Part shown: positions 1 to 64,000 of the stretch, in pieces
Numbering within the stretch: the first letter of the stretch is position 1
Layout of the letters: each line of letters begins with the position of its first letter
Origin: Thermomonas aquatica
GTDB taxonomy: Bacteria > Pseudomonadota > Gammaproteobacteria > Xanthomonadales > Xanthomonadaceae
Direction of reading: 5' to 3'
Length of the DNA: 64,000 bases
NCBI RefSeq assembly: GCF_006337105.1
Contig: NZ_CP040871.1
Span: forward strand, 1,240,001-1,304,000
Position numbers and translations under genes: made by a program
Notes under the pieces: generated by a model
What the model saw: only the letters and a program-made list of their open reading frames with translations
The model's database searches: none
What the model was told of the DNA's origin: nothing

Positions 1-79
1 GTCAGCCATGAACGGACTTGCGCCCGGATTGCGCATACGCAGACAACGTCGCCGCGCGCGACAGTTCGGGGAGCATCAG

Positions 80-988
80 ATGGAATCGAAACTCACGATG
101 TCCGGCATGGCATCCGCTTGCGCACTGGGCATGGCGGTAATGCTGGCGCCAATGCAAGGCCACGCCGGAAACGTCGGCTATTTCAAGGATGGCAGTTGCT
201 CCTTGTCGGGAGACTACGCAGCCCGCATTACGGCCGCCGGCCATACCCCGGTTGCCATCGGCAGCCTGGATGCGGCATCCCTTGCCCCGCTCGACGGGCT
301 GGTGGCGGTGCAAGGCTGCAACGGCAGCGCGTTCCAGGCCACGAATGCCGCCGTGAACGATGCCGTCGCCGGCGGAATGGCCCTGTTCCTGGAAATCCAG
401 GACATCCCCGCAGGTTCCGGCGTGACCCTGCAACTCCCGGGCATCGCCGCGCTGCCGGTCACCGACGGCTGCAGCTTGGATGCGTCCCTCGCCGCGGGAT
501 CGCCGATCGCAAACGGCCCCGGCGGCACCGTGGCCAACGCCAACCTGGACAATCCCGTGCTGTGCAGCCTGACGAGCTGGGTCAACAGCAGCGCCTTGCC
601 CAGTGGCGGCACCCCGCTCCTGGTCGACGCAACCGATCCGGCGAAAGTCGGGGCATTCGGCTATGTCCATGGCAATGGCCGCGTCGTGTTCTCCATGGAC
701 CAGTTCATGTACACGATGACCGGCGGCGGATTCCACGGCGCCGCCCCCATCGCGGGCAGCGATGCCTACATCACCAACACCATTGCGTGGCTGGTGCCCA
801 GCACTCCGGCCGTCACCTGCACCAGCCAGGGCTATACCGGCACCCAGCTGACCTGGTGCCAGAACATCTGCGAGAAGGGCTATACCGGCGCCACCCTCAA
901 CATGTGGATCCGCCGCTGGCTGGGCCGTTGGCACGACCTGCCGTACTGCGCGAATACCACGCCGCCACCGCCGCCGCAAGGAGACTGA
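80..988 (+). CDS. Secreted Rossmann-like protein with C-terminal Cys module
   Basis: A 302-residue exported protein of unknown function. The ATG at 80 is chosen because GGGGAG lies just upstream and because it gives a clean signal peptide ending at HAGNVGYF. The mature part alternates strand-like and helix-like segments (NVGYF, AAGHTPVAI, LDGLVAVQG, GRVVFSMDQF), which resembles a flavodoxin or glutamine-amidotransferase-type fold; I see no catalytic residues. Residues 247-290 form a separate 44-residue module with paired cysteines and a basic WIRRW motif, followed by a Pro-rich tail. The next gene is a paralogue with the same module in a different place. A strong hairpin follows the stop codon. 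Confidence 0.8.
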   Translation: MESKLTMSGMASACALGMAVMLAPMQGHAGNVGYFKDGSCSLSGDYAARITAAGHTPVAIGSLDAASLAPLDGLVAVQGCNGSAFQATNAAVNDAVAGGMALFLEIQDIPAGSGVTLQLPGIAALPVTDGCSLDASLAAGSPIANGPGGTVANANLDNPVLCSLTSWVNSSALPSGGTPLLVDATDPAKVGAFGYVHGNGRVVFSMDQFMYTMTGGGFHGAAPIAGSDAYITNTIAWLVPSTPAVTCTSQGYTGTQLTWCQNICEKGYTGATLNMWIRRWLGRWHDLPYCANTTPPPPPQGD

Positions 989-1005
989 TCACCGCGACGC
1001 TACGT

Positions 1006-1031
1006 ACAAGGCCGGCGCAAGCCGGCCTTGT
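1006..1031 (+). terminator. Hairpin terminator after the first paralogue
   Basis: A perfect 11-bp stem (ACAAGGCCGGC) closes on a GCAA tetraloop and is followed by CGTTTCC. The T-run is short, so termination may be partial. The same 26 bases recur at 2111-2136. Confidence 0.7.
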
Positions 1032-1128
1032 CGTTTCCGGGGCAGCGCTTCTGGCCGGAACGCGCTTCGCGCCGCGTTAGACTCGGCATGCGCGGCCATC
1101 GGGGCCCGCGATCACCAAAGGGGGTTCC

Positions 1129-2094
1129 ATGAATACGCGTTTTGCGACCAGCACGCTGGCCATCCTGGGCAGCGCCATTGCATTGCTCATGCCAGGCACC
1201 AGCCAGGCGGGGAATGTCGGCTATTTCGACATGTGCGGCGGAAACCAGGCTGCGCATGCGGCCGCAATCACCGCCGCAGGCCACACGCCAGTCGCGGTCA
1301 CCACGCCGGATGCCGAAACCCTGTCGAACCTGGATGCGCTGTCGGTCACCAACTGCAGCAACAGCAACTTCGGTTCCAACTACACCAGCAACCTCGCGGC
1401 GATCACCTCTGCGGTAAACGGCGGCATGGTGCTGATCGTGCACGACCGCTTCGTCACCGGCGCCGGCGGCATCCTGCCCGGCGGCGGCAGCCTGAATGCC
1501 GTGCGCAATACCGACTCGGGCAATGCCGACATCGATTTCCCCGGTGGTTCGCCGATCATTTCCGGCCCCGGCGGTGTCCTCAACAACACCAGCCTGGATG
1601 GCGGCAACTCGTCCACCCACGGCTACGTCACCGCGGCATCGCTGCCCGCTGGCGGATCCCTGCTCGCGATCCGCCCGACCGGTGGCGTGGGCGAAGGCGG
1701 TTTCACGACCTGCGCCGCGGAAGGCTATACGGGAACCCAGCTCACCTGGTGCCGCAACATCTGCGAAATCGAACAGACGCCTTCGGCCCTCAAGACGTGG
1801 ATCCGCCGCTGGGTGGATCGCTTCCATTCCGATCCGCCCTGCGCAGGCGCACCGCCACCGTCTTCGATGGAAGGTGCGACCGTGCAATACCCGTACGGTG
1901 AAGGCCGCGTGATCTATTCGACCATCCCGCTCGATTACTACCTCGGCGGCAGTGGCCCTAACCCGCCGCGCGACAACTTCAACACGGTCTACCTGCCGAA
2001 CGTGATCGGCTGGGCACTGCCGCCGCCGGTACTGGACAAGCAGGCAAAGCAGGCCCAGGCAAGACGCGCTCCGTCAGGCGGGCGGGTCAAGTAA
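1129..2094 (+). CDS. Secreted Rossmann-like paralogue with internal Cys module
   Basis: A 321-residue exported paralogue of the gene at 80. The signal peptide ends near SQAGNVGYF and the start has a GGGGG ribosome-binding site. Shared blocks include GNVGYF, AAGHTPVAV and a late GRVIYS segment. The 44-residue Cys module (GYTGTQLTWC, WIRRW) sits at residues 195-238, inserted between the LLAIRP strand and the YGEGRVIYS strand, whereas in the first paralogue it is C-terminal. The Pro-rich linker after it moved with it. A basic tail (KQAKQAQARR) ends the protein. The function is unknown. Confidence 0.8.
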   Translation: MNTRFATSTLAILGSAIALLMPGTSQAGNVGYFDMCGGNQAAHAAAITAAGHTPVAVTTPDAETLSNLDALSVTNCSNSNFGSNYTSNLAAITSAVNGGMVLIVHDRFVTGAGGILPGGGSLNAVRNTDSGNADIDFPGGSPIISGPGGVLNNTSLDGGNSSTHGYVTAASLPAGGSLLAIRPTGGVGEGGFTTCAAEGYTGTQLTWCRNICEIEQTPSALKTWIRRWVDRFHSDPPCAGAPPPSSMEGATVQYPYGEGRVIYSTIPLDYYLGGSGPNPPRDNFNTVYLPNVIGWALPPPVLDKQAKQAQARRAPSGGRVK

Positions 2095-2110
2095 TCCTGC
2101 TTCCCTCTAC

Positions 2111-2136
2111 ACAAGGCCGGCGCAAGCCGGCCTTGT
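2111..2136 (+). terminator. Hairpin terminator, second identical copy
   Basis: The same 26-base hairpin as at 1006-1031 (11-bp stem, GCAA loop) followed by CGTTTTCC. It lies 16 bases after the stop codon. Confidence 0.75.
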
Positions 2137-2177
2137 CGTTTTCCGCCCCCGGCTCATCGGCTTGCATGCCGGCGGGC

Positions 2178-2354
2178 GCTCGCGGCTAGCGCCGCTCGAA
2201 TTCCCTGCTGGCCCCGGCCTGCTGCCCTGCAGGGCAGCAGGCGTTCGCAGGCTCGCGGCTAGCGCCGCTCGAATTCCCTGCTGGCCCCGGCCTGCTGCCT
2301 TGCAGGGCAGCAGGCGTTCGCAGGCTCGCGGCTAGCGCCGCTCGAATTCCCTGC

Positions 2355-2355
<1 letters not shown>
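2178..2355. repeat. 73-bp tandem repeat, about 2.4 copies, ending at the purL stop
   Basis: The block GGCTAGCGCCGCTCGAATTC starts at 2184, 2257 and 2330, an exact 73-bp period. The two spacers between blocks differ by one base (CCCTGCAGGG versus CCTTGCAGGG) and carry a GCTGCCCTGCAGGGCAGC palindrome able to form a hairpin. The last unit ends directly against the purL stop codon. It resembles a REP/BIME-type or satellite repeat. With the terminator before it, it fills the 260-bp gap between genes; no credible ORF is present. Confidence 0.85.
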
Positions 2356-6239
<3,884 letters not shown>

Positions 6240-6269
6240 GTCCGGGGGAACCGTGGGAACGGGCCGGCG

Positions 6270-6275
6270 ATTGTA
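6270..6275 (-). promoter_or_regulatory. Putative purL -10 box (TACAAT)
   Basis: TACAAT on the minus strand, five of six matches to consensus, would start transcription about 24 bases before the purL ATG. No convincing -35 hexamer is visible. I saw no clear PurR-like palindrome. Confidence 0.4.
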
Positions 6276-6324
6276 AACCAGCCGGTCATGGCCGAGGCCG
6301 GCGCCGGGCCGGCCCGCGGCGGCA

Positions 6325-7173
6325 TCAGGCCCCGCTGGCGGGCTGCGCGCGTTCGGCGTCCAGCTGCTCCAGGCGCTGCTTGAGCGCATCCGGCGGCAGG
6401 TAACCGCCGAGGAACTGGCCATCGGTGGTCAGCAACATCGGGGTGCCTTCCAGGCCCATCCGCAGGCCGGCGTTGTATTGCATGTCGACCGGGGTCTTGC
6501 AGGTCCTGCTGGGCACCGCGCGGTCGTTCTTGGCGTCGGTCAGCGCCTTCTTGCGGTCGTCCGCGCACCACACCGAGACCATCTTGCGATAGTCGGCGCT
6601 GCCGAGGCCGGCGCGCGGGAACGCCATGTATTCGACCTCGATGCCGCGCTTGTTGTATTCGGCGATGTCGCTGTGGAACTTGCGGCAGTAGCCGCACTCG
6701 ACGTCGGTCAGCACCACCACCTTGTGCTTGGGCGTGCCGACCGGGGCGAACACGATGCGGTCGGCCAGCGGCAGGGTCTTCAGCACCTCGCCGCGCACCT
6801 TGGCGAGCGCCGCTTCGGACATGTCCTTCTTGTGGACGATGTCGAGCAGGCTGCCCTGGAACAGGTACTTGCCGTCGTCGCTGACGTAGACCACCTGCCC
6901 GCCGGCGACCACCTGGCGGAAACCGGGGATCGCCGCCGGCTCGATGCTGTCCACCCGGATCCGCGGATTCAGCGCCTTGAGCACGTCGCGCACCCGCGCT
7001 TCCGGGGTGCCGGAGGCGAAGGCGGGCACGGCGATCGGCTTGGTCGCGGCCGGGGCGCTGCTGCCGACGCTGATCTTCTGGCCGCCGTCGGCGGCCTGCG
7101 GGGTGCCATCGGCTGGCTGTGCGCATGCCGCCAGGCTGAAGCTGCTCAATACGGCGAAAACAAGACGTTTCAT
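6325..7173 (-). CDS. dsbC: DsbC-like thiol:disulfide isomerase, possible lipoprotein
   Basis: 282 residues. Disulfide isomerase/reductase acting in the periplasm on misfolded Cys proteins. The order is an N-terminal export signal, a DsbC dimerisation-type segment (about 55-130) and a thioredoxin-fold domain with the active site VECGYCRKF (Cys160, Cys163). A second Cys pair lies near VWCADD and SRTCKTP, and the cis-Pro loop is EGTPML. The signal contains SLAAC at 13-17, a good lipobox, so the protein may be lipid-anchored instead of soluble as in E. coli. The start at 7173 is chosen because it gives this signal. A GACAAT -10-like hexamer lies near 7235. Confidence 0.9.
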
Positions 7174-7288
7174 CGAGGATTCCTGGGTCAGGCCGGGATT
7201 CAGACCGTCGACCGGCCATGTGGTTCCGCGGGATTGTCGCATGCGGGGCACGGCGGTCGCCCATGCCGATCGGCCTGCCCGCGCCGGT

Positions 7289-8236
7289 TCAGGCCCGCGG
7301 GTGGTGCTTCGCGTGCAGCGCCTTCAGGTGCTCGCGGGCGACCAGGGTATAGATCTGGGTGGTCGACAGCGAGGCATGGCCGAGCAGCATCTGCAGGGCG
7401 CGCAGGTCGGCGCCATGGTTCAGCAGGTGGGTCGCGAAGCTGTGGCGCAGCCCGTGCGGGCTGATCCGCCCCGGCTCGATCCCGGCAACCGTGGCGCAAC
7501 GCTTGACCAGCGCCCAGAACGCCTGGCGGGTCAACGGCATGCCCTTGGCGTCGACGAACAGCACCGCCGCCTTGGCGGGATCGCGCAACGCCTTCAACAG
7601 CGCCGGGCGCGCCTCCAGCAACCAGCGCTGCAGCCAATGCCGGGACTCCTCGCCCAGCGGCACCAGCCGTTCCCTGCCGCCCTTGCCCAGCACCCGCAAC
7701 ACGCCCTGGCGCAGGTTCAACGCGGTCGCGGGCAGGCCCACCAGCTCGCTCACCCGCAGCCCGCAGGCATACATCAATTCCAGCATGGCGCGGTCGCGCA
7801 GGCCGATCGCGGCATCCACATCGGGCGCGGCCAGCAGCGCCTCGATCTCGGTTTCGGACAAGGCCTTCGGCAACAGGCGCGGCAGCCTGGGCGGCAGCAA
7901 CAGCGCGGTCGGATCGTCGCTGCGTTCGCCCCGGCGCACGCAGGAGGCGAAGTAGGCGCGCAGCGCCGAGAGCAGGCGCGCATTGCTGCGCGCCGAGTAG
8001 CCGGCGCGGGTGCGCATCGCCAGGTAGTCGAACAACGCCTGGCGGTCGATCCCGGCCAGCGTGCCGCGATGCCGCGCCAAGCCCTGCAGGTCGCGCCGAT
8101 AGGCGGCCTGCGTCGCCGCGGACAGGCCGTGCTCGGCCCAGGCCGCATCCAGGAATCGCTCGATGGCCGCCGCGTCCGCCTCCGCCAGCGGCGGCAGCGA
8201 TTGCGCGAGTTGGCGGCGGTCCGCGGGCGAAGACAT
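7289..8236 (-). CDS. xerD: Site-specific tyrosine recombinase XerD
   Basis: 315 residues. XerD acts with XerC at dif to resolve chromosome dimers. The N-terminal SAM-like DNA-binding domain (about 20-115) precedes the catalytic domain with the full active-site set: Arg161 (GLRVSE), Lys185 (GKGGRER), His261 and Arg264 ([10 protein letters not shown]), His287 ([10 protein letters not shown]) and the nucleophile Tyr296. Length and the [11 protein letters not shown] block fit XerD/XerC more than phage integrases, and the surroundings contain no phage genes. It lies upstream of dsbC on the same strand, a common xerD-dsbC arrangement. Confidence 0.94.
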
Positions 8237-8286
8237 GGCGCAAGCGTAGCGACCGGCGCGGATGGCGTCGCCTGTATCCTTGCGCG

Positions 8287-8736
8287 ATGCCGGAAAAGCC
8301 AGAAAAGATGGAATCTCCCGAACGCAGCCGCGCCCTGGTCGGCTGGCGCCTGCTGGCGCTGGTCTACGACTTCTTCCCGGTGCTGGCGCTGTGGTTCATC
8401 ACCGCCGGCGCATTCACCGCGCTGCATGGCGATGCCGTGCGCGGCGGCTGGCTGGGCTTGCTGGAATTCGCGGTGTTGTGGCTGGTCGCCGGGCTGTACG
8501 CGGTGCTCAGCTGGCGCCGCGGCGGGCAGACCCTGGGCATGCGGCCGTGGCGGTTGCGGGTCACCGATGCGCGCGGGGCGAATGCCGCGCCGCGCGCGCT
8601 GTGGTTGCGCTATGCGGTCGGCGGCGTGTCGCTGCTGCTCGGCGGGCTGGGGTTCTGGTGGGCGTGGATCGATCGCGCGGGATTGACCTGGCACGACCGC
8701 ATCAGCGGGACGCGCATGGTCCGCATCCGGGACTAG
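8287..8736 (+). CDS. RDD-family membrane protein
   Basis: 149 residues with three to four hydrophobic segments (about 22-45, 60-80, 115-135). The RLLALVYDF opening, the central [13 protein letters not shown] block and the [10 protein letters not shown] ending fit the RDD family. The role is not known; some members influence transport or membrane stress. It is divergent from xerD. A TATCCT -10-like hexamer at 8275-8280 lies only seven bases before the ATG, so the mRNA could be nearly leaderless. Confidence 0.85.
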
Positions 8737-8842
8737 CCCGCAGCGTGAGCTTCGATGGCGCGTGGCGACGCGCCGGGGAATCGCAGGCGCCTGCGGGCGC
8801 GGCGCGCCCGGGCAGCAAGACGCGGATGCCGGGCGAACCTCG

Positions 8843-9940
8843 CTAACCCGACTTGCGCTTGAACAGCCAGACCGACACCGCCAGCATGATCGCCGGCGGC
8901 GATGCATAGGCGATGCGGTAGTCGAAGTGGTAGATCCCGGCCAGTTTCGAGAACACCTGCTGCAGCACCCAGAAGCCGAGCGCGAACACGATGCCGAGGA
9001 ACAGGCGCTTGCCGTAGCCGCCGCTGCGCAGGGTGCCGAACGCGAACGGAATCGCCGCCAGGCACAGCGCCAGCACGTTGACCGGGTAGAACCAGCGGCC
9101 CCAGTAGACCTCCTCGAAATCGCCGGATTCGAGCCGGTTGCGCTTGCGGTATTCGATGCTGTCGCGCAGCTCGCCGCTGCCCATGTTGCGCGGCTTGGTC
9201 ACGTTGGCGGCCAGCGCGGCCTCGTCCAGCTTCGAATCCCAGCGTTCCTCGGCGACCTTCGTCCGGCTCACCGATTTGGCGCTGAAGGTGGTGCGCTCGA
9301 CATCGCGCAGGATCCAGCCGCCCGGGCGGTGCTCGGCCAGGCCGACGTTGGCGATGGACTGCAGGCGGCCATCGTCGTCGAACTGGAACAGGCGCACGCC
9401 GCGCAGTTCCAGCCAATGGTCGCCATTGCCGGCCTTCTGCTCGCCGCTGCGCGCATTGAGGAACATGTCGCCCTCGCGCGCCCACAGGCCGCTGTATTCG
9501 GCCACCACCATGTCGGTGTTGCGCGCCGACTTCAGCGACTGCGCGCGCTCCTCGCCCCATGGCGCCAGCGCTTCGCCGTTGGCGACCATCAGCAGGGTGA
9601 GCAAGGCCAGCGGCAACGCCACCGAGATGCTCAAGCGGCGGCGCGACAGGCCGAGCGCGCGCAAGGCGGTCAGTTCGGAGGTGGCGGCCAGCTGGCCGAG
9701 GCCGAGCAGGGCGCCGATCACCGCCGCGGTCGGGAACAGGTTGTAGGCGCGCCAGGGAATGGTCAGGCAGGTGGCGGCGATGGCGTGGTTGATGGTGTAG
9801 CCGCCCTTGCCGATGTCGCCGAATTCGCCGGCGAAGGCGAGCATCACGTCCAGCCCGAGCAACACGCCCCAGGTGGCGAGCACGGTGAGGATCACCGTGC
9901 GGGCGATGTAGTGGTCGTGCAGTTTCGGCCGCAGCATCAT
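8843..9940 (-). CDS. lptG: LPS export permease LptG
   Basis: 365 residues. Inner-membrane half-transporter of the LptB2FG complex that extracts LPS and passes it to LptC/LptA. It has three N-terminal membrane segments, a large periplasmic jellyroll region (about 130-270) and three C-terminal segments, the LptF/LptG family layout. The coupling-helix area ELTALRALGLSRRRL is clear. The ATG at 9940 overlaps the lptF stop as ATGA; a second ATG three bases on is an alternative. It is the second gene of an lptF-lptG operon. Confidence 0.93.
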   Translation of the reverse strand: MMLRPKLHDHYIARTVILTVLATWGVLLGLDVMLAFAGEFGDIGKGGYTINHAIAATCLTIPWRAYNLFPTAAVIGALLGLGQLAATSELTALRALGLSRRRLSISVALPLALLTLLMVANGEALAPWGEERAQSLKSARNTDMVVAEYSGLWAREGDMFLNARSGEQKAGNGDHWLELRGVRLFQFDDDGRLQSIANVGLAEHRPGGWILRDVERTTFSAKSVSRTKVAEERWDSKLDEAALAANVTKPRNMGSGELRDSIEYRKRNRLESGDFEEVYWGRWFYPVNVLALCLAAIPFAFGTLRSGGYGKRLFLGIVFALGFWVLQQVFSKLAGIYHFDYRIAYASPPAIMLAVSVWLFKRKSG

Positions 9941-11019
9941 TTCCGCCGCCACCAGGTCCTGGCGATGCGGCCATCGCGGGCATACAGCCAGGCGCCCAGG
10001 CCCAGCATCGGCAACAGCAGCCACCACAGCCCGGCCGCGGCCGGCAACCTGCCCTCGGCCAGCCATTGGGTGCCCAGCATCATCAGGAAGATGCCGACCA
10101 GGTAGGCGAGGAAGGCCAGCAGCATCGAGCCGTAGCGCGCCTGCCGCGGCGAGCTGCGCGACAGCGGCACCGCCAGCAGCACGAAGGCCAGCGCCAGCAG
10201 CGGCGGCGCGATCCGCCAGTGCAGCTGGGCATTGGCCGCGCGCGAGGAATCGCCGAGCAGCTGCAGGGTCGGCTTGAACGCCGGGTCGTCGCTGGGCCGC
10301 TCGTCGTCGGCCGCGGGCAGTTGCATTTCATTGCGGGCATAGCGCATCAGCCGGTAATCCAGGGCGGCGCCTGCGGTCGGCCCTTCGACCCGGAACCCGT
10401 CTTCCAGGGCAAGCACGCGCGCGCCCCGGTCGCGGTACAGCTCGCCGCTCTTGGCGGTGGCGACATCCATCCGCTCGCCCTTTTCGCGGTACACGAACAC
10501 CCGGCCCAGGCGCTTGCCGTCGCTGGACATCACCCCGGCATATGCCACCCCGCCGTTCGCCATCGGGGTGAAACGACCCGGCTCCAGCCCGGCCACCAGC
10601 AGGTTCTTGTTGGCCTCGGCCACCATCCCGCGCGCCACCCGGTCCGCCCACGGCCCCAGCCACAGCGAACTCGCGGCGATGATCGCCAGCACCGGCGCCG
10701 CCACCAGCAACACCGGCCGCAATAGCCGGCGCGGGCCCACGCCCACCGCGGCCAGCACGTGCATTTCGGAATCGCGGTACAGCCGGCCCAGCGCCAACAG
10801 GAAGCCCAGCAACAGCGCCAACGGCAGGATCAGCGGCAGGTAGCGCACCAGGCGCAGGCCCAACTGGGACAGCAGCAAGGGCGGCGGCACCTTGCCGCGC
10901 GCCATTTCGCCCAGCAGGTCCGCGAACAAACCGCCCAGGCTGACCATGCCCAACACCACCAGCGCCGCGAACACGGAGCGTGCGATCTCGCTGCTGAGGT
11001 ATCGGTCCAGCTTCGGCAT
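9937..11019 (-). CDS. lptF: LPS export permease LptF
   Basis: 360 residues. Partner of LptG in LPS extraction. It starts MPKLDRYLSSEIARS, typical of LptF, with six predicted membrane segments (three at each end) around a periplasmic domain and a cytosolic coupling helix (GRLYRDSEMHVLAAVGVGP). It is divergent from pepA, with which it shares the 152-bp intergenic region 11020-11171. That region is richer in A+T near 11030-11060, with TAGAAT at 11047-11052 reading toward pepA. The lptF/pepA divergence is widely conserved in gammaproteobacteria. Confidence 0.94.
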   Translation of the reverse strand: MPKLDRYLSSEIARSVFAALVVLGMVSLGGLFADLLGEMARGKVPPPLLLSQLGLRLVRYLPLILPLALLLGFLLALGRLYRDSEMHVLAAVGVGPRRLLRPVLLVAAPVLAIIAASSLWLGPWADRVARGMVAEANKNLLVAGLEPGRFTPMANGGVAYAGVMSSDGKRLGRVFVYREKGERMDVATAKSGELYRDRGARVLALEDGFRVEGPTAGAALDYRLMRYARNEMQLPAADDERPSDDPAFKPTLQLLGDSSRAANAQLHWRIAPPLLALAFVLLAVPLSRSSPRQARYGSMLLAFLAYLVGIFLMMLGTQWLAEGRLPAAAGLWWLLLPMLGLGAWLYARDGRIARTWWRRK

Positions 11020-11171
11020 CGGGCCTGCTTGCTTCAGAACATGCTTTAGAATTGGGGGTTCATTGCGCAAGCGCCGGAACCACCCGCGGCCGCGCATTGT
11101 AAGCGACAGCCCCTGCACGACCGCGCCCAATGCCGCGCGGACGCCTTTCCCTTCCCCCGGAACTGTGGTCG

Positions 11172-12656
11172 ATGAGCCTCGAATTCAGCCTGAACCAAAC
11201 CGCCCCCGCCTCCGCCAGCGTCGATTGCGTGGTGATCGGCGCCTACGCCGATGGCAGCCTGACCCCGGCCGCCGCCGCCATCGACACCGCCAGCGGCGGC
11301 AAGCTCAAGGCCCTGATCGAACGCGGCGACGTCGAAGGCAAGACCGGCAAGACCGCCCTGCTGCACGACCTGCCGGGCGTCGCCGCGCCGCGCGTGCTGG
11401 TGATCGGGCTGGGCGATGCCGGCAAGTTCGGCGTACCGCAGTACATCAAGGCGGTCGGCGATGCCGCGCGCACGCTGAAGACCGGCGTGGTCAAGTCGGC
11501 GCTGTTCACCCTCGGCGAAGTCGAGGTCAAGGGCCGCGACGCCGCCTGGAACCTCCGCACCGCCGTCATCGCCGCCGACCACGCCTGCTACCGCTACATC
11601 GCCACCCTCGGCGCGAAGAACAAGAAGCGCGACGAGAAGGGCCTGGAGCGCTTCGAGATCGCCGGCAGCGACAACGCTGCGCTCGCCCACGGCATCGCCA
11701 TCGCCGCCGGCGTGCAGTTCACCCGCGAGCTCGGCAACCTGCCGCCGAACGTGTGCAACCCGGCCTACCTGGCCCAGCAGGCGCAGGAATTCGCCGCGCG
11801 CAGCGACAAGGTCGAGTGCGAGGTGCTGGACGATGCGGCGATGGAAGCGCTCGGCATGGGCTCGCTGCTCGCAGTCGCGCGCGGCTCGGCGCAGCGCCCG
11901 CGCCTGGTGGTGCTGAAGTACAACAACGGCGGCGACGCCAAGCCCTACGTGCTGGTCGGCAAGGGCATCACCTTCGATACCGGCGGCGTCAACCTGAAGA
12001 CGCAGGGCGGCATCGAGGAAATGAAGTACGACATGTGCGGCGCCGGCACCGTGCTCGGCACCTTCGTCGCCGCGGTCGGCATGCAGCTGCCGGTGAACCT
12101 GGTCGTCATCGCCGCCGCGGTCGAGAACGCCATCGACGGCAATGCCTATCGTCCGTCCGACGTCATCACCAGCATGTCCGGCAAGACCATCGAAGTGGGC
12201 AATACCGACGCCGAAGGCCGCCTGATCCTGTGCGACGCGCTGACCTATGCGCAGCGCTTCGAGCCGGCCGCGCTGATCGACGTCGCCACCCTCACCGGCG
12301 CGATGGTCGTGGCGCTCGGCAAGTACGCCACCGGCATCATGACCAAGAAGGACGACGACCTCGCCCGCGAGCTGCTGGATGCCGGCGAGACCGCGTTCGA
12401 CCGCGCCTGGCAGCTGCCGCTGTGGGACGAATACCAGGGCATGCTCGATTCCGCCTTCGCCGACGTCTACAACATCGGCGGCCGCTGGGCCGGCGCGATC
12501 ACCGCCGGCTGCTTCCTGTCGCGCTTCACCGAAGGCCAGCGCTGGGCGCACATGGACATCGCCGGCGTCAGCAATGGCGACGGCAAGATGGGCATGGCCA
12601 CCGGCCGCCCGGTCGGCCTGCTCTCGCAGTGGCTGCTGGACCGCGTCGCCGCGTGA
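11172..12656 (+). CDS. pepA: Cytosol aminopeptidase (leucyl aminopeptidase)
   Basis: 494 residues, M17 family. It removes N-terminal residues, often leucine, using two divalent metals. The macro-like N-terminal domain is followed by the catalytic domain with Lys264 and Asp269 ([11 protein letters not shown]), Asp287 (MKYDMCGA) and Asp346, Glu348 and Arg350 in the signature [14 protein letters not shown]. In E. coli PepA also binds DNA for Xer recombination and regulation, which is notable with xerD 3 kb away, though that role is not testable here. The start MSLEFSLN was preferred over in-frame upstream codons. holC follows after five bases. Confidence 0.96.
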
Positions 12657-12661
12657 CCTGA

Positions 12662-13087
12662 GTGCCGCGCGCCGATTTCTACCTGATCGCCAAGGAGCGG
12701 TTCCGCGAGGAGCCGCTCCTGCTGGTTTGCGAGCTGGCCAAGCGCGGCTATGCCGCCAACCTGCCGATCCTGGTGCTGGCGCGCGACGCCGCGCAGGCGG
12801 AGGCGCTGGACGACCTCATGTGGTCGTTCGATCCCGATGAATACCTGCCGCACCAGATCGCCGGGCTGGACGAAGGCGACGACGACACCCCGATCCTGAT
12901 CGCCACGCCGGACATGGACATCGCCGCGCGCGCGCTGCTGATCAACCTGCGCGATGCCGCGCCCACCGGCAGTTACGAACGCGTATTGGAAGTCGTACCC
13001 GCCGATCCCGCCGCGCGCGGCCCGCTGCGCGAGCGCTGGAAGCATTACCAGGCGCTCGGCTTCGACGTGAACAAACACGACATGTGA
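12662..13087 (+). CDS. holC: DNA polymerase III chi subunit
   Basis: 141 residues, GTG start. Chi joins psi (HolD) and links the clamp-loader complex to single-strand-binding protein. The N-terminal ADFYLI strand, the ACxLAxKxY-like region (LVCELAKRGYAA) and the LMWSFDPDEYLPHQ segment are typical of HolC. The pepA-holC-valS order matches E. coli. The GTG lies five bases after the pepA stop, so it is probably co-translated. A candidate psi partner lies at 16654-16911 in the same window. A perfect inverted repeat follows the stop. Confidence 0.93.
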   Translation: MPRADFYLIAKERFREEPLLLVCELAKRGYAANLPILVLARDAAQAEALDDLMWSFDPDEYLPHQIAGLDEGDDDTPILIATPDMDIAARALLINLRDAAPTGSYERVLEVVPADPAARGPLRERWKHYQALGFDVNKHDM

Positions 13088-13091
13088 GCTG

Positions 13092-13177
13092 AAAAAGCGG
13101 GGTCAGAGTGGAGTTTCGAACTTTATGGCACTCCCTCCGGCCTCGCAGATTGAAACTCCACTCTGACCCCGCTTTTT
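13092..13177. repeat. Perfect 26-bp inverted repeat with a GGGGTCAGAGT core
   Basis: Left arm 13092-13117 and right arm 13152-13177 are exact reverse complements (26 of 26), beginning AAAAAGCGGGGTCAGAGT and separated by 34 bases. The A-run on one side and T-run on the other make it a likely bidirectional terminator for holC. GGGGTCAGAGT ends are, from memory, typical of dispersed elements mobilised by REP-associated tyrosine (Y1) transposases; no transposase is present here. valS begins seven bases beyond the right arm. Confidence 0.85.
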
Positions 13178-13184
13178 CCTGCCT

Positions 13185-16118
13185 ATGACCACGCTCGCCT
13201 CCGGCTACGACCCCAAGTCCTTCGAATCCCGCCTGTACCAGCAGTGGGAAGCCAGCGGCGCGTTCGCCCCGCAGGGCGACGGCCCGGCCTACACCATCCT
13301 GCTGCCGCCGCCGAACGTCACCGGCACCCTGCACATGGGCCATGCGTTCCAGCACACCCTGCAGGACGCGCTGATCCGCTACCACCGCATGCGCGGCTAT
13401 CGCACGCTGTGGCAGATGGGCACCGACCACGCCGGCATCGCCACCGAGATGGTGGTGAGCCGCAACCTCGCCATCGCCGGTGAAGGCGAGACCCGCGACT
13501 CGCTGGGCCGCGACAAATTCATCGAGAAAGTGTGGGAGTGGAAGCAGCATTCCGGCGACACCATCGAGCGGCAGATGCGCCGCCTCGGCGCCAGCGGCGA
13601 CTGGTCGCGCAGCGTGTTCACCATGGACCCGATGGCCAGCGAGGCCATCGTCGAAGCCTTCGTGCGCCTGCACGCACAGGGCCTGATCTATCGCGGCCAG
13701 CGCCTGGTCAACTGGGACCCGGTGCTGAAGACCGCGATCTCCGACCTGGAAGTGGCGAGCGAGGAAGAGAACGGCCACATGTGGTCGATCCGCTATCCGC
13801 TGGCCGATGGCGTGTCGTACGAACACGTGGAAGTCGATGCCGACGGCGTCGAGACCCTGCGCGAAACCCGCGACTACCTGGTCGTCGCCACCACCCGCCC
13901 GGAAACCATGCTCGGCGATACCGCGGCGATGGTGCATCCGGAAGATCCGCGCTACCTCGCGCTGCACGGCAAGTTCGTCGAGTTGCCGCTCACCAGCCGC
14001 CGCATCCCGGTGATCACCGACGATTACGTGGACCGCGATTTCGGCACCGGCGTGGTCAAGGTCACGCCCGCGCATGACTTCAACGACTACGCGGTGGGCC
14101 AGCGCCATGCGCTGCCGATGATCAATATCTTTACGCCTGATGCCACGATTATTGGTGGCGATAACGACGCGAAGTCCCTTGCACCGCTCATGCGAACCGG
14201 GATGCAAGCACTTGAGGCTGGCATTGATTCCGCAAATGCGTTGAATCACATACCTGTCGCTTATCGAGGGCTAGATCGCTTTGAGGCGCGCAAGCGGATC
14301 GTCGCCGACCTCGAAGCCGCCGGCCTGCTGGTCGAGATCAAGCCGCATCGCCTGCAGGTGCCGCGCGGCGACCGCAGTGGCCAGGTGATCGAACCGTTCC
14401 TCACCGACCAGTGGTTCGTGAAGATGGACGATCTGGCCAGGCGCGGCCTCGAACTGGTCGAATCCGGCGAAGTGAAGTTCGTGCCGCCGAACTGGATCAA
14501 TACGTACCGCCACTGGCTGGAGAACATCCAGGACTGGACGATCAGCCGCCAGCTCTGGTGGGGCCACCGCATCCCGGCGTGGTTCGACGACGCCGGCAAG
14601 ATCTACGTGGGCCGCAACGAAGCGGAAGTGCGCGCAACGCACAACCTCGGCGATGCGCCGCTGCGCCAGGATCCGGACGTGCTGGAAACCTGGTTCTCTT
14701 CGGCCATGTTCCCGTTCAGCACCCAGGGCTGGCCGAACCAGGACAAGATGGGCGAACTCGGCTTCGACGTCGCGCTGCCGACTTCGGTGCTGGTCACCGG
14801 CTTCGACATCATCTTCTTCTGGGTGGCACGGATGATCATGATGACCGACCAGCTGGTCGGCCAGGTGCCGTTCCGCGACGTCTACATCACCGGCCTGGTG
14901 CGCGACAAGGACGGCCAGAAGATGTCGAAGTCGAAGGGCAACATCCTCGACCCGCTCGACATCATCGACGGCATCGACATCGACGCCCTGATCGCCAAGC
15001 GCACCACCGGCCTGATGAAGCCAACCGATGCGCCGAAGATCGAGAAAGCCACGCGCAAGGAATTCCCCGACGGCATCCCCGCCTTCGGCGCCGATGCGCT
15101 GCGCTTCACCATGGCCGCGCTGGCCGGCCCCGGCCGCGACATCAAGTTCGACCTGCAGCGCGCCGAGGGCTACAAGAATTTCTGCAACAAGCTGTGGAAC
15201 GCGACGCGCTTCGTATTGATGAACCTTGAGTCGATTCCCGCTGATGAACGGAAATGGCTACATGCCGAGCGGCAATTCTCCACGGGCGGTCTCGTCATCA
15301 ATGAGTGGATCGTCGGCCGTTTACAGGAAACCATTACCGACGTTCGTACGCATTTTGCGAACTACCGCTTCGATCTCGCCGCGCAGTCGGTGTACGAATT
15401 CCTCTGGAACGAATACTGCGATTGGTACATCGAGCTCTCGAAGCCGTACTTCCAAGGTGACTCTACCGGGCACAAGGACTTCACGGCACAAACTGCACTT
15501 CAGGTTCTTGAGTCTGCGTTGAGGTTGCTGCATCCAATCGCTCCCTTCGTGACCGACGAACTATGGCGAAACATCGCGCCGCAACTCGGTATCGATGGGG
15601 AAAGCGTTATGACGCAACCCTATCCCGAAGCAGAAAGTCACCTGATCAATCAGGAGGCAAACGCCGACATCGAATGGCTGAAGGCGATGGTCTCCGCGCT
15701 GCGCCGCATCCGCAGCGAACTCGGGGTGTCGCCGGCCAAGCAGGTGTCCTTGCTGGTGCGCGGCGGCAACGCCGACGATGCCGCGCGCGTGGCCCGCTTC
15801 GATGCGCAGCTGCGCTTCCTGTGCAAGCTCGAGCGGATCGAAACGCTCGCCGGCGAACCGCCGGCCGCCGCGCCCGCGGTGGTCGGCGAGCTGCAGCTGT
15901 TCGTGCCGCTGGAAGGGCTGGTCGACCTCGATGCCGAACGCGTGCGCCTCGACAAGGAAATCGTGAAGATCGCCGCCGAGAAGGACAAGAGCGAAGCCAA
16001 GCTGGCCAAGTTCGGTGCAGGCGTGCCGGCCGCCGTGGTTGAACAGGAACGCGCGCGCTTGATCGACTGGAGCGCGAAGCTGGAAGCGCTCACCGCGCAG
16101 CGCGCCCGGTTGGGCTGA
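13185..16118 (+). CDS. valS: Valine-tRNA ligase
   Basis: 977 residues, slightly longer than E. coli ValRS (951). It charges tRNA-Val and edits threonine. The class I signatures are complete: the HIGH-type motif HMGH at 50-53 and KMSKS at 579-583. The CP1 editing domain lies at about 190-400, the anticodon-binding domain at 680-830, and a C-terminal coiled-coil arm ([20 protein letters not shown]) runs to the end. Two internal stretches, 14121-14280 and about 15215-15660, have much lower G+C and different codon choice from the rest. The frame is intact throughout. Confidence 0.97.
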
Positions 16119-16147
16119 CCTGCCCCTCACCCAGGCGAGAGCCGATC

Positions 16148-16657
16148 CTAGAGTGGCGGCATCGTGTTGATGTCGTCCGGCAACAACTCCATCGCCATCA
16201 CGATCGCGTCCTCGCGGCCGTTGTCGGCGGCGGGGTAGTAGCGCGGGCGGCGGCCGATCTCGTTGAAACCGCTGCGGTCGTACAGTTCGATCGCGCGCGG
16301 GTTGGACGGCCGCACTTCCAGGAACACGCGCTGCGCGCCGTGCCCGCGCGCGATGCGCAGCAGGGCCTGCAGCATGCGCCGGCCCAGCCCCTGCCCTTCA
16401 TGGCCGGGTGCGGTGCACAGGTTGAGCACGTGCGCCTCGTCGGCGGCGATGCTGAGCACGCCGTAGCCGACGATGGCGCCGGCCTGTTCCTGCACCCACA
16501 TCGGGTAGTCCGCGCGCATGCAGTCGCGGAAGATGCCCAGCGTCCACGGAAACGGATAGGCACGGGTCTCGATGCGCATGATCGCGTCGAGGTCAGCCTC
16601 GCGCATCGGCCGCAGGCTGGCGTCGCGCAGCGCCTCCTCCGCGCGCACCGCGCTCAT
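16148..16657 (-). CDS. rimI: Ribosomal protein S18 alanine N-acetyltransferase
   Basis: 169 residues of GNAT fold. RimI acetylates the N-terminus of S18 using acetyl-CoA. The acetyl-CoA loop reads GHEGQGLGRRML, the strand before it is VLNLCTAPG, and the FLEVRPSNPRAIELYDRSGF segment is characteristic of RimI. The ATG at 16657 overlaps the stop of the upstream psi-like gene as ATGA, so the two are translationally coupled. It is convergent with valS, 29 bases away. Confidence 0.93.
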   Translation of the reverse strand: MSAVRAEEALRDASLRPMREADLDAIMRIETRAYPFPWTLGIFRDCMRADYPMWVQEQAGAIVGYGVLSIAADEAHVLNLCTAPGHEGQGLGRRMLQALLRIARGHGAQRVFLEVRPSNPRAIELYDRSGFNEIGRRPRYYPAADNGREDAIVMAMELLPDDINTMPPL

Positions 16658-16911
16658 CGCGCGTTCCGTCGCAATGCACGCAGGCGCGGCCACAGCGCGC
16701 GCTTGGCGGCGGCATCGCCGCGCAGGCGCGGCGTCATCGCGGCGATGTCCGCATGCGCGTGCAACGCATCGGCATCGATCCCCGCGGCGCGGGCGAGCCG
16801 CGCCAGCATGCCGGCGTCCACTGCAACCGAGGCCGTTCGCGCATCGACCGGGCGATAGAGGACGTGGCCGAGTTCGGCCAGCGCCTCGCGCTGGAACGCA
16901 TCCCAGCTCAC
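16654..16911 (-). CDS. Probable DNA polymerase III psi subunit (HolD-like)
   Basis: An 85-residue protein starting at GTG (VSWDAFQREALAELG). GTGA overlaps the pssA stop and its own TGA overlaps the rimI ATG, so it is locked into that operon. It resembles HolD at both ends: AELGHVLYRP is comparable with E. coli LGITQWSLRRP, and PRLRGDAAAKRALWPRLRAL with DLRANPTARAALWQQICTY (compared from memory). E. coli has holD directly upstream of rimI, the same position. It is short for psi (137 in E. coli) and lacks much of the middle. With chi encoded nearby, a psi role is likely but needs a profile search. Confidence 0.65.
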   Translation of the reverse strand: MSWDAFQREALAELGHVLYRPVDARTASVAVDAGMLARLARAAGIDADALHAHADIAAMTPRLRGDAAAKRALWPRLRALRRNAR

Positions 16912-17690
16912 CCAGCGGGTTCCAGCGGCGGCGCATTGCGGCGGCGGAACCACAGCAGCGGCCCGGACAGCGCGTACAGCACGGTCGCGACCAGCAGGGT
17001 CTTGGGCGCGTCGATGGCCAGCGCGATCAGCACCACCACCACGATCAGCAGGGCGAAGAACGGCACCCGGTCCGACTTCGGCCCGCTGCCGCTGCCCTTG
17101 AAGCTGGTATAGCGAATCCGGCTGACCATCAGCAGGCCGGCGCAGATGGTCACCGCCAATGCGAAGTAGCGCAGCTCCTCGCCCGACAGGCCCAGGTCGC
17201 TGCTGGTCCAGACGAAGCTGGCCATCAAGCCCGCCGCGGCCGGACTGGCCAGGCCGATGAACCAGCGCTTGTCGACGGTGCCGACCTGGCTGTTGAAGCG
17301 GGCCAGGCGCAGGGCCGCGCAGGCGGCGTACAGGAAGGCGGCCAGCCAGCCCAGCTTGCCGGCGGTCACCCCGTCCAGCTTCATCGACGCGAGCGACCAG
17401 TGATACATCACCAGGGCCGGCGCCATGCCGAAGCTGACCAGGTCCGCCAGCGAGTCGTACTGCACCCCGAATTCGCTCTGGGTATTGGTCAGCCGGGCCA
17501 CGCGGCCGTCCAGCCCGTCCAGGATCGCGGCGACGAAGATCGCCACGCAGGCGGCCTCGAAGCGCCCCTGCGAGGCGGCGATGATGGCGAAAAAACCGCC
17601 GAACAGGCCGCCGGTGGTGAACAGGTTGGGCAGCAGGTAGATGCCGCGGCCGCGCGGGCGCGGCGGGGCGTTGTCGTGGTTCGCGTCCAT
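16908..17690 (-). CDS. pssA: CDP-diacylglycerol-serine O-phosphatidyltransferase
   Basis: 260 residues. It makes phosphatidylserine, the precursor of phosphatidylethanolamine, in the inner membrane. The CDP-alcohol phosphatidyltransferase motif D-G-x2-A-R-x8-G-x3-D-x3-D is visible from DGLDGRVARLTNTQSEFG onward to DSLAD. About seven hydrophobic segments follow. This is the Gram-positive/Xanthomonas membrane type, unlike the peripheral E. coli enzyme. The start MDANHDNAPP is chosen because upstream in-frame sequence overlaps the divergent DUF4124 gene. First gene of the pssA-psi-rimI operon. Confidence 0.93.
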   Translation of the reverse strand: MDANHDNAPPRPRGRGIYLLPNLFTTGGLFGGFFAIIAASQGRFEAACVAIFVAAILDGLDGRVARLTNTQSEFGVQYDSLADLVSFGMAPALVMYHWSLASMKLDGVTAGKLGWLAAFLYAACAALRLARFNSQVGTVDKRWFIGLASPAAAGLMASFVWTSSDLGLSGEELRYFALAVTICAGLLMVSRIRYTSFKGSGSGPKSDRVPFFALLIVVVVLIALAIDAPKTLLVATVLYALSGPLLWFRRRNAPPLEPAG

Positions 17691-17762
17691 GCAGCCAGTG
17701 TACGGGCTTGCGGCAGGCCCGGCGCAGTGCTGCAATCGCCACTGGCTTCCCCGGAGTGCGCC

Positions 17763-18149
17763 ATGAACCGTTCCCAGCTCGCCATCGCCGCAGTCCTGCT
17801 GGTGGCCACCGCCGCGACCGCAACCGCGCAGCAGCGCGTCTACCAGTGGAAGGACGCCAGCGGCGTGACCCACTACGCCGACATGCCGCCCAGCCAGAGC
17901 CACAAGACCCGCGACATCGACAACAAGTCGGGCAATGCGGCCGAAATCGCCACCGTGAAGGCGGTCGAAAGCCAGCCCTGCATGGATGCCCGCGCCAACC
18001 TGCTGCGCCTGCAGGGCGGCCAGGCGCTCGGCGTCGACACCAATGGCGACGGCAAGTCGGACCGCGAACTCAGCGCCAGCGAACGCAGCTCGCAGACCGA
18101 GCTGAACCAGGCCGCGATCAAGGCCTACTGCCCGCCCGCGAAGCCGTGA
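17763..18149 (+). CDS. Exported DUF4124 protein with calcium-loop-like motif
   Basis: 128 residues with a signal peptide (ATATAQQ cleavage area). The DUF4124 motif [18 protein letters not shown] follows directly; this small beta domain occurs in many periplasmic proteins of unknown function. Near residues 96-106 the sequence [12 protein letters not shown] resembles an EF-hand or dockerin-type calcium loop. Two cysteines (QPCMDA and AYCPP) could pair. The gene is divergent from pssA and its stop overlaps the GTG of a second DUF4124 gene. Confidence 0.85.
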
Positions 18150-18415
18150 GGCAATTCGGGATGCTGCTGGTGGCGGTCGCGCTGGGCGCGGCCGCCTGGT
18201 GGTGGTTCAGCAGCGAGATGCCGCGCCGCGAGCGCGAACGCGCGGTCGCCGCGGAAGCCGCGGCCAGGCAGGCCGAACGCGCGAATTCGCTGTACCGCTG
18301 GCGCGACGCCGCCGGCAACCTGCAGATCACCGAAGACCCGCCCAAGGGCCGCAAGTACGAGCGGATCAGCCGCACGCCGCAGGACGGCATCCAGGTCAGC
18401 GGCGACCGCGACTGA
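18146..18415 (+). CDS. Membrane-anchored DUF4124 protein
   Basis: 89 residues from the GTG at 18146, which overlaps the previous stop as GTGA; an ATG at 18161 with GAGG upstream is an alternative start giving 84. An N-terminal membrane segment ([16 protein letters not shown]) is followed by an Arg/Ala-rich charged helix and a C-terminal DUF4124 motif [19 protein letters not shown]. It looks like a shortened paralogue of its neighbour, held on the periplasmic side of the membrane. The function is unknown. Confidence 0.8.
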
Positions 18416-18471
18416 GGCCCGGCGCGGCCGCGCATGGCAAAATGCGCGTTCCGCCTGTTCCGAAGCCCGCC

Positions 18472-20181
18472 ATGCGCCTGTCGCAGTTCCATCTCCGCAC
18501 CGAAAAGGAAACCCCCGCCGACGCCGAAGTGATCAGCCACAAGCTGATGCTGAAGGCCGGCATGATCCGCAAGCTCGCCGCCGGCCTGTACACCTGGTCG
18601 CCGCTGGGCCTGCGCGTGCTGCGCAAGGTGGAGGGCATCGTCCGCGAGGAAATGAACCGCGCCGGCGCGATCGAGATGGCGATGCCGTCGATCCAGCCGA
18701 AGGAACTGTGGGAGGAAACCGGGCGCTGGGCGAAGTTCGGTCCGCAATTGCTGAAGATCCGCGACCGCAAGGAGCAGGACTACTGCTTCACCCCGACCGC
18801 CGAGGAAGCGGTCACCGATTTCTTCCGCCAGGAAGTGGCCAGCTACAAGCAGCTGCCGGTGAACTTCTACCAGGTCACCACCAAGTTCCGCGACGAGATC
18901 CGCCCGCGCTTCGGGGTCATGCGCGCGCGCGAATTCATCATGAAGGACGCGTATTCCTTCCACATCGACGACGACTCGCTCGCCGCCGAATACAGGAACA
19001 TGTACGACGCCTATTCGCGCATCTTCACCCGCCTGGGCCTGAAATTCCGCGCGGTGTTCGCCGATACCGGCGCGATCGGCGGCAGCGCCTCGCACGAATT
19101 CCACGTGCTGGCCGATTCCGGCGAGGACGCGCTGGCGTTCTCGGAAACCTCGGACTACGCGGCGAACGTCGAACTGGCCGAAGCGGTCTCGCCGGGCGAA
19201 CGCCCCGCGCCGTCGGAAGCCCTGCGCGACATCGACACCCCCACCCAGAAAACCTGCGAGGACGTGGCCGCGCTGATGGGCATCCCGCTCGCGCGCACCG
19301 CCAAGTCGATCGCGATCGTCGGCGCCGATGCCGAAGGCAACGACCAGTTCGTGCTGGCGCTGGTGCGCGGCGACCACATGGTCAACGAGATCAAGCTGGC
19401 CAAGCTGCCGGGCCTGGCCGACTACCGCCTCGCGACCGAAGCGGAGATCGCGGAATTCCTCGGCAGCGAGCCGGGGTTCCTCGGTCCGCTCAATGCCAAG
19501 AAGCCGATCCGCGTGATCGCCGACCGCAGCGTGGCCGCGCTCGCCGACTTCGTGGTCGGGGCCAACAAGCCCGGCTTCCACATCGCCGGCGTCAACTGGG
19601 GCCGCGACCTGCCCGAACCCGAGACCGCCGACATCCGCAACGTGGTCGCCGGCGACGCCTCGCCGGACGGCAAGGGCGTGCTGGGCCTGGCGCGCGGCAT
19701 CGAGGTCGGCCACGTGTTCGCGCTGGGCCGCAAGTATTCCGAGGCGATGCAGGCCAAGGTGCTGGATGCGGGCGGCAAGGCCGTGCATCCGGCGATGGGC
19801 TGCTACGGCATCGGCGTGAGCCGCATCGTCGCCGCGGCGATCGAACAGAACCACGACGACAACGGCATCCTCTGGCCGCAGGCGATGGCGCCGTGGCAGG
19901 TCGCGGTGTGCATGATCAATCCGAAGAACGACGCCGCGGTGAGCGAAGCCGCCGAGGCGCTGCATGCCGAATTGAACGCCGCCGGCATCGATACCGTGCT
20001 CGACGACCGCGGCCTGCGCCCGGGCGCGATGTTCGCCGACATGGAACTGATCGGCATCCCGCACCGCGTGGTGGTGTCCGGTCGCGGGCTGGAATCGGGC
20101 ACCTTCGAATACCGCGCGCGCAACGCCGCCGAGGCGGAAAACCTGGACCGCGACGCACTGCTGCGCAAGCTTTGCGGCTGA
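18472..20181 (+). CDS. proS: Proline-tRNA ligase, bacterial type
   Basis: 569 residues, the usual length for the bacterial form with an internal editing domain. It charges tRNA-Pro and hydrolyses Ala-tRNA-Pro. The start is [19 protein letters not shown]. Class II motifs are visible: motif 1 near [11 protein letters not shown], motif 2 [16 protein letters not shown] and motif 3 [14 protein letters not shown]. The YbaK-like insertion spans about 225-380. The anticodon-binding domain ends the chain. It appears to be a single gene. Confidence 0.96.
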
Positions 20182-20226
20182 GCGGAAAACCCGCCGCGGT
20201 TTGCGCGGGATACCCCCCGCATTTAG

Positions 20227-20260
20227 TATCGGATTAACCCCGATGGGCTGATCCGATAAT
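20227..20260 (+). promoter_or_regulatory. H-NS gene promoter region with inverted repeat
   Basis: TATCGGAT (20227-20234) and ATCCGATA (20251-20258) are exact reverse complements spaced by 16 bases. The right arm overlaps GATAAT (20255-20260), a good -10 candidate 20 bases before the H-NS-like start. This could be an operator, possibly for autoregulation. The -35 is weak. Confidence 0.45.
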
Positions 20261-20280
20261 CGAATCGAGGAAATGAACGC

Positions 20281-20664
20281 ATGACCGTCAATCTTGAAGG
20301 CCTGAGCAGCAAGGAACTGGCCGAACTGATTTCCCGCGCCAACCAGCGCAAGAAAGTGCTGGCCAAGCGCAAGCCGGCCAACCAGGTGAAGGCGGCGGTC
20401 GCCAAGTTCCTGGCCAGCGTCGGCTGGACCTTCGACGAGCTGTACGGCAAGTCCGGCGGCGCCAAGCCGGCCGCGCCGGCCGCCGCCGGCGCAAGCAAGC
20501 CGGCGCGCAAGTCGACCAAGGGCCGCAAGCTGGGCAAGGTCGAGCCGAAATACCGCAACCCGGCCAACCCCAAGGAGACCTGGGCCGGCCGCGGCAAGCA
20601 GCCGAAGTGGCTGGCGGCGGAAACCGCCAAGGGCCGCAAGCTGGAAGACTTCCTGATCGGCTGA
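20281..20664 (+). CDS. H-NS-family nucleoid-associated protein
   Basis: 127 residues, very basic. The N-terminal helix (LEGLSSKELAELISRANQRKK) serves oligomerisation. A flexible Lys/Ala/Pro linker and a C-terminal DNA-binding domain follow, with TWAGRGKQPKWLAA, the H-NS consensus loop. Such proteins silence A+T-rich, horizontally acquired genes. GAGGAA gives a normal ribosome-binding site. A tiny frame ATG-AAC-GCA-TGA at 20273 overlaps the start but is probably accidental. Flanked by a promoter-like inverted repeat and a terminator, so likely monocistronic. Confidence 0.9.
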   Translation: MTVNLEGLSSKELAELISRANQRKKVLAKRKPANQVKAAVAKFLASVGWTFDELYGKSGGAKPAAPAAAGASKPARKSTKGRKLGKVEPKYRNPANPKETWAGRGKQPKWLAAETAKGRKLEDFLIG

Positions 20665-20682
20665 GCCGATGCGCGATCTTGC

Positions 20683-20710
20683 GGAAACGCCGGCAGACGC
20701 CGGCGTTTCC
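20683..20710 (+). terminator. Hairpin terminator after the H-NS-like gene
   Basis: A perfect 12-bp stem, GGAAACGCCGGC paired with GCCGGCGTTTCC, with loop AGAC, followed by GTTTCGG. The convergent ThrE gene ends 69 bases on, so it may serve both. Confidence 0.7.
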
Positions 20711-20778
20711 GTTTCGGGACACCCGCAACGCCACCGCGCCACTGGTGCGGGCCCGCGCCCGCCGCATCGGCGCCGCGG

Positions 20779-22029
20779 TTACAGGTTGCGCCGCGCCGAC
20801 ACCAGCAGGTTGCCGAATAGCAGGCCCGCGAGCAGCGCCATCAGCGTGTTCAGCGCGGCCATCGCCGCGTCCTGCCCGGCGCCGATGTCCTGCGCCTGCA
20901 CCAGCGAGATCACCCCGCGCAGGGCGATGCTGCCGGGCACCAGCATGATGATGCCGGGCAGGCGGATCAGCGCACCCGGGCGGTTCACCCAGCGCGCATA
21001 CGCATTGCCGGCGGCGGTCATCGCCAGCGCGGCGAGGAACACGCCGGCCTGCGGGCCGAACGCCTCGCCGCCGTAGCGCGAGATCAGGTAGCCGCCGGCC
21101 GCGGCCGCCATCACCAGCGGGTAGTCGCGCCGGTGCGCGCGGAACAGCACGGCGAAGGCGAACGCGCCCACCGCCAGCGCGCACCACACCACCCAGTCCG
21201 GTTGCGGCCGGGAGGCGCGCACCGCCGGCTCCAGCCCCAGCAACCCGGCGACCGAGAGGGCGATCGCGGTGCCGATGGTCAGTTTGAGGATGGTGGTCAG
21301 CGCGCCGGCGAAACGCGCGGTGCCGGACACCAGGTGGCGGCTGGTCAGTTCGTTCACCGCATTGGTCAAGGCCATGCCCGGCAGCAGCACGATCAGCGAG
21401 GCGATGATCACGGTATTGAGGTTGAGCGGCGCGACGAAGCCGGAGACCGCGATCGCCACCGCGCCCGCCACCAGTCCGGCCAGCGCATCGGAGGCCTCGG
21501 ACAGGCGCGGCCGCTTCTGCGCGACGATGTCGAGCAAGCCGATCAGCAGGCCGATCACCCCGGCGGTGGCGATGTCCAGCCACGGCAGGCGCAACAGCCC
21601 GGCGACCGCCGCCGAGGCCATGCCGAAACCGAGCAGCTGCATCGCCTTGCCGCGCCAGCCGGCCGGGCGGTCGAGCGCGCGCAAGGCCTCGCGACCGGCG
21701 GCGATCTGGACGCGACCTGCCATCACGTCCTCGGCGATGCGATCGACCTCGCACAGCTTGTAGAGGTCGGTATCGCCCAGGCCCACGCGGATCACGCGGG
21801 TGGTGTCGGACTCGCCGGCCGGGCGCGCATGGTCGCTGAAGGCCAGGATCATCCCGGTGGGATTGACCCAGGGCTCGCACTCCAGCCCGAGCCGCTTGGC
21901 CACCGATTCGATCGCGCCTTCCAGCCGTTGCGCGGTGGTGCCGTAGGCGTGCAGGTGCTCGGCCAGCTCGACCACGAAGGCGATGCGTTCGGTGTAACCG
22001 GCATCGGTAGCGGGATCGCGCGTCTGCAT
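20779..22029 (-). CDS. ThrE-family threonine/serine exporter
   Basis: 416 residues. An N-terminal cytosolic domain (about 1-120, with the family segment RVGLGDTDLYKLCEV) is followed by about ten membrane segments, so both halves of the ThrE transporter (ThrE and ThrE-2 domains) are in one chain. Members export threonine and serine using proton motive force. The LLPGMALTNAVNEL and MLVPGSIALRGV repeats mark the two halves. The start MQTRDPATD at 22029 is chosen because it opens the conserved ERIAFVVELAEHLHAYG region. Divergent from the lipid-transport operon. Confidence 0.87.
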   Translation of the reverse strand: MQTRDPATDAGYTERIAFVVELAEHLHAYGTTAQRLEGAIESVAKRLGLECEPWVNPTGMILAFSDHARPAGESDTTRVIRVGLGDTDLYKLCEVDRIAEDVMAGRVQIAAGREALRALDRPAGWRGKAMQLLGFGMASAAVAGLLRLPWLDIATAGVIGLLIGLLDIVAQKRPRLSEASDALAGLVAGAVAIAVSGFVAPLNLNTVIIASLIVLLPGMALTNAVNELTSRHLVSGTARFAGALTTILKLTIGTAIALSVAGLLGLEPAVRASRPQPDWVVWCALAVGAFAFAVLFRAHRRDYPLVMAAAAGGYLISRYGGEAFGPQAGVFLAALAMTAAGNAYARWVNRPGALIRLPGIIMLVPGSIALRGVISLVQAQDIGAGQDAAMAALNTLMALLAGLLFGNLLVSARRNL

Positions 22030-22113
22030 CCGGCTAGCATGGCATGCGCCACGGCCGTTCACACCGTCGGCATGCGTTTGCGTAAGCTTGTCCCGTCCCA
22101 CGCCCGAGCCTGC

Positions 22114-23235
22114 ATGAGCGTCGCTCCCAACCACGCCCCGCCCGCCGTCGCCGTCGATCCGCAGGATCCGGCCAGGCTGCGCCTGTCGGGACGCTGGACG
22201 CTGCGCTACGCCAACGAAGTCGGCGAGGCCCTGCGCGCGGCGCCGGACGGGATCGCCTGCGTCGATGCCAGCGCGGTGGAACGCATCGATACCCTCGGCG
22301 TGCTGCAACTGCTGCGCTACGCCGACCGCAACAAGCTCGACTTCGACCGCTTCGCCTTCCGCGACGACCAGAAATCGCTGATCGCGGCGATCGAGGACGT
22401 CCACGACCAGCGCCCGAAGAAGCAGCGCGACCACGGCTTCCATGCCGCGCTGGGCCGGCTCGGCTTCGCGGTGGTCGACAACACCCGCGAAGTCGTCGCC
22501 CTGGTCGCCTTCCTCGGCGAGGTGCTGGCCAAGCTGCTGCGCCTGTTCAAGGAACCGCGCCGCTTCCGCCTCACCGCCACCGTCCACCACATGGAACAGG
22601 TCGGCCTGGACGCAGCGCCGCTGGTCGCGCTGCTGTCGTTCATGGTCGGCGCGGTGATCGCCTTCCTCGGCGCGATGGTGCTGCAGGACTTCGGCGCCAC
22701 CATCTTCGTGGTCGAGCTGGTCAGCGCCGCCTTCCTGCGCGAATTCGGCGTGCTGCTGACCGCGATCCTGCTGGCCGGCCGCACCGCCAGCGCGTTCACC
22801 GCGCAGATCGGGATGATGGTCAACCGCGAGGAAGTCGACGCGATCCGCGTGCTCGGCCTGGACCCGATCGACCTGCTGGTGATCCCGCGCGTGCTGGCCC
22901 TGCTGGCGATGCTGCCGCTGCTGACCTTCATCGCGATGATGGCCGGCCTGCTCGGCGGCATGGCGGTGGGCGCGTTCAACCTCGACATCCCCGCCGCCGC
23001 CTACTTGGCGCGCATGCAGGAGATGATGGAGACCCGGCATTTCTGGGTCGGCATGTCCAAGGCGCCGGTGTTCGCGATGGTGATCGCGCTGATCGGCTGC
23101 CTGGAGGGCCTGCAGACCGAGGGCACCGCGCAATCGCTGGGCGAGCGCACCACCTCGAGCGTGGTGCAGTCGATCTCGATGGTGATCGTGCTCGACGCGC
23201 TGGCGGCGCTGTGGTTCATGGAGATGGATTTCTGA
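22114..23235 (+). CDS. MlaE-family lipid ABC permease with fused STAS domain
   Basis: 373 residues. Residues 20-100 form a STAS domain (LRLSGRWTLRYANEVGEAL, VDASAVERIDTLGVLQLL), which in E. coli is the separate protein MlaB. The rest is an MlaE permease with about five membrane segments and the family block VGLDAAPLVALLSFMVGAV and FLREFGVLLTAILLAGR. It moves phospholipid between the membranes with the downstream ATPase and MCE protein. First gene of a four-gene operon joined by stop/start overlaps. Confidence 0.92.
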   Translation: MSVAPNHAPPAVAVDPQDPARLRLSGRWTLRYANEVGEALRAAPDGIACVDASAVERIDTLGVLQLLRYADRNKLDFDRFAFRDDQKSLIAAIEDVHDQRPKKQRDHGFHAALGRLGFAVVDNTREVVALVAFLGEVLAKLLRLFKEPRRFRLTATVHHMEQVGLDAAPLVALLSFMVGAVIAFLGAMVLQDFGATIFVVELVSAAFLREFGVLLTAILLAGRTASAFTAQIGMMVNREEVDAIRVLGLDPIDLLVIPRVLALLAMLPLLTFIAMMAGLLGGMAVGAFNLDIPAAAYLARMQEMMETRHFWVGMSKAPVFAMVIALIGCLEGLQTEGTAQSLGERTTSSVVQSISMVIVLDALAALWFMEMDF

Positions 23236-24062
23236 TGACCGCGAACGCCGGCGCCACGCGCACGCTGGACGGCGTCGTGATCGGCGATGCGCCGCTGATC
23301 AGCGTGCGCGGCCTGGTCAACCGCTTCGGCGAGCAACTGGTCCACGACGGCGTCGACCTCGACGTGCGGCGCGGCGAGATCCTCGGCGTGGTCGGCGGCT
23401 CCGGCACCGGCAAGTCGGTGCTGATGCGCTCGATCCTGGGCCTGCGCAGGCCGGACGCCGGCCGCATCCGGGTGCTGGGCGTGGATGCGATGGCGGAGGA
23501 TCCGGTCACCCGCCGCCACATCGACCGCAACAGCGGCGTGCTGTTCCAGGACGGCGCGTTGTTCTCCTCGCTGACCGTGGGCGAGAACGTGCAGGTGCCG
23601 CTCAAGGAGTACTACCCCGACCTGCCCGATTCGCTGCGCTACGAACTGGCCCTGCTCAAGATCAAGCTGGCCGGCCTGCCCGCGGATGCGCTGGACAAGC
23701 TGCCCTCGCAGCTCTCCGGCGGCATGCGCAAGCGCGCCGGGCTGGCGCGCGCGCTGTCGCTGGACCCGCCGCTGCTGTTCCTCGACGAACCCACCGCCGG
23801 CCTCGACCCGATCGGCGCGGCGGCGTTCGACAGCCTGATCCGCACCCTGCAGCAGGCGCTGGGCCTGACCGTGTTCCTGATCACGCACGACCTCGACACG
23901 CTATACGCTATCTGCGACCGGGTGGCGGTGCTGGCCGACCGCAAGGTCATCGCGGTGGCGCCGGTGGCCGAACTGGAAACGCTGGACCACCCGTGGGTGC
24001 AGGACTATTTCAACGGCCCGCGCGGCCGTGCCACACGCGATGCGATGCAGGAAACAGACTGA
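23235..24062 (+). CDS. MlaF-family lipid ABC transporter ATPase
   Basis: 275 residues. Energises the MCE lipid transporter from the cytosol. Walker A GGSGTGKS at 54-61, Q-loop in VLFQDGALF, signature LSGGMRKRAGLARAL and Walker B LLFLDEPTAGLDP with switch His in LITHDLDTL are all intact. The VLFQDGALFSSLTVGENV block is typical of MlaF. The ATG overlaps the permease stop as TGATG. Confidence 0.94.
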   Translation: MTANAGATRTLDGVVIGDAPLISVRGLVNRFGEQLVHDGVDLDVRRGEILGVVGGSGTGKSVLMRSILGLRRPDAGRIRVLGVDAMAEDPVTRRHIDRNSGVLFQDGALFSSLTVGENVQVPLKEYYPDLPDSLRYELALLKIKLAGLPADALDKLPSQLSGGMRKRAGLARALSLDPPLLFLDEPTAGLDPIGAAAFDSLIRTLQQALGLTVFLITHDLDTLYAICDRVAVLADRKVIAVAPVAELETLDHPWVQDYFNGPRGRATRDAMQETD

Positions 24063-24075
24063 TGGAGCGCAAGTG

Positions 24076-25002
24076 ATGGAGACGCGTGCCAACTACGTGC
24101 TGATCGGCGCCTTCACCGTGCTGACCGCGGCCTGCCTGCTGCTGTTCGCGCTGTGGGCGGCGAAATTCAGCTCGGACCGCAACTGGCGCCAGTACGAAGT
24201 GGTCTTCACCGAACCGGTGACCGGCCTGACCGAAGGCGGCAGCGTGCAGTACAACGGCATCGGCGTGGGCACCGTGGACAAGCTCAGCCTGGCCCCGGAC
24301 GACGCGCGCAAGGTGATCGCCCTGCTCAAGCTCAAGGCCGACGCCCCGATCAAGGTGGATACCCGCGCCAAGCTCTCCCAGCAGGGCATCACCGGCGTGC
24401 CCTTCATCCTGCTTTCGGGCGGCAGCCCGCAGGCGGCGCTGCTGGAGCCGAACGACAACGGCGACGTCCCGGTCATCCGCACCGAACCGTCCGCCCTGCA
24501 GAACATCGCCGACACCGCCAACCGGCTGGTGGCGCGGATGGACGAGCTGCTCAGCGAAAAGAACATCCGGCACATCAGCGGCACCCTGGAAAACCTCGAC
24601 CAGGCCACCGGCAGCATCGCCGCGCAGCGCGAGGACATTTCCAGGCTGATCGTCAACGCGCGCGAGGCCACCGACACGCTGAAGCTGACCCTGGCGAACG
24701 CCAACGGCGCGATCGAGGGCATCGACCAGAACCTGGTGAAGCAGCTGCCCGCCTTGATGGCCAAGCTCGACAGCACCGTCGGCAAGCTGGACTCGGTGGC
24801 CGGCAATGCCGATGCGCTGATCGCGGAGAACCGCCCGGGCCTGCAGAGCTTCACCAACGACGGCCTGGCCCAGCTCGGCCCGACCCTGGCCGAGCTGCGC
24901 AGCCTGGTCCGCGACCTGCGCCGCATCAGCGACAGCCTCGACGGCGGCCCCGCGCGCTACATCCTGGGCCGCGACGCGCCGAAGGAGTTCGAACCCAAAT
25001 GA
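24076..25002 (+). CDS. MlaD-family MCE lipid-binding protein
   Basis: 308 residues. One N-terminal membrane anchor (VLIGAFTVLTAACLLLFALW) is followed by a single MCE domain (about 35-115, with GLTEGGSVQYNGIGVG and the GITGVPFILLSGG loop) and a long helical tail. MCE rings form the periplasmic lipid channel. The long helix is closer to bridge-forming MCE proteins than to short E. coli MlaD. A four-codon frame ATG-GAG-CGC-AAG-TGA lies between the ATPase stop and this start, both joints being TGATG. No MlaC-type shuttle gene is present here. Confidence 0.92.
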   Translation: METRANYVLIGAFTVLTAACLLLFALWAAKFSSDRNWRQYEVVFTEPVTGLTEGGSVQYNGIGVGTVDKLSLAPDDARKVIALLKLKADAPIKVDTRAKLSQQGITGVPFILLSGGSPQAALLEPNDNGDVPVIRTEPSALQNIADTANRLVARMDELLSEKNIRHISGTLENLDQATGSIAAQREDISRLIVNAREATDTLKLTLANANGAIEGIDQNLVKQLPALMAKLDSTVGKLDSVAGNADALIAENRPGLQSFTNDGLAQLGPTLAELRSLVRDLRRISDSLDGGPARYILGRDAPKEFEPK

Positions 25003-25649
25003 CCCGCTCGCAGAACACCCCGCATCGCATCGCCAGCGGCCTCGCCGCACTGCTGCTGGCCGGCTGCTCCGTGCTCGGCAGCCCGAAGGACGCACCGACC
25101 GTGTTCGCCCCCGAGGCGAAGGCGGAAGCCGACCCGGCCTGGCCGCGCGTGGCCTGGCAACTCGCCACCACCCGTCCGGGCGCGGCGCGGGTGCTGGACA
25201 GCAGCCGGATCGCGGTCAGCCCGGTCGCGGGCGAACTGCAGGTCTACAAGGGCGCCGCCTGGGCGCGCACCCCGCCGGAGATGCTGGAAGACGGCGTGCT
25301 GCGCACGCTGGAGGACTCCGGCAAGATCCCCGCGGTCGCGCGCCAGGGCAGCGGCATCGGCGCCGACTACCGGCTGGTGATGGAAATCCGCCATTTCGAG
25401 GCCGACTACGCCGGCGCGGCGGTGCCGTCCGCGGTGGTCGAAGTCAGCGCCAAGCTGCTGCATGCGAGCGACCAGGCGGTGGTCGGCAGCCGCGTGTTCC
25501 GCCATGCGCAGCCGGCCTCCGGCACCGAGGTGGCGCTGGTCGCCGAGGCCTTCTCGCAGGCGCTGGGCGCGACCAGCGGCGAGATCGCCGGCTGGGTGCT
25601 GGCGACCGGGCAGGCGCACGAAACCCGGCACCCGAGCGGCAAGCACTGA
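24999..25649 (+). CDS. ABC-type transport auxiliary lipoprotein (PqiC-like)
   Basis: 216 residues with a lipobox (LLLAGC), so an outer-membrane lipoprotein is likely. The core fits the ABC-transport auxiliary family: SSRIAVSPVAGELQVYKGAAWARTPPEMLED, then a strand-rich half. E. coli PqiC is the best-known member. It is the last gene of the operon and its ATG overlaps the MCE gene stop as ATGA. Probably the outer-membrane end of the lipid path. Confidence 0.88.
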   Translation: MTRSQNTPHRIASGLAALLLAGCSVLGSPKDAPTVFAPEAKAEADPAWPRVAWQLATTRPGAARVLDSSRIAVSPVAGELQVYKGAAWARTPPEMLEDGVLRTLEDSGKIPAVARQGSGIGADYRLVMEIRHFEADYAGAAVPSAVVEVSAKLLHASDQAVVGSRVFRHAQPASGTEVALVAEAFSQALGATSGEIAGWVLATGQAHETRHPSGKH

Positions 25650-25723
25650 GCAGGTCCGCTCCTGTCTAGATTGCCGCCTCTACGCAAAGCCCGGAAAATC
25701 GCGGGCAGCCAGAGGAGAGCCAG

Positions 25724-27400
25724 ATGAGCCAAGCGAACCAGGACGCCGTCGCCCGCGAATCGATGGAGTACGACGTTGTCGTGGTCGGGGCCGGCCCGGG
25801 CGGGCTCGCCACCGCGATCCGGCTGAAGCAGCTGGCGGCCGAAGCCGGCCGCGAGGTTGCGGTCTGCGTGCTGGAAAAGGGCTCGGAGCCGGGCGCGCAC
25901 ATCCTGTCCGGCGCGATCATGGACCCGAAGGCGCTGACCGAACTGTTCCCGGACTGGGCCGAACGCGGCGCGCCGCTCAAGCAGGCGGTGGCGAAGGACG
26001 AATTCCTGTTCCTCGACGAAACCGGTTCGAAGGCCACGCCGAACTGGCTGCTGCCGGAATGCTTCCACAACGAGGGCAACTACATCGTCAGCCTCGGCGC
26101 GGTGACGCGCTGGCTGGCGCAGCAGGCCGAAGCGCTCGGCGTGGAGATCTTCCCCGGCTTCGCCGCCGCCGAAGTGCTGTACGACGAGACCGGCGCAGTG
26201 ATGGGCGTCGCCACCGGCGACATGGGCATCGGCAAGGACGGCCAGCCGACCGACCAGTTCCAGCGCGGCATGGAACTGCATGCGAAGTACACGATCTTCG
26301 CCGAAGGTTCGCGCGGCCAGCTGGGCCGGCAACTGATCGCGAAATACAAGCTCGATGCCGGCAAGGATCCGCAGAGCTACGGCATCGGCATCAAGGAACT
26401 GTGGCAGGCGGATCCGGCCAAGCACCAGCCGGGCCTGGTCGTGCATACCGCCGGCTGGCCGCTGGATAGCGACACCTACGGCGGCTCGTTCCTGTACCAC
26501 GCAGAGAACGGCCAGATCGCGGTGGGCTTCGTGGTCGGCCTCGACTACAGGAACCCGTGGCTGAGCCCGTTCAACGAGTTCCAGCGCTTCAAGACCCACC
26601 CGGCGATCCGCAAGCACCTGGAAGGCGGCAAGCGCATCGGCTACGGCGCGCGCGCGATCACCGCCGGCGGCCTGCTCAGCCTGCCGAAGCTGGTGTTCCC
26701 CGGCGGCGCGCTGGTCGGCTGCGAGGCCGGCACCCTCAACGCCAGCCGGATCAAGGGCAGCCATGCCGCGATCAAGACCGGCATGCTGGCCGCCGACGCC
26801 GCGTTCGCGGCCTTGGGCGAAGGCCGCCAGCGCGATGAACTCGCCACCTACCCGGCCGCGTTCGAGAACAGCTGGCTGCACGCCGAGCTGCTGCAGGCCA
26901 AGAACTTCAAGCAGTGGTTCAAGAAAGGCCGCAGCTTCGCGACACTGATGACCGGCATCGAGCAATGGCTGCTGCCGAAACTCGGCATCCGCAATCCGCC
27001 GTGGACGATCCATCGGCAGAAGCCCGATTACGCCTGCCTGGAACCGGCGGCGACACAGCCGAAGATCGACTATCCCAAGCCCGACGGCGTGCTGAGCTTC
27101 GACCGCCTGAGCTCGGTGTTCCTGTCCAGCACCCACCACGACGAGAACCAGCCGGCGCACCTGACCCTGAAGAACCCGGCGATCCCGGTCGAAGTGAACC
27201 TGCGCGAATACGCCGGCCCCGAGGCGCGCTACTGCCCGGCGGCGGTGTACGAATTCGTCGGCGAGCAAGGCCACGAACGGCTGCAGATCAATGCCGCCAA
27301 CTGCGTGCACTGCAAGACCTGCGACATCAAGGATCCGACCCAGAACATCGTCTGGGTGGCGCCGCAGGGCGGCGGCGGGCCGAACTACCAGAACATGTGA
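25724..27400 (+). CDS. Electron transfer flavoprotein-ubiquinone oxidoreductase
   Basis: 558 residues. Passes electrons from ETF to ubiquinone at the membrane. The FAD-binding VVVVGAGPGG motif is at 18-27. The [4Fe-4S] cluster ligands are Cys504, Cys527, Cys530 and Cys533 (RYCPAAVYE, then CVHCKTCDIKDP). Length and the ASRIKGSHAAIKTGM block fit the family. An AGAGGAG ribosome-binding site precedes the ATG, and TAGATT near 25667 may be a -10. A strong terminator follows. Its partners etfB/etfA are 1.5 kb downstream. Confidence 0.96.
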   Translation: MSQANQDAVARESMEYDVVVVGAGPGGLATAIRLKQLAAEAGREVAVCVLEKGSEPGAHILSGAIMDPKALTELFPDWAERGAPLKQAVAKDEFLFLDETGSKATPNWLLPECFHNEGNYIVSLGAVTRWLAQQAEALGVEIFPGFAAAEVLYDETGAVMGVATGDMGIGKDGQPTDQFQRGMELHAKYTIFAEGSRGQLGRQLIAKYKLDAGKDPQSYGIGIKELWQADPAKHQPGLVVHTAGWPLDSDTYGGSFLYHAENGQIAVGFVVGLDYRNPWLSPFNEFQRFKTHPAIRKHLEGGKRIGYGARAITAGGLLSLPKLVFPGGALVGCEAGTLNASRIKGSHAAIKTGMLAADAAFAALGEGRQRDELATYPAAFENSWLHAELLQAKNFKQWFKKGRSFATLMTGIEQWLLPKLGIRNPPWTIHRQKPDYACLEPAATQPKIDYPKPDGVLSFDRLSSVFLSSTHHDENQPAHLTLKNPAIPVEVNLREYAGPEARYCPAAVYEFVGEQGHERLQINAANCVHCKTCDIKDPTQNIVWVAPQGGGGPNYQNM

Positions 27401-27403
27401 AAC

Positions 27404-27431
27404 GAAGAAGCCGCCCGAGGGCGGCTTCTTC
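27404..27431. terminator. Bidirectional hairpin between convergent genes
   Basis: GAAGAAGCCGCC pairs with GGCGGCTTCTTC (12 bp, loop CGAG) directly after the ETF-QO stop. It lies 23 bases from the convergent scoB stop, so it can serve both directions. Confidence 0.8.
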
Positions 27432-27454
27432 TTTGCGGCATTGCAAACGCGCGG

Positions 27455-28081
27455 TCAGTGCAGCGGCACGCCGGTCTTCTCCACCGCTTCCTCGCGGCTC
27501 ACGCCATCGGCCAGCTCCACCAGCTTCAGCCCATCGGCAGTGACGTCGAACACGCCCAGCTCGGTGATGATCCGGTTGACCACGCCCACGCCGGTCAGCG
27601 GCAGCGTGCACTGCGGCAGGATCTTCGACGAACCGGCCTTGGTCACGTGCTCCATCAGCACCACCACGCGCTTCACGCCAGCGACCAGGTCCATCGCGCC
27701 GCCCATGCCCTTGACCATCTTGCCGGGCACCATCCAGTTGGCCAGGTCGCCCTTGTCGGTGACTTCCATCGCGCCGAGGATGGCCAGGTCGATGTGGCCG
27801 CCGCGGATCATCGCGAACGAGTCGTGGCTGCCGAAGTAGCTGGCGCCGGGCACCGCGGTCACGGTCTGCTTGCCGGCGTTGATCAGGTCGGCGTCGAGCT
27901 GCGCCTCGGTCGGGAACGGGCCGATGCCGAGCAGGCCGTTCTCGCTCTGCAGCCACACGTCCATGCCGTCCGGGATGTAGTTCGCCACCAGCGTCGGCAG
28001 GCCGATGCCGAGGTTCACGTAGGCGCCGTCGCTCAGCTCCTGCGCGGCGCGCTGCGCCATCTGTTCGCGGGTCCAGGCCAT
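27455..28081 (-). CDS. scoB: 3-oxoacid CoA-transferase subunit B
   Basis: 208 residues. With subunit A it moves CoA from succinyl-CoA to acetoacetate or related 3-oxoacids. The catalytic Glu47 is in [11 protein letters not shown]. The [19 protein letters not shown] opening and the [19 protein letters not shown] block (here [15 protein letters not shown]) are typical. One base separates its start from the scoA stop. Next to ETF genes, it fits short-chain acid or ketone-body use. Confidence 0.94.
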
Positions 28082-28082
28082 C

Positions 28083-28799
28083 TCAGTTGTCCTCCTGGCG
28101 GATGGTGCGTTGTTCGATGCGCTTCTCCGGCGTGGCGTTGACCACGATGCGGTCGACGTAGATGCCGGGCAGGTGCACGTGGTCGGGATCGATCTCGCCG
28201 ATCTCCACCAGTTCTTCCACCTCCACCACGCAGGCCTTGCCGGCCATCGCCGCCGCCGGGTTGAAGTTACGCGCGGTCTTGCGGAACACCAGGTTGCCGG
28301 CCTTGTCCGCCTTCCACGCCTTGACCAGCGAGACGTCGGCCCTCAGCGCGGTTTCCAGCACGTAGTGGCGGCCGTCGATCTCGCGGGTTTCCTTGCCGTC
28401 GGCGACGATCGTGCCGTAGCCGGTGGCGGTGAAGAACGCCGGGATGCCGGCGCCGCCCGCGCGCAGGCGCTCGGCCAGCGTGCCTTGCGGATTGAATTCC
28501 AGTTCGAGTTCGCCGCCCAGGTACTGGCGTTCGAATTCCTTGTTCTCGCCCACGTAGGACGAAATCATCTTGCGGATCTGCCGCGTGGTCAGCAGCTGGC
28601 CCAGGCCGAAGCCGTCCACGCCGGCGTTGTTGGAGATCACGGTCAGGTCCTTGACCCCGGAATCGCGCAGCGCGGCGATCAGCGCCTCGGGGATGCCGCA
28701 CAGGCCGAAGCCGCCGACGGCGAGGGTCTGGCCATCCGCCACCAGCCCGGACAGGGCGGCGTCGGCGCTGGGATACTGCTTGCTCTTGGCGGCTGCCAC
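28083..28799 (-). CDS. scoA: 3-oxoacid CoA-transferase subunit A
   Basis: 238 residues. Binds CoA and pairs with ScoB. The GTG at 28799 is preferred because GGAG lies eight bases upstream; an in-frame ATG at 28829 overlaps the likely -10 box and has no ribosome-binding site. Motifs are [28 protein letters not shown] and the CoA-site loop near FFTATGYGT. First gene of the scoAB operon, divergent from etfBA. Confidence 0.93.
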
Positions 28800-28827
28800 G
28801 TGCGGTGCTCCGATGCAGGGGACGCCC

Positions 28828-28833
28828 ATTCTA
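28828..28833 (-). promoter_or_regulatory. Putative scoAB -10 box (TAGAAT)
   Basis: TAGAAT on the minus strand lies 29 bases before the chosen scoA GTG; transcription would begin inside the longer alternative reading frame, which supports the GTG start. The -35 is not clear. Confidence 0.4.
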
Positions 28834-28919
28834 GCGGGCGCCGGCGACCGGCCTACCGTACCTTCGGGCAATCCTGCGTATGCCGCTGGCCGCGTCCTGC
28901 AGGGTCCGGACGCGTCCGC

Positions 28920-28925
28920 TAAAAT
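28920..28925 (+). promoter_or_regulatory. Putative etfBA -10 box (TAAAAT)
   Basis: TAAAAT stands out in a G+C-rich region 48 bases before the etfB ATG. It would drive etfBA, divergent from scoAB, across the 174-bp intergenic region. Confidence 0.4.
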
Positions 28926-28973
28926 GACGGGCTCGGCCGCATGGCCCCGTTCTCCCCACAGGATTCCCGCACG

Positions 28974-29720
28974 ATGAAGATCCTCGTCGGCTACAAGCGC
29001 GTGGTGGACTACAACGTCCGCATCCAGGTCAAGCCGGACGGTTCCGGCGTGGTCACCGACGGCGTCAAGCTGTCGGCCAACCCGTTCGACGACATCGCGC
29101 TGGAAGAAGCCCTGCGCCTGCGCGACAAGGGCATCGCCAGCGAGGTGGTGGTCGCCACCATCGCCCCCGCCGATGCCCAGGCCCACCTGCGCAACGGCCT
29201 GGCGATGGGCGCCAATCGCGCCATCCACGTGGTTGCCGACGCGCCGATCCAGCCGCTGACCGCCGCCCGCACCCTGCTCAAGCTGATCGAGAAGGAGCAG
29301 CCGGACCTGGTCATCCTCGGCAAGCAGGCGATCGACGACGACGCCAGCCAGACCGGACAGATGCTGGCCACGCTGTGGGGCCGCCCGCAGGCGACGTTCG
29401 CGTCGAAGCTCGACATCGAAGGCGGCAAGGCCACGGTGGTGCGCGAGGTCGATGCCGGCCTCGAGACCCTGGAAGTCGACCTGCCGGCGGTGGTCACCAC
29501 CGACCTGCGCCTCAACGAGCCGCGCTTCATCAAGCTGCCGGACATCATGAAGGCCAAGAGCAAGCCGCTGGAAACCATCGCCTTCGCCGACCTCGGCGTC
29601 GATGCCGGCGACACCTTGAAAACCACCCACTACGCGGCGCCGGCCAAGCGCAGCCGCGGAGTGATGGTGAAGGACGCGGCCGAACTGGTCGCCACGCTGA
29701 AGCAGAAGGGGTTGCTGTGA
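28974..29720 (+). CDS. etfB: Electron transfer flavoprotein beta subunit
   Basis: 248 residues. Carries the AMP-binding and interaction surface of ETF, which accepts electrons from acyl-CoA dehydrogenases. The start [15 protein letters not shown] is typical and follows CAGGATTCC. Motifs [18 protein letters not shown] and [18 protein letters not shown] are characteristic. The stop overlaps the etfA start as TGATG. Confidence 0.96.
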
Positions 29721-30661
29721 TGGGCAAGGTTCTGATCGTCGCCGAACACCTGGACGGCAAGCTCAACGCCTCCACCGCCAAGTGCGTGAGCGCCGCGCAG
29801 GCGCTGAAGCCGGATTCCATCGACATCGTCGTGCTCGCCGCCGATCCGGCCGGCGTCGCCGCCGAGGCCGCGCAGATCGCCGGCGTGGCGAACGTGCTGA
29901 CCGTCGCCAATGCCGCCAATGCCAACGCCATCGCGCAGGTGCTGGCGCCGCAGGTCGCGGCGCTGGCCAAGGGCTATACCCACGTGTTCGGCCCCAGCAC
30001 CACCTTCGGCAAGGACCTGATGCCCTGCGTCGCCGCCCTGCTCGGCGTGGCCCAGGTCTCCGACGTGATGGCGGTCGAAGGCACGCATGCCTTCAAGCGC
30101 CCGATCTACGCCGGCAACGCGATCATCACCGTCGAAGCGCCGGCCGACCACGCCGTGGTCGCCACCGTGCGCACCGCCTCGTGGCCGGAAGCGGCACGCG
30201 GCGGCAGCGCCGCAGTGGAAGCGGCGGATGTCGATGCCGCACTGCCGTCGCATACGCGCTACATCGGCCTGGCCGCCGGCAAATCGGATCGCCCCGACCT
30301 GCAGAGCGCCAGGCGCGTGGTCTCCGGCGGCCGCGGCGTCGGCTCGAAGGAGAACTTCGAGATCATCTACAAGTTCGCCGACAAGCTCGGCGCCGCGGTC
30401 GGCGCCTCGCGCGCCGCGGTCGATGCCGGCTACGTGCCGAACGAACTGCAGGTCGGCCAGACCGGCAAGATCATCGCCCCGGAGCTGTACATCGCGGTCG
30501 GCATCAGCGGCGCGATCCAGCACCTGACCGGGATCAAGGATGCCGGCACCATCGTCGCCATCAACAAGGACGGCGATGCGCCGATCTTCGAGATCGCCGA
30601 CGTCGGGCTGGTGGGGGATCTGTTCCAGTTGCTGCCGGAGCTCGAGCAGGCGCTTAGCTGA
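29720..30661 (+). CDS. etfA: Electron transfer flavoprotein alpha subunit
   Basis: 313 residues. Holds the FAD of ETF. The FAD-binding region reads [20 protein letters not shown], then [23 protein letters not shown] and [15 protein letters not shown]. It is second in the etfBA operon. With ETF-QO (25724) all three parts of the electron path are encoded within 5 kb. Confidence 0.96.
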
Positions 30662-30726
30662 CCTCGCCTGCGCATCGCCCGGTTACCCTTGTCCACGGTC
30701 CACGCCCCCCGCATCCGAGAATTCCG

Positions 30727-31143
30727 ATGAACAAGCTCCACCTGATCCTGTTGCCGCTCGCGCTTGGCCTTGCCGCCTGCGGCCCGAAGCCGAGCGACGA
30801 CACCGCGCCGGTGGCCGATGCCCCCGCAGCCGCCACGGCACCGGCCACTGCGGCGCCGCAGGTCGAGGTCGCCCCGACCACGATGATCCACGCGCAGCCC
30901 GCCGCGCTTGCGGATTGCAAGCAGACCTCGGTGACCCTGCAGTGGGACGTGCGCAGCCAGAAACCCGGGCTGACCTCGGTGAAAATCTATACGGCCGACG
31001 GCAAGCTGTTCGCGCACGCGGGCGCATCCGGCTCGAACGAAACGGGCCCATGGGTGAAGCCCGGCTTCGTGTTCGTCCTCAAGAGCGCAGCCGACGAAAC
31101 CGAGCTGGAGCGCCTGACCATCGGCGGCCCGGTCTGCCCGTAA
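30727..31143 (+). CDS. Small lipoprotein, type A of a paralogous pair
   Basis: 138 residues. The signal peptide ends in GLAACG, a clear lipobox. An Ala/Pro/Thr linker (about 25-52) leads to a strand-rich domain bounded by two cysteines ([14 protein letters not shown] to GGPVCP). The domain matches that of the convergent gene at 31159, including the WDV and VLKS segments. The function is unknown; likely an envelope protein. Confidence 0.8.
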
Positions 31144-31158
31144 GTCCCCGAGCCGGCG

Positions 31159-31521
31159 TCAGTCGGGACACGCCACCGTGGTCAGCGTGCGGCGCGCCAA
31201 CTCCACGCCGTTCCGCGACTTCAGGATGACCGTGTAGCCGTCCTGCGCCCAGGCGCCCGAGGTTTCGCTGCCCTTGGCACCGCCGTTGGTCCATGCCTTC
31301 GGCGCTTCGCCCAGGTTGGCGACTTCGATATCGACATGCTGCAGCCCGAGTCGCGTCACGTCCCAGCTGACGCGGGTCGCCACCGGCAACTCGCAGGCGC
31401 GGACCACGGCCGGCTCCAGCCGGAACTCCACCCCTTGGCGCGCGCAGCCCGCGCCGGCGAGGCATGCCAGCAGCATCGCCTTGCGCGCATGCGCCGTCGC
31501 GATCGAATCAGTTGCGCGCAT
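31159..31521 (-). CDS. Small exported protein, type B of a paralogous pair
   Basis: About 120 residues from the ATG at 31521; ATGs at 31527 and 31476 are alternatives. A hydrophobic N-terminus (AMLLACLAGAGC) suggests export, though the lipobox is imperfect. The domain (RACELPVATRVSWDV to TTVACPD) mirrors that of the lipoprotein encoded convergently 15 bases away: first and last Cys, WDV, GSETSGAWAQDGYTVILKS. It overlaps the 3' end of the LtaS-like gene by 14 bases and is the last gene of the long minus-strand array. Confidence 0.7.
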   Translation of the reverse strand: MRATDSIATAHARKAMLLACLAGAGCARQGVEFRLEPAVVRACELPVATRVSWDVTRLGLQHVDIEVANLGEAPKAWTNGGAKGSETSGAWAQDGYTVILKSRNGVELARRTLTTVACPD

Positions 31522-33343
31522 AGTCATCGAATCGATCCTGCAAACGGGCATTGGCCGCGGCGTACAGGCCATCCTTCAGGAGCATGCCGCGCGGCGATGA
31601 ATCATCCGCAGCCAGCCCGGGGCCGATCCGCGACACGAAATCGAAATACGCATCGCCGGGCACGCCCGCGGCGCGCAGGATCATCGACGGCAACTGCCAG
31701 GAAGACGTCACCACCCCGCCGCCAGGCACGGCGACGTCGCCACTGGCCGCCATCACCCAGGGCACCGTCTGCCGACCCGGCTCGGCGCCATCGGCGAAGC
31801 CCAGGCGATCGTAGACATCGCCCAGGGCCGGCAGGTGGTCGCCGAAGAACAGCAGCACGAACGGGCGTTGACGCGCCCGCAAGCCCGCGAGCAGCCGCCC
31901 GAATTCCCGGTCGGCATTGTGCAGGTGGTAGAGATAGCTGCGCAGTTCGCCCGCGCCCGCTGCGTCCAGCCCGGCGGGCAATGCGATCCCGGCCATTGCC
32001 TTCGGGTCGGCCACCCTGCCGGCATCGTCGTACGGGCCATGGTTTTCCATGCTGATCGCGATCGCCAGCGTGGGCTTGCCGGCATGGCCCAGTTCGCGCA
32101 ACAGGATGTCGGTCATCGAGCGGTCGGACATCCACTTGCCGTCCTCGGTCGCGCCGCGCTGCCTGAATTCCGACTTGGTGATGAAGCGATCCACGCCCAT
32201 CGCCTTGTAGGTGCCGAGCCGGTTCCAGACGCCGCCGGAATTGCCATGGATCGCAAGGCTGGCGTAGCCGGCCTTCTCCAGCACCCCGACGATGCCGGGA
32301 ATGCGATCCAGGCGCATCTCGACGTACGGATACCGCACTTCGGGGAAGGCGCGCACCGGCATGCCGGTGAGGACTTCGAACTCGGTCCGCACCGTGCCGC
32401 CGCCGAATGCCGGCACCCGGAGCCGGCCGCCCTTGCCCGCGGCCAGTTGCGCGCGGATCTGCGGGATCAGGTCGGGCACGCCGTCCATGCCGCGCATCGC
32501 CCGCGGATCCATGAACGATTCGCTGAGCACGATGACGATGTCCGGCCGCTCGCCGCCCGTGCCGCGGATTGCCGGCTGCGCCTGCGGCTCCGGCGGGAGC
32601 GACGACAACGCCTTGCGCAACGCCGCGGCGTCCACCTTCAAGGCCAGGTGCCGTTGCTGGTTGTGGTAATAGACCAGGCTGGTGGTCAGGCCCGCACGCA
32701 ACGCCGCCCTGTTGAAGCCGAACAACGACGGCCGCACATGCGCCTTGTCGTACATGCGGCTGGTCCACGGCCATGCCGAGAAATACAGCGCGCAGAGCAA
32801 GGCGGTCGCGATGCCGGCGGCGGCAAGCCGCGGCCATGCCCGGGCGCGGCAGCATGGCGGCTCGAGCCGGTACAGCGACGCCAGCGCCAGCAGTGCGAGC
32901 ACCGCCAGCCCCAGCGTGCGCCAGGGCGAGGGCACGTAATGCCACAGCAACGCGAAGCTGGACGCATCGAAACCGGAGACGAAATACGCGTCCTGCAAGA
33001 CCAGCACCATGTCCAGCAGGCGGTACTTGATCGACGACACGACGTACAGCAACGCATGCAGCGCCGATACCAGCAGGATCGGCGCCAGCAAGCGACGCGC
33101 GATCGCGGCCAGCAGCAGGATCATGCTCAACCCGACCGCGGCATTCGCCAGCACGCGCTGCCAGCTCAGGTACGCCTCGAACGCCACGCCGATCGACCAG
33201 CGGTCCAGCCACCAGATGCCGAGCGGGTATGCGAGCAATGCGAGGGATGCAAGGATCCGCGTCGTCCGCTTGCGCCACCGCCGACTGTCCCTGGCGTGGC
33301 CTCCGGCCCGCGCGTTCGCCATGTCCTGCACTTCGTCGCTCAC
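31508..33343 (-). CDS. LtaS/MdoB-family phosphoglycerol transferase-like protein
   Basis: 611 residues from a GTG that overlaps the methyltransferase stop as GTGA. About five N-terminal membrane segments (35-200) precede a periplasmic alkaline-phosphatase-superfamily domain. Likely metal and catalytic positions are Glu in VIVLSESFMD, Thr in FGGGTVRTEFEVLTG, and DH in FGDHLPALGD. Relatives transfer phosphoglycerol from phosphatidylglycerol to teichoic acid or to periplasmic glucans; other members add phosphoethanolamine. At the end of a glycan gene array, a role in decorating a surface polysaccharide is reasonable but unproven. Confidence 0.85.
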   Translation of the reverse strand: MSDEVQDMANARAGGHARDSRRWRKRTTRILASLALLAYPLGIWWLDRWSIGVAFEAYLSWQRVLANAAVGLSMILLLAAIARRLLAPILLVSALHALLYVVSSIKYRLLDMVLVLQDAYFVSGFDASSFALLWHYVPSPWRTLGLAVLALLALASLYRLEPPCCRARAWPRLAAAGIATALLCALYFSAWPWTSRMYDKAHVRPSLFGFNRAALRAGLTTSLVYYHNQQRHLALKVDAAALRKALSSLPPEPQAQPAIRGTGGERPDIVIVLSESFMDPRAMRGMDGVPDLIPQIRAQLAAGKGGRLRVPAFGGGTVRTEFEVLTGMPVRAFPEVRYPYVEMRLDRIPGIVGVLEKAGYASLAIHGNSGGVWNRLGTYKAMGVDRFITKSEFRQRGATEDGKWMSDRSMTDILLRELGHAGKPTLAIAISMENHGPYDDAGRVADPKAMAGIALPAGLDAAGAGELRSYLYHLHNADREFGRLLAGLRARQRPFVLLFFGDHLPALGDVYDRLGFADGAEPGRQTVPWVMAASGDVAVPGGGVVTSSWQLPSMILRAAGVPGDAYFDFVSRIGPGLAADDSSPRGMLLKDGLYAAANARLQDRFDDYARN

Positions 33344-34173
33344 CCTGTCTTCCGTGCCAGCAACATCCAGTTCCCGTACAGCAAGCCGTGTTCGGGCGAC
33401 CAGGGCATGACCATTTCGGCATGGGCCAGTCCGGCCTCGCGCACCGCAGCCAGCACGTCCCAGCCGAAATGCTGGAAGCACAGCACCGCCCCGCCCACCG
33501 GATCGCCGTGGTACTCGGGTTCCATGTGATGGACCACTTCGCCCTGCGGCGACAGCGAAGCCCTCACGACCGTATCCGGCCCATCGGTGAACGGGAAAGT
33601 GGCAAGCAGGTGTCCGCCGGCACGCAGCACGCGGGCGAACTCGCGCAAGGCAGCCCGATAATCCGGCACGTGCTCGAGCACGTCGAAGCATGCGACGGCA
33701 TGCAGCGAGTCATCGGCCATGTCGAGCCTGGTCACGTCCTGGAATTCGATCGGGCCATGTCCGCCCAGGCTCTCCAGGTAGGCGGCCAGTGCAGCGCGGC
33801 GATCGGCGTCGGGTTCGAATTCGCTTCCGCGCACGTGCGGATAACGCGCCTGCAGCCATGCGAAGGCAGGCGTTCCCTGCTCGGTGATGTAGATCCGGTC
33901 CGACGGTTCGACCAGCGTCCCGAGCATGGCAAGGCAGGAACGCAGGCGCGCGCTCATTCCGCATGTCGCGCACGGCATGCCTTCCCGCAAGTCCTCGACG
34001 CCTTCCCTCCGCGCCATCCGCGTGACCGCCATGCACAGCGAGCACCGGAATTGCATGCCATCCAGGCCGTGCGGGCGCTCGGCCAGGCTGCCGCTGAACA
34101 ACCAGCGCGCGAACAGGGCTGGATCGTCCTTGCGGGCAGCGAGATCGTCGAAGCGGAGCAGTGCCTGGTTCAT
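33340..34173 (-). CDS. SAM-dependent methyltransferase with zinc-ribbon-like N-terminus
   Basis: 277 residues. The Cys pairs Cys44/Cys47 (RCSLC) and Cys68/Cys71 (CATC) look like a zinc ribbon. The SAM fold follows: the IYITEQGTPAF motif, acidic FEPD, FDVLEHVPDYRAALREFARVLRAGG (methyltransferase-11 motif) and LLATFPFTDG. The substrate is unknown; the context suggests sugar or glycan O-methylation, perhaps as a chain-terminating cap. Neighbours overlap or lie within 28 bases. Confidence 0.82.
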   Translation of the reverse strand: MNQALLRFDDLAARKDDPALFARWLFSGSLAERPHGLDGMQFRCSLCMAVTRMARREGVEDLREGMPCATCGMSARLRSCLAMLGTLVEPSDRIYITEQGTPAFAWLQARYPHVRGSEFEPDADRRAALAAYLESLGGHGPIEFQDVTRLDMADDSLHAVACFDVLEHVPDYRAALREFARVLRAGGHLLATFPFTDGPDTVVRASLSPQGEVVHHMEPEYHGDPVGGAVLCFQHFGWDVLAAVREAGLAHAEMVMPWSPEHGLLYGNWMLLARKTG

Positions 34174-34201
34174 GCGCAGCGGTGGCCAGTCGGAATCATC
34201 A

Positions 34202-36283
34202 TTATCTCCGCGAACGACGTTGCAGCAGCGGGCTGTTGCAAGTCGATCCAGCCGGCGACGCCCATGCTTCCAGCGCCCCGTCCCGCACCTGCATGGCGTA
34301 GCCGTCGGCGGCCAGAACGCCTGCCAGCAGCGGCTCTTCGGCCGGATCGACCAGCACATGCGTGGCTCCGATCCGCGACAGCAACGCGCGCCATTTTCCG
34401 CCACTGGCATCCGCTTCCGCCTCGTTGCGCGCGCGCCAGAGTTCCGGGTCGTAGCGGCGGTGCAGCGAAATCGCATGGCCATGCCCGGCGCCGACGAAGG
34501 GCGCCTTCGGGTCCGACATCAGCACGCAGGCATCGGGATCGCGCGCCATCACGCGTTCGAGCAGGGCGCGCTCGGGGAGCATCGTGCGCACGATGCGCGC
34601 GCGCGCGGCCGCGCCTTCGCGCAATTGCAGCGGCCAGTCGTTGTCGCGCAGGTACCAGCTGGTGGTCGGCATCAGCAGCGCGTCGATGCCGACCAGCAGC
34701 ACGACGGCCGCGGCGAACAGGCGTCGATCCAGCAGCCGCGCAAGGGCGACGCTGCCGAGCACCGCCAGCACCGCCAGCGCCGGGAACAGGTAGCGCAGGT
34801 ACTGCATGTGCCAGAACAGCGCGCCGCCCGCGGCGATCGCCCACAGCGCCAGCCAGCGCGGCGCGGGGCGGCGGATGGCGTCGATCGCCAGCGCCGGCAA
34901 GGTGGCGAGCACCGAGAGGCCGGCCGCGCCGGGGAAGAACTGGCCGTAGGCATCGGTCCTGAAGGCGAGATCCCACAGCGAACGCCAGGACATTCCAGCC
35001 ATCCACTTGAGGTCGCGGAAATTCTCCGCCGGGTAGTACGGCGACTTGAAGACGGCGTTGTAGAACGGGAACAGCGGGTTGCCGGTGATCCACCAGGCAT
35101 ATGCGTAACTCGATGCCGCGACCGGCAGCAGGCCCAGGCCCATGCGGCCCAGCCAGCGCATCCGCGCGCCGGCCGGCATCGACGCGCACAGCCATGCCAG
35201 CAGCGGCAGCAGGTACAGCAGGTTGCTGGTCTTCAGCGCCAGCAGCAGGCCGGCGAGGATGCCGAGCACGAACGGGCCCGGCCTTGCCGCGGCCGGGGTC
35301 GCGGCGATCGCGGCCAGGTGCAGCAGGATCGCGGCGTTGGCGCCATCGACCTGCATCGAGGTGGTGAAGTAGCCGGCCAAGGGCTGCGCCGCGAACACCG
35401 CCGCCGCGGCCAAGGCCGTCGCGGGCGATGCATCCAGCGCGCGCGCCAGGCGCCAGGCGCCGGCGATGCCGAGCAGCAGCCACAGCGATGCGGCCGCGGC
35501 GCGCGATTCCCGTCCCGCGAACAGCGCGGCGACCGCATGCAGCACGTTGTTCGCCCACGGCGCCACCGCCCACGACTGGCTCTGCACGTCGAGGTGGTAG
35601 TAGCCGTCCGCCAGCAGTTGCGACTGCAGGACCAGGTGCACCGCGTTGTCGTCGTAGTTGAGGCTTGGCAGCCACAGGCCGAGGCTGGCGATGGCGGCCG
35701 CGCCCGCGAGCAGGATCGACCATGCCGGATGCGCGGCCGCGATCCCGCACAGATTCGCCGCCGCCGTCCGCGACATCTCGCGCAACGCGCGCCAGCGTAC
35801 GACCACCAGCAGCAGGGCGACGGCGAGATAGACGCCGCGCCGATGGATCGGCAGCGGCAACGACCAGCCGACCACGGCGGCGATGCAGGCCATCCCGACC
35901 ATCGCCGCGATGGCGATGCCGGATCGCCTTGCATCGCCGAAGCACGACGCGACCGCCAGCGCCGCGGCGGCCAGCAACACGGCCGCGCCCACCTGCGCCC
36001 AACCTGCGAACACGACGACGCCCGCCAGCGGCACGCAGGCCGCGAGCAGCGGCAGCATCGCCGCATGCCGCCAACCGCTGCGCGCCGCCAGCCACGCACA
36101 ACCCGCGAGCCCCGCGAACACGACGAAGACCGCGGCGACCAGCCGGCGATAGTCGGCGTGGATGTTCGCGGCCAGGTCGTAACGCCATGCCGCGCACAGC
36201 ACGATCGCCAACGGCAGCAAGGCCAGCGCGGCGAGCATGCGGCTGGCCCGCAGTTGCGTCGCATCTGCCGGGCCTGCGCTCAT
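34202..36283 (-). CDS. Polytopic membrane protein, GT-C glycosyltransferase-like
   Basis: 693 residues with about a dozen membrane segments through residue 570 and a soluble C-terminal part. An acidic pair in the first large loop (SLNYDDNAVHLVLQSQ) matches the position of the GT-C catalytic Asp, as in ArnT/PMT-type enzymes using polyprenyl-phosphate sugars. Other family features are weak, so a flippase or polymerase is possible. The start overlaps the gmhB stop as ATGA. In a GDP-heptose cluster it may transfer heptose at the periplasmic face. Confidence 0.7.
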   Translation of the reverse strand: MSAGPADATQLRASRMLAALALLPLAIVLCAAWRYDLAANIHADYRRLVAAVFVVFAGLAGCAWLAARSGWRHAAMLPLLAACVPLAGVVVFAGWAQVGAAVLLAAAALAVASCFGDARRSGIAIAAMVGMACIAAVVGWSLPLPIHRRGVYLAVALLLVVVRWRALREMSRTAAANLCGIAAAHPAWSILLAGAAAIASLGLWLPSLNYDDNAVHLVLQSQLLADGYYHLDVQSQSWAVAPWANNVLHAVAALFAGRESRAAAASLWLLLGIAGAWRLARALDASPATALAAAAVFAAQPLAGYFTTSMQVDGANAAILLHLAAIAATPAAARPGPFVLGILAGLLLALKTSNLLYLLPLLAWLCASMPAGARMRWLGRMGLGLLPVAASSYAYAWWITGNPLFPFYNAVFKSPYYPAENFRDLKWMAGMSWRSLWDLAFRTDAYGQFFPGAAGLSVLATLPALAIDAIRRPAPRWLALWAIAAGGALFWHMQYLRYLFPALAVLAVLGSVALARLLDRRLFAAAVVLLVGIDALLMPTTSWYLRDNDWPLQLREGAAARARIVRTMLPERALLERVMARDPDACVLMSDPKAPFVGAGHGHAISLHRRYDPELWRARNEAEADASGGKWRALLSRIGATHVLVDPAEEPLLAGVLAADGYAMQVRDGALEAWASPAGSTCNSPLLQRRSRR

Positions 36284-36858
36284 GCCGGCGCGCCGAGCAA
36301 GCCGGCCATGCCCGATCCCCAGTCGCTTTCGGCGAGCAGGCGCCCGGATACGCCGGCCGCCTGCGCCGCCTCCACATCGCTTGGGTTGTCGCCGATCAAC
36401 AGCGAACGCGCCGGATCGATGCCGAACCGTTCGATGGCGGCCAGCAGCATCCCCGGCCGCGGCTTGCGGCATCCGCATTCGACGCGGTAATCGCCGACGC
36501 CGGCCTCGGGATGGTGCGGGCACCAATACGTGGCGAGCAGCGGCGTGCCGCGGCTCGCGAATTGCTCGTGCACCCACGCGGTGTAGTCGAGGAACGCGGC
36601 CGCGTCGTACAACCCGCGCCCGATCCCGGCCTGGTTGGTCACGACCACCGGCAGGTAGCCAAACCGATGCGCCTGCGCCACCAGCTCGAAGATGCCCGGC
36701 ACCCAATCGGTGCGTTCGGGCGTGTGCACGTAGCCGTGGTTGCGGTTGAGCACGCCGTCGCGATCCAGGAACAGCGCCTTGCGCGGCGCCGGCTGCGCGG
36801 CGAGCAGTGCGGCCGCGGCGGGATCGAGGTAGGGCTGGCGCAGCGCGGGCATGGTCAC
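36280..36858 (-). CDS. gmhB: D-glycero-D-manno-heptose-1,7-bisphosphate phosphatase
   Basis: 192 residues of HAD fold. It removes the C7 phosphate in heptose activation. Asp32 and Asp34 (FLDRDGVLNRN) are nucleophile and acid; VTNQAGIGRG, CRKPRPGM and IGDNPSDVEAA complete the site. A zinc loop (WCPHHP and ECGCRKP) is present as in GmhB. The GTG at 36858 overlaps the hddC stop as GTGA; the ATG at 36852 is an alternative. Confidence 0.9.
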   Translation of the reverse strand: MTMPALRQPYLDPAAAALLAAQPAPRKALFLDRDGVLNRNHGYVHTPERTDWVPGIFELVAQAHRFGYLPVVVTNQAGIGRGLYDAAAFLDYTAWVHEQFASRGTPLLATYWCPHHPEAGVGDYRVECGCRKPRPGMLLAAIERFGIDPARSLLIGDNPSDVEAAQAAGVSGRLLAESDWGSGMAGLLGAPA

Positions 36859-37556
36859 GCGCGCGCGGCGAACATCGGCTGCGCCCGCGCGTAGTCCTCG
36901 GGCACGCCGATGTCGATGAAGCCGGAGGTCTCGGTGAATGCGGCGACCTCGCCGGCCCGCGCCCGCGGCTGCAGCACCTCGCGTTCGAACGAGAATGCCG
37001 TGCGCGCGGGCAATGCGGACAGCGCGGCCGCGCCGAGGAAATAACAGCCCGCGTTGATCCAGCCGGCGCCGGCCTCGCCTTTCTCGCGGAAATCGCGGGC
37101 GCGGCCATCGTCCACGTCGACCGCGCCGTAGCGCGCGACATCGTCGACCCGCGCCAGCGCGATCGCCATCGGCGTCGAAGCCGCGCGCGCGGCCGCCTCG
37201 AGCGCGACCGGCGGGTACTGCAGCCAGGTGTCGCCGTTCAACACATGCGCGCCGTCGCCCTGCAGCCGTTGCGCCGCCAACCGGATCGCGCCGCCGGTGC
37301 CCAGCGGTTCGGCCTCGACCGAATAGGCGATGTCCATGCCCTGCCAGCGCGCGCCGATGGCGCGTTCGATCGCCTCCGCCATGTAGCCGGTGGCGAGGAT
37401 GCAGCGGCGCATGCCCGACAGCGCCAGCCGGTCCAGCAACCAGGCCAGGAACGGCCGGCCGGCGACCGGGGCCAGCGGCTTGGGCACGTCGTCGACGATG
37501 CCGCGCAGGCGGGTGCCGAACCCGCCGGCAAGGACGATGGCCTCGTCAGCCGGCAT
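36855..37556 (-). CDS. hddC: D-glycero-alpha-D-manno-heptose-1-phosphate guanylyltransferase
   Basis: 233 residues. A sugar nucleotidyltransferase with the nucleotide loop VLAGGFGTRLRGIVDDVPKP and the metal-binding Asp in VLNGDTWLQY. Neighbouring hddA, gmhA and gmhB identify the substrate as heptose-1-phosphate and the product as GDP-D-glycero-alpha-D-manno-heptose; by sequence alone a mannose or glucose enzyme could not be excluded. It overlaps the end of gmhA by 11 bases. Confidence 0.85.
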   Translation of the reverse strand: MPADEAIVLAGGFGTRLRGIVDDVPKPLAPVAGRPFLAWLLDRLALSGMRRCILATGYMAEAIERAIGARWQGMDIAYSVEAEPLGTGGAIRLAAQRLQGDGAHVLNGDTWLQYPPVALEAAARAASTPMAIALARVDDVARYGAVDVDDGRARDFREKGEAGAGWINAGCYFLGAAALSALPARTAFSFEREVLQPRARAGEVAAFTETSGFIDIGVPEDYARAQPMFAARA

Positions 37557-38133
37557 CGTGCGGGAACATGCGCGACTCGATCAGCGCGCACAGCAGGTGG
37601 CCGACGAATTCGTGGCCTTCCTGGATGCGCGGCGTCTCGTCCGAAGGCATGCGGAAGCAGATGTCGGCGAGCGGCGCCAGCTTGCCGCCGCCGCGGCCGG
37701 TGAAGCCGACCACGTGCACGCCGCGCGCGCGCGCCGCCTCCGCCGCGCGCAGGATGTTCGGCGAGTTGCCGGAGGTGGAGATGGCGACGAACACGTCGCC
37801 GGCCTGCCCCAGCGCCTCCAGCTGGCGGGCGAAGGTGTAGTCGTAGCCGTAGTCGTTGCCGATCGCGGTGAGGATGCTGCTGTCGGTGGTCAGCGCGATC
37901 GCCGCCAGCCCGGGGCGGTCGTAGTAGAAGCGGCTGACCAGTTCGCCGGCCCAGTGCTGCGCGTCCGCGGCGCTGCCGCCGTTGCCGGCGAACAGCAGCT
38001 TGCGGCCGCCCTGCAGGGCGCGCACGCACAGCTCCACCGCACGCTGCAGGTCCTGCTGCAGCGCGGCGTCGCCCGCCAGCGCCTGCATGTTGGCCAGCGC
38101 CTTGGCGAATTCGTTGTCGATGTAAGCCTTCAT
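37546..38133 (-). CDS. gmhA: Sedoheptulose-7-phosphate isomerase
   Basis: 195 residues, SIS domain. Converts sedoheptulose-7-phosphate to D-glycero-D-manno-heptose-7-phosphate, the first committed heptose step. The phosphosugar loops are FAGNGGSAADAQHWAGELV and ISTSGNSPNILRAAEAA, with QEGHEFVGHLLCALIE near the end carrying the catalytic His region. The start overlaps the hddA stop as ATGA. Confidence 0.92.
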   Translation of the reverse strand: MKAYIDNEFAKALANMQALAGDAALQQDLQRAVELCVRALQGGRKLLFAGNGGSAADAQHWAGELVSRFYYDRPGLAAIALTTDSSILTAIGNDYGYDYTFARQLEALGQAGDVFVAISTSGNSPNILRAAEAARARGVHVVGFTGRGGGKLAPLADICFRMPSDETPRIQEGHEFVGHLLCALIESRMFPHDAG

Positions 38134-39170
38134 GGCACCTTCCAGGCCGTGGCCCCCTGCAGGGTGAAGTGCGCGTCGTACGGCGTGCCGCCGGCGGCGG
38201 CGAGCGCGCGCACCAGGCCGATGCGGTCGGCCGGGTCGCACAGGAAGATCATGAAGCCGCCGCCGCCCGCGCCGGAGACCTTGGTCGCGCGCGCGCCGTG
38301 CGCGCCGGCGACGGTCTCGATCTCCTCGATGCGCGGGTTGCTGATGCTCGCCGCGCTCTGTTTCTTCGCCAGCCAGCCGGCCTGCATGACCTCGGCCAGG
38401 CGGGCGAAGTCGCCGCGCAGCAGCGCTTCCTTCATGCGCCCGGCCTCGTCCTTGAGCCGGTGCATGGCATCGAGCGAGGCGGCATCGCCTTCGCTGATGT
38501 TGCGCGATTGTTCGTCGATGATCCTGGCCGAGGCGCGCGACACGCCGGTGAAGCACAGCACCAGGCTGGACTCCAGTTCGGCGTGGATCCAGTCCTTGAT
38601 CCGCAGCGGGTTCACGATCACCCGGTCGCCGGCGTAGAACTCCATGAAGTTGAAGCCGCCGAACGCGGCCGCGTACTGGTCCTGCTTGCCGCCGGCCAGG
38701 CCGAGGTCGTTGCGCTCGACCGCATAGGCCAGGTGGGCGACCTCGTATTCGCCCAATGCCAAGCCGAAGTATTCGGCGAACGCGGTGACCAGCGCCACCA
38801 CCATGGTCGAGGACGAACCCAGGCCGGAACCCGGGGGCGCATCGGAATGCGTGCGCACGCGGATCGCGGGCGCGCGGCCGCCGAGATGCTCGGCGACGAT
38901 CCGCCGATACACGCCCTTGGCCAGTTGCAGCGGGCCGGCAGCGTCCGTCCGCTCCGCCATCGCCTCGCCGGGCGCGATCCGTTCGCCGGCGCCGGCGTCC
39001 TGCGCGAGGAAATGCACGAGGCCGTCCGGCGACGCATCGATGGTCGCGTAGGCGTACTTGTCGATGGTGACGTTCATCACCGAGCCGCCGTGCAGGTCGC
39101 AATACGGCGACACGTCGGTGCCGCCGCCGGCCAGGCCGAGCCGCAGCGGCGCGCGCGCGCGGACGATCAT
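38130..39170 (-). CDS. hddA: D-glycero-alpha-D-manno-heptose-7-phosphate kinase
   Basis: 346 residues, GHMP kinase. Phosphorylates C1 of heptose-7-phosphate with alpha configuration, which directs the pathway to GDP-heptose instead of the ADP-heptose of LPS core. Motif 1 is RLGLAGGGTDVSPYCDLHGG (about 10-29), motif 2 DAPPGSGLGSSSTMVVAL (about 110-127) and motif 3 KVSGAGGGGFMIFL. Overlaps the genes on both sides by four bases. Confidence 0.92.
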   Translation of the reverse strand: MIVRARAPLRLGLAGGGTDVSPYCDLHGGSVMNVTIDKYAYATIDASPDGLVHFLAQDAGAGERIAPGEAMAERTDAAGPLQLAKGVYRRIVAEHLGGRAPAIRVRTHSDAPPGSGLGSSSTMVVALVTAFAEYFGLALGEYEVAHLAYAVERNDLGLAGGKQDQYAAAFGGFNFMEFYAGDRVIVNPLRIKDWIHAELESSLVLCFTGVSRASARIIDEQSRNISEGDAASLDAMHRLKDEAGRMKEALLRGDFARLAEVMQAGWLAKKQSAASISNPRIEEIETVAGAHGARATKVSGAGGGGFMIFLCDPADRIGLVRALAAAGGTPYDAHFTLQGATAWKVP

Positions 39171-40138
39171 GCCGCCTGCCCCCGCACGCCGTAGATCGCG
39201 CGCCAGTAGGCCAGCATGTCGTCCAGCGTGCGCGCGAGCGCGAATTCCTGCTTCCAGCCGGTGGCGGCGACCAGCTTCGACGAATCGCCGAAGATCACCT
39301 TCTCGTCGCTGGGCCGGAGCAGTTCCGGATCGGTCTCGATCGAAAGCGGCACCCGCGACGACGCCTGCGCGGCCGCGACGATCTCGCGGATCTGGTAGGT
39401 GGTGGCGCCGCTGATGTTGTACACGCCGCCCGCTTCGCCATGCGCGGCGAGCAGTTCCAGCGCGCGGGCCAGATCGCGCACGTCGGTGATCGCGCGCCAG
39501 GTGTCCTGGTTGCCGACCTTGAGCGCCGGCGGCAGCAGCCCCGCTTCGATCCGCGCCACGCGCTGGGTGATGTCGGCGCAGACGTCGCCGGTCTTGCGCG
39601 GGCCGGTGGTGTTGAAGATCCGCGCGCAGACGCTGCGGATGCCGGCATTGGCGTGGTACTGCAGGGCCAGCAGCTCGGTCGCGACCTTGCTGACGCCGTA
39701 CGGGTGCAAGGGCCGCATCGGGTGCGATTCCCGCACCGGGATGTCCTCCGCCGCGACTTCGCCGTACTGCGCGCTGGAACAGGCGACCACCACCACCGGG
39801 TCGAGGCCGGAGGCGCGGATCGCCTCGTACACGTTGGCGGTGCCGAGCACGTTGGTGTCCAGCGTTTCCAGCGGCGCCTGCCAGGACAGCGCCGGATAAC
39901 TCTGCGCCGCCAGCAGGTACACGACATCCGGCCGCGAGCGGCGGATCGCTTCATCGACCTGCTCGCGATAGCGGATGTCGCAACGCAGCAGCCGGTCCTG
40001 GTACGGCGCCCAGTCGCGGGTGTCGATGGTGGCGTTGTAGTGCGTGCCCAGCACCGCGTGGCCGGCGCCGATGGCGCGCTCCATCAGGTAGCTGCCGACG
40101 AACCCGGTGGCGCCGAGGATCAGGACCTTCATGCTCAT
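39167..40138 (-). CDS. NDP-sugar dehydratase/reductase (GDP-sugar SDR)
   Basis: 323 residues, extended short-chain dehydrogenase. The NAD(P) motif GATGFVG is at 9-15, the active-site YGVSK gives Tyr147 and Lys151, with Ser121/122 nearby, and the [17 protein letters not shown] block is typical of GDP-mannose 4,6-dehydratases and GDP-6-deoxy-mannose reductases. Beside a GDP-heptose pathway it may make GDP-6-deoxy-heptose or a related sugar, like DmhA/DmhB in Yersinia and Campylobacter. Dehydratase and reductase cannot be separated by eye. The start overlaps the previous stop as ATGA. Confidence 0.8.
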
Positions 40139-43100
40139 TCCTTTCGCTTGCCGCGCAGGCGCCGCCGGCGCGCATCGGCATCAGGATAACCGCGCGGATC
40201 GACATCCTCGCCCAGCACGCGCCAGAGCGCGTCCGCAGAATAGTTTTCGCGCGCATGCCGCTGCGCCGCGTGCGCGGCCGCCAGCCATGCCGCGTCGTCC
40301 TCCAGCAGGCGCAGCACCGCATCCGCGAATGCCTGCGGGGCGTCCTCCGCCGCCAGCCAGTCGCCGACCGTTTCCAGTCCCTGCTTGCCGATCGAGGTGG
40401 TGACGCAGGGCAGGCCGAAGCGCATCGCCTCGATCACCTTGCCCTTCATGCCGCCGCCGAAGCGCAACGGCGCGGCGGCCACGCGCGCCCGCGCATAGCG
40501 GCGCTGCAGTTCCTCGTCGCTGACGAAGCCGGTGACCTCCACCCGCTCGCCGGCCAGCGCCAGCACGTCGGCCGTCGGGTTCGAACCGACCAGCGACAAC
40601 CGCGCCTCCGGCATGCGTTCCCACACCTTCGGCATGATCTCGCGCACCAGCCAGACGGCTGCGTCCACGTTCGGCGGATGCCCGAAGCCGGCCACGAACA
40701 GCAGGTCGCGGCGTTGCGCCAGGTTCGCCCACGGTGCATCGGGGAAGCTGTCGAACGCGTACACCGGGATCGTCGCTGCGCGCGCGCGGCCGTCGTGCGT
40801 GGACAGCCAGTCCTGCACGTGCGTGGTTTCCGCATCCGCCGGGTAGTAGACGACATCGACGCCCTTCCACACCCGTTCCTCCATCGCCTGCAACCGCGCC
40901 GATTCCTCCAGCAACGCCGGCTCAGCGGTCAGGGCGTGCTCGCTCAATGCGCGCAGGTGGTGGATGTCGTGCCCGTAATACAACAGCTTGGCATTGGTGT
41001 GGCGGCGCAGCGCATCGATGAACGGCAGCGAGACGTGCGGCCTGCTGAGCAGGACGTAATCGATCGCGCCACCGGCCTGCTCCAGCCAGCGCTCGAAGCC
41101 GTTGGCCCAGGCGTTGCCGTACATCACCTCGATCCCGGCGCGCTGCAGCCACGGCGTGTACACCGGGTCGCGCCACAGGTTCTCCGGCCAGAACTTGACC
41201 GACATCCCGTGCTGCCGGAACAGCTGCATGAACTGCCACATCGTGCGCGAACCGGCATCGCGGTCGGGCTGCGGTACGTAGTGGTCGACCACCAGCACGG
41301 TCTTGCGCAACTGCGAACGATCCCTGGCCAGGAACGGCATCTCCGCATTGGCGAAATGCCCGTACGCGAGGGTGTCCCGCCAGCGTTCGTGGAAGGTGCG
41401 CTGGTTCGCCACCTGGTAGGCCTTCACGCCCTGCCCGACGTCGGTGCCGTGGGAAACCCCTTCGTGGTGCACCACCACCGACGCCGGCTGGTAGCGCACC
41501 GCGAGCCCGGCCCGGCGCACGCGGAAGGCGAGGTCGGTGTCCTCGCAATAGGCCGGCGCGAAGACCTCATCGAAGCCGCCGAGTTCGCGGAACAAATGGG
41601 TCGGCAGCAGGATCGCCGCGCCGGAAATGTAATCCGCTTCCTTCGCGTAGCAGAACTCCGGCGCATCCGGATCCTGCAGGCGCCCGTAGTTCCACGCACT
41701 GGCGTCCGCCCACACGATGCCGCCGGCTTCCTGCAACCGGCCATCGGGATACACCAGCTTGGAACCGGCAAGGCCGGTGTCGGGGAATTCCCGGAACGTG
41801 TCGAGCAAGCCATCCAGCCAACCCGGCTGCACTTCGGTGTCGTTGTTGAGGAAGCAGACGTAGTCGCCGCGCGCCAACCCGAGCGCCTGGTTGCAGGAAC
41901 GCAGGAAGCCAAGGTTTTCCGGATTCTCGTGGTAGCGCAGGCCGGGCACGTCGCGCAACGCGGCCATCGCCAGGTCGCCGGAGGCGTCTTCCAGCACCAG
42001 CACCTCGAAGCTGGCCGCGTCGCCGCAGGCCATGAGCGACCGCAGGCAGCGCGCGGTGTAGTCGGGCTTGCCCCAGGTGGGGATGACGATGCTCGCGCGC
42101 GGCGCATCCACGCGCGGGAAGGCGATGCCGGCGAACCAGGCGTCGGCGGCAGGCGCGTCCGGTGCTTGCGGCGAAGCGACGACATCCGCAGCCTGCGCAA
42201 CGGCGGGTACCGGCATCAGCCACGAACGCGGACGCTGCGGCAACACGGGCTCGGCCGCGGTGCCGCGCAGTTTCGCCACCAGGTAGCGGAGCGGGCGCGC
42301 CAGTTTCCAGCTCGACGATGCAAGCAGGGCACGCGCTGCCTGCTCCACCTCGTCGGCGTACTGTTCCGATGCCAGCCGCGCCGCACGTTGCGCCGCGAGG
42401 TCGGAGGCGATCCTGTCCAGCTCCGCCTGCATCTCGGCGCGCATGCGCTCCCGTTCGTCCAGCGCGTCCTGCAGGCTTGCCGACAGGCCACGCGCTTCGT
42501 CGAGCGCACCCTGCAACGACGCCGCCCACGCCAGTTTGTCGAGGCGGTCTGCATCGACCCGTTGGTAGTCCTCGCGCAATCGCGCCAGTTCCGCATCCAG
42601 CGCCTGCGCCCATGCGTGCTTCTCGTCGCGATCCGCTTGCGAACCACGAAATGCCGCCTGCAGGGTTGCAAGCTCGCCTTCGAGCGCCTTCACCCACGCG
42701 AGCTTCTCGTCGCGATCCGCTTCCGATTGGCGGAATGCGTCCTGCAACGTTTCCTGTTCGCCTTCGAGTTTCTTCACCCAGGCCAGCTTGTCGTCGCGGT
42801 CGGCTTCCGACTTGCGGAATGCCGCCTGCAATGCCTCTTGCTCGCCTTCGAGCCTCTTCACCCAGGCCAGCTTGTCGTCGCGATCCGCTTCCGATTGGCG
42901 GAATGCGTCCTGCAATGCCGAGATCTCCGCCTGCAGCGCATGCGCCCAGGCCACGGTGTCTTCGTGTTCGTCGATGAGCGCACCATGGCGCAGGTGCAGG
43001 GCTTGCAGCTCGGCATCGATCGCGGCGCTCCAGCGGCCGCGGTCTTCGAGCTCCTGTCGCAGTTCGCCGGTCCGCACCATCGATGCGGCCAGGTCGGCGC

Positions 43101-44001
43101 GGGCACGCGCGAGCATGGCGGCAAGGCCCTCCACGACCCCGGTCGCCGGTCCGAGCCGTGCATCGAAGCCCGCCTGCATCATCGCCGGATCGATGCCGAC
43201 GCCCCGGCCTGCGGCGTCCAGGTTCGCGCGCAACGGCTCCACCAGCGCATCCGCCGCGTCCGCGCCGCGCGCATGGTGGCGCAGTTGCGGCGACAGGAAA
43301 CGATCGCATTCCGCTTCCACCCGCGCATCGCGATGCAGGCCCAGCTGCAACGCATGGTCGACGCCGTCGATCACCGTACGCCAGTCGTGCAGCAGCTCGC
43401 CGTAATGGACCAACCGCCGCGGCAGGCCCTCCGCGGCGTGCAGCGCATCCACCAGGTAGCGGCCCCACAGCAGGTTGCCGACTGCGAGCGGCAAGCCATC
43501 GCGTGCCTGCAGCGATGCGGCCACCTCGGCCGGGTCGCGCGTCACCAGCACGACGTTCGCCTCGATGCCCCGCTTCTCCATGGCCCGACGCCACAACGAC
43601 GCGAACCGGCACAGCCGCGGATCCTTCACCGCCCAGAGCCGCTGCGTGGCGAACTCGCGCGCAATCAGCGCATCGATCGCCTCCAGCGCTTCGCGCGCCG
43701 GCTCGCCGTCTTGCCATTCCGGCGGCAACGGCCGCGGGTCATCCCAGGCCATGCCAAGCCGCGCCAGCAGGCGCTCGTGGATCGCGACCGCCGCGCTGTG
43801 TTCCCAGAACCCGCTGGGGTTGTCGCGCGCGGCCGGCATCAGGTCTTCGCCCAGCGCGGCGCCGTGCAGGTTGAGGATCCGGGTCAGCGCCGAGGTGCCG
43901 CTGCGGTGCATCCCGAGCACGAGCACGCCCCTGCGGCCGCCGCCCGATGCAGGTGCGCTGCGCGGCCCGGCCACGCGCTGGTCTCCACTCGTCTCAGGCA
44001 T
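40135..44001 (-). CDS. Sulfotransferase/coiled-coil/double glycosyltransferase fusion
   Basis: 1,288 residues in four parts. Residues 24-280 form a sulfotransferase-like domain with the PAPS loop [11 protein letters not shown]. Residues 290-580 are a long coiled coil containing five 28-residue repeats. Residues 635-870 are a family 2 glycosyltransferase ([20 protein letters not shown], then [17 protein letters not shown] and the [13 protein letters not shown] acceptor region). Residues 920-1260 are a GT4-type glycosyltransferase ([38 protein letters not shown]). A modular enzyme of this sort could build and sulfate a surface glycan, with the coiled coil setting spacing or chain length. Whether the sulfotransferase domain is active is unknown. 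Confidence 0.88.
42499..42918 (-). repeat. Five 84-bp coding repeats (28 residues each) in a coiled coil
   Basis: Units begin [20 protein letters not shown] and recur every 84 bases. The first four (42583-42918) are near-identical and the fifth has diverged. Twenty-eight residues equal exactly four heptads, so units can be added or lost without breaking the coiled coil. Confidence 0.85.
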
Positions 44002-44042
44002 GTCGCTCAGCTTATGCGCTTATCGCGGACGCACCGTCGCGA

Positions 44043-46184
44043 TCACGGATTCACCGGTACCGAAGGCGTGACCTGCACCGGCGCCTGCCCGGTCTGCGGC
44101 AGTTCGAGCAACTCGAAGCGTTGGCTGAGCGAACGAGTCAGCTCCTCGGCCTGGGTGTCGGTCTCGATGATGTAGGGCACGATCATCAGCACCAGCTCGG
44201 TCTTGCTCTTGCCCTGCTTCTGGGTCTTGAACAGGTTGCCAAGCAGCGGCACGTCCTTCAGGAACGGCACGCCACTGTTGCCGGCGGTGTTCCGCTGCGA
44301 CATCAGGCCGGCGATCAGGATCGCGCTGCCGTCCTTCAGGCTGAGGCTGGTGCTGTAGGAGCGGTTGAAGATCGCCGGCGAATTGGCGATCGAATCCGCG
44401 CCGACCGGAAGCGCCTCGCTGACTTCCTGGCGCAATTCGATGTCGACACGGTCGTCGGAGTACACCACCGGCTTGATGTTGAGCAGGATGCCGGTCTTGC
44501 GGTACTGCACGGTCTGGATGATGCCGGAATTGCCGCCGGTGGAGATGTTGGTAGTCGCCTGCGAACTGACGGTCGGCACTTCGGTGCCCACGTCGAAGCT
44601 GGCTTCCTCGCCGCTCTTCACCATCACCCTCGGGGTGGACAGCACGCTGATCCGATCCTGGCTGGCCAACGCCTTCAGCGAGGCGCGCGCCTGGCCGCCG
44701 ATGTCCAGGATATAGCTGAGCCCCGCGCCGCCGGTGCCGGTCGCCAGCGTGCCGGAACTGATGTTGCCGTTGAACTTGCCGAGGTCGCTGTTGCGCGCCA
44801 GCCAGGAAATGCCGAACTCCTGGTCGTTGGTCAGGGTCACTTCCGCCACCGTGACCTCCACCATCACCTGGCGTGGCGCACGATCCATCTGCTGGATCAA
44901 CGGCAGGATGCGCCCCCAGTCGGTGGCCGAACCCTGGTAGATGATCGCGTTGCGCGGTTCGTCCAGCGACAACTTGCCGCGTGCCATATCGCCATCGCCG
45001 CCGGCCGGCGACGTCGCGGCGGCACCTGCAGCCGCCCCGACCTGGCTGCCGTCGATCGCATCGCGTGAAGGCCTCCGCGTATTGCTCGCCCCGTTCTGCA
45101 CGCCGCTGATCGTCTGCACGATCTCCTTGGCCTGGGTGTTCTTCACCATGTAGTAGAACAAGCCGTCGCTGCCGGCGGTGGGATTCGGCTTGTCGATGCT
45201 GCGCGCCCACTCCACGGAGTGCTCCAGCACGCGGTCGTCGGCCGCGAACACCAGCACCGCATTCGCCGCCTCCAGCGGCAACACCAGGATCGCGGTACCG
45301 CTGGAGCCGCCCACCGTGTAGAGCGAAGCGCCGTAACCTTCCGCGCTCAGCACTTCGACCAGGCGCTTGGACAGTTCCGAAGCGGTGACGAAGGCGGGCT
45401 CCAGCCTGGCACTGACGCGGCCGCGCATCAGCGGGCGATCGAGCACACGGATCGCCTCGCCGGCCTGCCGCACCTGCTCCGGCTTGCCCATCAGGATCAC
45501 CGCGTTGCGGCTGCCTTCCGCCTGGATAGTGAGTCCGCTGCCCTTGAATGCCACGCCCAGCAGGTTCACCACGTCGTTGGTACGCACCGATTGCAGGTCC
45601 ACCAGTTGGAACACCGGGCGATGGCTGATCGGCACTTCCGGCAAGGCGCGTCCGCTCACGATCAGCGGGGAGGGGCCGGCGGAATCCTTGCCGCGGTTGA
45701 AGAACACCATGCCCGAGGTGTATTCGGTCGAAATGCCGTAGCTATGCAGCACCTGCACCGCCAACCGGTAGAAGTTCTGCGGCGATTGCGGCCCGGGCGT
45801 GCGCAGGGTGACCAGGTCCTGCGCCTTCGAAACCTGCGGGTCCATCTGGAAGCCGGCACCCAGGATCGAGCCGAAGAACTCGTTGATGAAGGCCGGCACC
45901 GGCATGCCTTCGATGTTCACATTGACCGGACCGCCCTTCAGCGGCGGCATGGCGTCGCCATTGATCCCGGCCACCAGGCTGTTGTTGCCACTGCCCGGAA
46001 TGGTCGGCGTTCCGCTGCGCTGCATGTCCTGGCGTCCAGCCGGCGGCTGTCGCTCGAAGCCCTGCTCCCCGCCGTCCTGGTTGGGCAGGGGCAGCGGCGG
46101 CGGGACTTTCACGCGCGGCGTAGCGCAAGCACCGGCGAGCAATGCGGCGGCGACTGCGGTCAGGAATGGACGGAAGCTATTCAT
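44043..46184 (-). CDS. gspD: Type II secretion system secretin
   Basis: 713 residues. Outer-membrane pore of the T2SS. An N-terminal lipobox (LLAGAC) marks a lipoprotein, unlike E. coli GspD, which uses a pilotin. N0-N3 domains (about 80-450) are interrupted by a Gly/Ala-rich linker (AAAGAAATSPAGG). The secretin core has VEVTVAEVTLTNDQEFGISWL, VPTVSSQ and VPLLGNLFKTQKQGKSKTELVLMI. The last gene of the gsp series, as in Xanthomonas xps. 41 bases separate it from the glycosyltransferase gene downstream. Confidence 0.95.
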   Translation of the reverse strand: MNSFRPFLTAVAAALLAGACATPRVKVPPPLPLPNQDGGEQGFERQPPAGRQDMQRSGTPTIPGSGNNSLVAGINGDAMPPLKGGPVNVNIEGMPVPAFINEFFGSILGAGFQMDPQVSKAQDLVTLRTPGPQSPQNFYRLAVQVLHSYGISTEYTSGMVFFNRGKDSAGPSPLIVSGRALPEVPISHRPVFQLVDLQSVRTNDVVNLLGVAFKGSGLTIQAEGSRNAVILMGKPEQVRQAGEAIRVLDRPLMRGRVSARLEPAFVTASELSKRLVEVLSAEGYGASLYTVGGSSGTAILVLPLEAANAVLVFAADDRVLEHSVEWARSIDKPNPTAGSDGLFYYMVKNTQAKEIVQTISGVQNGASNTRRPSRDAIDGSQVGAAAGAAATSPAGGDGDMARGKLSLDEPRNAIIYQGSATDWGRILPLIQQMDRAPRQVMVEVTVAEVTLTNDQEFGISWLARNSDLGKFNGNISSGTLATGTGGAGLSYILDIGGQARASLKALASQDRISVLSTPRVMVKSGEEASFDVGTEVPTVSSQATTNISTGGNSGIIQTVQYRKTGILLNIKPVVYSDDRVDIELRQEVSEALPVGADSIANSPAIFNRSYSTSLSLKDGSAILIAGLMSQRNTAGNSGVPFLKDVPLLGNLFKTQKQGKSKTELVLMIVPYIIETDTQAEELTRSLSQRFELLELPQTGQAPVQVTPSVPVNP

Positions 46185-46206
46185 GCGATGGCGTTTCTTC
46201 GGAAAT

Positions 46207-46794
46207 TCAGTGGGGGCGGCGCGCCGGAGGCGGCGCAGGCGAGGTAACGGGCGGTGGCGTGGGCGTACCCGATGGCGCCGCCGCCGGTTCGCCCTTCGCG
46301 CCGATGCAGGCGTCGGATTGGGCCTTGGGCAGCAGGTACAGCTTGCGCGCACGGCGGCAGCCGTCCTTCTCGTACCAGATGGTGTCGCGATTGGCGGCGA
46401 CGAAAGTCGCGCCATCCGGCAGCGCGCCGCCCAGCGTGACCCATGTCGTCTCCCGCTTGCCCGGCAAGGTCACTGCCGCCCGGATAGACGGCCGGGTCAC
46501 GATGCCGCTCAGGCTCCAGCCGGCGACCTGCTGGCCTCGCTCCCCGGGTTGCTTGACTTCGCCCCAGAAAGGCGCCCGGCGCAGGGCCTGGTATTTCGCC
46601 TCGTCGAAGCGCTTGACCGAGGCGGGCGTGGGCAGCGTCCACTTCGCCTCGTCCGCTTTCGACTGGGATGCCGCGCGAATCGGCAGGAACAGGCCGATGG
46701 TGATCCCGACCAGCGCGCCGGCGCAGGCCACCGCCAGCCACGGATGCGCACGCAGGCGCTCAGCGAGCTGCACGCGGGCCTCCTTGCGCGGCAT
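46207..46794 (-). CDS. gspN: Type II secretion protein N (XpsN-like, GspC analogue)
   Basis: 195 residues. One membrane segment (about 18-38, WLAVACAGALVGITIGLFL) is followed by a periplasmic HR-like region (FWGEVKQPGERGQQVAGWSLSG) and a Pro-rich tail. In Xanthomonas XpsN bridges the inner-membrane platform and secretin in place of GspC. No gspC is seen in the window. It overlaps gspM by 35 bases. Confidence 0.8.
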   Translation of the reverse strand: MPRKEARVQLAERLRAHPWLAVACAGALVGITIGLFLPIRAASQSKADEAKWTLPTPASVKRFDEAKYQALRRAPFWGEVKQPGERGQQVAGWSLSGIVTRPSIRAAVTLPGKRETTWVTLGGALPDGATFVAANRDTIWYEKDGCRRARKLYLLPKAQSDACIGAKGEPAAAPSGTPTPPPVTSPAPPPARRPH

Positions 46795-47365
46795 TGCCGA
46801 CCCGGTAGTACGCGACGACGGTCAGGGTGACGTTGGGTTGCCCTTGGGCGAAACCGAGCAGGAAATCGTCGATCACCACCAGGCGATCGGAACTTTCGAT
46901 ACGGCGCAGGATTTCCAGCAACTGCGCTTGCCCCACCTGGCCGCGGATCGTCACCGGGATCCGCCACAACCCGGGCTGCGCCCGTACCTGCAACGGCGGC
47001 CTGGAATCGCTCGAGAGCTTCGGCCCGAACGCATTGAGCACTTGCCGGATCATGGTCTGCACTTCCGCCTGCGCCAAGCCGATCGTGTTGGCCCGCGGGA
47101 TCTCGGCCTGCAAGGATTTCTGAAGGTTGCGGGCGGCTTCGGCGCGCACCGCCCATTGTTCCTGCCCGGCAAGCGCGGACATCTTGTACAGCTGCAACGT
47201 GCGCTGCTGGTATTGCTCGTGCAGGTCGCGCCGCCAATCCACCAGGACCAGCAACAGGTACACCAGCGCGATCGCGCCGACGATGGCCACGCCCCAGCGC
47301 AAGCGCGGGTTGGTCTGCCATTCCTCGCGCGCCTGCTTCAGGCGCGCGGATTCGCGCGCGCTCAT
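46760..47365 (-). CDS. gspM: Type II secretion protein M
   Basis: 201 residues. A short cytosolic N-terminus, one membrane segment (about 24-44, GVAIVGAIALVYLLLVLVDW) and a ferredoxin-like periplasmic domain. GspM partners GspL in the inner-membrane platform. It overlaps gspL by four bases. Confidence 0.85.
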   Translation of the reverse strand: MSARESARLKQAREEWQTNPRLRWGVAIVGAIALVYLLLVLVDWRRDLHEQYQQRTLQLYKMSALAGQEQWAVRAEAARNLQKSLQAEIPRANTIGLAQAEVQTMIRQVLNAFGPKLSSDSRPPLQVRAQPGLWRIPVTIRGQVGQAQLLEILRRIESSDRLVVIDDFLLGFAQGQPNVTLTVVAYYRVGNAAQGGPRAAR

Positions 47366-48468
47366 CGACGCCCGCCCTGGATCGGCGCGCGCACGACCTT
47401 GGCCTTGATCGCCACGGTGTCGCGCGCCCTGCCGATTTCCGCGGTGACCTCGGTGAAGCGCTTCGAGTTCTCCAGCGCAGTCACGATCGCGCGCGGGTCG
47501 CCGTTCGGCATCCGCGCGGTCACCTGCAAGGTTTCCGCATCGGGCATCTTCCATTCCTGCAATTGCCACTGCCCGGGAATCAAGCCACCGACCAGGGCCA
47601 TCAATTCGACCTGACCTGCCGGCGGCCGCAAGGCGAGTTCGGCTTCGACCGCCGCGCGCCCCTTCAGGGCCTGGTCGCGTGCGTCGATGATCCGGCCCAA
47701 GGCCTGTTCCTGAGCCGCGATCTGGCGGTCGACCTGCCAGATCGACACCTTGAGCGCCAGCGCGCCCACCAGCAGCGCGGTCAATGCCGCCACGCCCATG
47801 CCCAGCAGGGCCAACAGCACTTTCTGTCGGTGCTGCCCGATCGATTCTGCCACGCCCTGGCCACGTGGCGCGCTCCAGGCGCGCTCGGCCAAGGGGTACG
47901 GCAACTGTTCCGGCGGCATCTCGGCAGGCTGCAGGCCAGCCCCGCGCCTGAATTCGTTCCAGTCCTGCAACGCCGGCACGTCCGGCCACCAGTGCGAAGA
48001 CACCATCACGTTGTCGCGCCAGACCCGCCCCTCGAGTCCGGTATCCAGCACCACCAGCTCCTGGCCTTCCGCCTGCGGCTGCCCGCGGAACAGGGATTCG
48101 GGGACGATGCGCCTTGGCGCGGCGGCGGACTGGCCGTCTTCGCCCTCCAGCGCGCGCGCGCGCGACCACGCCCACACCATCGCGCGATCGCCCACCCATT
48201 CCACGTGCGACTGCGGATCCGCGAACGGCGACCAGCGCGCGACCGCCATGTCCACGAAGCCGCGACGCTTGCGCGCCGGCACGGCACCGCCATCGAGCAC
48301 GGTATAGGCGCAGAAAGCGCGGGCAAGCACCCATTCCTGACCGTTGCCGCCCTCGGCGAGCTGCTGCAGCCCGTCAGTCCCGCGCAGCCACCGGCTTGGC
48401 GAAAAGCCGCGAGCGAACCGGGTACGCAACGGAATCCGAAGCGGGGGCTTGGGATTGGATGAGCTCAT
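47362..48468 (-). CDS. gspL: Type II secretion protein L
   Basis: 368 residues. A cytosolic region (1-215), a membrane segment (about 220-245, VLLALLGMGVAALTALLVGA) and a periplasmic domain. GspL binds GspE and GspM. The cytosolic half is divergent but suits the position. The ATG at 48468 makes it overlap gspK by 95 bases, unusually long for this operon; a later start would shorten a coherent N-terminus, so I keep it. Confidence 0.8.
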   Translation of the reverse strand: MSSSNPKPPLRIPLRTRFARGFSPSRWLRGTDGLQQLAEGGNGQEWVLARAFCAYTVLDGGAVPARKRRGFVDMAVARWSPFADPQSHVEWVGDRAMVWAWSRARALEGEDGQSAAAPRRIVPESLFRGQPQAEGQELVVLDTGLEGRVWRDNVMVSSHWWPDVPALQDWNEFRRGAGLQPAEMPPEQLPYPLAERAWSAPRGQGVAESIGQHRQKVLLALLGMGVAALTALLVGALALKVSIWQVDRQIAAQEQALGRIIDARDQALKGRAAVEAELALRPPAGQVELMALVGGLIPGQWQLQEWKMPDAETLQVTARMPNGDPRAIVTALENSKRFTEVTAEIGRARDTVAIKAKVVRAPIQGGRR

Positions 48469-49435
48469 AGTCCTCACGCCAGGGGCGACCCCCGTTCTCG
48501 ATCGGGGTCAGGGTCCAGTGCACCAGTCCCACCTGTCCCCCATGCGAAGGCCACAGCTTCAGAGTGCCGGACATGGCAGGATACACAGCGATCGGCGCTT
48601 CTGCCGATTTTTGCAGGCCGAGGAACTCGAAAAACGCCACCTCAGTCAGGAATGGTTGCGTTTTCCTGAAGGCCACCACGCGCGCCGCCATGTCCTCGTC
48701 GAGCCCATCGATGGTGCGCAGCACGCGCGGCGGCGCGGTGTTCACGTTCACCACGGCGACGTTGTCGCTGGAGATGGTGTCGCTGATTTCCGCGGGCGAC
48801 AGGAAGCCAAGCGCCTCTGTCCATCCCATCACCCGCATCAATTCCATCGGCGTCGCCAGCGGGCGGTTGGTGGGTGGGCGCAGCCCCGCCTTGCGGTAAC
48901 CGTCCGCCTCGGCGCTGTTGAGCCGGTACAGGTCGTCCTTGTCCTGGTAATCCAGCAAGCGGTTGATCAGGACTTCCGCCGGCAGGCCTCCCGCACGCTT
49001 GCCTTGGTCAAGCAGGCGCTTGAGCATCCATGGCGGGTTCCAGTTGACCCCGAACAGGCCGTAGTCGTCCTGGATCGCGAAGCGGGTATCGCCGAGGCCG
49101 CGGTAGTTGCGCGCATCCAATGCGATCTCGTTGCCGATCGGCAGGCTGGATTCGAGATCCGCGTCCGACTGGATCTCGCGCACGCCATCGCTGCCGAACG
49201 AGACCAGCTTGTCCACGGTCAGCCCGCCCACGGTCATCCGCTGGGTACTGAGCAGGTACAGCACGTTCGCCCGCGTGCTGGCCATGTCCACCGCATCCTG
49301 CATGCGCTGCGCACGCTGCTGCGACTGTTCGGCCAGACGGGCAGTGGTCGCGGCGATGCCGCCGGCAAGCAGCGACAGCACCACCAGCATCGCCAGCACC
49401 AGCACCAGCACGAACCCGCGCGAGCGCCCGCTCAT
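48374..49435 (-). CDS. gspK: Type II secretion minor pseudopilin K
   Basis: 353 residues, the large tip pseudopilin. The prepilin site is SRGFVLVLVLAMLVVLSLLA; it lacks Glu at +5, as is normal for GspK. The saposin-like insertion region includes DDYGLFGVNWNPP, and NVNTAPPRVLRTIDGLDEDMA is characteristic. Its start overlaps the gspJ stop as ATGA. Confidence 0.92.
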   Translation of the reverse strand: MSGRSRGFVLVLVLAMLVVLSLLAGGIAATTARLAEQSQQRAQRMQDAVDMASTRANVLYLLSTQRMTVGGLTVDKLVSFGSDGVREIQSDADLESSLPIGNEIALDARNYRGLGDTRFAIQDDYGLFGVNWNPPWMLKRLLDQGKRAGGLPAEVLINRLLDYQDKDDLYRLNSAEADGYRKAGLRPPTNRPLATPMELMRVMGWTEALGFLSPAEISDTISSDNVAVVNVNTAPPRVLRTIDGLDEDMAARVVAFRKTQPFLTEVAFFEFLGLQKSAEAPIAVYPAMSGTLKLWPSHGGQVGLVHWTLTPIENGGRPWREDYELIQSQAPASDSVAYPVRSRLFAKPVAARD

Positions 49436-50028
49436 TTGAGTTCCTCGTCGCCGTAGAACCGTACCGGCGGCTTCAGCGGCCCCAGCACGGCCGCAGCCTG
49501 CATGCGCTCGCGCCCACGATCCGTCCGCGTCAGCACCACCACCGCAGGCAAGGTGGGCCCGGCATCCTGCAGGCCGCGTTCCGGCGGCCAGGTCGGGGAC
49601 GCCTTGCCCGCCTCGTCGAGATACGTGAAGCCCGCGACATCGGCTTGCGCCAGGCGGAATCGCCAGCGTTCGACCCCGTCTTCGGAATAGGCGATGGCGG
49701 TCCTGTCGCCAGACTGCACGATCGACCACTCCACCTCGGTCGGACTTCCCTCCGCCGCGTACAGCGGGTTCAGGCTGGTGCCGCGGAAGCGCGTGCGCTC
49801 GCCGGCGAACCGCAAGCCTTCGGCGATGAACAGGCCGTGCACGCTGTCGCGGAACCAGTCATGGAACAAGGCCTGGCGATCGATGATGCCGGCCTGCCCC
49901 TGCACGCGCTCGCGGGCGATGCGATAGCTGCCGAGCATCTGGAACATCAGCATGGTCGCGAACGACACCAGCATCAGGGTGACCAGCATTTCCATCAGGG
50001 TGAAGCCGCCGGATCGCCGCCTGCTCAT
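49432..50028 (-). CDS. gspJ: Type II secretion minor pseudopilin J
   Basis: 198 residues. Prepilin cleavage motif GGFTLMEMLVTLML with Glu at +5, then a strand-rich globular domain. GspJ joins GspI and GspK at the pseudopilus tip. The start overlaps the gspI stop as ATGA. Confidence 0.9.
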   Translation of the reverse strand: MSRRRSGGFTLMEMLVTLMLVSFATMLMFQMLGSYRIARERVQGQAGIIDRQALFHDWFRDSVHGLFIAEGLRFAGERTRFRGTSLNPLYAAEGSPTEVEWSIVQSGDRTAIAYSEDGVERWRFRLAQADVAGFTYLDEAGKASPTWPPERGLQDAGPTLPAVVVLTRTDRGRERMQAAAVLGPLKPPVRFYGDEELK

Positions 50029-50465
50029 AAGTCGTCCATCGTGCGCACCTGCTTCCAGCCGACCTGGCGGACATGGAATGCATGCAGCTCCCGGCCATCG
50101 CGGGTGGCCCGCACCTCGAGGTCGTACAACCCGACCATGAAGATGCTGGGCCCGCCGGACTGGTCCACGCCGGTCTTGGGCGGCTCCACCGGCGTGCTGG
50201 TCCAGGTCACGACGAAGTCGCCCACCTTGCGCTGGCCGGTCGGGGTTTCCATCGGATTGCTGCGGCGGATCAGGTCGAGCGTGGAATCCATCGCCACTTC
50301 GAGTTGCTGGCGATCGCGGATGCGGTTGAGGGTGATCACGTTGGTCGACAGCCACCCGTACAACGCGAACGCGCCGAGGCTGAACACCACCAGCGCGACG
50401 ATGGCTTCCAGCAGCGTGAAGCCGCGCACGCCGCGGCGCGATGCCGGCCTGGTCGAACGGTGCAT
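50025..50465 (-). CDS. gspI: Type II secretion minor pseudopilin I
   Basis: 146 residues from MHRSTRPASRRG. The motif RGFTLLEAIVALVVFSLGAF carries the prepilin cleavage site and Glu at +5. It nucleates the pseudopilus tip with J and K. Joined to gspH by TGATG. Confidence 0.9.
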   Translation of the reverse strand: MHRSTRPASRRGVRGFTLLEAIVALVVFSLGAFALYGWLSTNVITLNRIRDRQQLEVAMDSTLDLIRRSNPMETPTGQRKVGDFVVTWTSTPVEPPKTGVDQSGGPSIFMVGLYDLEVRATRDGRELHAFHVRQVGWKQVRTMDDL

Positions 50466-50851
50466 CACGGGCGCAGGATCGGGTCGCAGAACGGCGCAGC
50501 CACCACGATCGTGCGGCTGCCGTAGCTGTTGCCGATGCTGACCTGCCCCCCCAAGCAGACGCCGTTGGCGTTCACTTTCCACGGCGTCGGCACGCTGAGC
50601 GTCCAGCCGCTGGCGATGCGCAACGGCGCATCCTTCGACTTCAATGCGCCATCGCTGAGCACGATCGCCCTGCCGCTGGCCCGCGCATTGCCGGGGAGGG
50701 CACGGATCTGGTCGAGCAGCGAATCCAGTTCGGCCCGGCGGCGCCAGCTATCGATGCCGCGCAGGGCCGATGGCGCAACCAGCGCGGTGGCAAGGCCGAG
50801 GATGGCCAGCACCACGATCATCTCTAGCAGCGTGAAGCCGCGGTGCCGCAT
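50465..50851 (-). CDS. gspH: Type II secretion minor pseudopilin H
   Basis: 128 residues. Cleavage motif RGFTLLEMIVVLAILGLA, followed by a compact domain with two Cys (GVCLGG and PFCDP) that may form a disulfide. Twelve bases follow gspG. Confidence 0.9.
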   Translation of the reverse strand: MRHRGFTLLEMIVVLAILGLATALVAPSALRGIDSWRRRAELDSLLDQIRALPGNARASGRAIVLSDGALKSKDAPLRIASGWTLSVPTPWKVNANGVCLGGQVSIGNSYGSRTIVVAAPFCDPILRP

Positions 50852-50863
50852 ATGCGAGCGGCG

Positions 50864-51361
50864 TCAGTTGGCAGGTGCGGCGGAATTCGCGGCATCAGCC
50901 GTGCCGCCATCGGGCAGGTGGCCAAGGTCGGCATTTTGACCCTCGCCGCCCGGCACGCCGTCGGCACCCCAGGAGTACAGCGTGTACGGCTGGGTGCCAC
51001 TGGGTTGCGGGGAATACTGGTACGGATGCCCCCACGGATCGTTCGGCACCGCTTCATCCAGGTAGGGGCCAGCCCACCCGTTGAGGTCGCCGGCGGGCTT
51101 GGTGGTCAACAGGGCCAGGCCTTCGGCTTCGGTCGGCCAGCGGCTGATGTCCAGGCGCATCGTCTGCAACGCGCCGCCGAGCATCTTGATCTGGGTACCC
51201 GCGGTCTGCACCTTGGCCTTGTCGGCCTGGCCGAACAGGCGCGGACCGACCAGGCCCATGATCAGGCCGATGATGACCAGTACCACGATCATCTCGAGCA
51301 GGGTGAAGCCGGCTTGGCGCGGAATGGCGCGCGGAACGGCGGGAATGCGGCGACGTTGCAT
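50864..51361 (-). CDS. gspG: Type II secretion major pseudopilin G
   Basis: 165 residues. Motif AGFTLLEMIVVLVIIGLIMG, then the conserved DISRWPTEAEGLALL and WGHPYQYSPQPSGTQPYTLY region with the calcium-site loop (SWGADGVPGGEGQNADLG). Its acidic, Ala-rich tail extends about 20 residues beyond typical GspG. It builds the pseudopilus shaft. Confidence 0.95.
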   Translation of the reverse strand: MQRRRIPAVPRAIPRQAGFTLLEMIVVLVIIGLIMGLVGPRLFGQADKAKVQTAGTQIKMLGGALQTMRLDISRWPTEAEGLALLTTKPAGDLNGWAGPYLDEAVPNDPWGHPYQYSPQPSGTQPYTLYSWGADGVPGGEGQNADLGHLPDGGTADAANSAAPAN

Positions 51362-51405
51362 CGTTGGTGCCCCTGAAATGGTTGCGTTGCGAGCTGTGCG
51401 TGCGA

Positions 51406-52602
51406 CTAGACGGCGAGGTCGTTGGCGCTGGTGATCGCAAGGATCACGCCGAGGATGATGGTGCCGATCATGCTGCCGATCACCAGGATGGCGATCGGCT
51501 CCAGCAGGATCAGCACGCGCTTCATGCGGTTGCGCCCCGCCTCTTCATACAGCCGCGCCAATGAATCCAGCATGGATGCCAGCTTGCCGGAACGCTCGCC
51601 GACCCGGACCAGGTTGTAGCCGGTGGCGGTCAGCGCGTCGTGGTCCTCCAGCGCATCGGCGAGCGAGGAACCACCGCGCACCGCACGGGTGACCTCGCCC
51701 ATGCGCGCACGGCGTTGCGGCAGTTGCAGGCCGGACTGCGCCAGCTCGAGCCCGCGCATCAACGGCACCTTGTTGCCGAGCAGCGCACCCAGCACCTTGG
51801 CCCAGCGCGCGGTGTCGGCCTCGACCAGCCACGGCCCGACCACCGGCCAGCCCGACAGCGTGTCCAGCGCCTGCGCGCGCAGCTCCGGCTTGCGCAGCGC
51901 CCAGGTCGCGGCGGCCGCGACCGCGCCGACCATCAACAGCAGCAGCCAGAAGTGTTCGCGCGTCCAGGTACCGAACGCGAGCACCACCCACGCCAGCAAC
52001 GGCAGGTCCTTGGCCTGCTGCAGCAGCGAGGCGAACTTCGGCACCACGAAGATGAACATGATCGCCACCGCGGCGACGCCGGCAACCACCAGTACCGCCG
52101 GATAGATCAGCGCATTGCGCATTTCGTTGCGCAATTGCTGTTCGTATTCCATCTGCACGCCCGCATCGTGCAGTGCCTTGCCGAGCTCGCCGGTGAGTTC
52201 ACCGGCGCGCGCGAGTTGCACCACGTATTCGGGCAAGGGCAAGCCGCACTTCGCCAGCGTGGCGGAGAACGCCTGGCCACGCTGCAGGTCGCGCGACATG
52301 CCGGCGAACGCAGCGACGATGCGCGGGTGATGCGCACCCAGCGCCTGGCTGCCGACCGCGTCGGCGATCGACACGCCTGAAGTCAGCATCGTCGCCAGTT
52401 CCTGCAGCGCGAGGATCACGTCGGCGCTGCGCAGGCGGCCGCGACGCTCCTTGCCGCCGCCGGCTTCGCCGGAACGCACCTCGATCACGGACAGGCCACG
52501 CCGCTCCAGCGCGCGCGCGGCCTCGCGTTCGTTGTTGGCGCGGAGCATGCCTTCCAGGCTGATGCCCTCGGCGTTCAAGGCTTGATAGTGGTAACGGGGC
52601 AT
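51406..52602 (-). CDS. gspF: Type II secretion inner-membrane platform protein F
   Basis: 398 residues. Two cytosolic helical domains alternate with three membrane segments, the GspF/PilC layout. It starts MPRYHYQALNAEG, with LQELATMLTSGVSIADAV and the GNKVPLMRGLELAQ repeat. Seven bases separate it from gspE. Confidence 0.95.
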   Translation of the reverse strand: MPRYHYQALNAEGISLEGMLRANNEREAARALERRGLSVIEVRSGEAGGGKERRGRLRSADVILALQELATMLTSGVSIADAVGSQALGAHHPRIVAAFAGMSRDLQRGQAFSATLAKCGLPLPEYVVQLARAGELTGELGKALHDAGVQMEYEQQLRNEMRNALIYPAVLVVAGVAAVAIMFIFVVPKFASLLQQAKDLPLLAWVVLAFGTWTREHFWLLLLMVGAVAAAATWALRKPELRAQALDTLSGWPVVGPWLVEADTARWAKVLGALLGNKVPLMRGLELAQSGLQLPQRRARMGEVTRAVRGGSSLADALEDHDALTATGYNLVRVGERSGKLASMLDSLARLYEEAGRNRMKRVLILLEPIAILVIGSMIGTIILGVILAITSANDLAV

Positions 52603-52609
52603 GCGGAAC

Positions 52610-54313
52610 TCAGCTGCCGGCGACGCGCAGCACTTCCTCCACCGTGGTCAGTCCCTGCCACGCCTTCAGCAGGCCGTCGTCGCGCAGGAAGCGATGGCCT
52701 TCGTCGCGCGCCAGCTTCTTCATGTCGTTGACGCTGGCGCCGCTGACGATCAGGTGCTGCATCGCCTCCGTCACCGGCACCATTTCGTAGATGCCGAGGC
52801 GGCCGCGATAACCGGTGTTCATGCAGTGCGCGCAGCCCACCGCTTCCATCCAGCGCGGCGCCATGCCCGGCAACACCTTGTGCGCGAACACCGCGGCCTC
52901 GGCCTCGATCTGCGCCGGCACCGCGTGCGGACGCGCGCATTGCGTGCACAGCCGGCGCACCAGGCGCTGCGCCTGCACTGCGCGGATCGGGGTGGCGACG
53001 AGGAAGGGCTCCACGCCCATGTCGATCAGGCGGGTGAACGCGCTGATCGCATCGTTGGTATGCAGCGTGCTCAATACAAGGTGGCCGGTGAGCGCGGCCT
53101 GCACCGCGATTTCCGCGGTCTCGAGGTCGCGGATTTCGCCGATCATGATCACGTCCGGATCCTGGCGCAGGATCGAACGCAGCGCGTTGGCGAAGGTCAG
53201 GCCGATGTCCGGGTGGGCCTGGATCTGGGTGATCGCCGGCAACTGGAATTCGACCGGATCCTCGACCGTGATGATCTTCTTCAAGCCGTCGTTGGCCGCG
53301 GCCAGCGATGCATACAAGGTCGTGGATTTACCGGAACCGGTCGGACCGGTGACCAGCACGATGCCGTTCGCCTCCGCGGTCCATTCCTTCATCATCGCCA
53401 GGTGGTCGGACTCGAAGCCGAGCTTCTCGAGGCCGAGCTCCTTGCGCTCCTTCGGCAGCAGGCGCATCACGATCGATTCGCCATGCACGCCCGGCAGCGC
53501 GGACACACGGATATCCATTTCCTGGCCGCCGACGCGCGTCGACAAACGGCCGTCCTGCGGCAGGCGGCGTTCGGCGATGTCCATGCCGGAGATCAGCTTG
53601 AGGCGCGAGGCCACCGCGTCGAAACGGTCGCGCGGCAATTGCAGGCGGGTGTGCAGCACGCCGTCGATGCGGAAGCGCACCGCGAAGATGCGCTCCTCGG
53701 GTTCCAGGTGGATGTCGGAGGCGCGCTGCTCGACCGCCTGCGCCATCAGGTTGCTGACCAGTTCGACGACCGGCGCCTCCTCGGCCATCGCGCGCAGCTG
53801 CTGCTCGTCGCCGCCACCCCATTCGTCGGCACGTGCGTGGTGGGCGAGCCCGTCCAGCATGCGCTCCAGGTCCTGCGCGCGGCACAGGCACCAATGTATC
53901 CGGCGCCCCGGGTAGGCATGCCGCATCGCCTCGCGCAAGGCCGGCAACAGCGGGTCGCGCGCGGCGCAGAACAGGTCGCTGCCTTCGCCCGGCCACACGA
54001 GGACCTGTTGATCCAGCAACCAATCGATCCCCGCAGGCGCCTGCACCGCAGTGAGGCGCGCCATGTCTTCGTCCGGGGCGGGCACCTCGAAGCCCATTAC
54101 CGGCAGGCCAAGCTGGCGGCTGAGCACTTGCAGCAGGTTGTCCTCGCTGACCGCACCGATCCGCATCAGCACACTGCCGATGCGCCCGCCGATCTTCTGC
54201 TGCAGGGCCAGCCCGCGCTCGAGGTCGGCGGCGCCGACCAGCCCGGCATCGAGCAACAGCTCGCCCAGCAGGCGGTCGCGCGGGGCGGCCCGCAATGCGG
54301 CGTCAGAGGACAT
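52610..54313 (-). CDS. gspE: Type II secretion ATPase
   Basis: 567 residues. Powers pseudopilus assembly. An N-terminal MshEN/GspE-N domain (about 15-150), Walker A GPTGSGKST near 323-331, Asp box, Walker B (PDVIMIGEIRD) and His box (LVLSTLHTND) are intact. The zinc site CTQC near 454 and CAHC near 497 is present. It overlaps the ABC permease gene upstream by 11 bases, an unusual start for a T2SS operon. Confidence 0.96.
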   Translation of the reverse strand: MSSDAALRAAPRDRLLGELLLDAGLVGAADLERGLALQQKIGGRIGSVLMRIGAVSEDNLLQVLSRQLGLPVMGFEVPAPDEDMARLTAVQAPAGIDWLLDQQVLVWPGEGSDLFCAARDPLLPALREAMRHAYPGRRIHWCLCRAQDLERMLDGLAHHARADEWGGGDEQQLRAMAEEAPVVELVSNLMAQAVEQRASDIHLEPEERIFAVRFRIDGVLHTRLQLPRDRFDAVASRLKLISGMDIAERRLPQDGRLSTRVGGQEMDIRVSALPGVHGESIVMRLLPKERKELGLEKLGFESDHLAMMKEWTAEANGIVLVTGPTGSGKSTTLYASLAAANDGLKKIITVEDPVEFQLPAITQIQAHPDIGLTFANALRSILRQDPDVIMIGEIRDLETAEIAVQAALTGHLVLSTLHTNDAISAFTRLIDMGVEPFLVATPIRAVQAQRLVRRLCTQCARPHAVPAQIEAEAAVFAHKVLPGMAPRWMEAVGCAHCMNTGYRGRLGIYEMVPVTEAMQHLIVSGASVNDMKKLARDEGHRFLRDDGLLKAWQGLTTVEEVLRVAGS

Positions 54314-55103
54314 CTGCGAATCCTTTCTTGAGCTTGGAGAACGCCCACAGGCCGAACAGGTACACGGCCATGGCGACCAGCGAATACTGCGCCAGAACGT
54401 CCCATTGCGGCCACTGCGCCTCGAACAGCGCGCGTCGCGCCTGCTCGACCGGGATCGTGATCGGATTGACCGCCAGCCAGGGCTGGGCGGCAACGGGCAT
54501 GGCCTGGCGCGGATAGAACACCGGGCCCAGGAACATCGTCATCATCACCAGCGGCCCGACCAGCTGGGCCAGGTCGCGCAGGTAGACCCCCAGCGCGGCG
54601 ATCAACCACGCCAGCCCGAGCAGCAACAGCGCATACGGCAACAGGATCGCCGGCAGGGCCAGCAACGACCACGACAGGCCGGTCCCCAGCACGCCATTGA
54701 GCACGATGAGCACCAGCAGGGCCATCGCGGTATGGAACAGCGCCGTGAGCAGGCTGACCCAGCCCAGCGCTTCCAGCGGGAACACCACCTTGGTGACGTA
54801 GTTCGGCTGGCTGGTAACTAGCGTCGGCGCGCGCGACAGCACCTCCGCCAGCAGGCCATGCACCACCATGCCGGCCAGCAGGCGCAAGGCGAACATGCCG
54901 ATGCCCTGTTCCTGAGCCCCTGGCCAGCGGGTCGGGGCGATCACCCCGAACACCAGGGTGTAGACACCCAGCATCAGCAAAGGAGTCAGCAGGGGCCAGA
55001 GCGACCCCAGCAGGGAACCGCGGTAGCGCCCACTGATCTCCCGCCAGGCCAGGATGCGGATCAGGGCCTCATGCCGCCAGGGGTGGGCAAGGGTGGTCAG
55101 CAC
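54303..55103 (-). CDS. Polysaccharide ABC transporter permease (Wzm-like)
   Basis: 266 residues from the GTG at 55103 (GGAG upstream). An ABC-2 permease with about six membrane segments and an amphipathic N-terminal helix (LIRILAWREISGRYRGSLLG), typical of O-antigen and teichoic-acid exporters. The LGVYLRDLAQLVGP block before the last segments is a family hallmark. Its probable ATPase partner is at 57699 on the other strand. The downstream neighbour is gspE. Confidence 0.88.
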   Translation of the reverse strand: MLTTLAHPWRHEALIRILAWREISGRYRGSLLGSLWPLLTPLLMLGVYTLVFGVIAPTRWPGAQEQGIGMFALRLLAGMVVHGLLAEVLSRAPTLVTSQPNYVTKVVFPLEALGWVSLLTALFHTAMALLVLIVLNGVLGTGLSWSLLALPAILLPYALLLLGLAWLIAALGVYLRDLAQLVGPLVMMTMFLGPVFYPRQAMPVAAQPWLAVNPITIPVEQARRALFEAQWPQWDVLAQYSLVAMAVYLFGLWAFSKLKKGFADVL

Positions 55104-55559
55104 GTCAGGCGGGGCTCCGGATCGGCGGCAGGCTGGCGGCGACAGACGGACGGATGGCAAGATCCGATCCCCGCCAATGGGGTGCGCAGTCTAGCGGTTC
55201 CGTGCCAAGCCTCGGCAGTTCGAAGCTGAATGGGTTCCAACCTGACGTAACGCGTCAACTGCATCCGCTTGGGGCAGGATATGACGCGACTTTCGCTCAG
55301 TCTTCCAAGCCATTCACAACGCAGGGATTGACGGTACCTTAACCTTGCGTTAGCGTCCGCACCGCAACTTGATCAACCAGGGGAGTAGGGGGAACTGCGT
55401 CTGGCCGACGGTCGGCGCCTGATCCGTTTGAAATTCCAAGACTGCAACACCTGGAAGAAGCCGGTTGCTGGGGGCCCTGCCTCCTGGTACCGGGCTAGGG
55501 CCTGCAATCGGAGCAAGTTGCGTCATTCCGCTTTACCAACTGACAGGAGTTAGTTAGAC
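55104..55559. other. 456-bp intergenic region between divergent genes
   Basis: Separates the Wzm-like permease gene (minus) from the large exported-protein gene (plus). It holds a promoter candidate at 55328-55356 and a leader of about 200 bases, with lower G+C than the genes around it. A 62-codon frame at 55154-55342 has no family resemblance and is rejected. No other feature is visible. Confidence 0.7.
55328..55356 (+). promoter_or_regulatory. Promoter of the large exported-protein gene
   Basis: TTGACG, 17-base spacer, TAGCGT. The -35 matches five of six consensus bases; the -10 fits TAnnnT. Transcription near 55363 would give a leader of about 197 bases before the ATG, with AGGAG at 55545-55549. 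Confidence 0.55.
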
Positions 55560-57590
55560 ATGTCTAGCATGAAGAAGAACGTCCTCGCCGTTGCCCTGGT
55601 GGCCGGCTTGGGCTTGGCCGGCGGCGCTGCGGCCTACAACTACGGTACGTTGAAGCAGATCAACGGCGTTTCTGCGCCTGACGACACCGGCACCAACACC
55701 GCCAACTCGATCGCGGTGCAGGCCGACCTGGATACGGCGGAAGTCGTTTCCTACGAAATGCTGGTTGCGACCAACTACAACTGGACGATGACCGAAGACC
55801 TGGTGTTCGACATCCAGCTCCCGGACAACGCCGTGCAGGTCACCACCGGCTTCACCGTTCGCGTCAAGCTGAACCGCAACAACTGCGTCGACAACCCGAA
55901 CGTGCAGTACCCGAGCGGCGCCAACATCTGCTCGGACACCACCGACGGCGCCCTGTTCTCCACCACCGCGCCGAACCCGGCTGACCTGATCCTGGATCCG
56001 TCCCTGGTCGGTTTCTGGACCGTGGTGTTCGACGGCTACTACGACGGCGGCCGTACCGCTTCGTTCCGCCTCAGCCCGCTGCTGCTCAACCCGCCGAATC
56101 CGGGTCCGGGCATCCTGCTGCGCTGGCGCAACGCGCGCCTGACCAGCCTGAACGAGTTCGCGCAGGCGGCCTACAACGGCGGCACCGGCAAGGTTGACGC
56201 CGAATTCTGGATGGTCAACGCCACCAACGACAGCCGCTTCGCCGGCTCGACCAAGAACCAGCGCATCCTGCAGAGCACCCGCGCCGTCAATGCCTGCGCC
56301 ACCCCGAACGGTTCGGAAGTGGACAAGTACATCGATGTGGCCGACGACTTCAACGAAGTCCAGATGCCGAAGACCCGCTTCAGCTGGGACGGCCGCCTGG
56401 GTTCGGCGGTGGATTCCTCGGGCGGCAGCGTGCAGAGCCCGGACGACTACAACTCGCAGGTCATCGACCTGGGCGACGTGACCCTGGGCGACAACAGCGT
56501 GGCCAGCTTCCAGTTCTGGGGCGCGGGCAACCTGCAGAACGGCGTGGCCGACGTGTTCAAGACCGTGATCGACGCCCAGGGCAGCAACGACTGGAATGCG
56601 TTCGACAACATCGGCAACAACGACGACGTCTATCTGGTCGACGGCACCTGCGCCAGCGGCACCATTGTGGACCAGGGCACGATCAGCGGCACCACCGTGA
56701 CCTTCATCTACAACGCCGACCAGGCCGGCATGATCAACGGTCCGAATGCCACCGGCACCGGCACCCAGAACCTGACCGTCTGCGGCTTCGTGGATGAAGA
56801 CATCGTCATCGACGACCACAACAACCACGTCACCACCACGTTCTACCGTTCGGGCATGTACCCGGCCAGTGGTTCCGCTCCGGGTGATGCGACCGACAAC
56901 TACCCGACCAACGGTATCGCCAACGGCGTGGGCTCCAAGACCTACACCGACCCGGATGCCGGCGGCAACCACTGCGACCTGCTGCCGCTGCGTTACAACG
57001 GCTCGACGATGGAAATCTTCACCATCAACCCGGGCAGCAACACCACCCAGCGCAGCTTCATCCGCCTGACCAACCGCAGCGCCACCGACGGTTACGTCTC
57101 GCTGGAAGGCATCGACAACGCCGGCGTTCACGGCGCGTCGCAGGTTCGCGTGTGGGTTGAAGCTGGCAAGTCCGTGCAGCTGGATGCCGCCGACCTCGAG
57201 AACGGCACCAACGGCGCTGTCGGCGCTTGGGGTGCTCCGACCGATGGCAAGTGGCGTGCGATTGTGACCGCCGAGTTCCCGGGCCTGGTCGCCACCAGCC
57301 TGGTCAACAGCGCCCTGCCGCGCGTCCTGACCAATATCACCGACAGCGATACCCGCGGCGAGCAGATCGACCGCGACTTCGCCGAAGGCACCTGGGGCAA
57401 CGAAGCTGGTCAGCGTCCGTCCGACTTCGTCCAGGAATACGAGCCTGACTTCCGCGGTGACGGCAACTGGACCGGCGAACCGGGCGGTCCGGACGCCAAT
57501 GACGGCCCGGCCGGTGGCACCACCGACGAGTGCGGCAACCCGGGTATGGACGGCAGCCTGCCGACCAACTGCGTCTACCCGCAGCCGTAA
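55560..57590 (+). CDS. Large exported Asn/Asp/Thr-rich protein, S-layer-like candidate
   Basis: 676 residues; I do not recognise the family. The signal peptide is KKNVLAVALVAGLGLAGGAAA, with AGGAG ten bases before the ATG. The mature protein is strand-rich, acidic, low in Lys, rich in Asn, Asp, Thr and Gly, with about eight Cys, no membrane segment and no sorting motif. Codon choice is biased to a narrow set (AAC, CTG, GGC, CGT/CGC), suggesting high expression. A good promoter, long leader and strong terminator make it a stand-alone abundant product. Between T2SS and polysaccharide-export genes, a secreted surface-layer or matrix protein is my best guess; function is inferred. Confidence 0.65.
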   Translation: MSSMKKNVLAVALVAGLGLAGGAAAYNYGTLKQINGVSAPDDTGTNTANSIAVQADLDTAEVVSYEMLVATNYNWTMTEDLVFDIQLPDNAVQVTTGFTVRVKLNRNNCVDNPNVQYPSGANICSDTTDGALFSTTAPNPADLILDPSLVGFWTVVFDGYYDGGRTASFRLSPLLLNPPNPGPGILLRWRNARLTSLNEFAQAAYNGGTGKVDAEFWMVNATNDSRFAGSTKNQRILQSTRAVNACATPNGSEVDKYIDVADDFNEVQMPKTRFSWDGRLGSAVDSSGGSVQSPDDYNSQVIDLGDVTLGDNSVASFQFWGAGNLQNGVADVFKTVIDAQGSNDWNAFDNIGNNDDVYLVDGTCASGTIVDQGTISGTTVTFIYNADQAGMINGPNATGTGTQNLTVCGFVDEDIVIDDHNNHVTTTFYRSGMYPASGSAPGDATDNYPTNGIANGVGSKTYTDPDAGGNHCDLLPLRYNGSTMEIFTINPGSNTTQRSFIRLTNRSATDGYVSLEGIDNAGVHGASQVRVWVEAGKSVQLDAADLENGTNGAVGAWGAPTDGKWRAIVTAEFPGLVATSLVNSALPRVLTNITDSDTRGEQIDRDFAEGTWGNEAGQRPSDFVQEYEPDFRGDGNWTGEPGGPDANDGPAGGTTDECGNPGMDGSLPTNCVYPQP

Positions 57591-57615
57591 GCGTTAAGCA
57601 ACACCTGCTGTATTG

Positions 57616-57647
57616 ACGGGCGGCCTCCGGGCCGCCCGTTTTTTTTT
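57616..57647 (+). terminator. Strong intrinsic terminator
   Basis: ACGGGCGGCC pairs with GGCCGCCCGT (10 bp, loop TCCG) followed by a run of nine T. It is the clearest terminator in the window and isolates the exported-protein gene from the ATPase gene downstream. Confidence 0.93.
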
Positions 57648-57698
57648 GGTCGTGCCCTGCACCGCGGGACGTACAATGCGCGCCACGCCTGATCGCGC

Positions 57699-59021
57699 AT
57701 GCATTCGATGCCCGCTGCCCATATCGCCGCCGATGAACACCCCGCCATCCGGGTGGCCGGCGTCAGCAAGGTCTTCCGCACCTGGGCCAGCCCTTCGCAA
57801 CGGTTGATCGTGCCCCTGCTGCACCGCGTGGGCTCGCTGCTGGCGCGGCCGCTGCCGCGCGTGGCCGCACGCCTGCACGCATCGGCGCACCGGCGCATCC
57901 ACATCCATGAAGCCCTGCACGACATCAGCTTCGAGCTGCGCCGCGGCGAAGCGCTGGGCATCGTCGGGCTCAACGGCAGCGGCAAGAGCACCCTGCTGCA
58001 GATCATCGCAGGCGTGCTCCCGCCCACGTCGGGCACCGTCGATACCCATGGCCGCATCGCTGCGCTGCTGGAACTCGGCTCCGGGTTCAACACGGAACTG
58101 ACCGGCCGCGAGAACATCTACATCAACGGCGCGATCCTCGGCCTGGAACGGACCCGCATCGACGCGATCATCGGCGACATCATCGCCTTCGCCGACATCG
58201 GCGATTACATCGAACAGCCGGTCAAGACCTACAGTTCGGGCATGGCCGTGCGCCTGGCCTTCTCGGTGCAGGTGCATGTCGACCCGGACATCCTGATCGT
58301 GGACGAGGCGCTGGCGGTCGGCGACGCCGCCTTCCAGGCCAAGGCGATGACCCGCATCCAGCAGATCCTGGCGCGCGGCACCACCCTGCTCTTCGTCGGC
58401 CACGACCTCAACGCGCTGCGCGCGTTCTGCCAGCGCGGGATCCTGCTCGAGAACGGCCGCATGGCGATGCTGGGCGCACCCGAGGAAGTGATCGAGGAAT
58501 ACCTGTTCCGCGTGCATGCGAAAGCCACGCAGGAAGGCCAGCCCAAGCCGATCCGCATCGCCGAAGGCTTCCGCAGCGAGGATGGCGGCGTGCTTGGGCT
58601 GGCCTTCCCCGGCGGCGCGCGCCACCTCGCGCTCAACTACGGCGACGCGGTCGAAATCGACGCGGACCTCGAACTGCGTGCGGCGCTGGCGGATGCCGCC
58701 TGCATCGTCGACATCCTCGACGAACGCGGCGTGCCGCTGAGCGGGCGTCGCATCCGCCTGCCCGACGGCAACGACGGCGCGCAACACCTGCGGCTGCGCA
58801 TCGCGTTCCGCGCCGAGCTGGCGCGCGGCATCTATCGGGTGCGGGCGCGGCTGGTGCAGGCGCCGGATCGGCACCAGCACCATCGTCGCGTGCTGTGCCG
58901 CTACGAGTCCGACCTGTCGTTCGAGGTGGTGGAAAATTCCATCGAACGCTTCAGCGGCCTGTTCCCGTTGCCCGCCGACGTCGTCGTGCAGCGACTGGCC
59001 AGCGATGACGACCGCAGCTGA
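57699..59021 (+). CDS. Polysaccharide ABC transporter ATPase (Wzt-like)
   Basis: 440 residues. Walker A GLNGSGKST at 90-98, signature YSSGMAVRLAFSV and Walker B ILIVDEALAVGD. The extra segment between the first strands (about 30-70) is typical of O-antigen ATPases. Residues 280-440 form a C-terminal strand-rich domain like the Wzt carbohydrate-binding domain, which in E. coli O8/O9a reads the modified chain end. That fits with a methyltransferase in the neighbouring array. The start may be 57699 or 57708. It overlaps the sulfotransferase gene by 17 bases. Confidence 0.9.
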   Translation: MHSMPAAHIAADEHPAIRVAGVSKVFRTWASPSQRLIVPLLHRVGSLLARPLPRVAARLHASAHRRIHIHEALHDISFELRRGEALGIVGLNGSGKSTLLQIIAGVLPPTSGTVDTHGRIAALLELGSGFNTELTGRENIYINGAILGLERTRIDAIIGDIIAFADIGDYIEQPVKTYSSGMAVRLAFSVQVHVDPDILIVDEALAVGDAAFQAKAMTRIQQILARGTTLLFVGHDLNALRAFCQRGILLENGRMAMLGAPEEVIEEYLFRVHAKATQEGQPKPIRIAEGFRSEDGGVLGLAFPGGARHLALNYGDAVEIDADLELRAALADAACIVDILDERGVPLSGRRIRLPDGNDGAQHLRLRIAFRAELARGIYRVRARLVQAPDRHQHHRRVLCRYESDLSFEVVENSIERFSGLFPLPADVVVQRLASDDDRS

Positions 59022-59781
59022 GCCGCTGGTCCGCTTCCTGGTCGGCGGCGTGCAGAAAGCCGGCACCAGCGCGCTGGCGCAGTACCTGGGCTTGCACCCG
59101 CGTCTGCGCCTGCCGACCGGCAAGGAAGCACACGTGTTCGACGCGCCGGATTTCGACGAACGCTGGACGCCGGCGCAGCTCGACCAGCGCTACGCGGGCC
59201 ACTTCGACGGACACGATGATGCGGGCGCCCTGCATGGCGACGCCACGCCGTTCTACCTGGTCCACCCGCGCGTGGTCGCACGCATCGCCCGCTACAACCC
59301 GGCAATGCGCTGGATCGTGCTGCTGCGCGACCCGGTCGAGCGCGCGCTGTCGCAGTTCCACATGGAGCGCCAGCGCGGCAAGGAGCACTGGCCGCTATGG
59401 CCGGCCCTGCTGCTGGAACGCTGGCGGTTGCGCGGGCATGCGGAGGATTTCTCGCGCGAATCGCCGTTGCGCCGGCACGGCTATCGCCTGCGCGGCGACT
59501 ACGCTCGCCAGCTCGACGCGTTGCATGCGCACTTTCCGCGCGAGCAGGTGCTGCTGCTGTCCAACCGGGAGCTTCGCGACGACCCGACCGGCACCCTGCG
59601 CAAGGCCTGCGCGTTCCTGCGGATCGAACCGGTCGATGGCGAACTACGCGCGCAAACGGTGTTCGCCGGCGACTATTCCCCGATACCGCGCGATGGCCCG
59701 AGCGCGCGCCTGCTGCGCTGGCTGATGCGCAATGAACTGCGCGACATGCGCGAGCGTTACGGCATCCGCTACGACGCTTGA
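59005..59781 (+). CDS. PAPS-dependent sulfotransferase
   Basis: 258 residues. The 5'-phosphosulfate loop is VGGVQKAGTSALAQYLG and the 3'-phosphate motif RDPVERALSQFHMER. The general form resembles bacterial and heparan-type sulfotransferases. Co-expressed with the Wzt-like ATPase, it probably sulfates the exported polysaccharide. A second sulfotransferase-like domain lies in the 1,288-residue glycosyltransferase. Its stop lies ten bases from the convergent transsulfuration gene. Confidence 0.87.
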   Translation: MTTAAEPLVRFLVGGVQKAGTSALAQYLGLHPRLRLPTGKEAHVFDAPDFDERWTPAQLDQRYAGHFDGHDDAGALHGDATPFYLVHPRVVARIARYNPAMRWIVLLRDPVERALSQFHMERQRGKEHWPLWPALLLERWRLRGHAEDFSRESPLRRHGYRLRGDYARQLDALHAHFPREQVLLLSNRELRDDPTGTLRKACAFLRIEPVDGELRAQTVFAGDYSPIPRDGPSARLLRWLMRNELRDMRERYGIRYDA

Positions 59782-59791
59782 AACAGCGGGG

Positions 59792-60955
59792 TCAGGCCAG
59801 CGCCTGCGCCACGTCCGCACGCAGATCATCGAGTGCTTCGATGCCCACGCTCAGGCGCACGAGTTCATCGCCGATGCCGAGTTCGGCGCGGCGCGCCGGC
59901 GGGATCGAGGCATGGGTCATCACCGCGGGATGGTTGACCAGCGATTCCACGCCGCCGAGCGATTCGGCCAGGGTGAACAGCTCGAGTCGCTCGCAGAAGC
60001 GCCTGGCAGCCTCATACCCGCCCTGCAGGCGGATCGACAGCATGCCGCCGAAGCCATCCATCTGCTTCGCCGCCAGCGCGTGGTGCGGATGCGAGGCCAG
60101 GCCCGGGTAGATCACCTCGGCCACTCCGTCGTGGCCTTGCAGCCATTCGGCCAGCGCCTGTGCATTCTCGCAATGCGCCTTCATCCGCAGGTGCAATGTC
60201 TTAAGACCGCGCAGGGCGAGGAAGCTGTCGAACGGGCCCTGCACCGCCCCGACCGAGTTCTGCAGGAACGCGAGCTGTTCCCCGAGTTCGTCGTTGGCGC
60301 CGACCACCAGCATGCCGCCGACCATGTCGGAATGGCCGTTGAGATATTTTGTGGCCGAATGCATGACGATGTCGGCGCCGTGCTCGAGCGGGCGCTGCAG
60401 GATCGGCGAGGCGAAGGTGTTGTCGACCGCGACCAGCAGGCCATGCTGCTTCGCGATGGCGGCGATCGCGGCGATGTCGACGATCTTCAGCAACGGGTTG
60501 GTCGGGGTTTCGATCCAGACCAGCCTGGTCTTCGGCGTGATCGCGGCTTCGAACTGCGCCGGATCGGTGAGGTCGACGAACGAGAACGACAGTCCCGCGC
60601 TGCGCTTGCGCACGCGCTCGAACAGGCGGTAGCTGCCGCCGTAGAGGTCGTCCATCGCGATCACGTGGTCGCCGCTGTCGAGCAATTCCAGCAGGGTCGA
60701 GGTCGCGGCCAGCCCCGATGCAAAGGCGAAACCGCGACTGCCGCCTTCCAGCGCGGCGATGCAGCGCTCGTAGGCGAAGCGCGTGGGGTTATGGGTGCGC
60801 GAGTATTCGAAGCCCTGGTGCACGCCTGGGCTGGACTGCGCATAGGTGCTGGTGGCGTAGATCGGCGGCATCACCGCGCCGGTGGTCGGATCGGGCGATT
60901 GGCCACCGTGGATAGCCAGGGTACCGAGGCCGAGGTCGTCGCGCTTGCTGGTCAT
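59792..60955 (-). CDS. Cystathionine gamma-synthase or gamma-lyase
   Basis: 387 residues, PLP enzyme of Cys/Met metabolism. The PLP lysine is in HSATKYLNGHSDMVGG, the cofactor loop is FASGLAATSTLLELL, and YSRTHNPTRFAYE and SLGGVESLVNHPA are typical. Next to cystathionine beta-synthase the gamma-lyase reaction (cystathionine to cysteine, reverse transsulfuration) is most coherent, but gamma-synthase cannot be excluded by sequence. Confidence 0.9.
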   Translation of the reverse strand: MTSKRDDLGLGTLAIHGGQSPDPTTGAVMPPIYATSTYAQSSPGVHQGFEYSRTHNPTRFAYERCIAALEGGSRGFAFASGLAATSTLLELLDSGDHVIAMDDLYGGSYRLFERVRKRSAGLSFSFVDLTDPAQFEAAITPKTRLVWIETPTNPLLKIVDIAAIAAIAKQHGLLVAVDNTFASPILQRPLEHGADIVMHSATKYLNGHSDMVGGMLVVGANDELGEQLAFLQNSVGAVQGPFDSFLALRGLKTLHLRMKAHCENAQALAEWLQGHDGVAEVIYPGLASHPHHALAAKQMDGFGGMLSIRLQGGYEAARRFCERLELFTLAESLGGVESLVNHPAVMTHASIPPARRAELGIGDELVRLSVGIEALDDLRADVAQALA

Positions 60956-61011
60956 GGGAAGAATCTTCGTGGAAGTGAAAGTGGAATCGCACGCCAGCGG
61001 GAGTACTCGAG

Positions 61012-61090
61012 CGCGAGCCCGCCGCCGGGGAGACGCCAACAAAGCGAGTATCGGGGAGCGACTTGGCGTCTCCCCGGCGGCGGGCTCGCG
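61012..61090. repeat. Perfect 28-bp inverted repeat between transsulfuration genes
   Basis: Arms 61012-61039 and 61063-61090 are exact reverse complements (CGCGAGCCCGCCGCCGGGGA begins the left arm), separated by 23 bases. It lies between the cbs stop and the gene downstream. The stem would be very stable in RNA and has no T-run, so a dispersed palindromic element is more likely than a plain terminator. Confidence 0.85.
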
Positions 61091-61117
61091 CATGCGATCA
61101 TCGCCACGGATGCATCC

Positions 61118-62488
<1,371 letters not shown>

Positions 62489-62522
62489 GCGGGGCCCGGT
62501 TGGCTTGGACGTCGAGCCGGCG

Positions 62523-62528
62523 ATTCTA
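62523..62528 (-). promoter_or_regulatory. Putative cystathionine beta-synthase -10 box (TAGAAT)
   Basis: TAGAAT on the minus strand 35 bases before the ATG, matching the hexamer seen upstream of scoA. No clear -35 and no riboswitch-like structure are visible. Confidence 0.42.
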
Positions 62529-62623
62529 CCAGCCGGCCCGGCGAGTCCCGGACGGCAACGGCCTGGCGCGCGAACGGGCGGCGGCGGCCGACAGGAAGGC
62601 CGGCCACCGCCCGTGGCGAGGCT

Positions 62624-62839
62624 TCAATGCGTGCTGTCGTACATCCGGATCAGGCGATCCTTGGCGTGCAGTTTCTCGCGCTTCATCTGGCCGAGGGTGG
62701 CGTCGTCCAGCGGCAGCACGCCCAGTTCGGCGTCCAGCACCTGCTTGTCCAGTTCCTGGTGCCGGTAGTAGAGCTGCCGGAACTCGGGGCTGGCTTTCAT
62801 CATCGCTTCGAGTTCCGCCTGCGGTTGTCCTTCGAACAT
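62624..62839 (-). CDS. YdcH-family small protein (DUF465)
   Basis: 71 residues, two charged helices forming a hairpin. The PEFRQLYYRHQELDKQVLD segment and the LGQMKREKLHAKDRLIRM ending match the YdcH/DUF465 family of unknown function. An excellent ribosome-binding site (AAGGAGG) six bases before the ATG fixes the start. Confidence 0.9.
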   Translation of the reverse strand: MFEGQPQAELEAMMKASPEFRQLYYRHQELDKQVLDAELGVLPLDDATLGQMKREKLHAKDRLIRMYDSTH

Positions 62840-63268
62840 GGAAACCTCCTTCGGTTTCAACGATGCGGAGCCCGGCCGGACAGGCCGGGGCGGCGCGGGT
62901 GGTGGCAGGTGGGGCCTGCCGGAATGCGCGATCCGCGATGCCGCGGACCGCAAAAACCATGGGTGCGGAAACGCGTACGCCCCGGCTGCGTGCAGCGCGG
63001 GGCGTACGGGAAAGGCTTGGGTCCTGGGATGCGATGCGGCCTCGGCCTCCGGACAGGCCGCCGCGATCCTGGCTTGCGGCGGCGGTCTCCGAATTGTCGA
63101 GCAGCTCATGCATCGGCCGATCTCCGGCCAGATGGTTGTTGCGGATGACGCGCCATCTGGATCACCGACACTACGCCTGCGTTTTCAGCTCCGCAAGTGC
63201 AGGCGACGAACGGTCGGCAGCGCCTGCAGCGAATCTTGGATTCCCGTTAACCGCATGTTTTCATTGGG
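62840..63268. other. 429-bp gene-free region with a hairpin
   Basis: Open frames here lack family resemblance and overlap in several frames, so none is called. The main structure is an 11-bp stem, CGTACGCCCCG (62974-62984) with CGGGGCGTACG (62998-63008), extended by an inner GCTGC/GCAGC stem. It could end transcripts from the OmpA-family gene. The part near 63120-63260 is richer in A+T and may contain the YdcH promoter. Confidence 0.55.
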
Positions 63269-64000
63269 TTAATTCGCAACCACGATCTCCACCCGGCGGT
63301 TCTTCGCGCGCCCGGCGGCGGTCGTGTTGTCGGCCACCGGGGCGTCCTCGCCCTCGCCCTGCGCGCTGATCCGGCTGCGGCTGTAGCCCGCATCCGCCAG
63401 GCCGGCCTTCACCGCGTCGGCGCGACGCTGCGACAAGGCGCGATTGGCGTCGGCCTCGCCCTGGCTGTCGGTATGCCCCAGCACCTGCGCGCTGCCGGCA
63501 CCCAAGGCCTTCAGGTAGATGCCCAACGCCTGCACGCTGGCCGCGGCCTTCGCGGTCAGTTGCGCCTGCCCGGACGCGAACGCGTCGCCGGCGAGGGTGA
63601 ACACCTCGCCCTGCTCGCCCTTGCGCGACGGCGGCAGCTTGGCGCCTGCCACCAGTTCGGCTTCCTGTCGCGCCAGCGCGGCCTCCTTCTCGCGCGCGGC
63701 GGCCACCCGCGCGCCCTGGTCGATCTGCGCGGTGTCCAGCACCGCTTCGGCCTGTTCCGCCTGCGCGCGCAGGCGCGCGGCTTCCTCGGCCTGCACCTGC
63801 GCTTCCATCCGCAGGCGCTCGGCTTCGGCACGGGCGCGCTCGGCGTCGCGACGGCTGGCTTCCACCAGCAGCTCGCTGCGCTCGCGCTCCATGCCATCGA
63901 TCACGCGGCGCGCGGCTTCGATCCGCGCCGCCTGTTCGGCGATGCCGACCCGGCGTTCCGCCAGCTGCTCGGCGGCGAGGCGTTCGCGCTTGCCGGCCGC
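63269..64000 (-). CDS. OmpA-family protein, 3' part, truncated by the window edge
   Basis: The frame stays open to position 64000, so the start lies outside the window; 243 residues are visible. The first 120 form a long Ala/Glu/Arg-rich coiled coil. The rest is an OmpA-type peptidoglycan-binding domain with LGHTDSQGEADANRALSQRRADAV and the final GRAKNRRVEIVV. Such proteins tie the envelope to peptidoglycan. A GTG at 63904 is probably not the true start because the coiled coil continues upstream. Confidence 0.88.
   Translation of the reverse strand, partial: AAGKRERLAAEQLAERRVGIAEQAARIEAARRVIDGMERERSELLVEASRRDAERARAEAERLRMEAQVQAEEAARLRAQAEQAEAVLDTAQIDQGARVAAAREKEAALARQEAELVAGAKLPPSRKGEQGEVFTLAGDAFASGQAQLTAKAAASVQALGIYLKALGAGSAQVLGHTDSQGEADANRALSQRRADAVKAGLADAGYSRSRISAQGEGEDAPVADNTTAAGRAKNRRVEIVVAN

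Follow-up and report, generated by a model that had tools for sequence, protein, structure and literature searches.

A candidate surface-layer protein encoded with a second type II secretion system and an O-polysaccharide exporter in Thermomonas aquatica

Several surface-layer (S-layer) proteins are encoded beside genes of a type II secretion system (T2SS). In Aeromonas salmonicida A450, the A-layer locus is reported to carry wzm (ORF5), T2SS and related genes (ORF6-16), vapA (ORF17), wzt (ORF18) and a sulfotransferase-domain gene (ORF19), the last of these being present although that report gives no known sulfate in the O-antigen (PMC4483657). A similar arrangement is described for A. hydrophila AH-1, where wzm is truncated at the point of insertion and an intact wzm-wzt pair follows downstream, and the A-layer is reported to be tethered by LPS (PMC4413209). 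The S-layer gene of Slr4 in Pseudoalteromonas tunicata adjoins a T2SS operon (PMC7821379). NpdA of Delftia and Paracidovorax, a hypothetical exported protein (52 kDa in its mature form in P. citrulli) encoded beside 12 gsp genes, was shown by cryo-EM to form an S-layer, and its listed orthologs include Xanthomonadales, namely Lysobacter sp. and several Rhodanobacteraceae (PMC10765051). NpdA assembly in D. acidovorans is reported to be LPS-dependent (PMC3110197). T2SS-linked S-layer proteins (VapA, Slr4 and NpdA) are already known, and the coat system described below is only partly new.

Thermomonas is an environmental genus that is common in wastewater. The window analysed here is a stretch of 64,000 nucleotides of the T. 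aquatica genome (G000, contig C1, positions 1240001-1304000; genome size 3.0 Mb). By its architecture and distribution, the locus described here is a putative surface-coat system with a dedicated T2SS, of the same kind as VapA, NpdA and Slr4 (Table 1). We assign a probability of about 0.7 to the reading that the coat protein is an S-layer subunit with a T2SS of its own, that its gene travels with this T2SS, wzm/wzt and a sulfotransferase-domain gene (ST), and that the protein is held by O-polysaccharide, the lattice and the anchor being the predicted parts of this reading.

Table 1. Features of the coat locus, with positions in the 64,000-nucleotide window.
Feature	Position	Strand	Basis
GDP-heptose-type genes: gmhB-, hddC-, SIS-domain (gmhA-type), hddA-like, NDP-sugar dehydratase	36280..40138	-	Family models
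Large GT2/GT4 glycosyltransferase, adjoins gspD	40135..44001	-	Pfam
gspD secretin, second T2SS	44043..46415	-	Pfam Secretin; TIGR02517 307 bits (cut-off 351); approximate start
gspM/N positions, two overlapping ORFs	46181..47321	-	Gene order, 31-45% conservation where found; no Pfam match
gspL position	47362..48477	-	Gene order and conservation; no Pfam match
gspK	48374..49450	-	Pfam T2SSK; approximate start
gspJ-like pseudopilin	49432..50031	-	N_methyl motif; approximate start
gspI-like pseudopilin	50025..50468	-	N_methyl motif; start by eye
gspH-like pseudopilin	50465..50851	-	GFTLLEMIVVLAILG, by eye
gspG major pseudopilin	50864..51361	-	TIGR01710 164.9 bits (cut-off 88.85)
gspF, second T2SS	51406..52602	-	NCBIfam GspF 260 bits (cut-off 424); XpsF 161.9 (cut-off 650)
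gspE, second T2SS	52610..54313	-	Pfam T2SSE; start by eye
wzm, ABC-2 permease of exporter	54303..55160	-	Pfam PF01061
Promoter-like TTGACG-17 nt-TAGCGT	55328..55356	+	By eye; GGGATTGACG and GTTAGCGTCC invariant in 5 genomes
Conserved 5' leader with AGGAG ribosome-binding site	55454..55559	+	78/106 positions invariant, 6 genomes
Candidate S-layer (coat) protein	55560..57590	+	676 aa; mature form pI 4.09, 69 kDa
Signal peptide, residues 1-25	55560..55634	+	By eye; mean pairwise identity 0.91, 35 homologs
Beta-sandwich domain 1, residues 26-241, variable	55635..56282	+	Structure model; identity 0.59; cohesin/pilin/integrin-like matches
Beta-sandwich domain 2, residues 242-471, variable	56283..56972	+	Structure model; identity 0.61
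Conserved C-terminal beta-sandwich, residues 472-602, candidate polysaccharide-binding domain	56973..57365	+	
Terminator-like hairpin 3' of coat gene	57615..57640	+	Fold z -2.63; 4/200 shuffles as stable
wzt, O-polysaccharide exporter ATPase with Wzt_C domain	57699..59021	+	Pfam PF00005, PF14524
Sulfotransferase-domain protein (ST)	59005..59781	+	Pfam PF13469, PF00685

The ORF of the coat gene was confirmed, and its product is a conserved, acidic, all-beta protein that looks exported. Among 7996 scored candidates, 175 homologs were found at E ≤ 1e-3. The 120 matches listed share 57-99% identity with the coat protein and cover 97-100% of it, except for two (63% and 89%). Because of these homologs, with near-full cover among the matches listed, the ORF is regarded as a gene and not a chance reading frame. 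The few named homologs among the matches listed are annotated as 'hypothetical protein', some of them in Thermomonas. A preliminary description of the window had presented the product as an unrecognised, exported protein of 676 residues, and both points stand. It reaches the cut-off of no Pfam or NCBIfam family and has no match in a PDB sequence search. By eye, residues 1-25 look like a Sec signal peptide, and 15 of these 25 columns are invariant in 35 homologs. Pfam gave no match to S-layer anchor models (SLH, RTX calcium repeats); its only hit was PF00932, with 17 bits compared with a cut-off of 34.3. A plasmid search with a coat relative gave no match.

The T2SS operon in the window was assigned by models for gspE, F, G, K and D, by the prepilin motif for I and J, by eye for H, and by gene order for L, M and N. 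The preliminary description had called it the Xps operon, and this identification was rejected. The Xps locus of the genome lies just left of the window, where the GspF at positions 1237043-1238233 fits the XpsF model NF047826 with 752.1 bits (cut-off 650), compared with 161.9 bits for the window GspF. The GspE and GspD of the Xps locus also pass cut-offs that the window GspE and GspD miss. Because the XpsF cut-off is failed in the window and passed at the Xps locus, the window operon is considered a second, divergent T2SS. As in the VapA/NpdA/Slr4 kind, the coat gene thus lies beside a complete-looking T2SS that is separate from the housekeeping one. The N-terminal motif of the window GspE is of the c-di-GMP-binding type (NF053729, 47.4 bits, cut-off 38).

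The genes around the coat gene resemble those of the A. salmonicida A-layer (VapA, Sps T2SS) in several respects. The T2SS genes follow the order E-F-G-H-I-J-K-L with the coat gene last in the reported locus, the coat gene stands between wzm and wzt, the sulfotransferase-domain gene follows wzt, and the whole lies within an O-antigen locus, so that coat and T2SS genes are interleaved with wzm and wzt in the window as in the Aeromonas type. The wzm gene overlaps the gspE start by about 11 nt. Unlike in Aeromonas, the T2SS and coat genes are divergent in the window. The likeness observed is one of gene order, and VapA of AH-1 has 469 aa compared with 676 aa here. A putative Aeromonas-type surface-armour locus can now be placed in Thermomonas. 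Of the neighbours named in the preliminary description, the polysaccharide exporter (wzm, wzt) and, at the gene level, the sulfation gene were confirmed by Pfam. Its GDP-heptose genes hold at the family level, with the GmhB subfamily model TIGR00213 above its cut-off (154.3 vs 149.6), but the HddA equivalog model is below its own (365 bits vs 600).

The locus shares with Slr4 (Pfam PF19526) the position of the coat gene next to a T2SS operon. Membership in the Slr4 family was rejected, as the curated cut-off of 25 bits was not reached: PF19526 has no match to the window protein at E ≤ 1, and only one of 23 relatives scored, with 23.2 bits. A search for Slr4 across the class gave no match in 143 genomes, but the controls likewise gave none, so this search carries no information; in 25 chosen genomes, nothing exceeded the cut-off and two weak matches (E 0.02 and 0.19) were found, neither at a coat gene of this sort. 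With NpdA, the coat protein shares the reported combination of an exported protein and adjacent gsp genes, again a likeness observed in gene context. Unlike here, the main text on NpdA contains neither 'Thermomonas' nor 'O-antigen', and its gene-neighbourhood sections name no wzm or wzt (PMC10765051). Shorter relatives of the coat protein may already be among the NpdA orthologs, because the published list has Lysobacter sp. and Rhodanobacteraceae. In the literature retrieved on Thermomonas with S-layers or metaproteomics, nothing was found on the coat protein and no such system is described. The proposal of an undescribed Xanthomonadales coat therefore holds for a system of coat type in Thermomonas, but not for the kind of system as such, since VapA, Slr4 and NpdA are known and NpdA orthologs occur in Xanthomonadales.

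Gene order at the coat locus is conserved within the genus. Besides the window, all seven unbroken Thermomonas loci carry wzm, gsp genes, the coat gene, wzt and ST together. In five of them, wzm-gspE-F-G...D and coat-wzt-ST lie on opposite sides; G001 and G015 instead have wzm-gspE-gspF-coat-wzt in a single direction and gspG-L divergent, with gspD beyond the stretch examined. A sulfotransferase-domain gene is found near wzt in all 10 Thermomonas loci in which wzt is covered, and in six of seven loci of other genera, with wzt at a contig end in the seventh (L082).

A profile of four short coat members matched 19 of 198 genomes of the family, in 12 of 54 genera. In other Lysobacteraceae genera, loci from 13 of the 16 non-Thermomonas genomes were examined, and window-type gsp genes lie beside the coat gene in 10 of the 13 loci, with wzm in nine and wzt in seven; only gspD and a gspE fragment are kept in L080. 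Because this linkage is seen in several other genera, the coat-T2SS layout is not a peculiarity of Aeromonas. Among the 10 T2SS-linked loci, wzt was not found nearby in three (L073, L076 and L081), and L081 also lacks a nearby wzm. In all three loci examined from genus g5, both gsp genes and wzm are absent from the stretch covered, two of these stretches being only 12 and 7.6 kb long. Outside the family, GspE matches at E ≤ 1e-150 were obtained in six of 368 other genomes of the class. In one of these, G571, the gene for a 484-aa protein and an unrelated 331-aa ORF both lie between gspD and gspE, and wzt is found on the far side of gspG. The 484-aa protein matches the short coat members (hhalign probability 97.7%), compared with 9% for the long Thermomonas family, so it is linked to the latter only via the short members. 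The other five genomes have no coat relative near GspE in the stretches examined.

The neighbourhood of the O-antigen genes was also examined in 11 of the 14 Thermomonas genomes that lack the coat gene. Eight of these 11 hold an adjacent wzm-wzt pair at the same site, and no coat gene, gsp operon or ST was found at these eight sites at E ≤ 1e-8. Flanks shared with the window are cysM, whole or in part, and in some genomes metB, a YdcH-like and a PilT-like gene. One of the eight, G024, has a single gspE match between cysM and wzm, covering the N-terminal 151 residues (43%). Among the remaining three, the flank is present without wzm/wzt in G016, and wzm/wzt occur without window-type flanks in G005 and G019. 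At seven of the eight coat-less sites, Wzt aligns with the window Wzt in its ATPase part only (up to residue 384 in G024); Wzt of coat-bearing genomes aligns over nearly its whole length (55-100%). This suggests that the polysaccharide locus was exchanged together with the coat gene, not just interrupted by it. Since the same site holds wzm-wzt in eight of 11 coat-less genomes, the coat gene, second T2SS, wzm/wzt and ST look like one exchangeable surface-coat cassette at the O-antigen locus. Its presence at this site in some related genomes and absence from others provide a natural experiment on S-layer function. In 13 loci picked for having all genes, coat and Wzt distances correlate beyond GspE (partial r 0.61, 0.40 and 0.62 for the N-terminal, middle and C-terminal domains), as do those for Wzm (0.25-0.46) and ST (0.27-0.35). 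These values are exploratory only, because the permutation ignores phylogeny and saturation and the ORFs were taken from stop to stop; the gspE of G011 came from one fragment.

The interleaving with wzm/wzt, the synteny, the coat-less sites and the reported A. salmonicida gene order all support the proposed association of the coat protein with the O-polysaccharide exporter. The protein might also leave the cell by the T2SS and remain unbound to the Wzm/Wzt polysaccharide, the linkage merely reflecting co-transfer of surface genes. Linkage alone cannot show binding, and the three T2SS-linked loci of other genera without a nearby wzt would fit such co-transfer. Deletion of vapA in A. salmonicida is reported to leave the O-antigen profile unchanged, so that VapA and O-antigen export are separable (PMC4483657). 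However, LPS is reported to be required for NpdA assembly in D. acidovorans (PMC3110197) and to tether the A-layer (PMC4413209), and ST and the coat-type wzt accompany the coat gene in Thermomonas; we therefore consider an unbound coat protein rather unlikely.

The domain make-up of the coat protein is consistent with polysaccharide anchoring. Across 35 homologs, the C-terminal domain has a mean pairwise identity of 0.82, compared with 0.59 in domain 1, 0.61 in domain 2 and 0.67 in the tail, a pattern that would fit a conserved anchor with variable outward domains. The short, divergent relatives can be aligned from end to end (hhalign probability 100, E 7e-76), but most of the likeness is in the signal and the C-terminal domain. 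In the S-layer reading, Sec would take the coat protein to the periplasm, where it would fold, and the private T2SS would move the folded protein out. The conserved C-terminal domain may then hold the O-polysaccharide exported by the neighbouring Wzm/Wzt, and the variable N-terminal and middle domains would point outward and pack together to form the coat.

The C-terminal domain was compared with the ASRT/ASRAH superfamily, which is predicted to bind sugars (PMC2739507). It has the characteristic Asn at the end of strand 2, as N505 ends the modelled strand 497-505 and is invariant in six of six sequences of alignment A5 and 23 of 23 of alignment A4, but the Trp at the start of strand 1 is absent from residues 472-497. 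A PDB sequence search with the C-terminal alignment gave scIg12 (E 0.054) and dIG14 (E 0.18) and no ASRT; with alignment A4, it gave one chain, an IgA Fc receptor (E 0.11). A bolder extension of the cassette model is that Thermomonas swaps a plain wzm-wzt serotype locus for one with a lattice protein, a private T2SS, a matched exporter and a sulfotransferase-domain enzyme, in which the ASRT-like C-terminal domain would read the polysaccharide and the c-di-GMP motif of GspE would tie secretion to a biofilm signal. We offer it tentatively, as somewhat more likely to be wrong than right.

Whole-protein structure searches returned generic multi-Ig proteins with TM < 0.35 among the matches listed, and viral matches were equally generic. 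No known S-layer structure is among the matches listed, which is in itself no sign of a new fold. The model folds do resemble adhesins and pilins, one relative bears the UniRef name 'Adhesin', and in genus g5 and in G238, long proteins (open frames of some 690-1850 aa) are built with repeats of the C-terminal domain found in the coat protein, an adhesin-like use. These features would suit a secreted matrix protein or adhesin that leaves by the private T2SS and sticks to the polysaccharide as amorphous biofilm glue without a lattice. We regard this as quite unlikely, as VapA, Slr4 and NpdA, which are reported to form lattices, share this layout of one coat gene next to a dedicated T2SS, which in Aeromonas lies inside the O-antigen locus.

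Across the 25 genomes of the genus, the coat protein or a divergent relative is present in 11, including that of the window. Ten of these 11 genomes encode a window-type GspE (≥67% identity), which was found in 0 of the 14 that lack the coat gene. The exception, G014 (80% complete), has a window-type wzt and a GspG scoring with the window group, so that 11 genomes have both coat gene and T2SS, one by GspG score only, and 14 have neither. The other GspG locus is present in 23 of 25 genomes, including all 14 coat-less ones, and was not found in G012 and G014 (86% and 80% complete). The coat-linked T2SS is an extra system, because this other locus is so widespread and is Xps by cut-off in G000. 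A tree of XpsE and XpsF, built from 21 of the 25 genomes after four with split, partial or no XpsE were left out, requires four changes in coat presence, at least three of them imposed by branches with good support; G000/G009 and G001/G024 are sister pairs in which only one partner has the coat. The distributions of the coat gene and the second T2SS are identical in these 21 genomes; an independent-pairs count of 3/3 (sign test p 0.25) adds no separate test, because both traits coincide and one presence vector was used for both. Secretion of the coat protein by the window T2SS, as first proposed, is strongly suggested by this co-occurrence, together with the synteny, the same site without the cassette and the A-layer-like gene order. 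T2SSs commonly export enzymes, but that the window T2SS is a general enzyme exporter with the coat gene as a chance neighbour is very improbable, given the Xps system elsewhere in the genome that passes the XpsF cut-off, the restriction of the window-type T2SS to coat-bearing genomes in the genus, and the recurrence of the linkage in other genera (10 of 13 loci). Because the same cell also has Xps, Thermomonas would suit the testing of a T2SS private to one cargo.

Features related to expression of the coat gene were also analysed. Its codon adaptation index (CAI), calculated against ribosomal and tuf genes (mean 0.764), is 0.708, ranking sixth among 38 window ORFs of our own selection (mean of the other 37, 0.567; sd 0.115). 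This is above average but not extreme, that is, moderately high only. The moderate CAI counts against the S-layer reading, as do the unreached Slr4 model, the g5 loci without gsp genes and the five of six distant GspE genomes without a coat relative. The three of 10 T2SS-linked loci in other genera that have no wzt close by, and the indirect tie of G571 to the long family, likewise lower its probability. The high-expression hallmarks noted earlier are partly borne out by the above-average CAI, the conserved leader with AGGAG and the hairpin, but the CAI is not extreme and a sigma-70 promoter scanner found no promoter, the TTGACG-17-TAGCGT motif not being reported. A terminator scan found one site, compared with 2.3 on average in shuffles, i.e. 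no excess. The hairpin sits between the coat gene and wzt. A structured leader RNA was not supported, with a fold z of -0.74, compensatory changes in none of 23 predicted pairs and no Rfam match; the conservation observed in the leader is that of its sequence. The conserved leader and the gene's own terminator would suit strong expression. In a search of 25 genomes, the leader has one match in each of seven. It abuts the coat gene in six of these, and in G017 the match lies at a contig end, beside wzm.

The gspE gene of the second T2SS, which lies beside the candidate S-layer (coat) gene, encodes a protein with an MshE-type c-di-GMP-binding motif at its N-terminus. This motif exceeds the NCBIfam cut-off (47.4 against 38). 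Coat secretion may respond to c-di-GMP.

The gspE of G011 is split in two, one frame having 402 residues and the other about 167, which points to either a decayed gene or an assembly error. In locus L080 (G207), gspD and a gspE fragment were the gsp genes found, and the coat gene, the exporter genes wzm and wzt and the sulfotransferase-domain gene are all retained. This state reflects either a different export route or decay. The coat-less Thermomonas genome G024 carries, in its cysM-wzm interval and within a longer open frame, a segment that matches the window gspE over its N-terminal 151 residues (43%).

Conservation is higher in the coat-gene 5' leader than in the coat protein's domains 1 and 2, which are encoded downstream. 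Neither covariation nor an Rfam family match was found for this leader.

Features of the window and of related loci
Feature	Sequence	Position	Strand	Remark
Sulfatase-superfamily protein	window	31508-33691	-	PF00884; near polysaccharide genes
gspE, second T2SS	window	52610-54313	-	
Coat-gene 5' leader	window	55454-55559		
Split gspE	L031 (G011)	9827-11534		
Additional ORFs	L074	10820-12567		between coat gene and wzt
gspE-like match	L119 (G024)	10952-11392		

Judged by eye, the additional ORFs in L074, from a genus other than Thermomonas, resemble an ATP-grasp protein and a SAM methyltransferase. At L016 and L018-L020 (another Lysobacteraceae genus, g5), and at places in genomes G238, G244, G271, and G296, the coat C-terminal domain is present in repeated copies within open frames roughly 690-1850 aa long. 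These long proteins possibly constitute a separate adhesin family.
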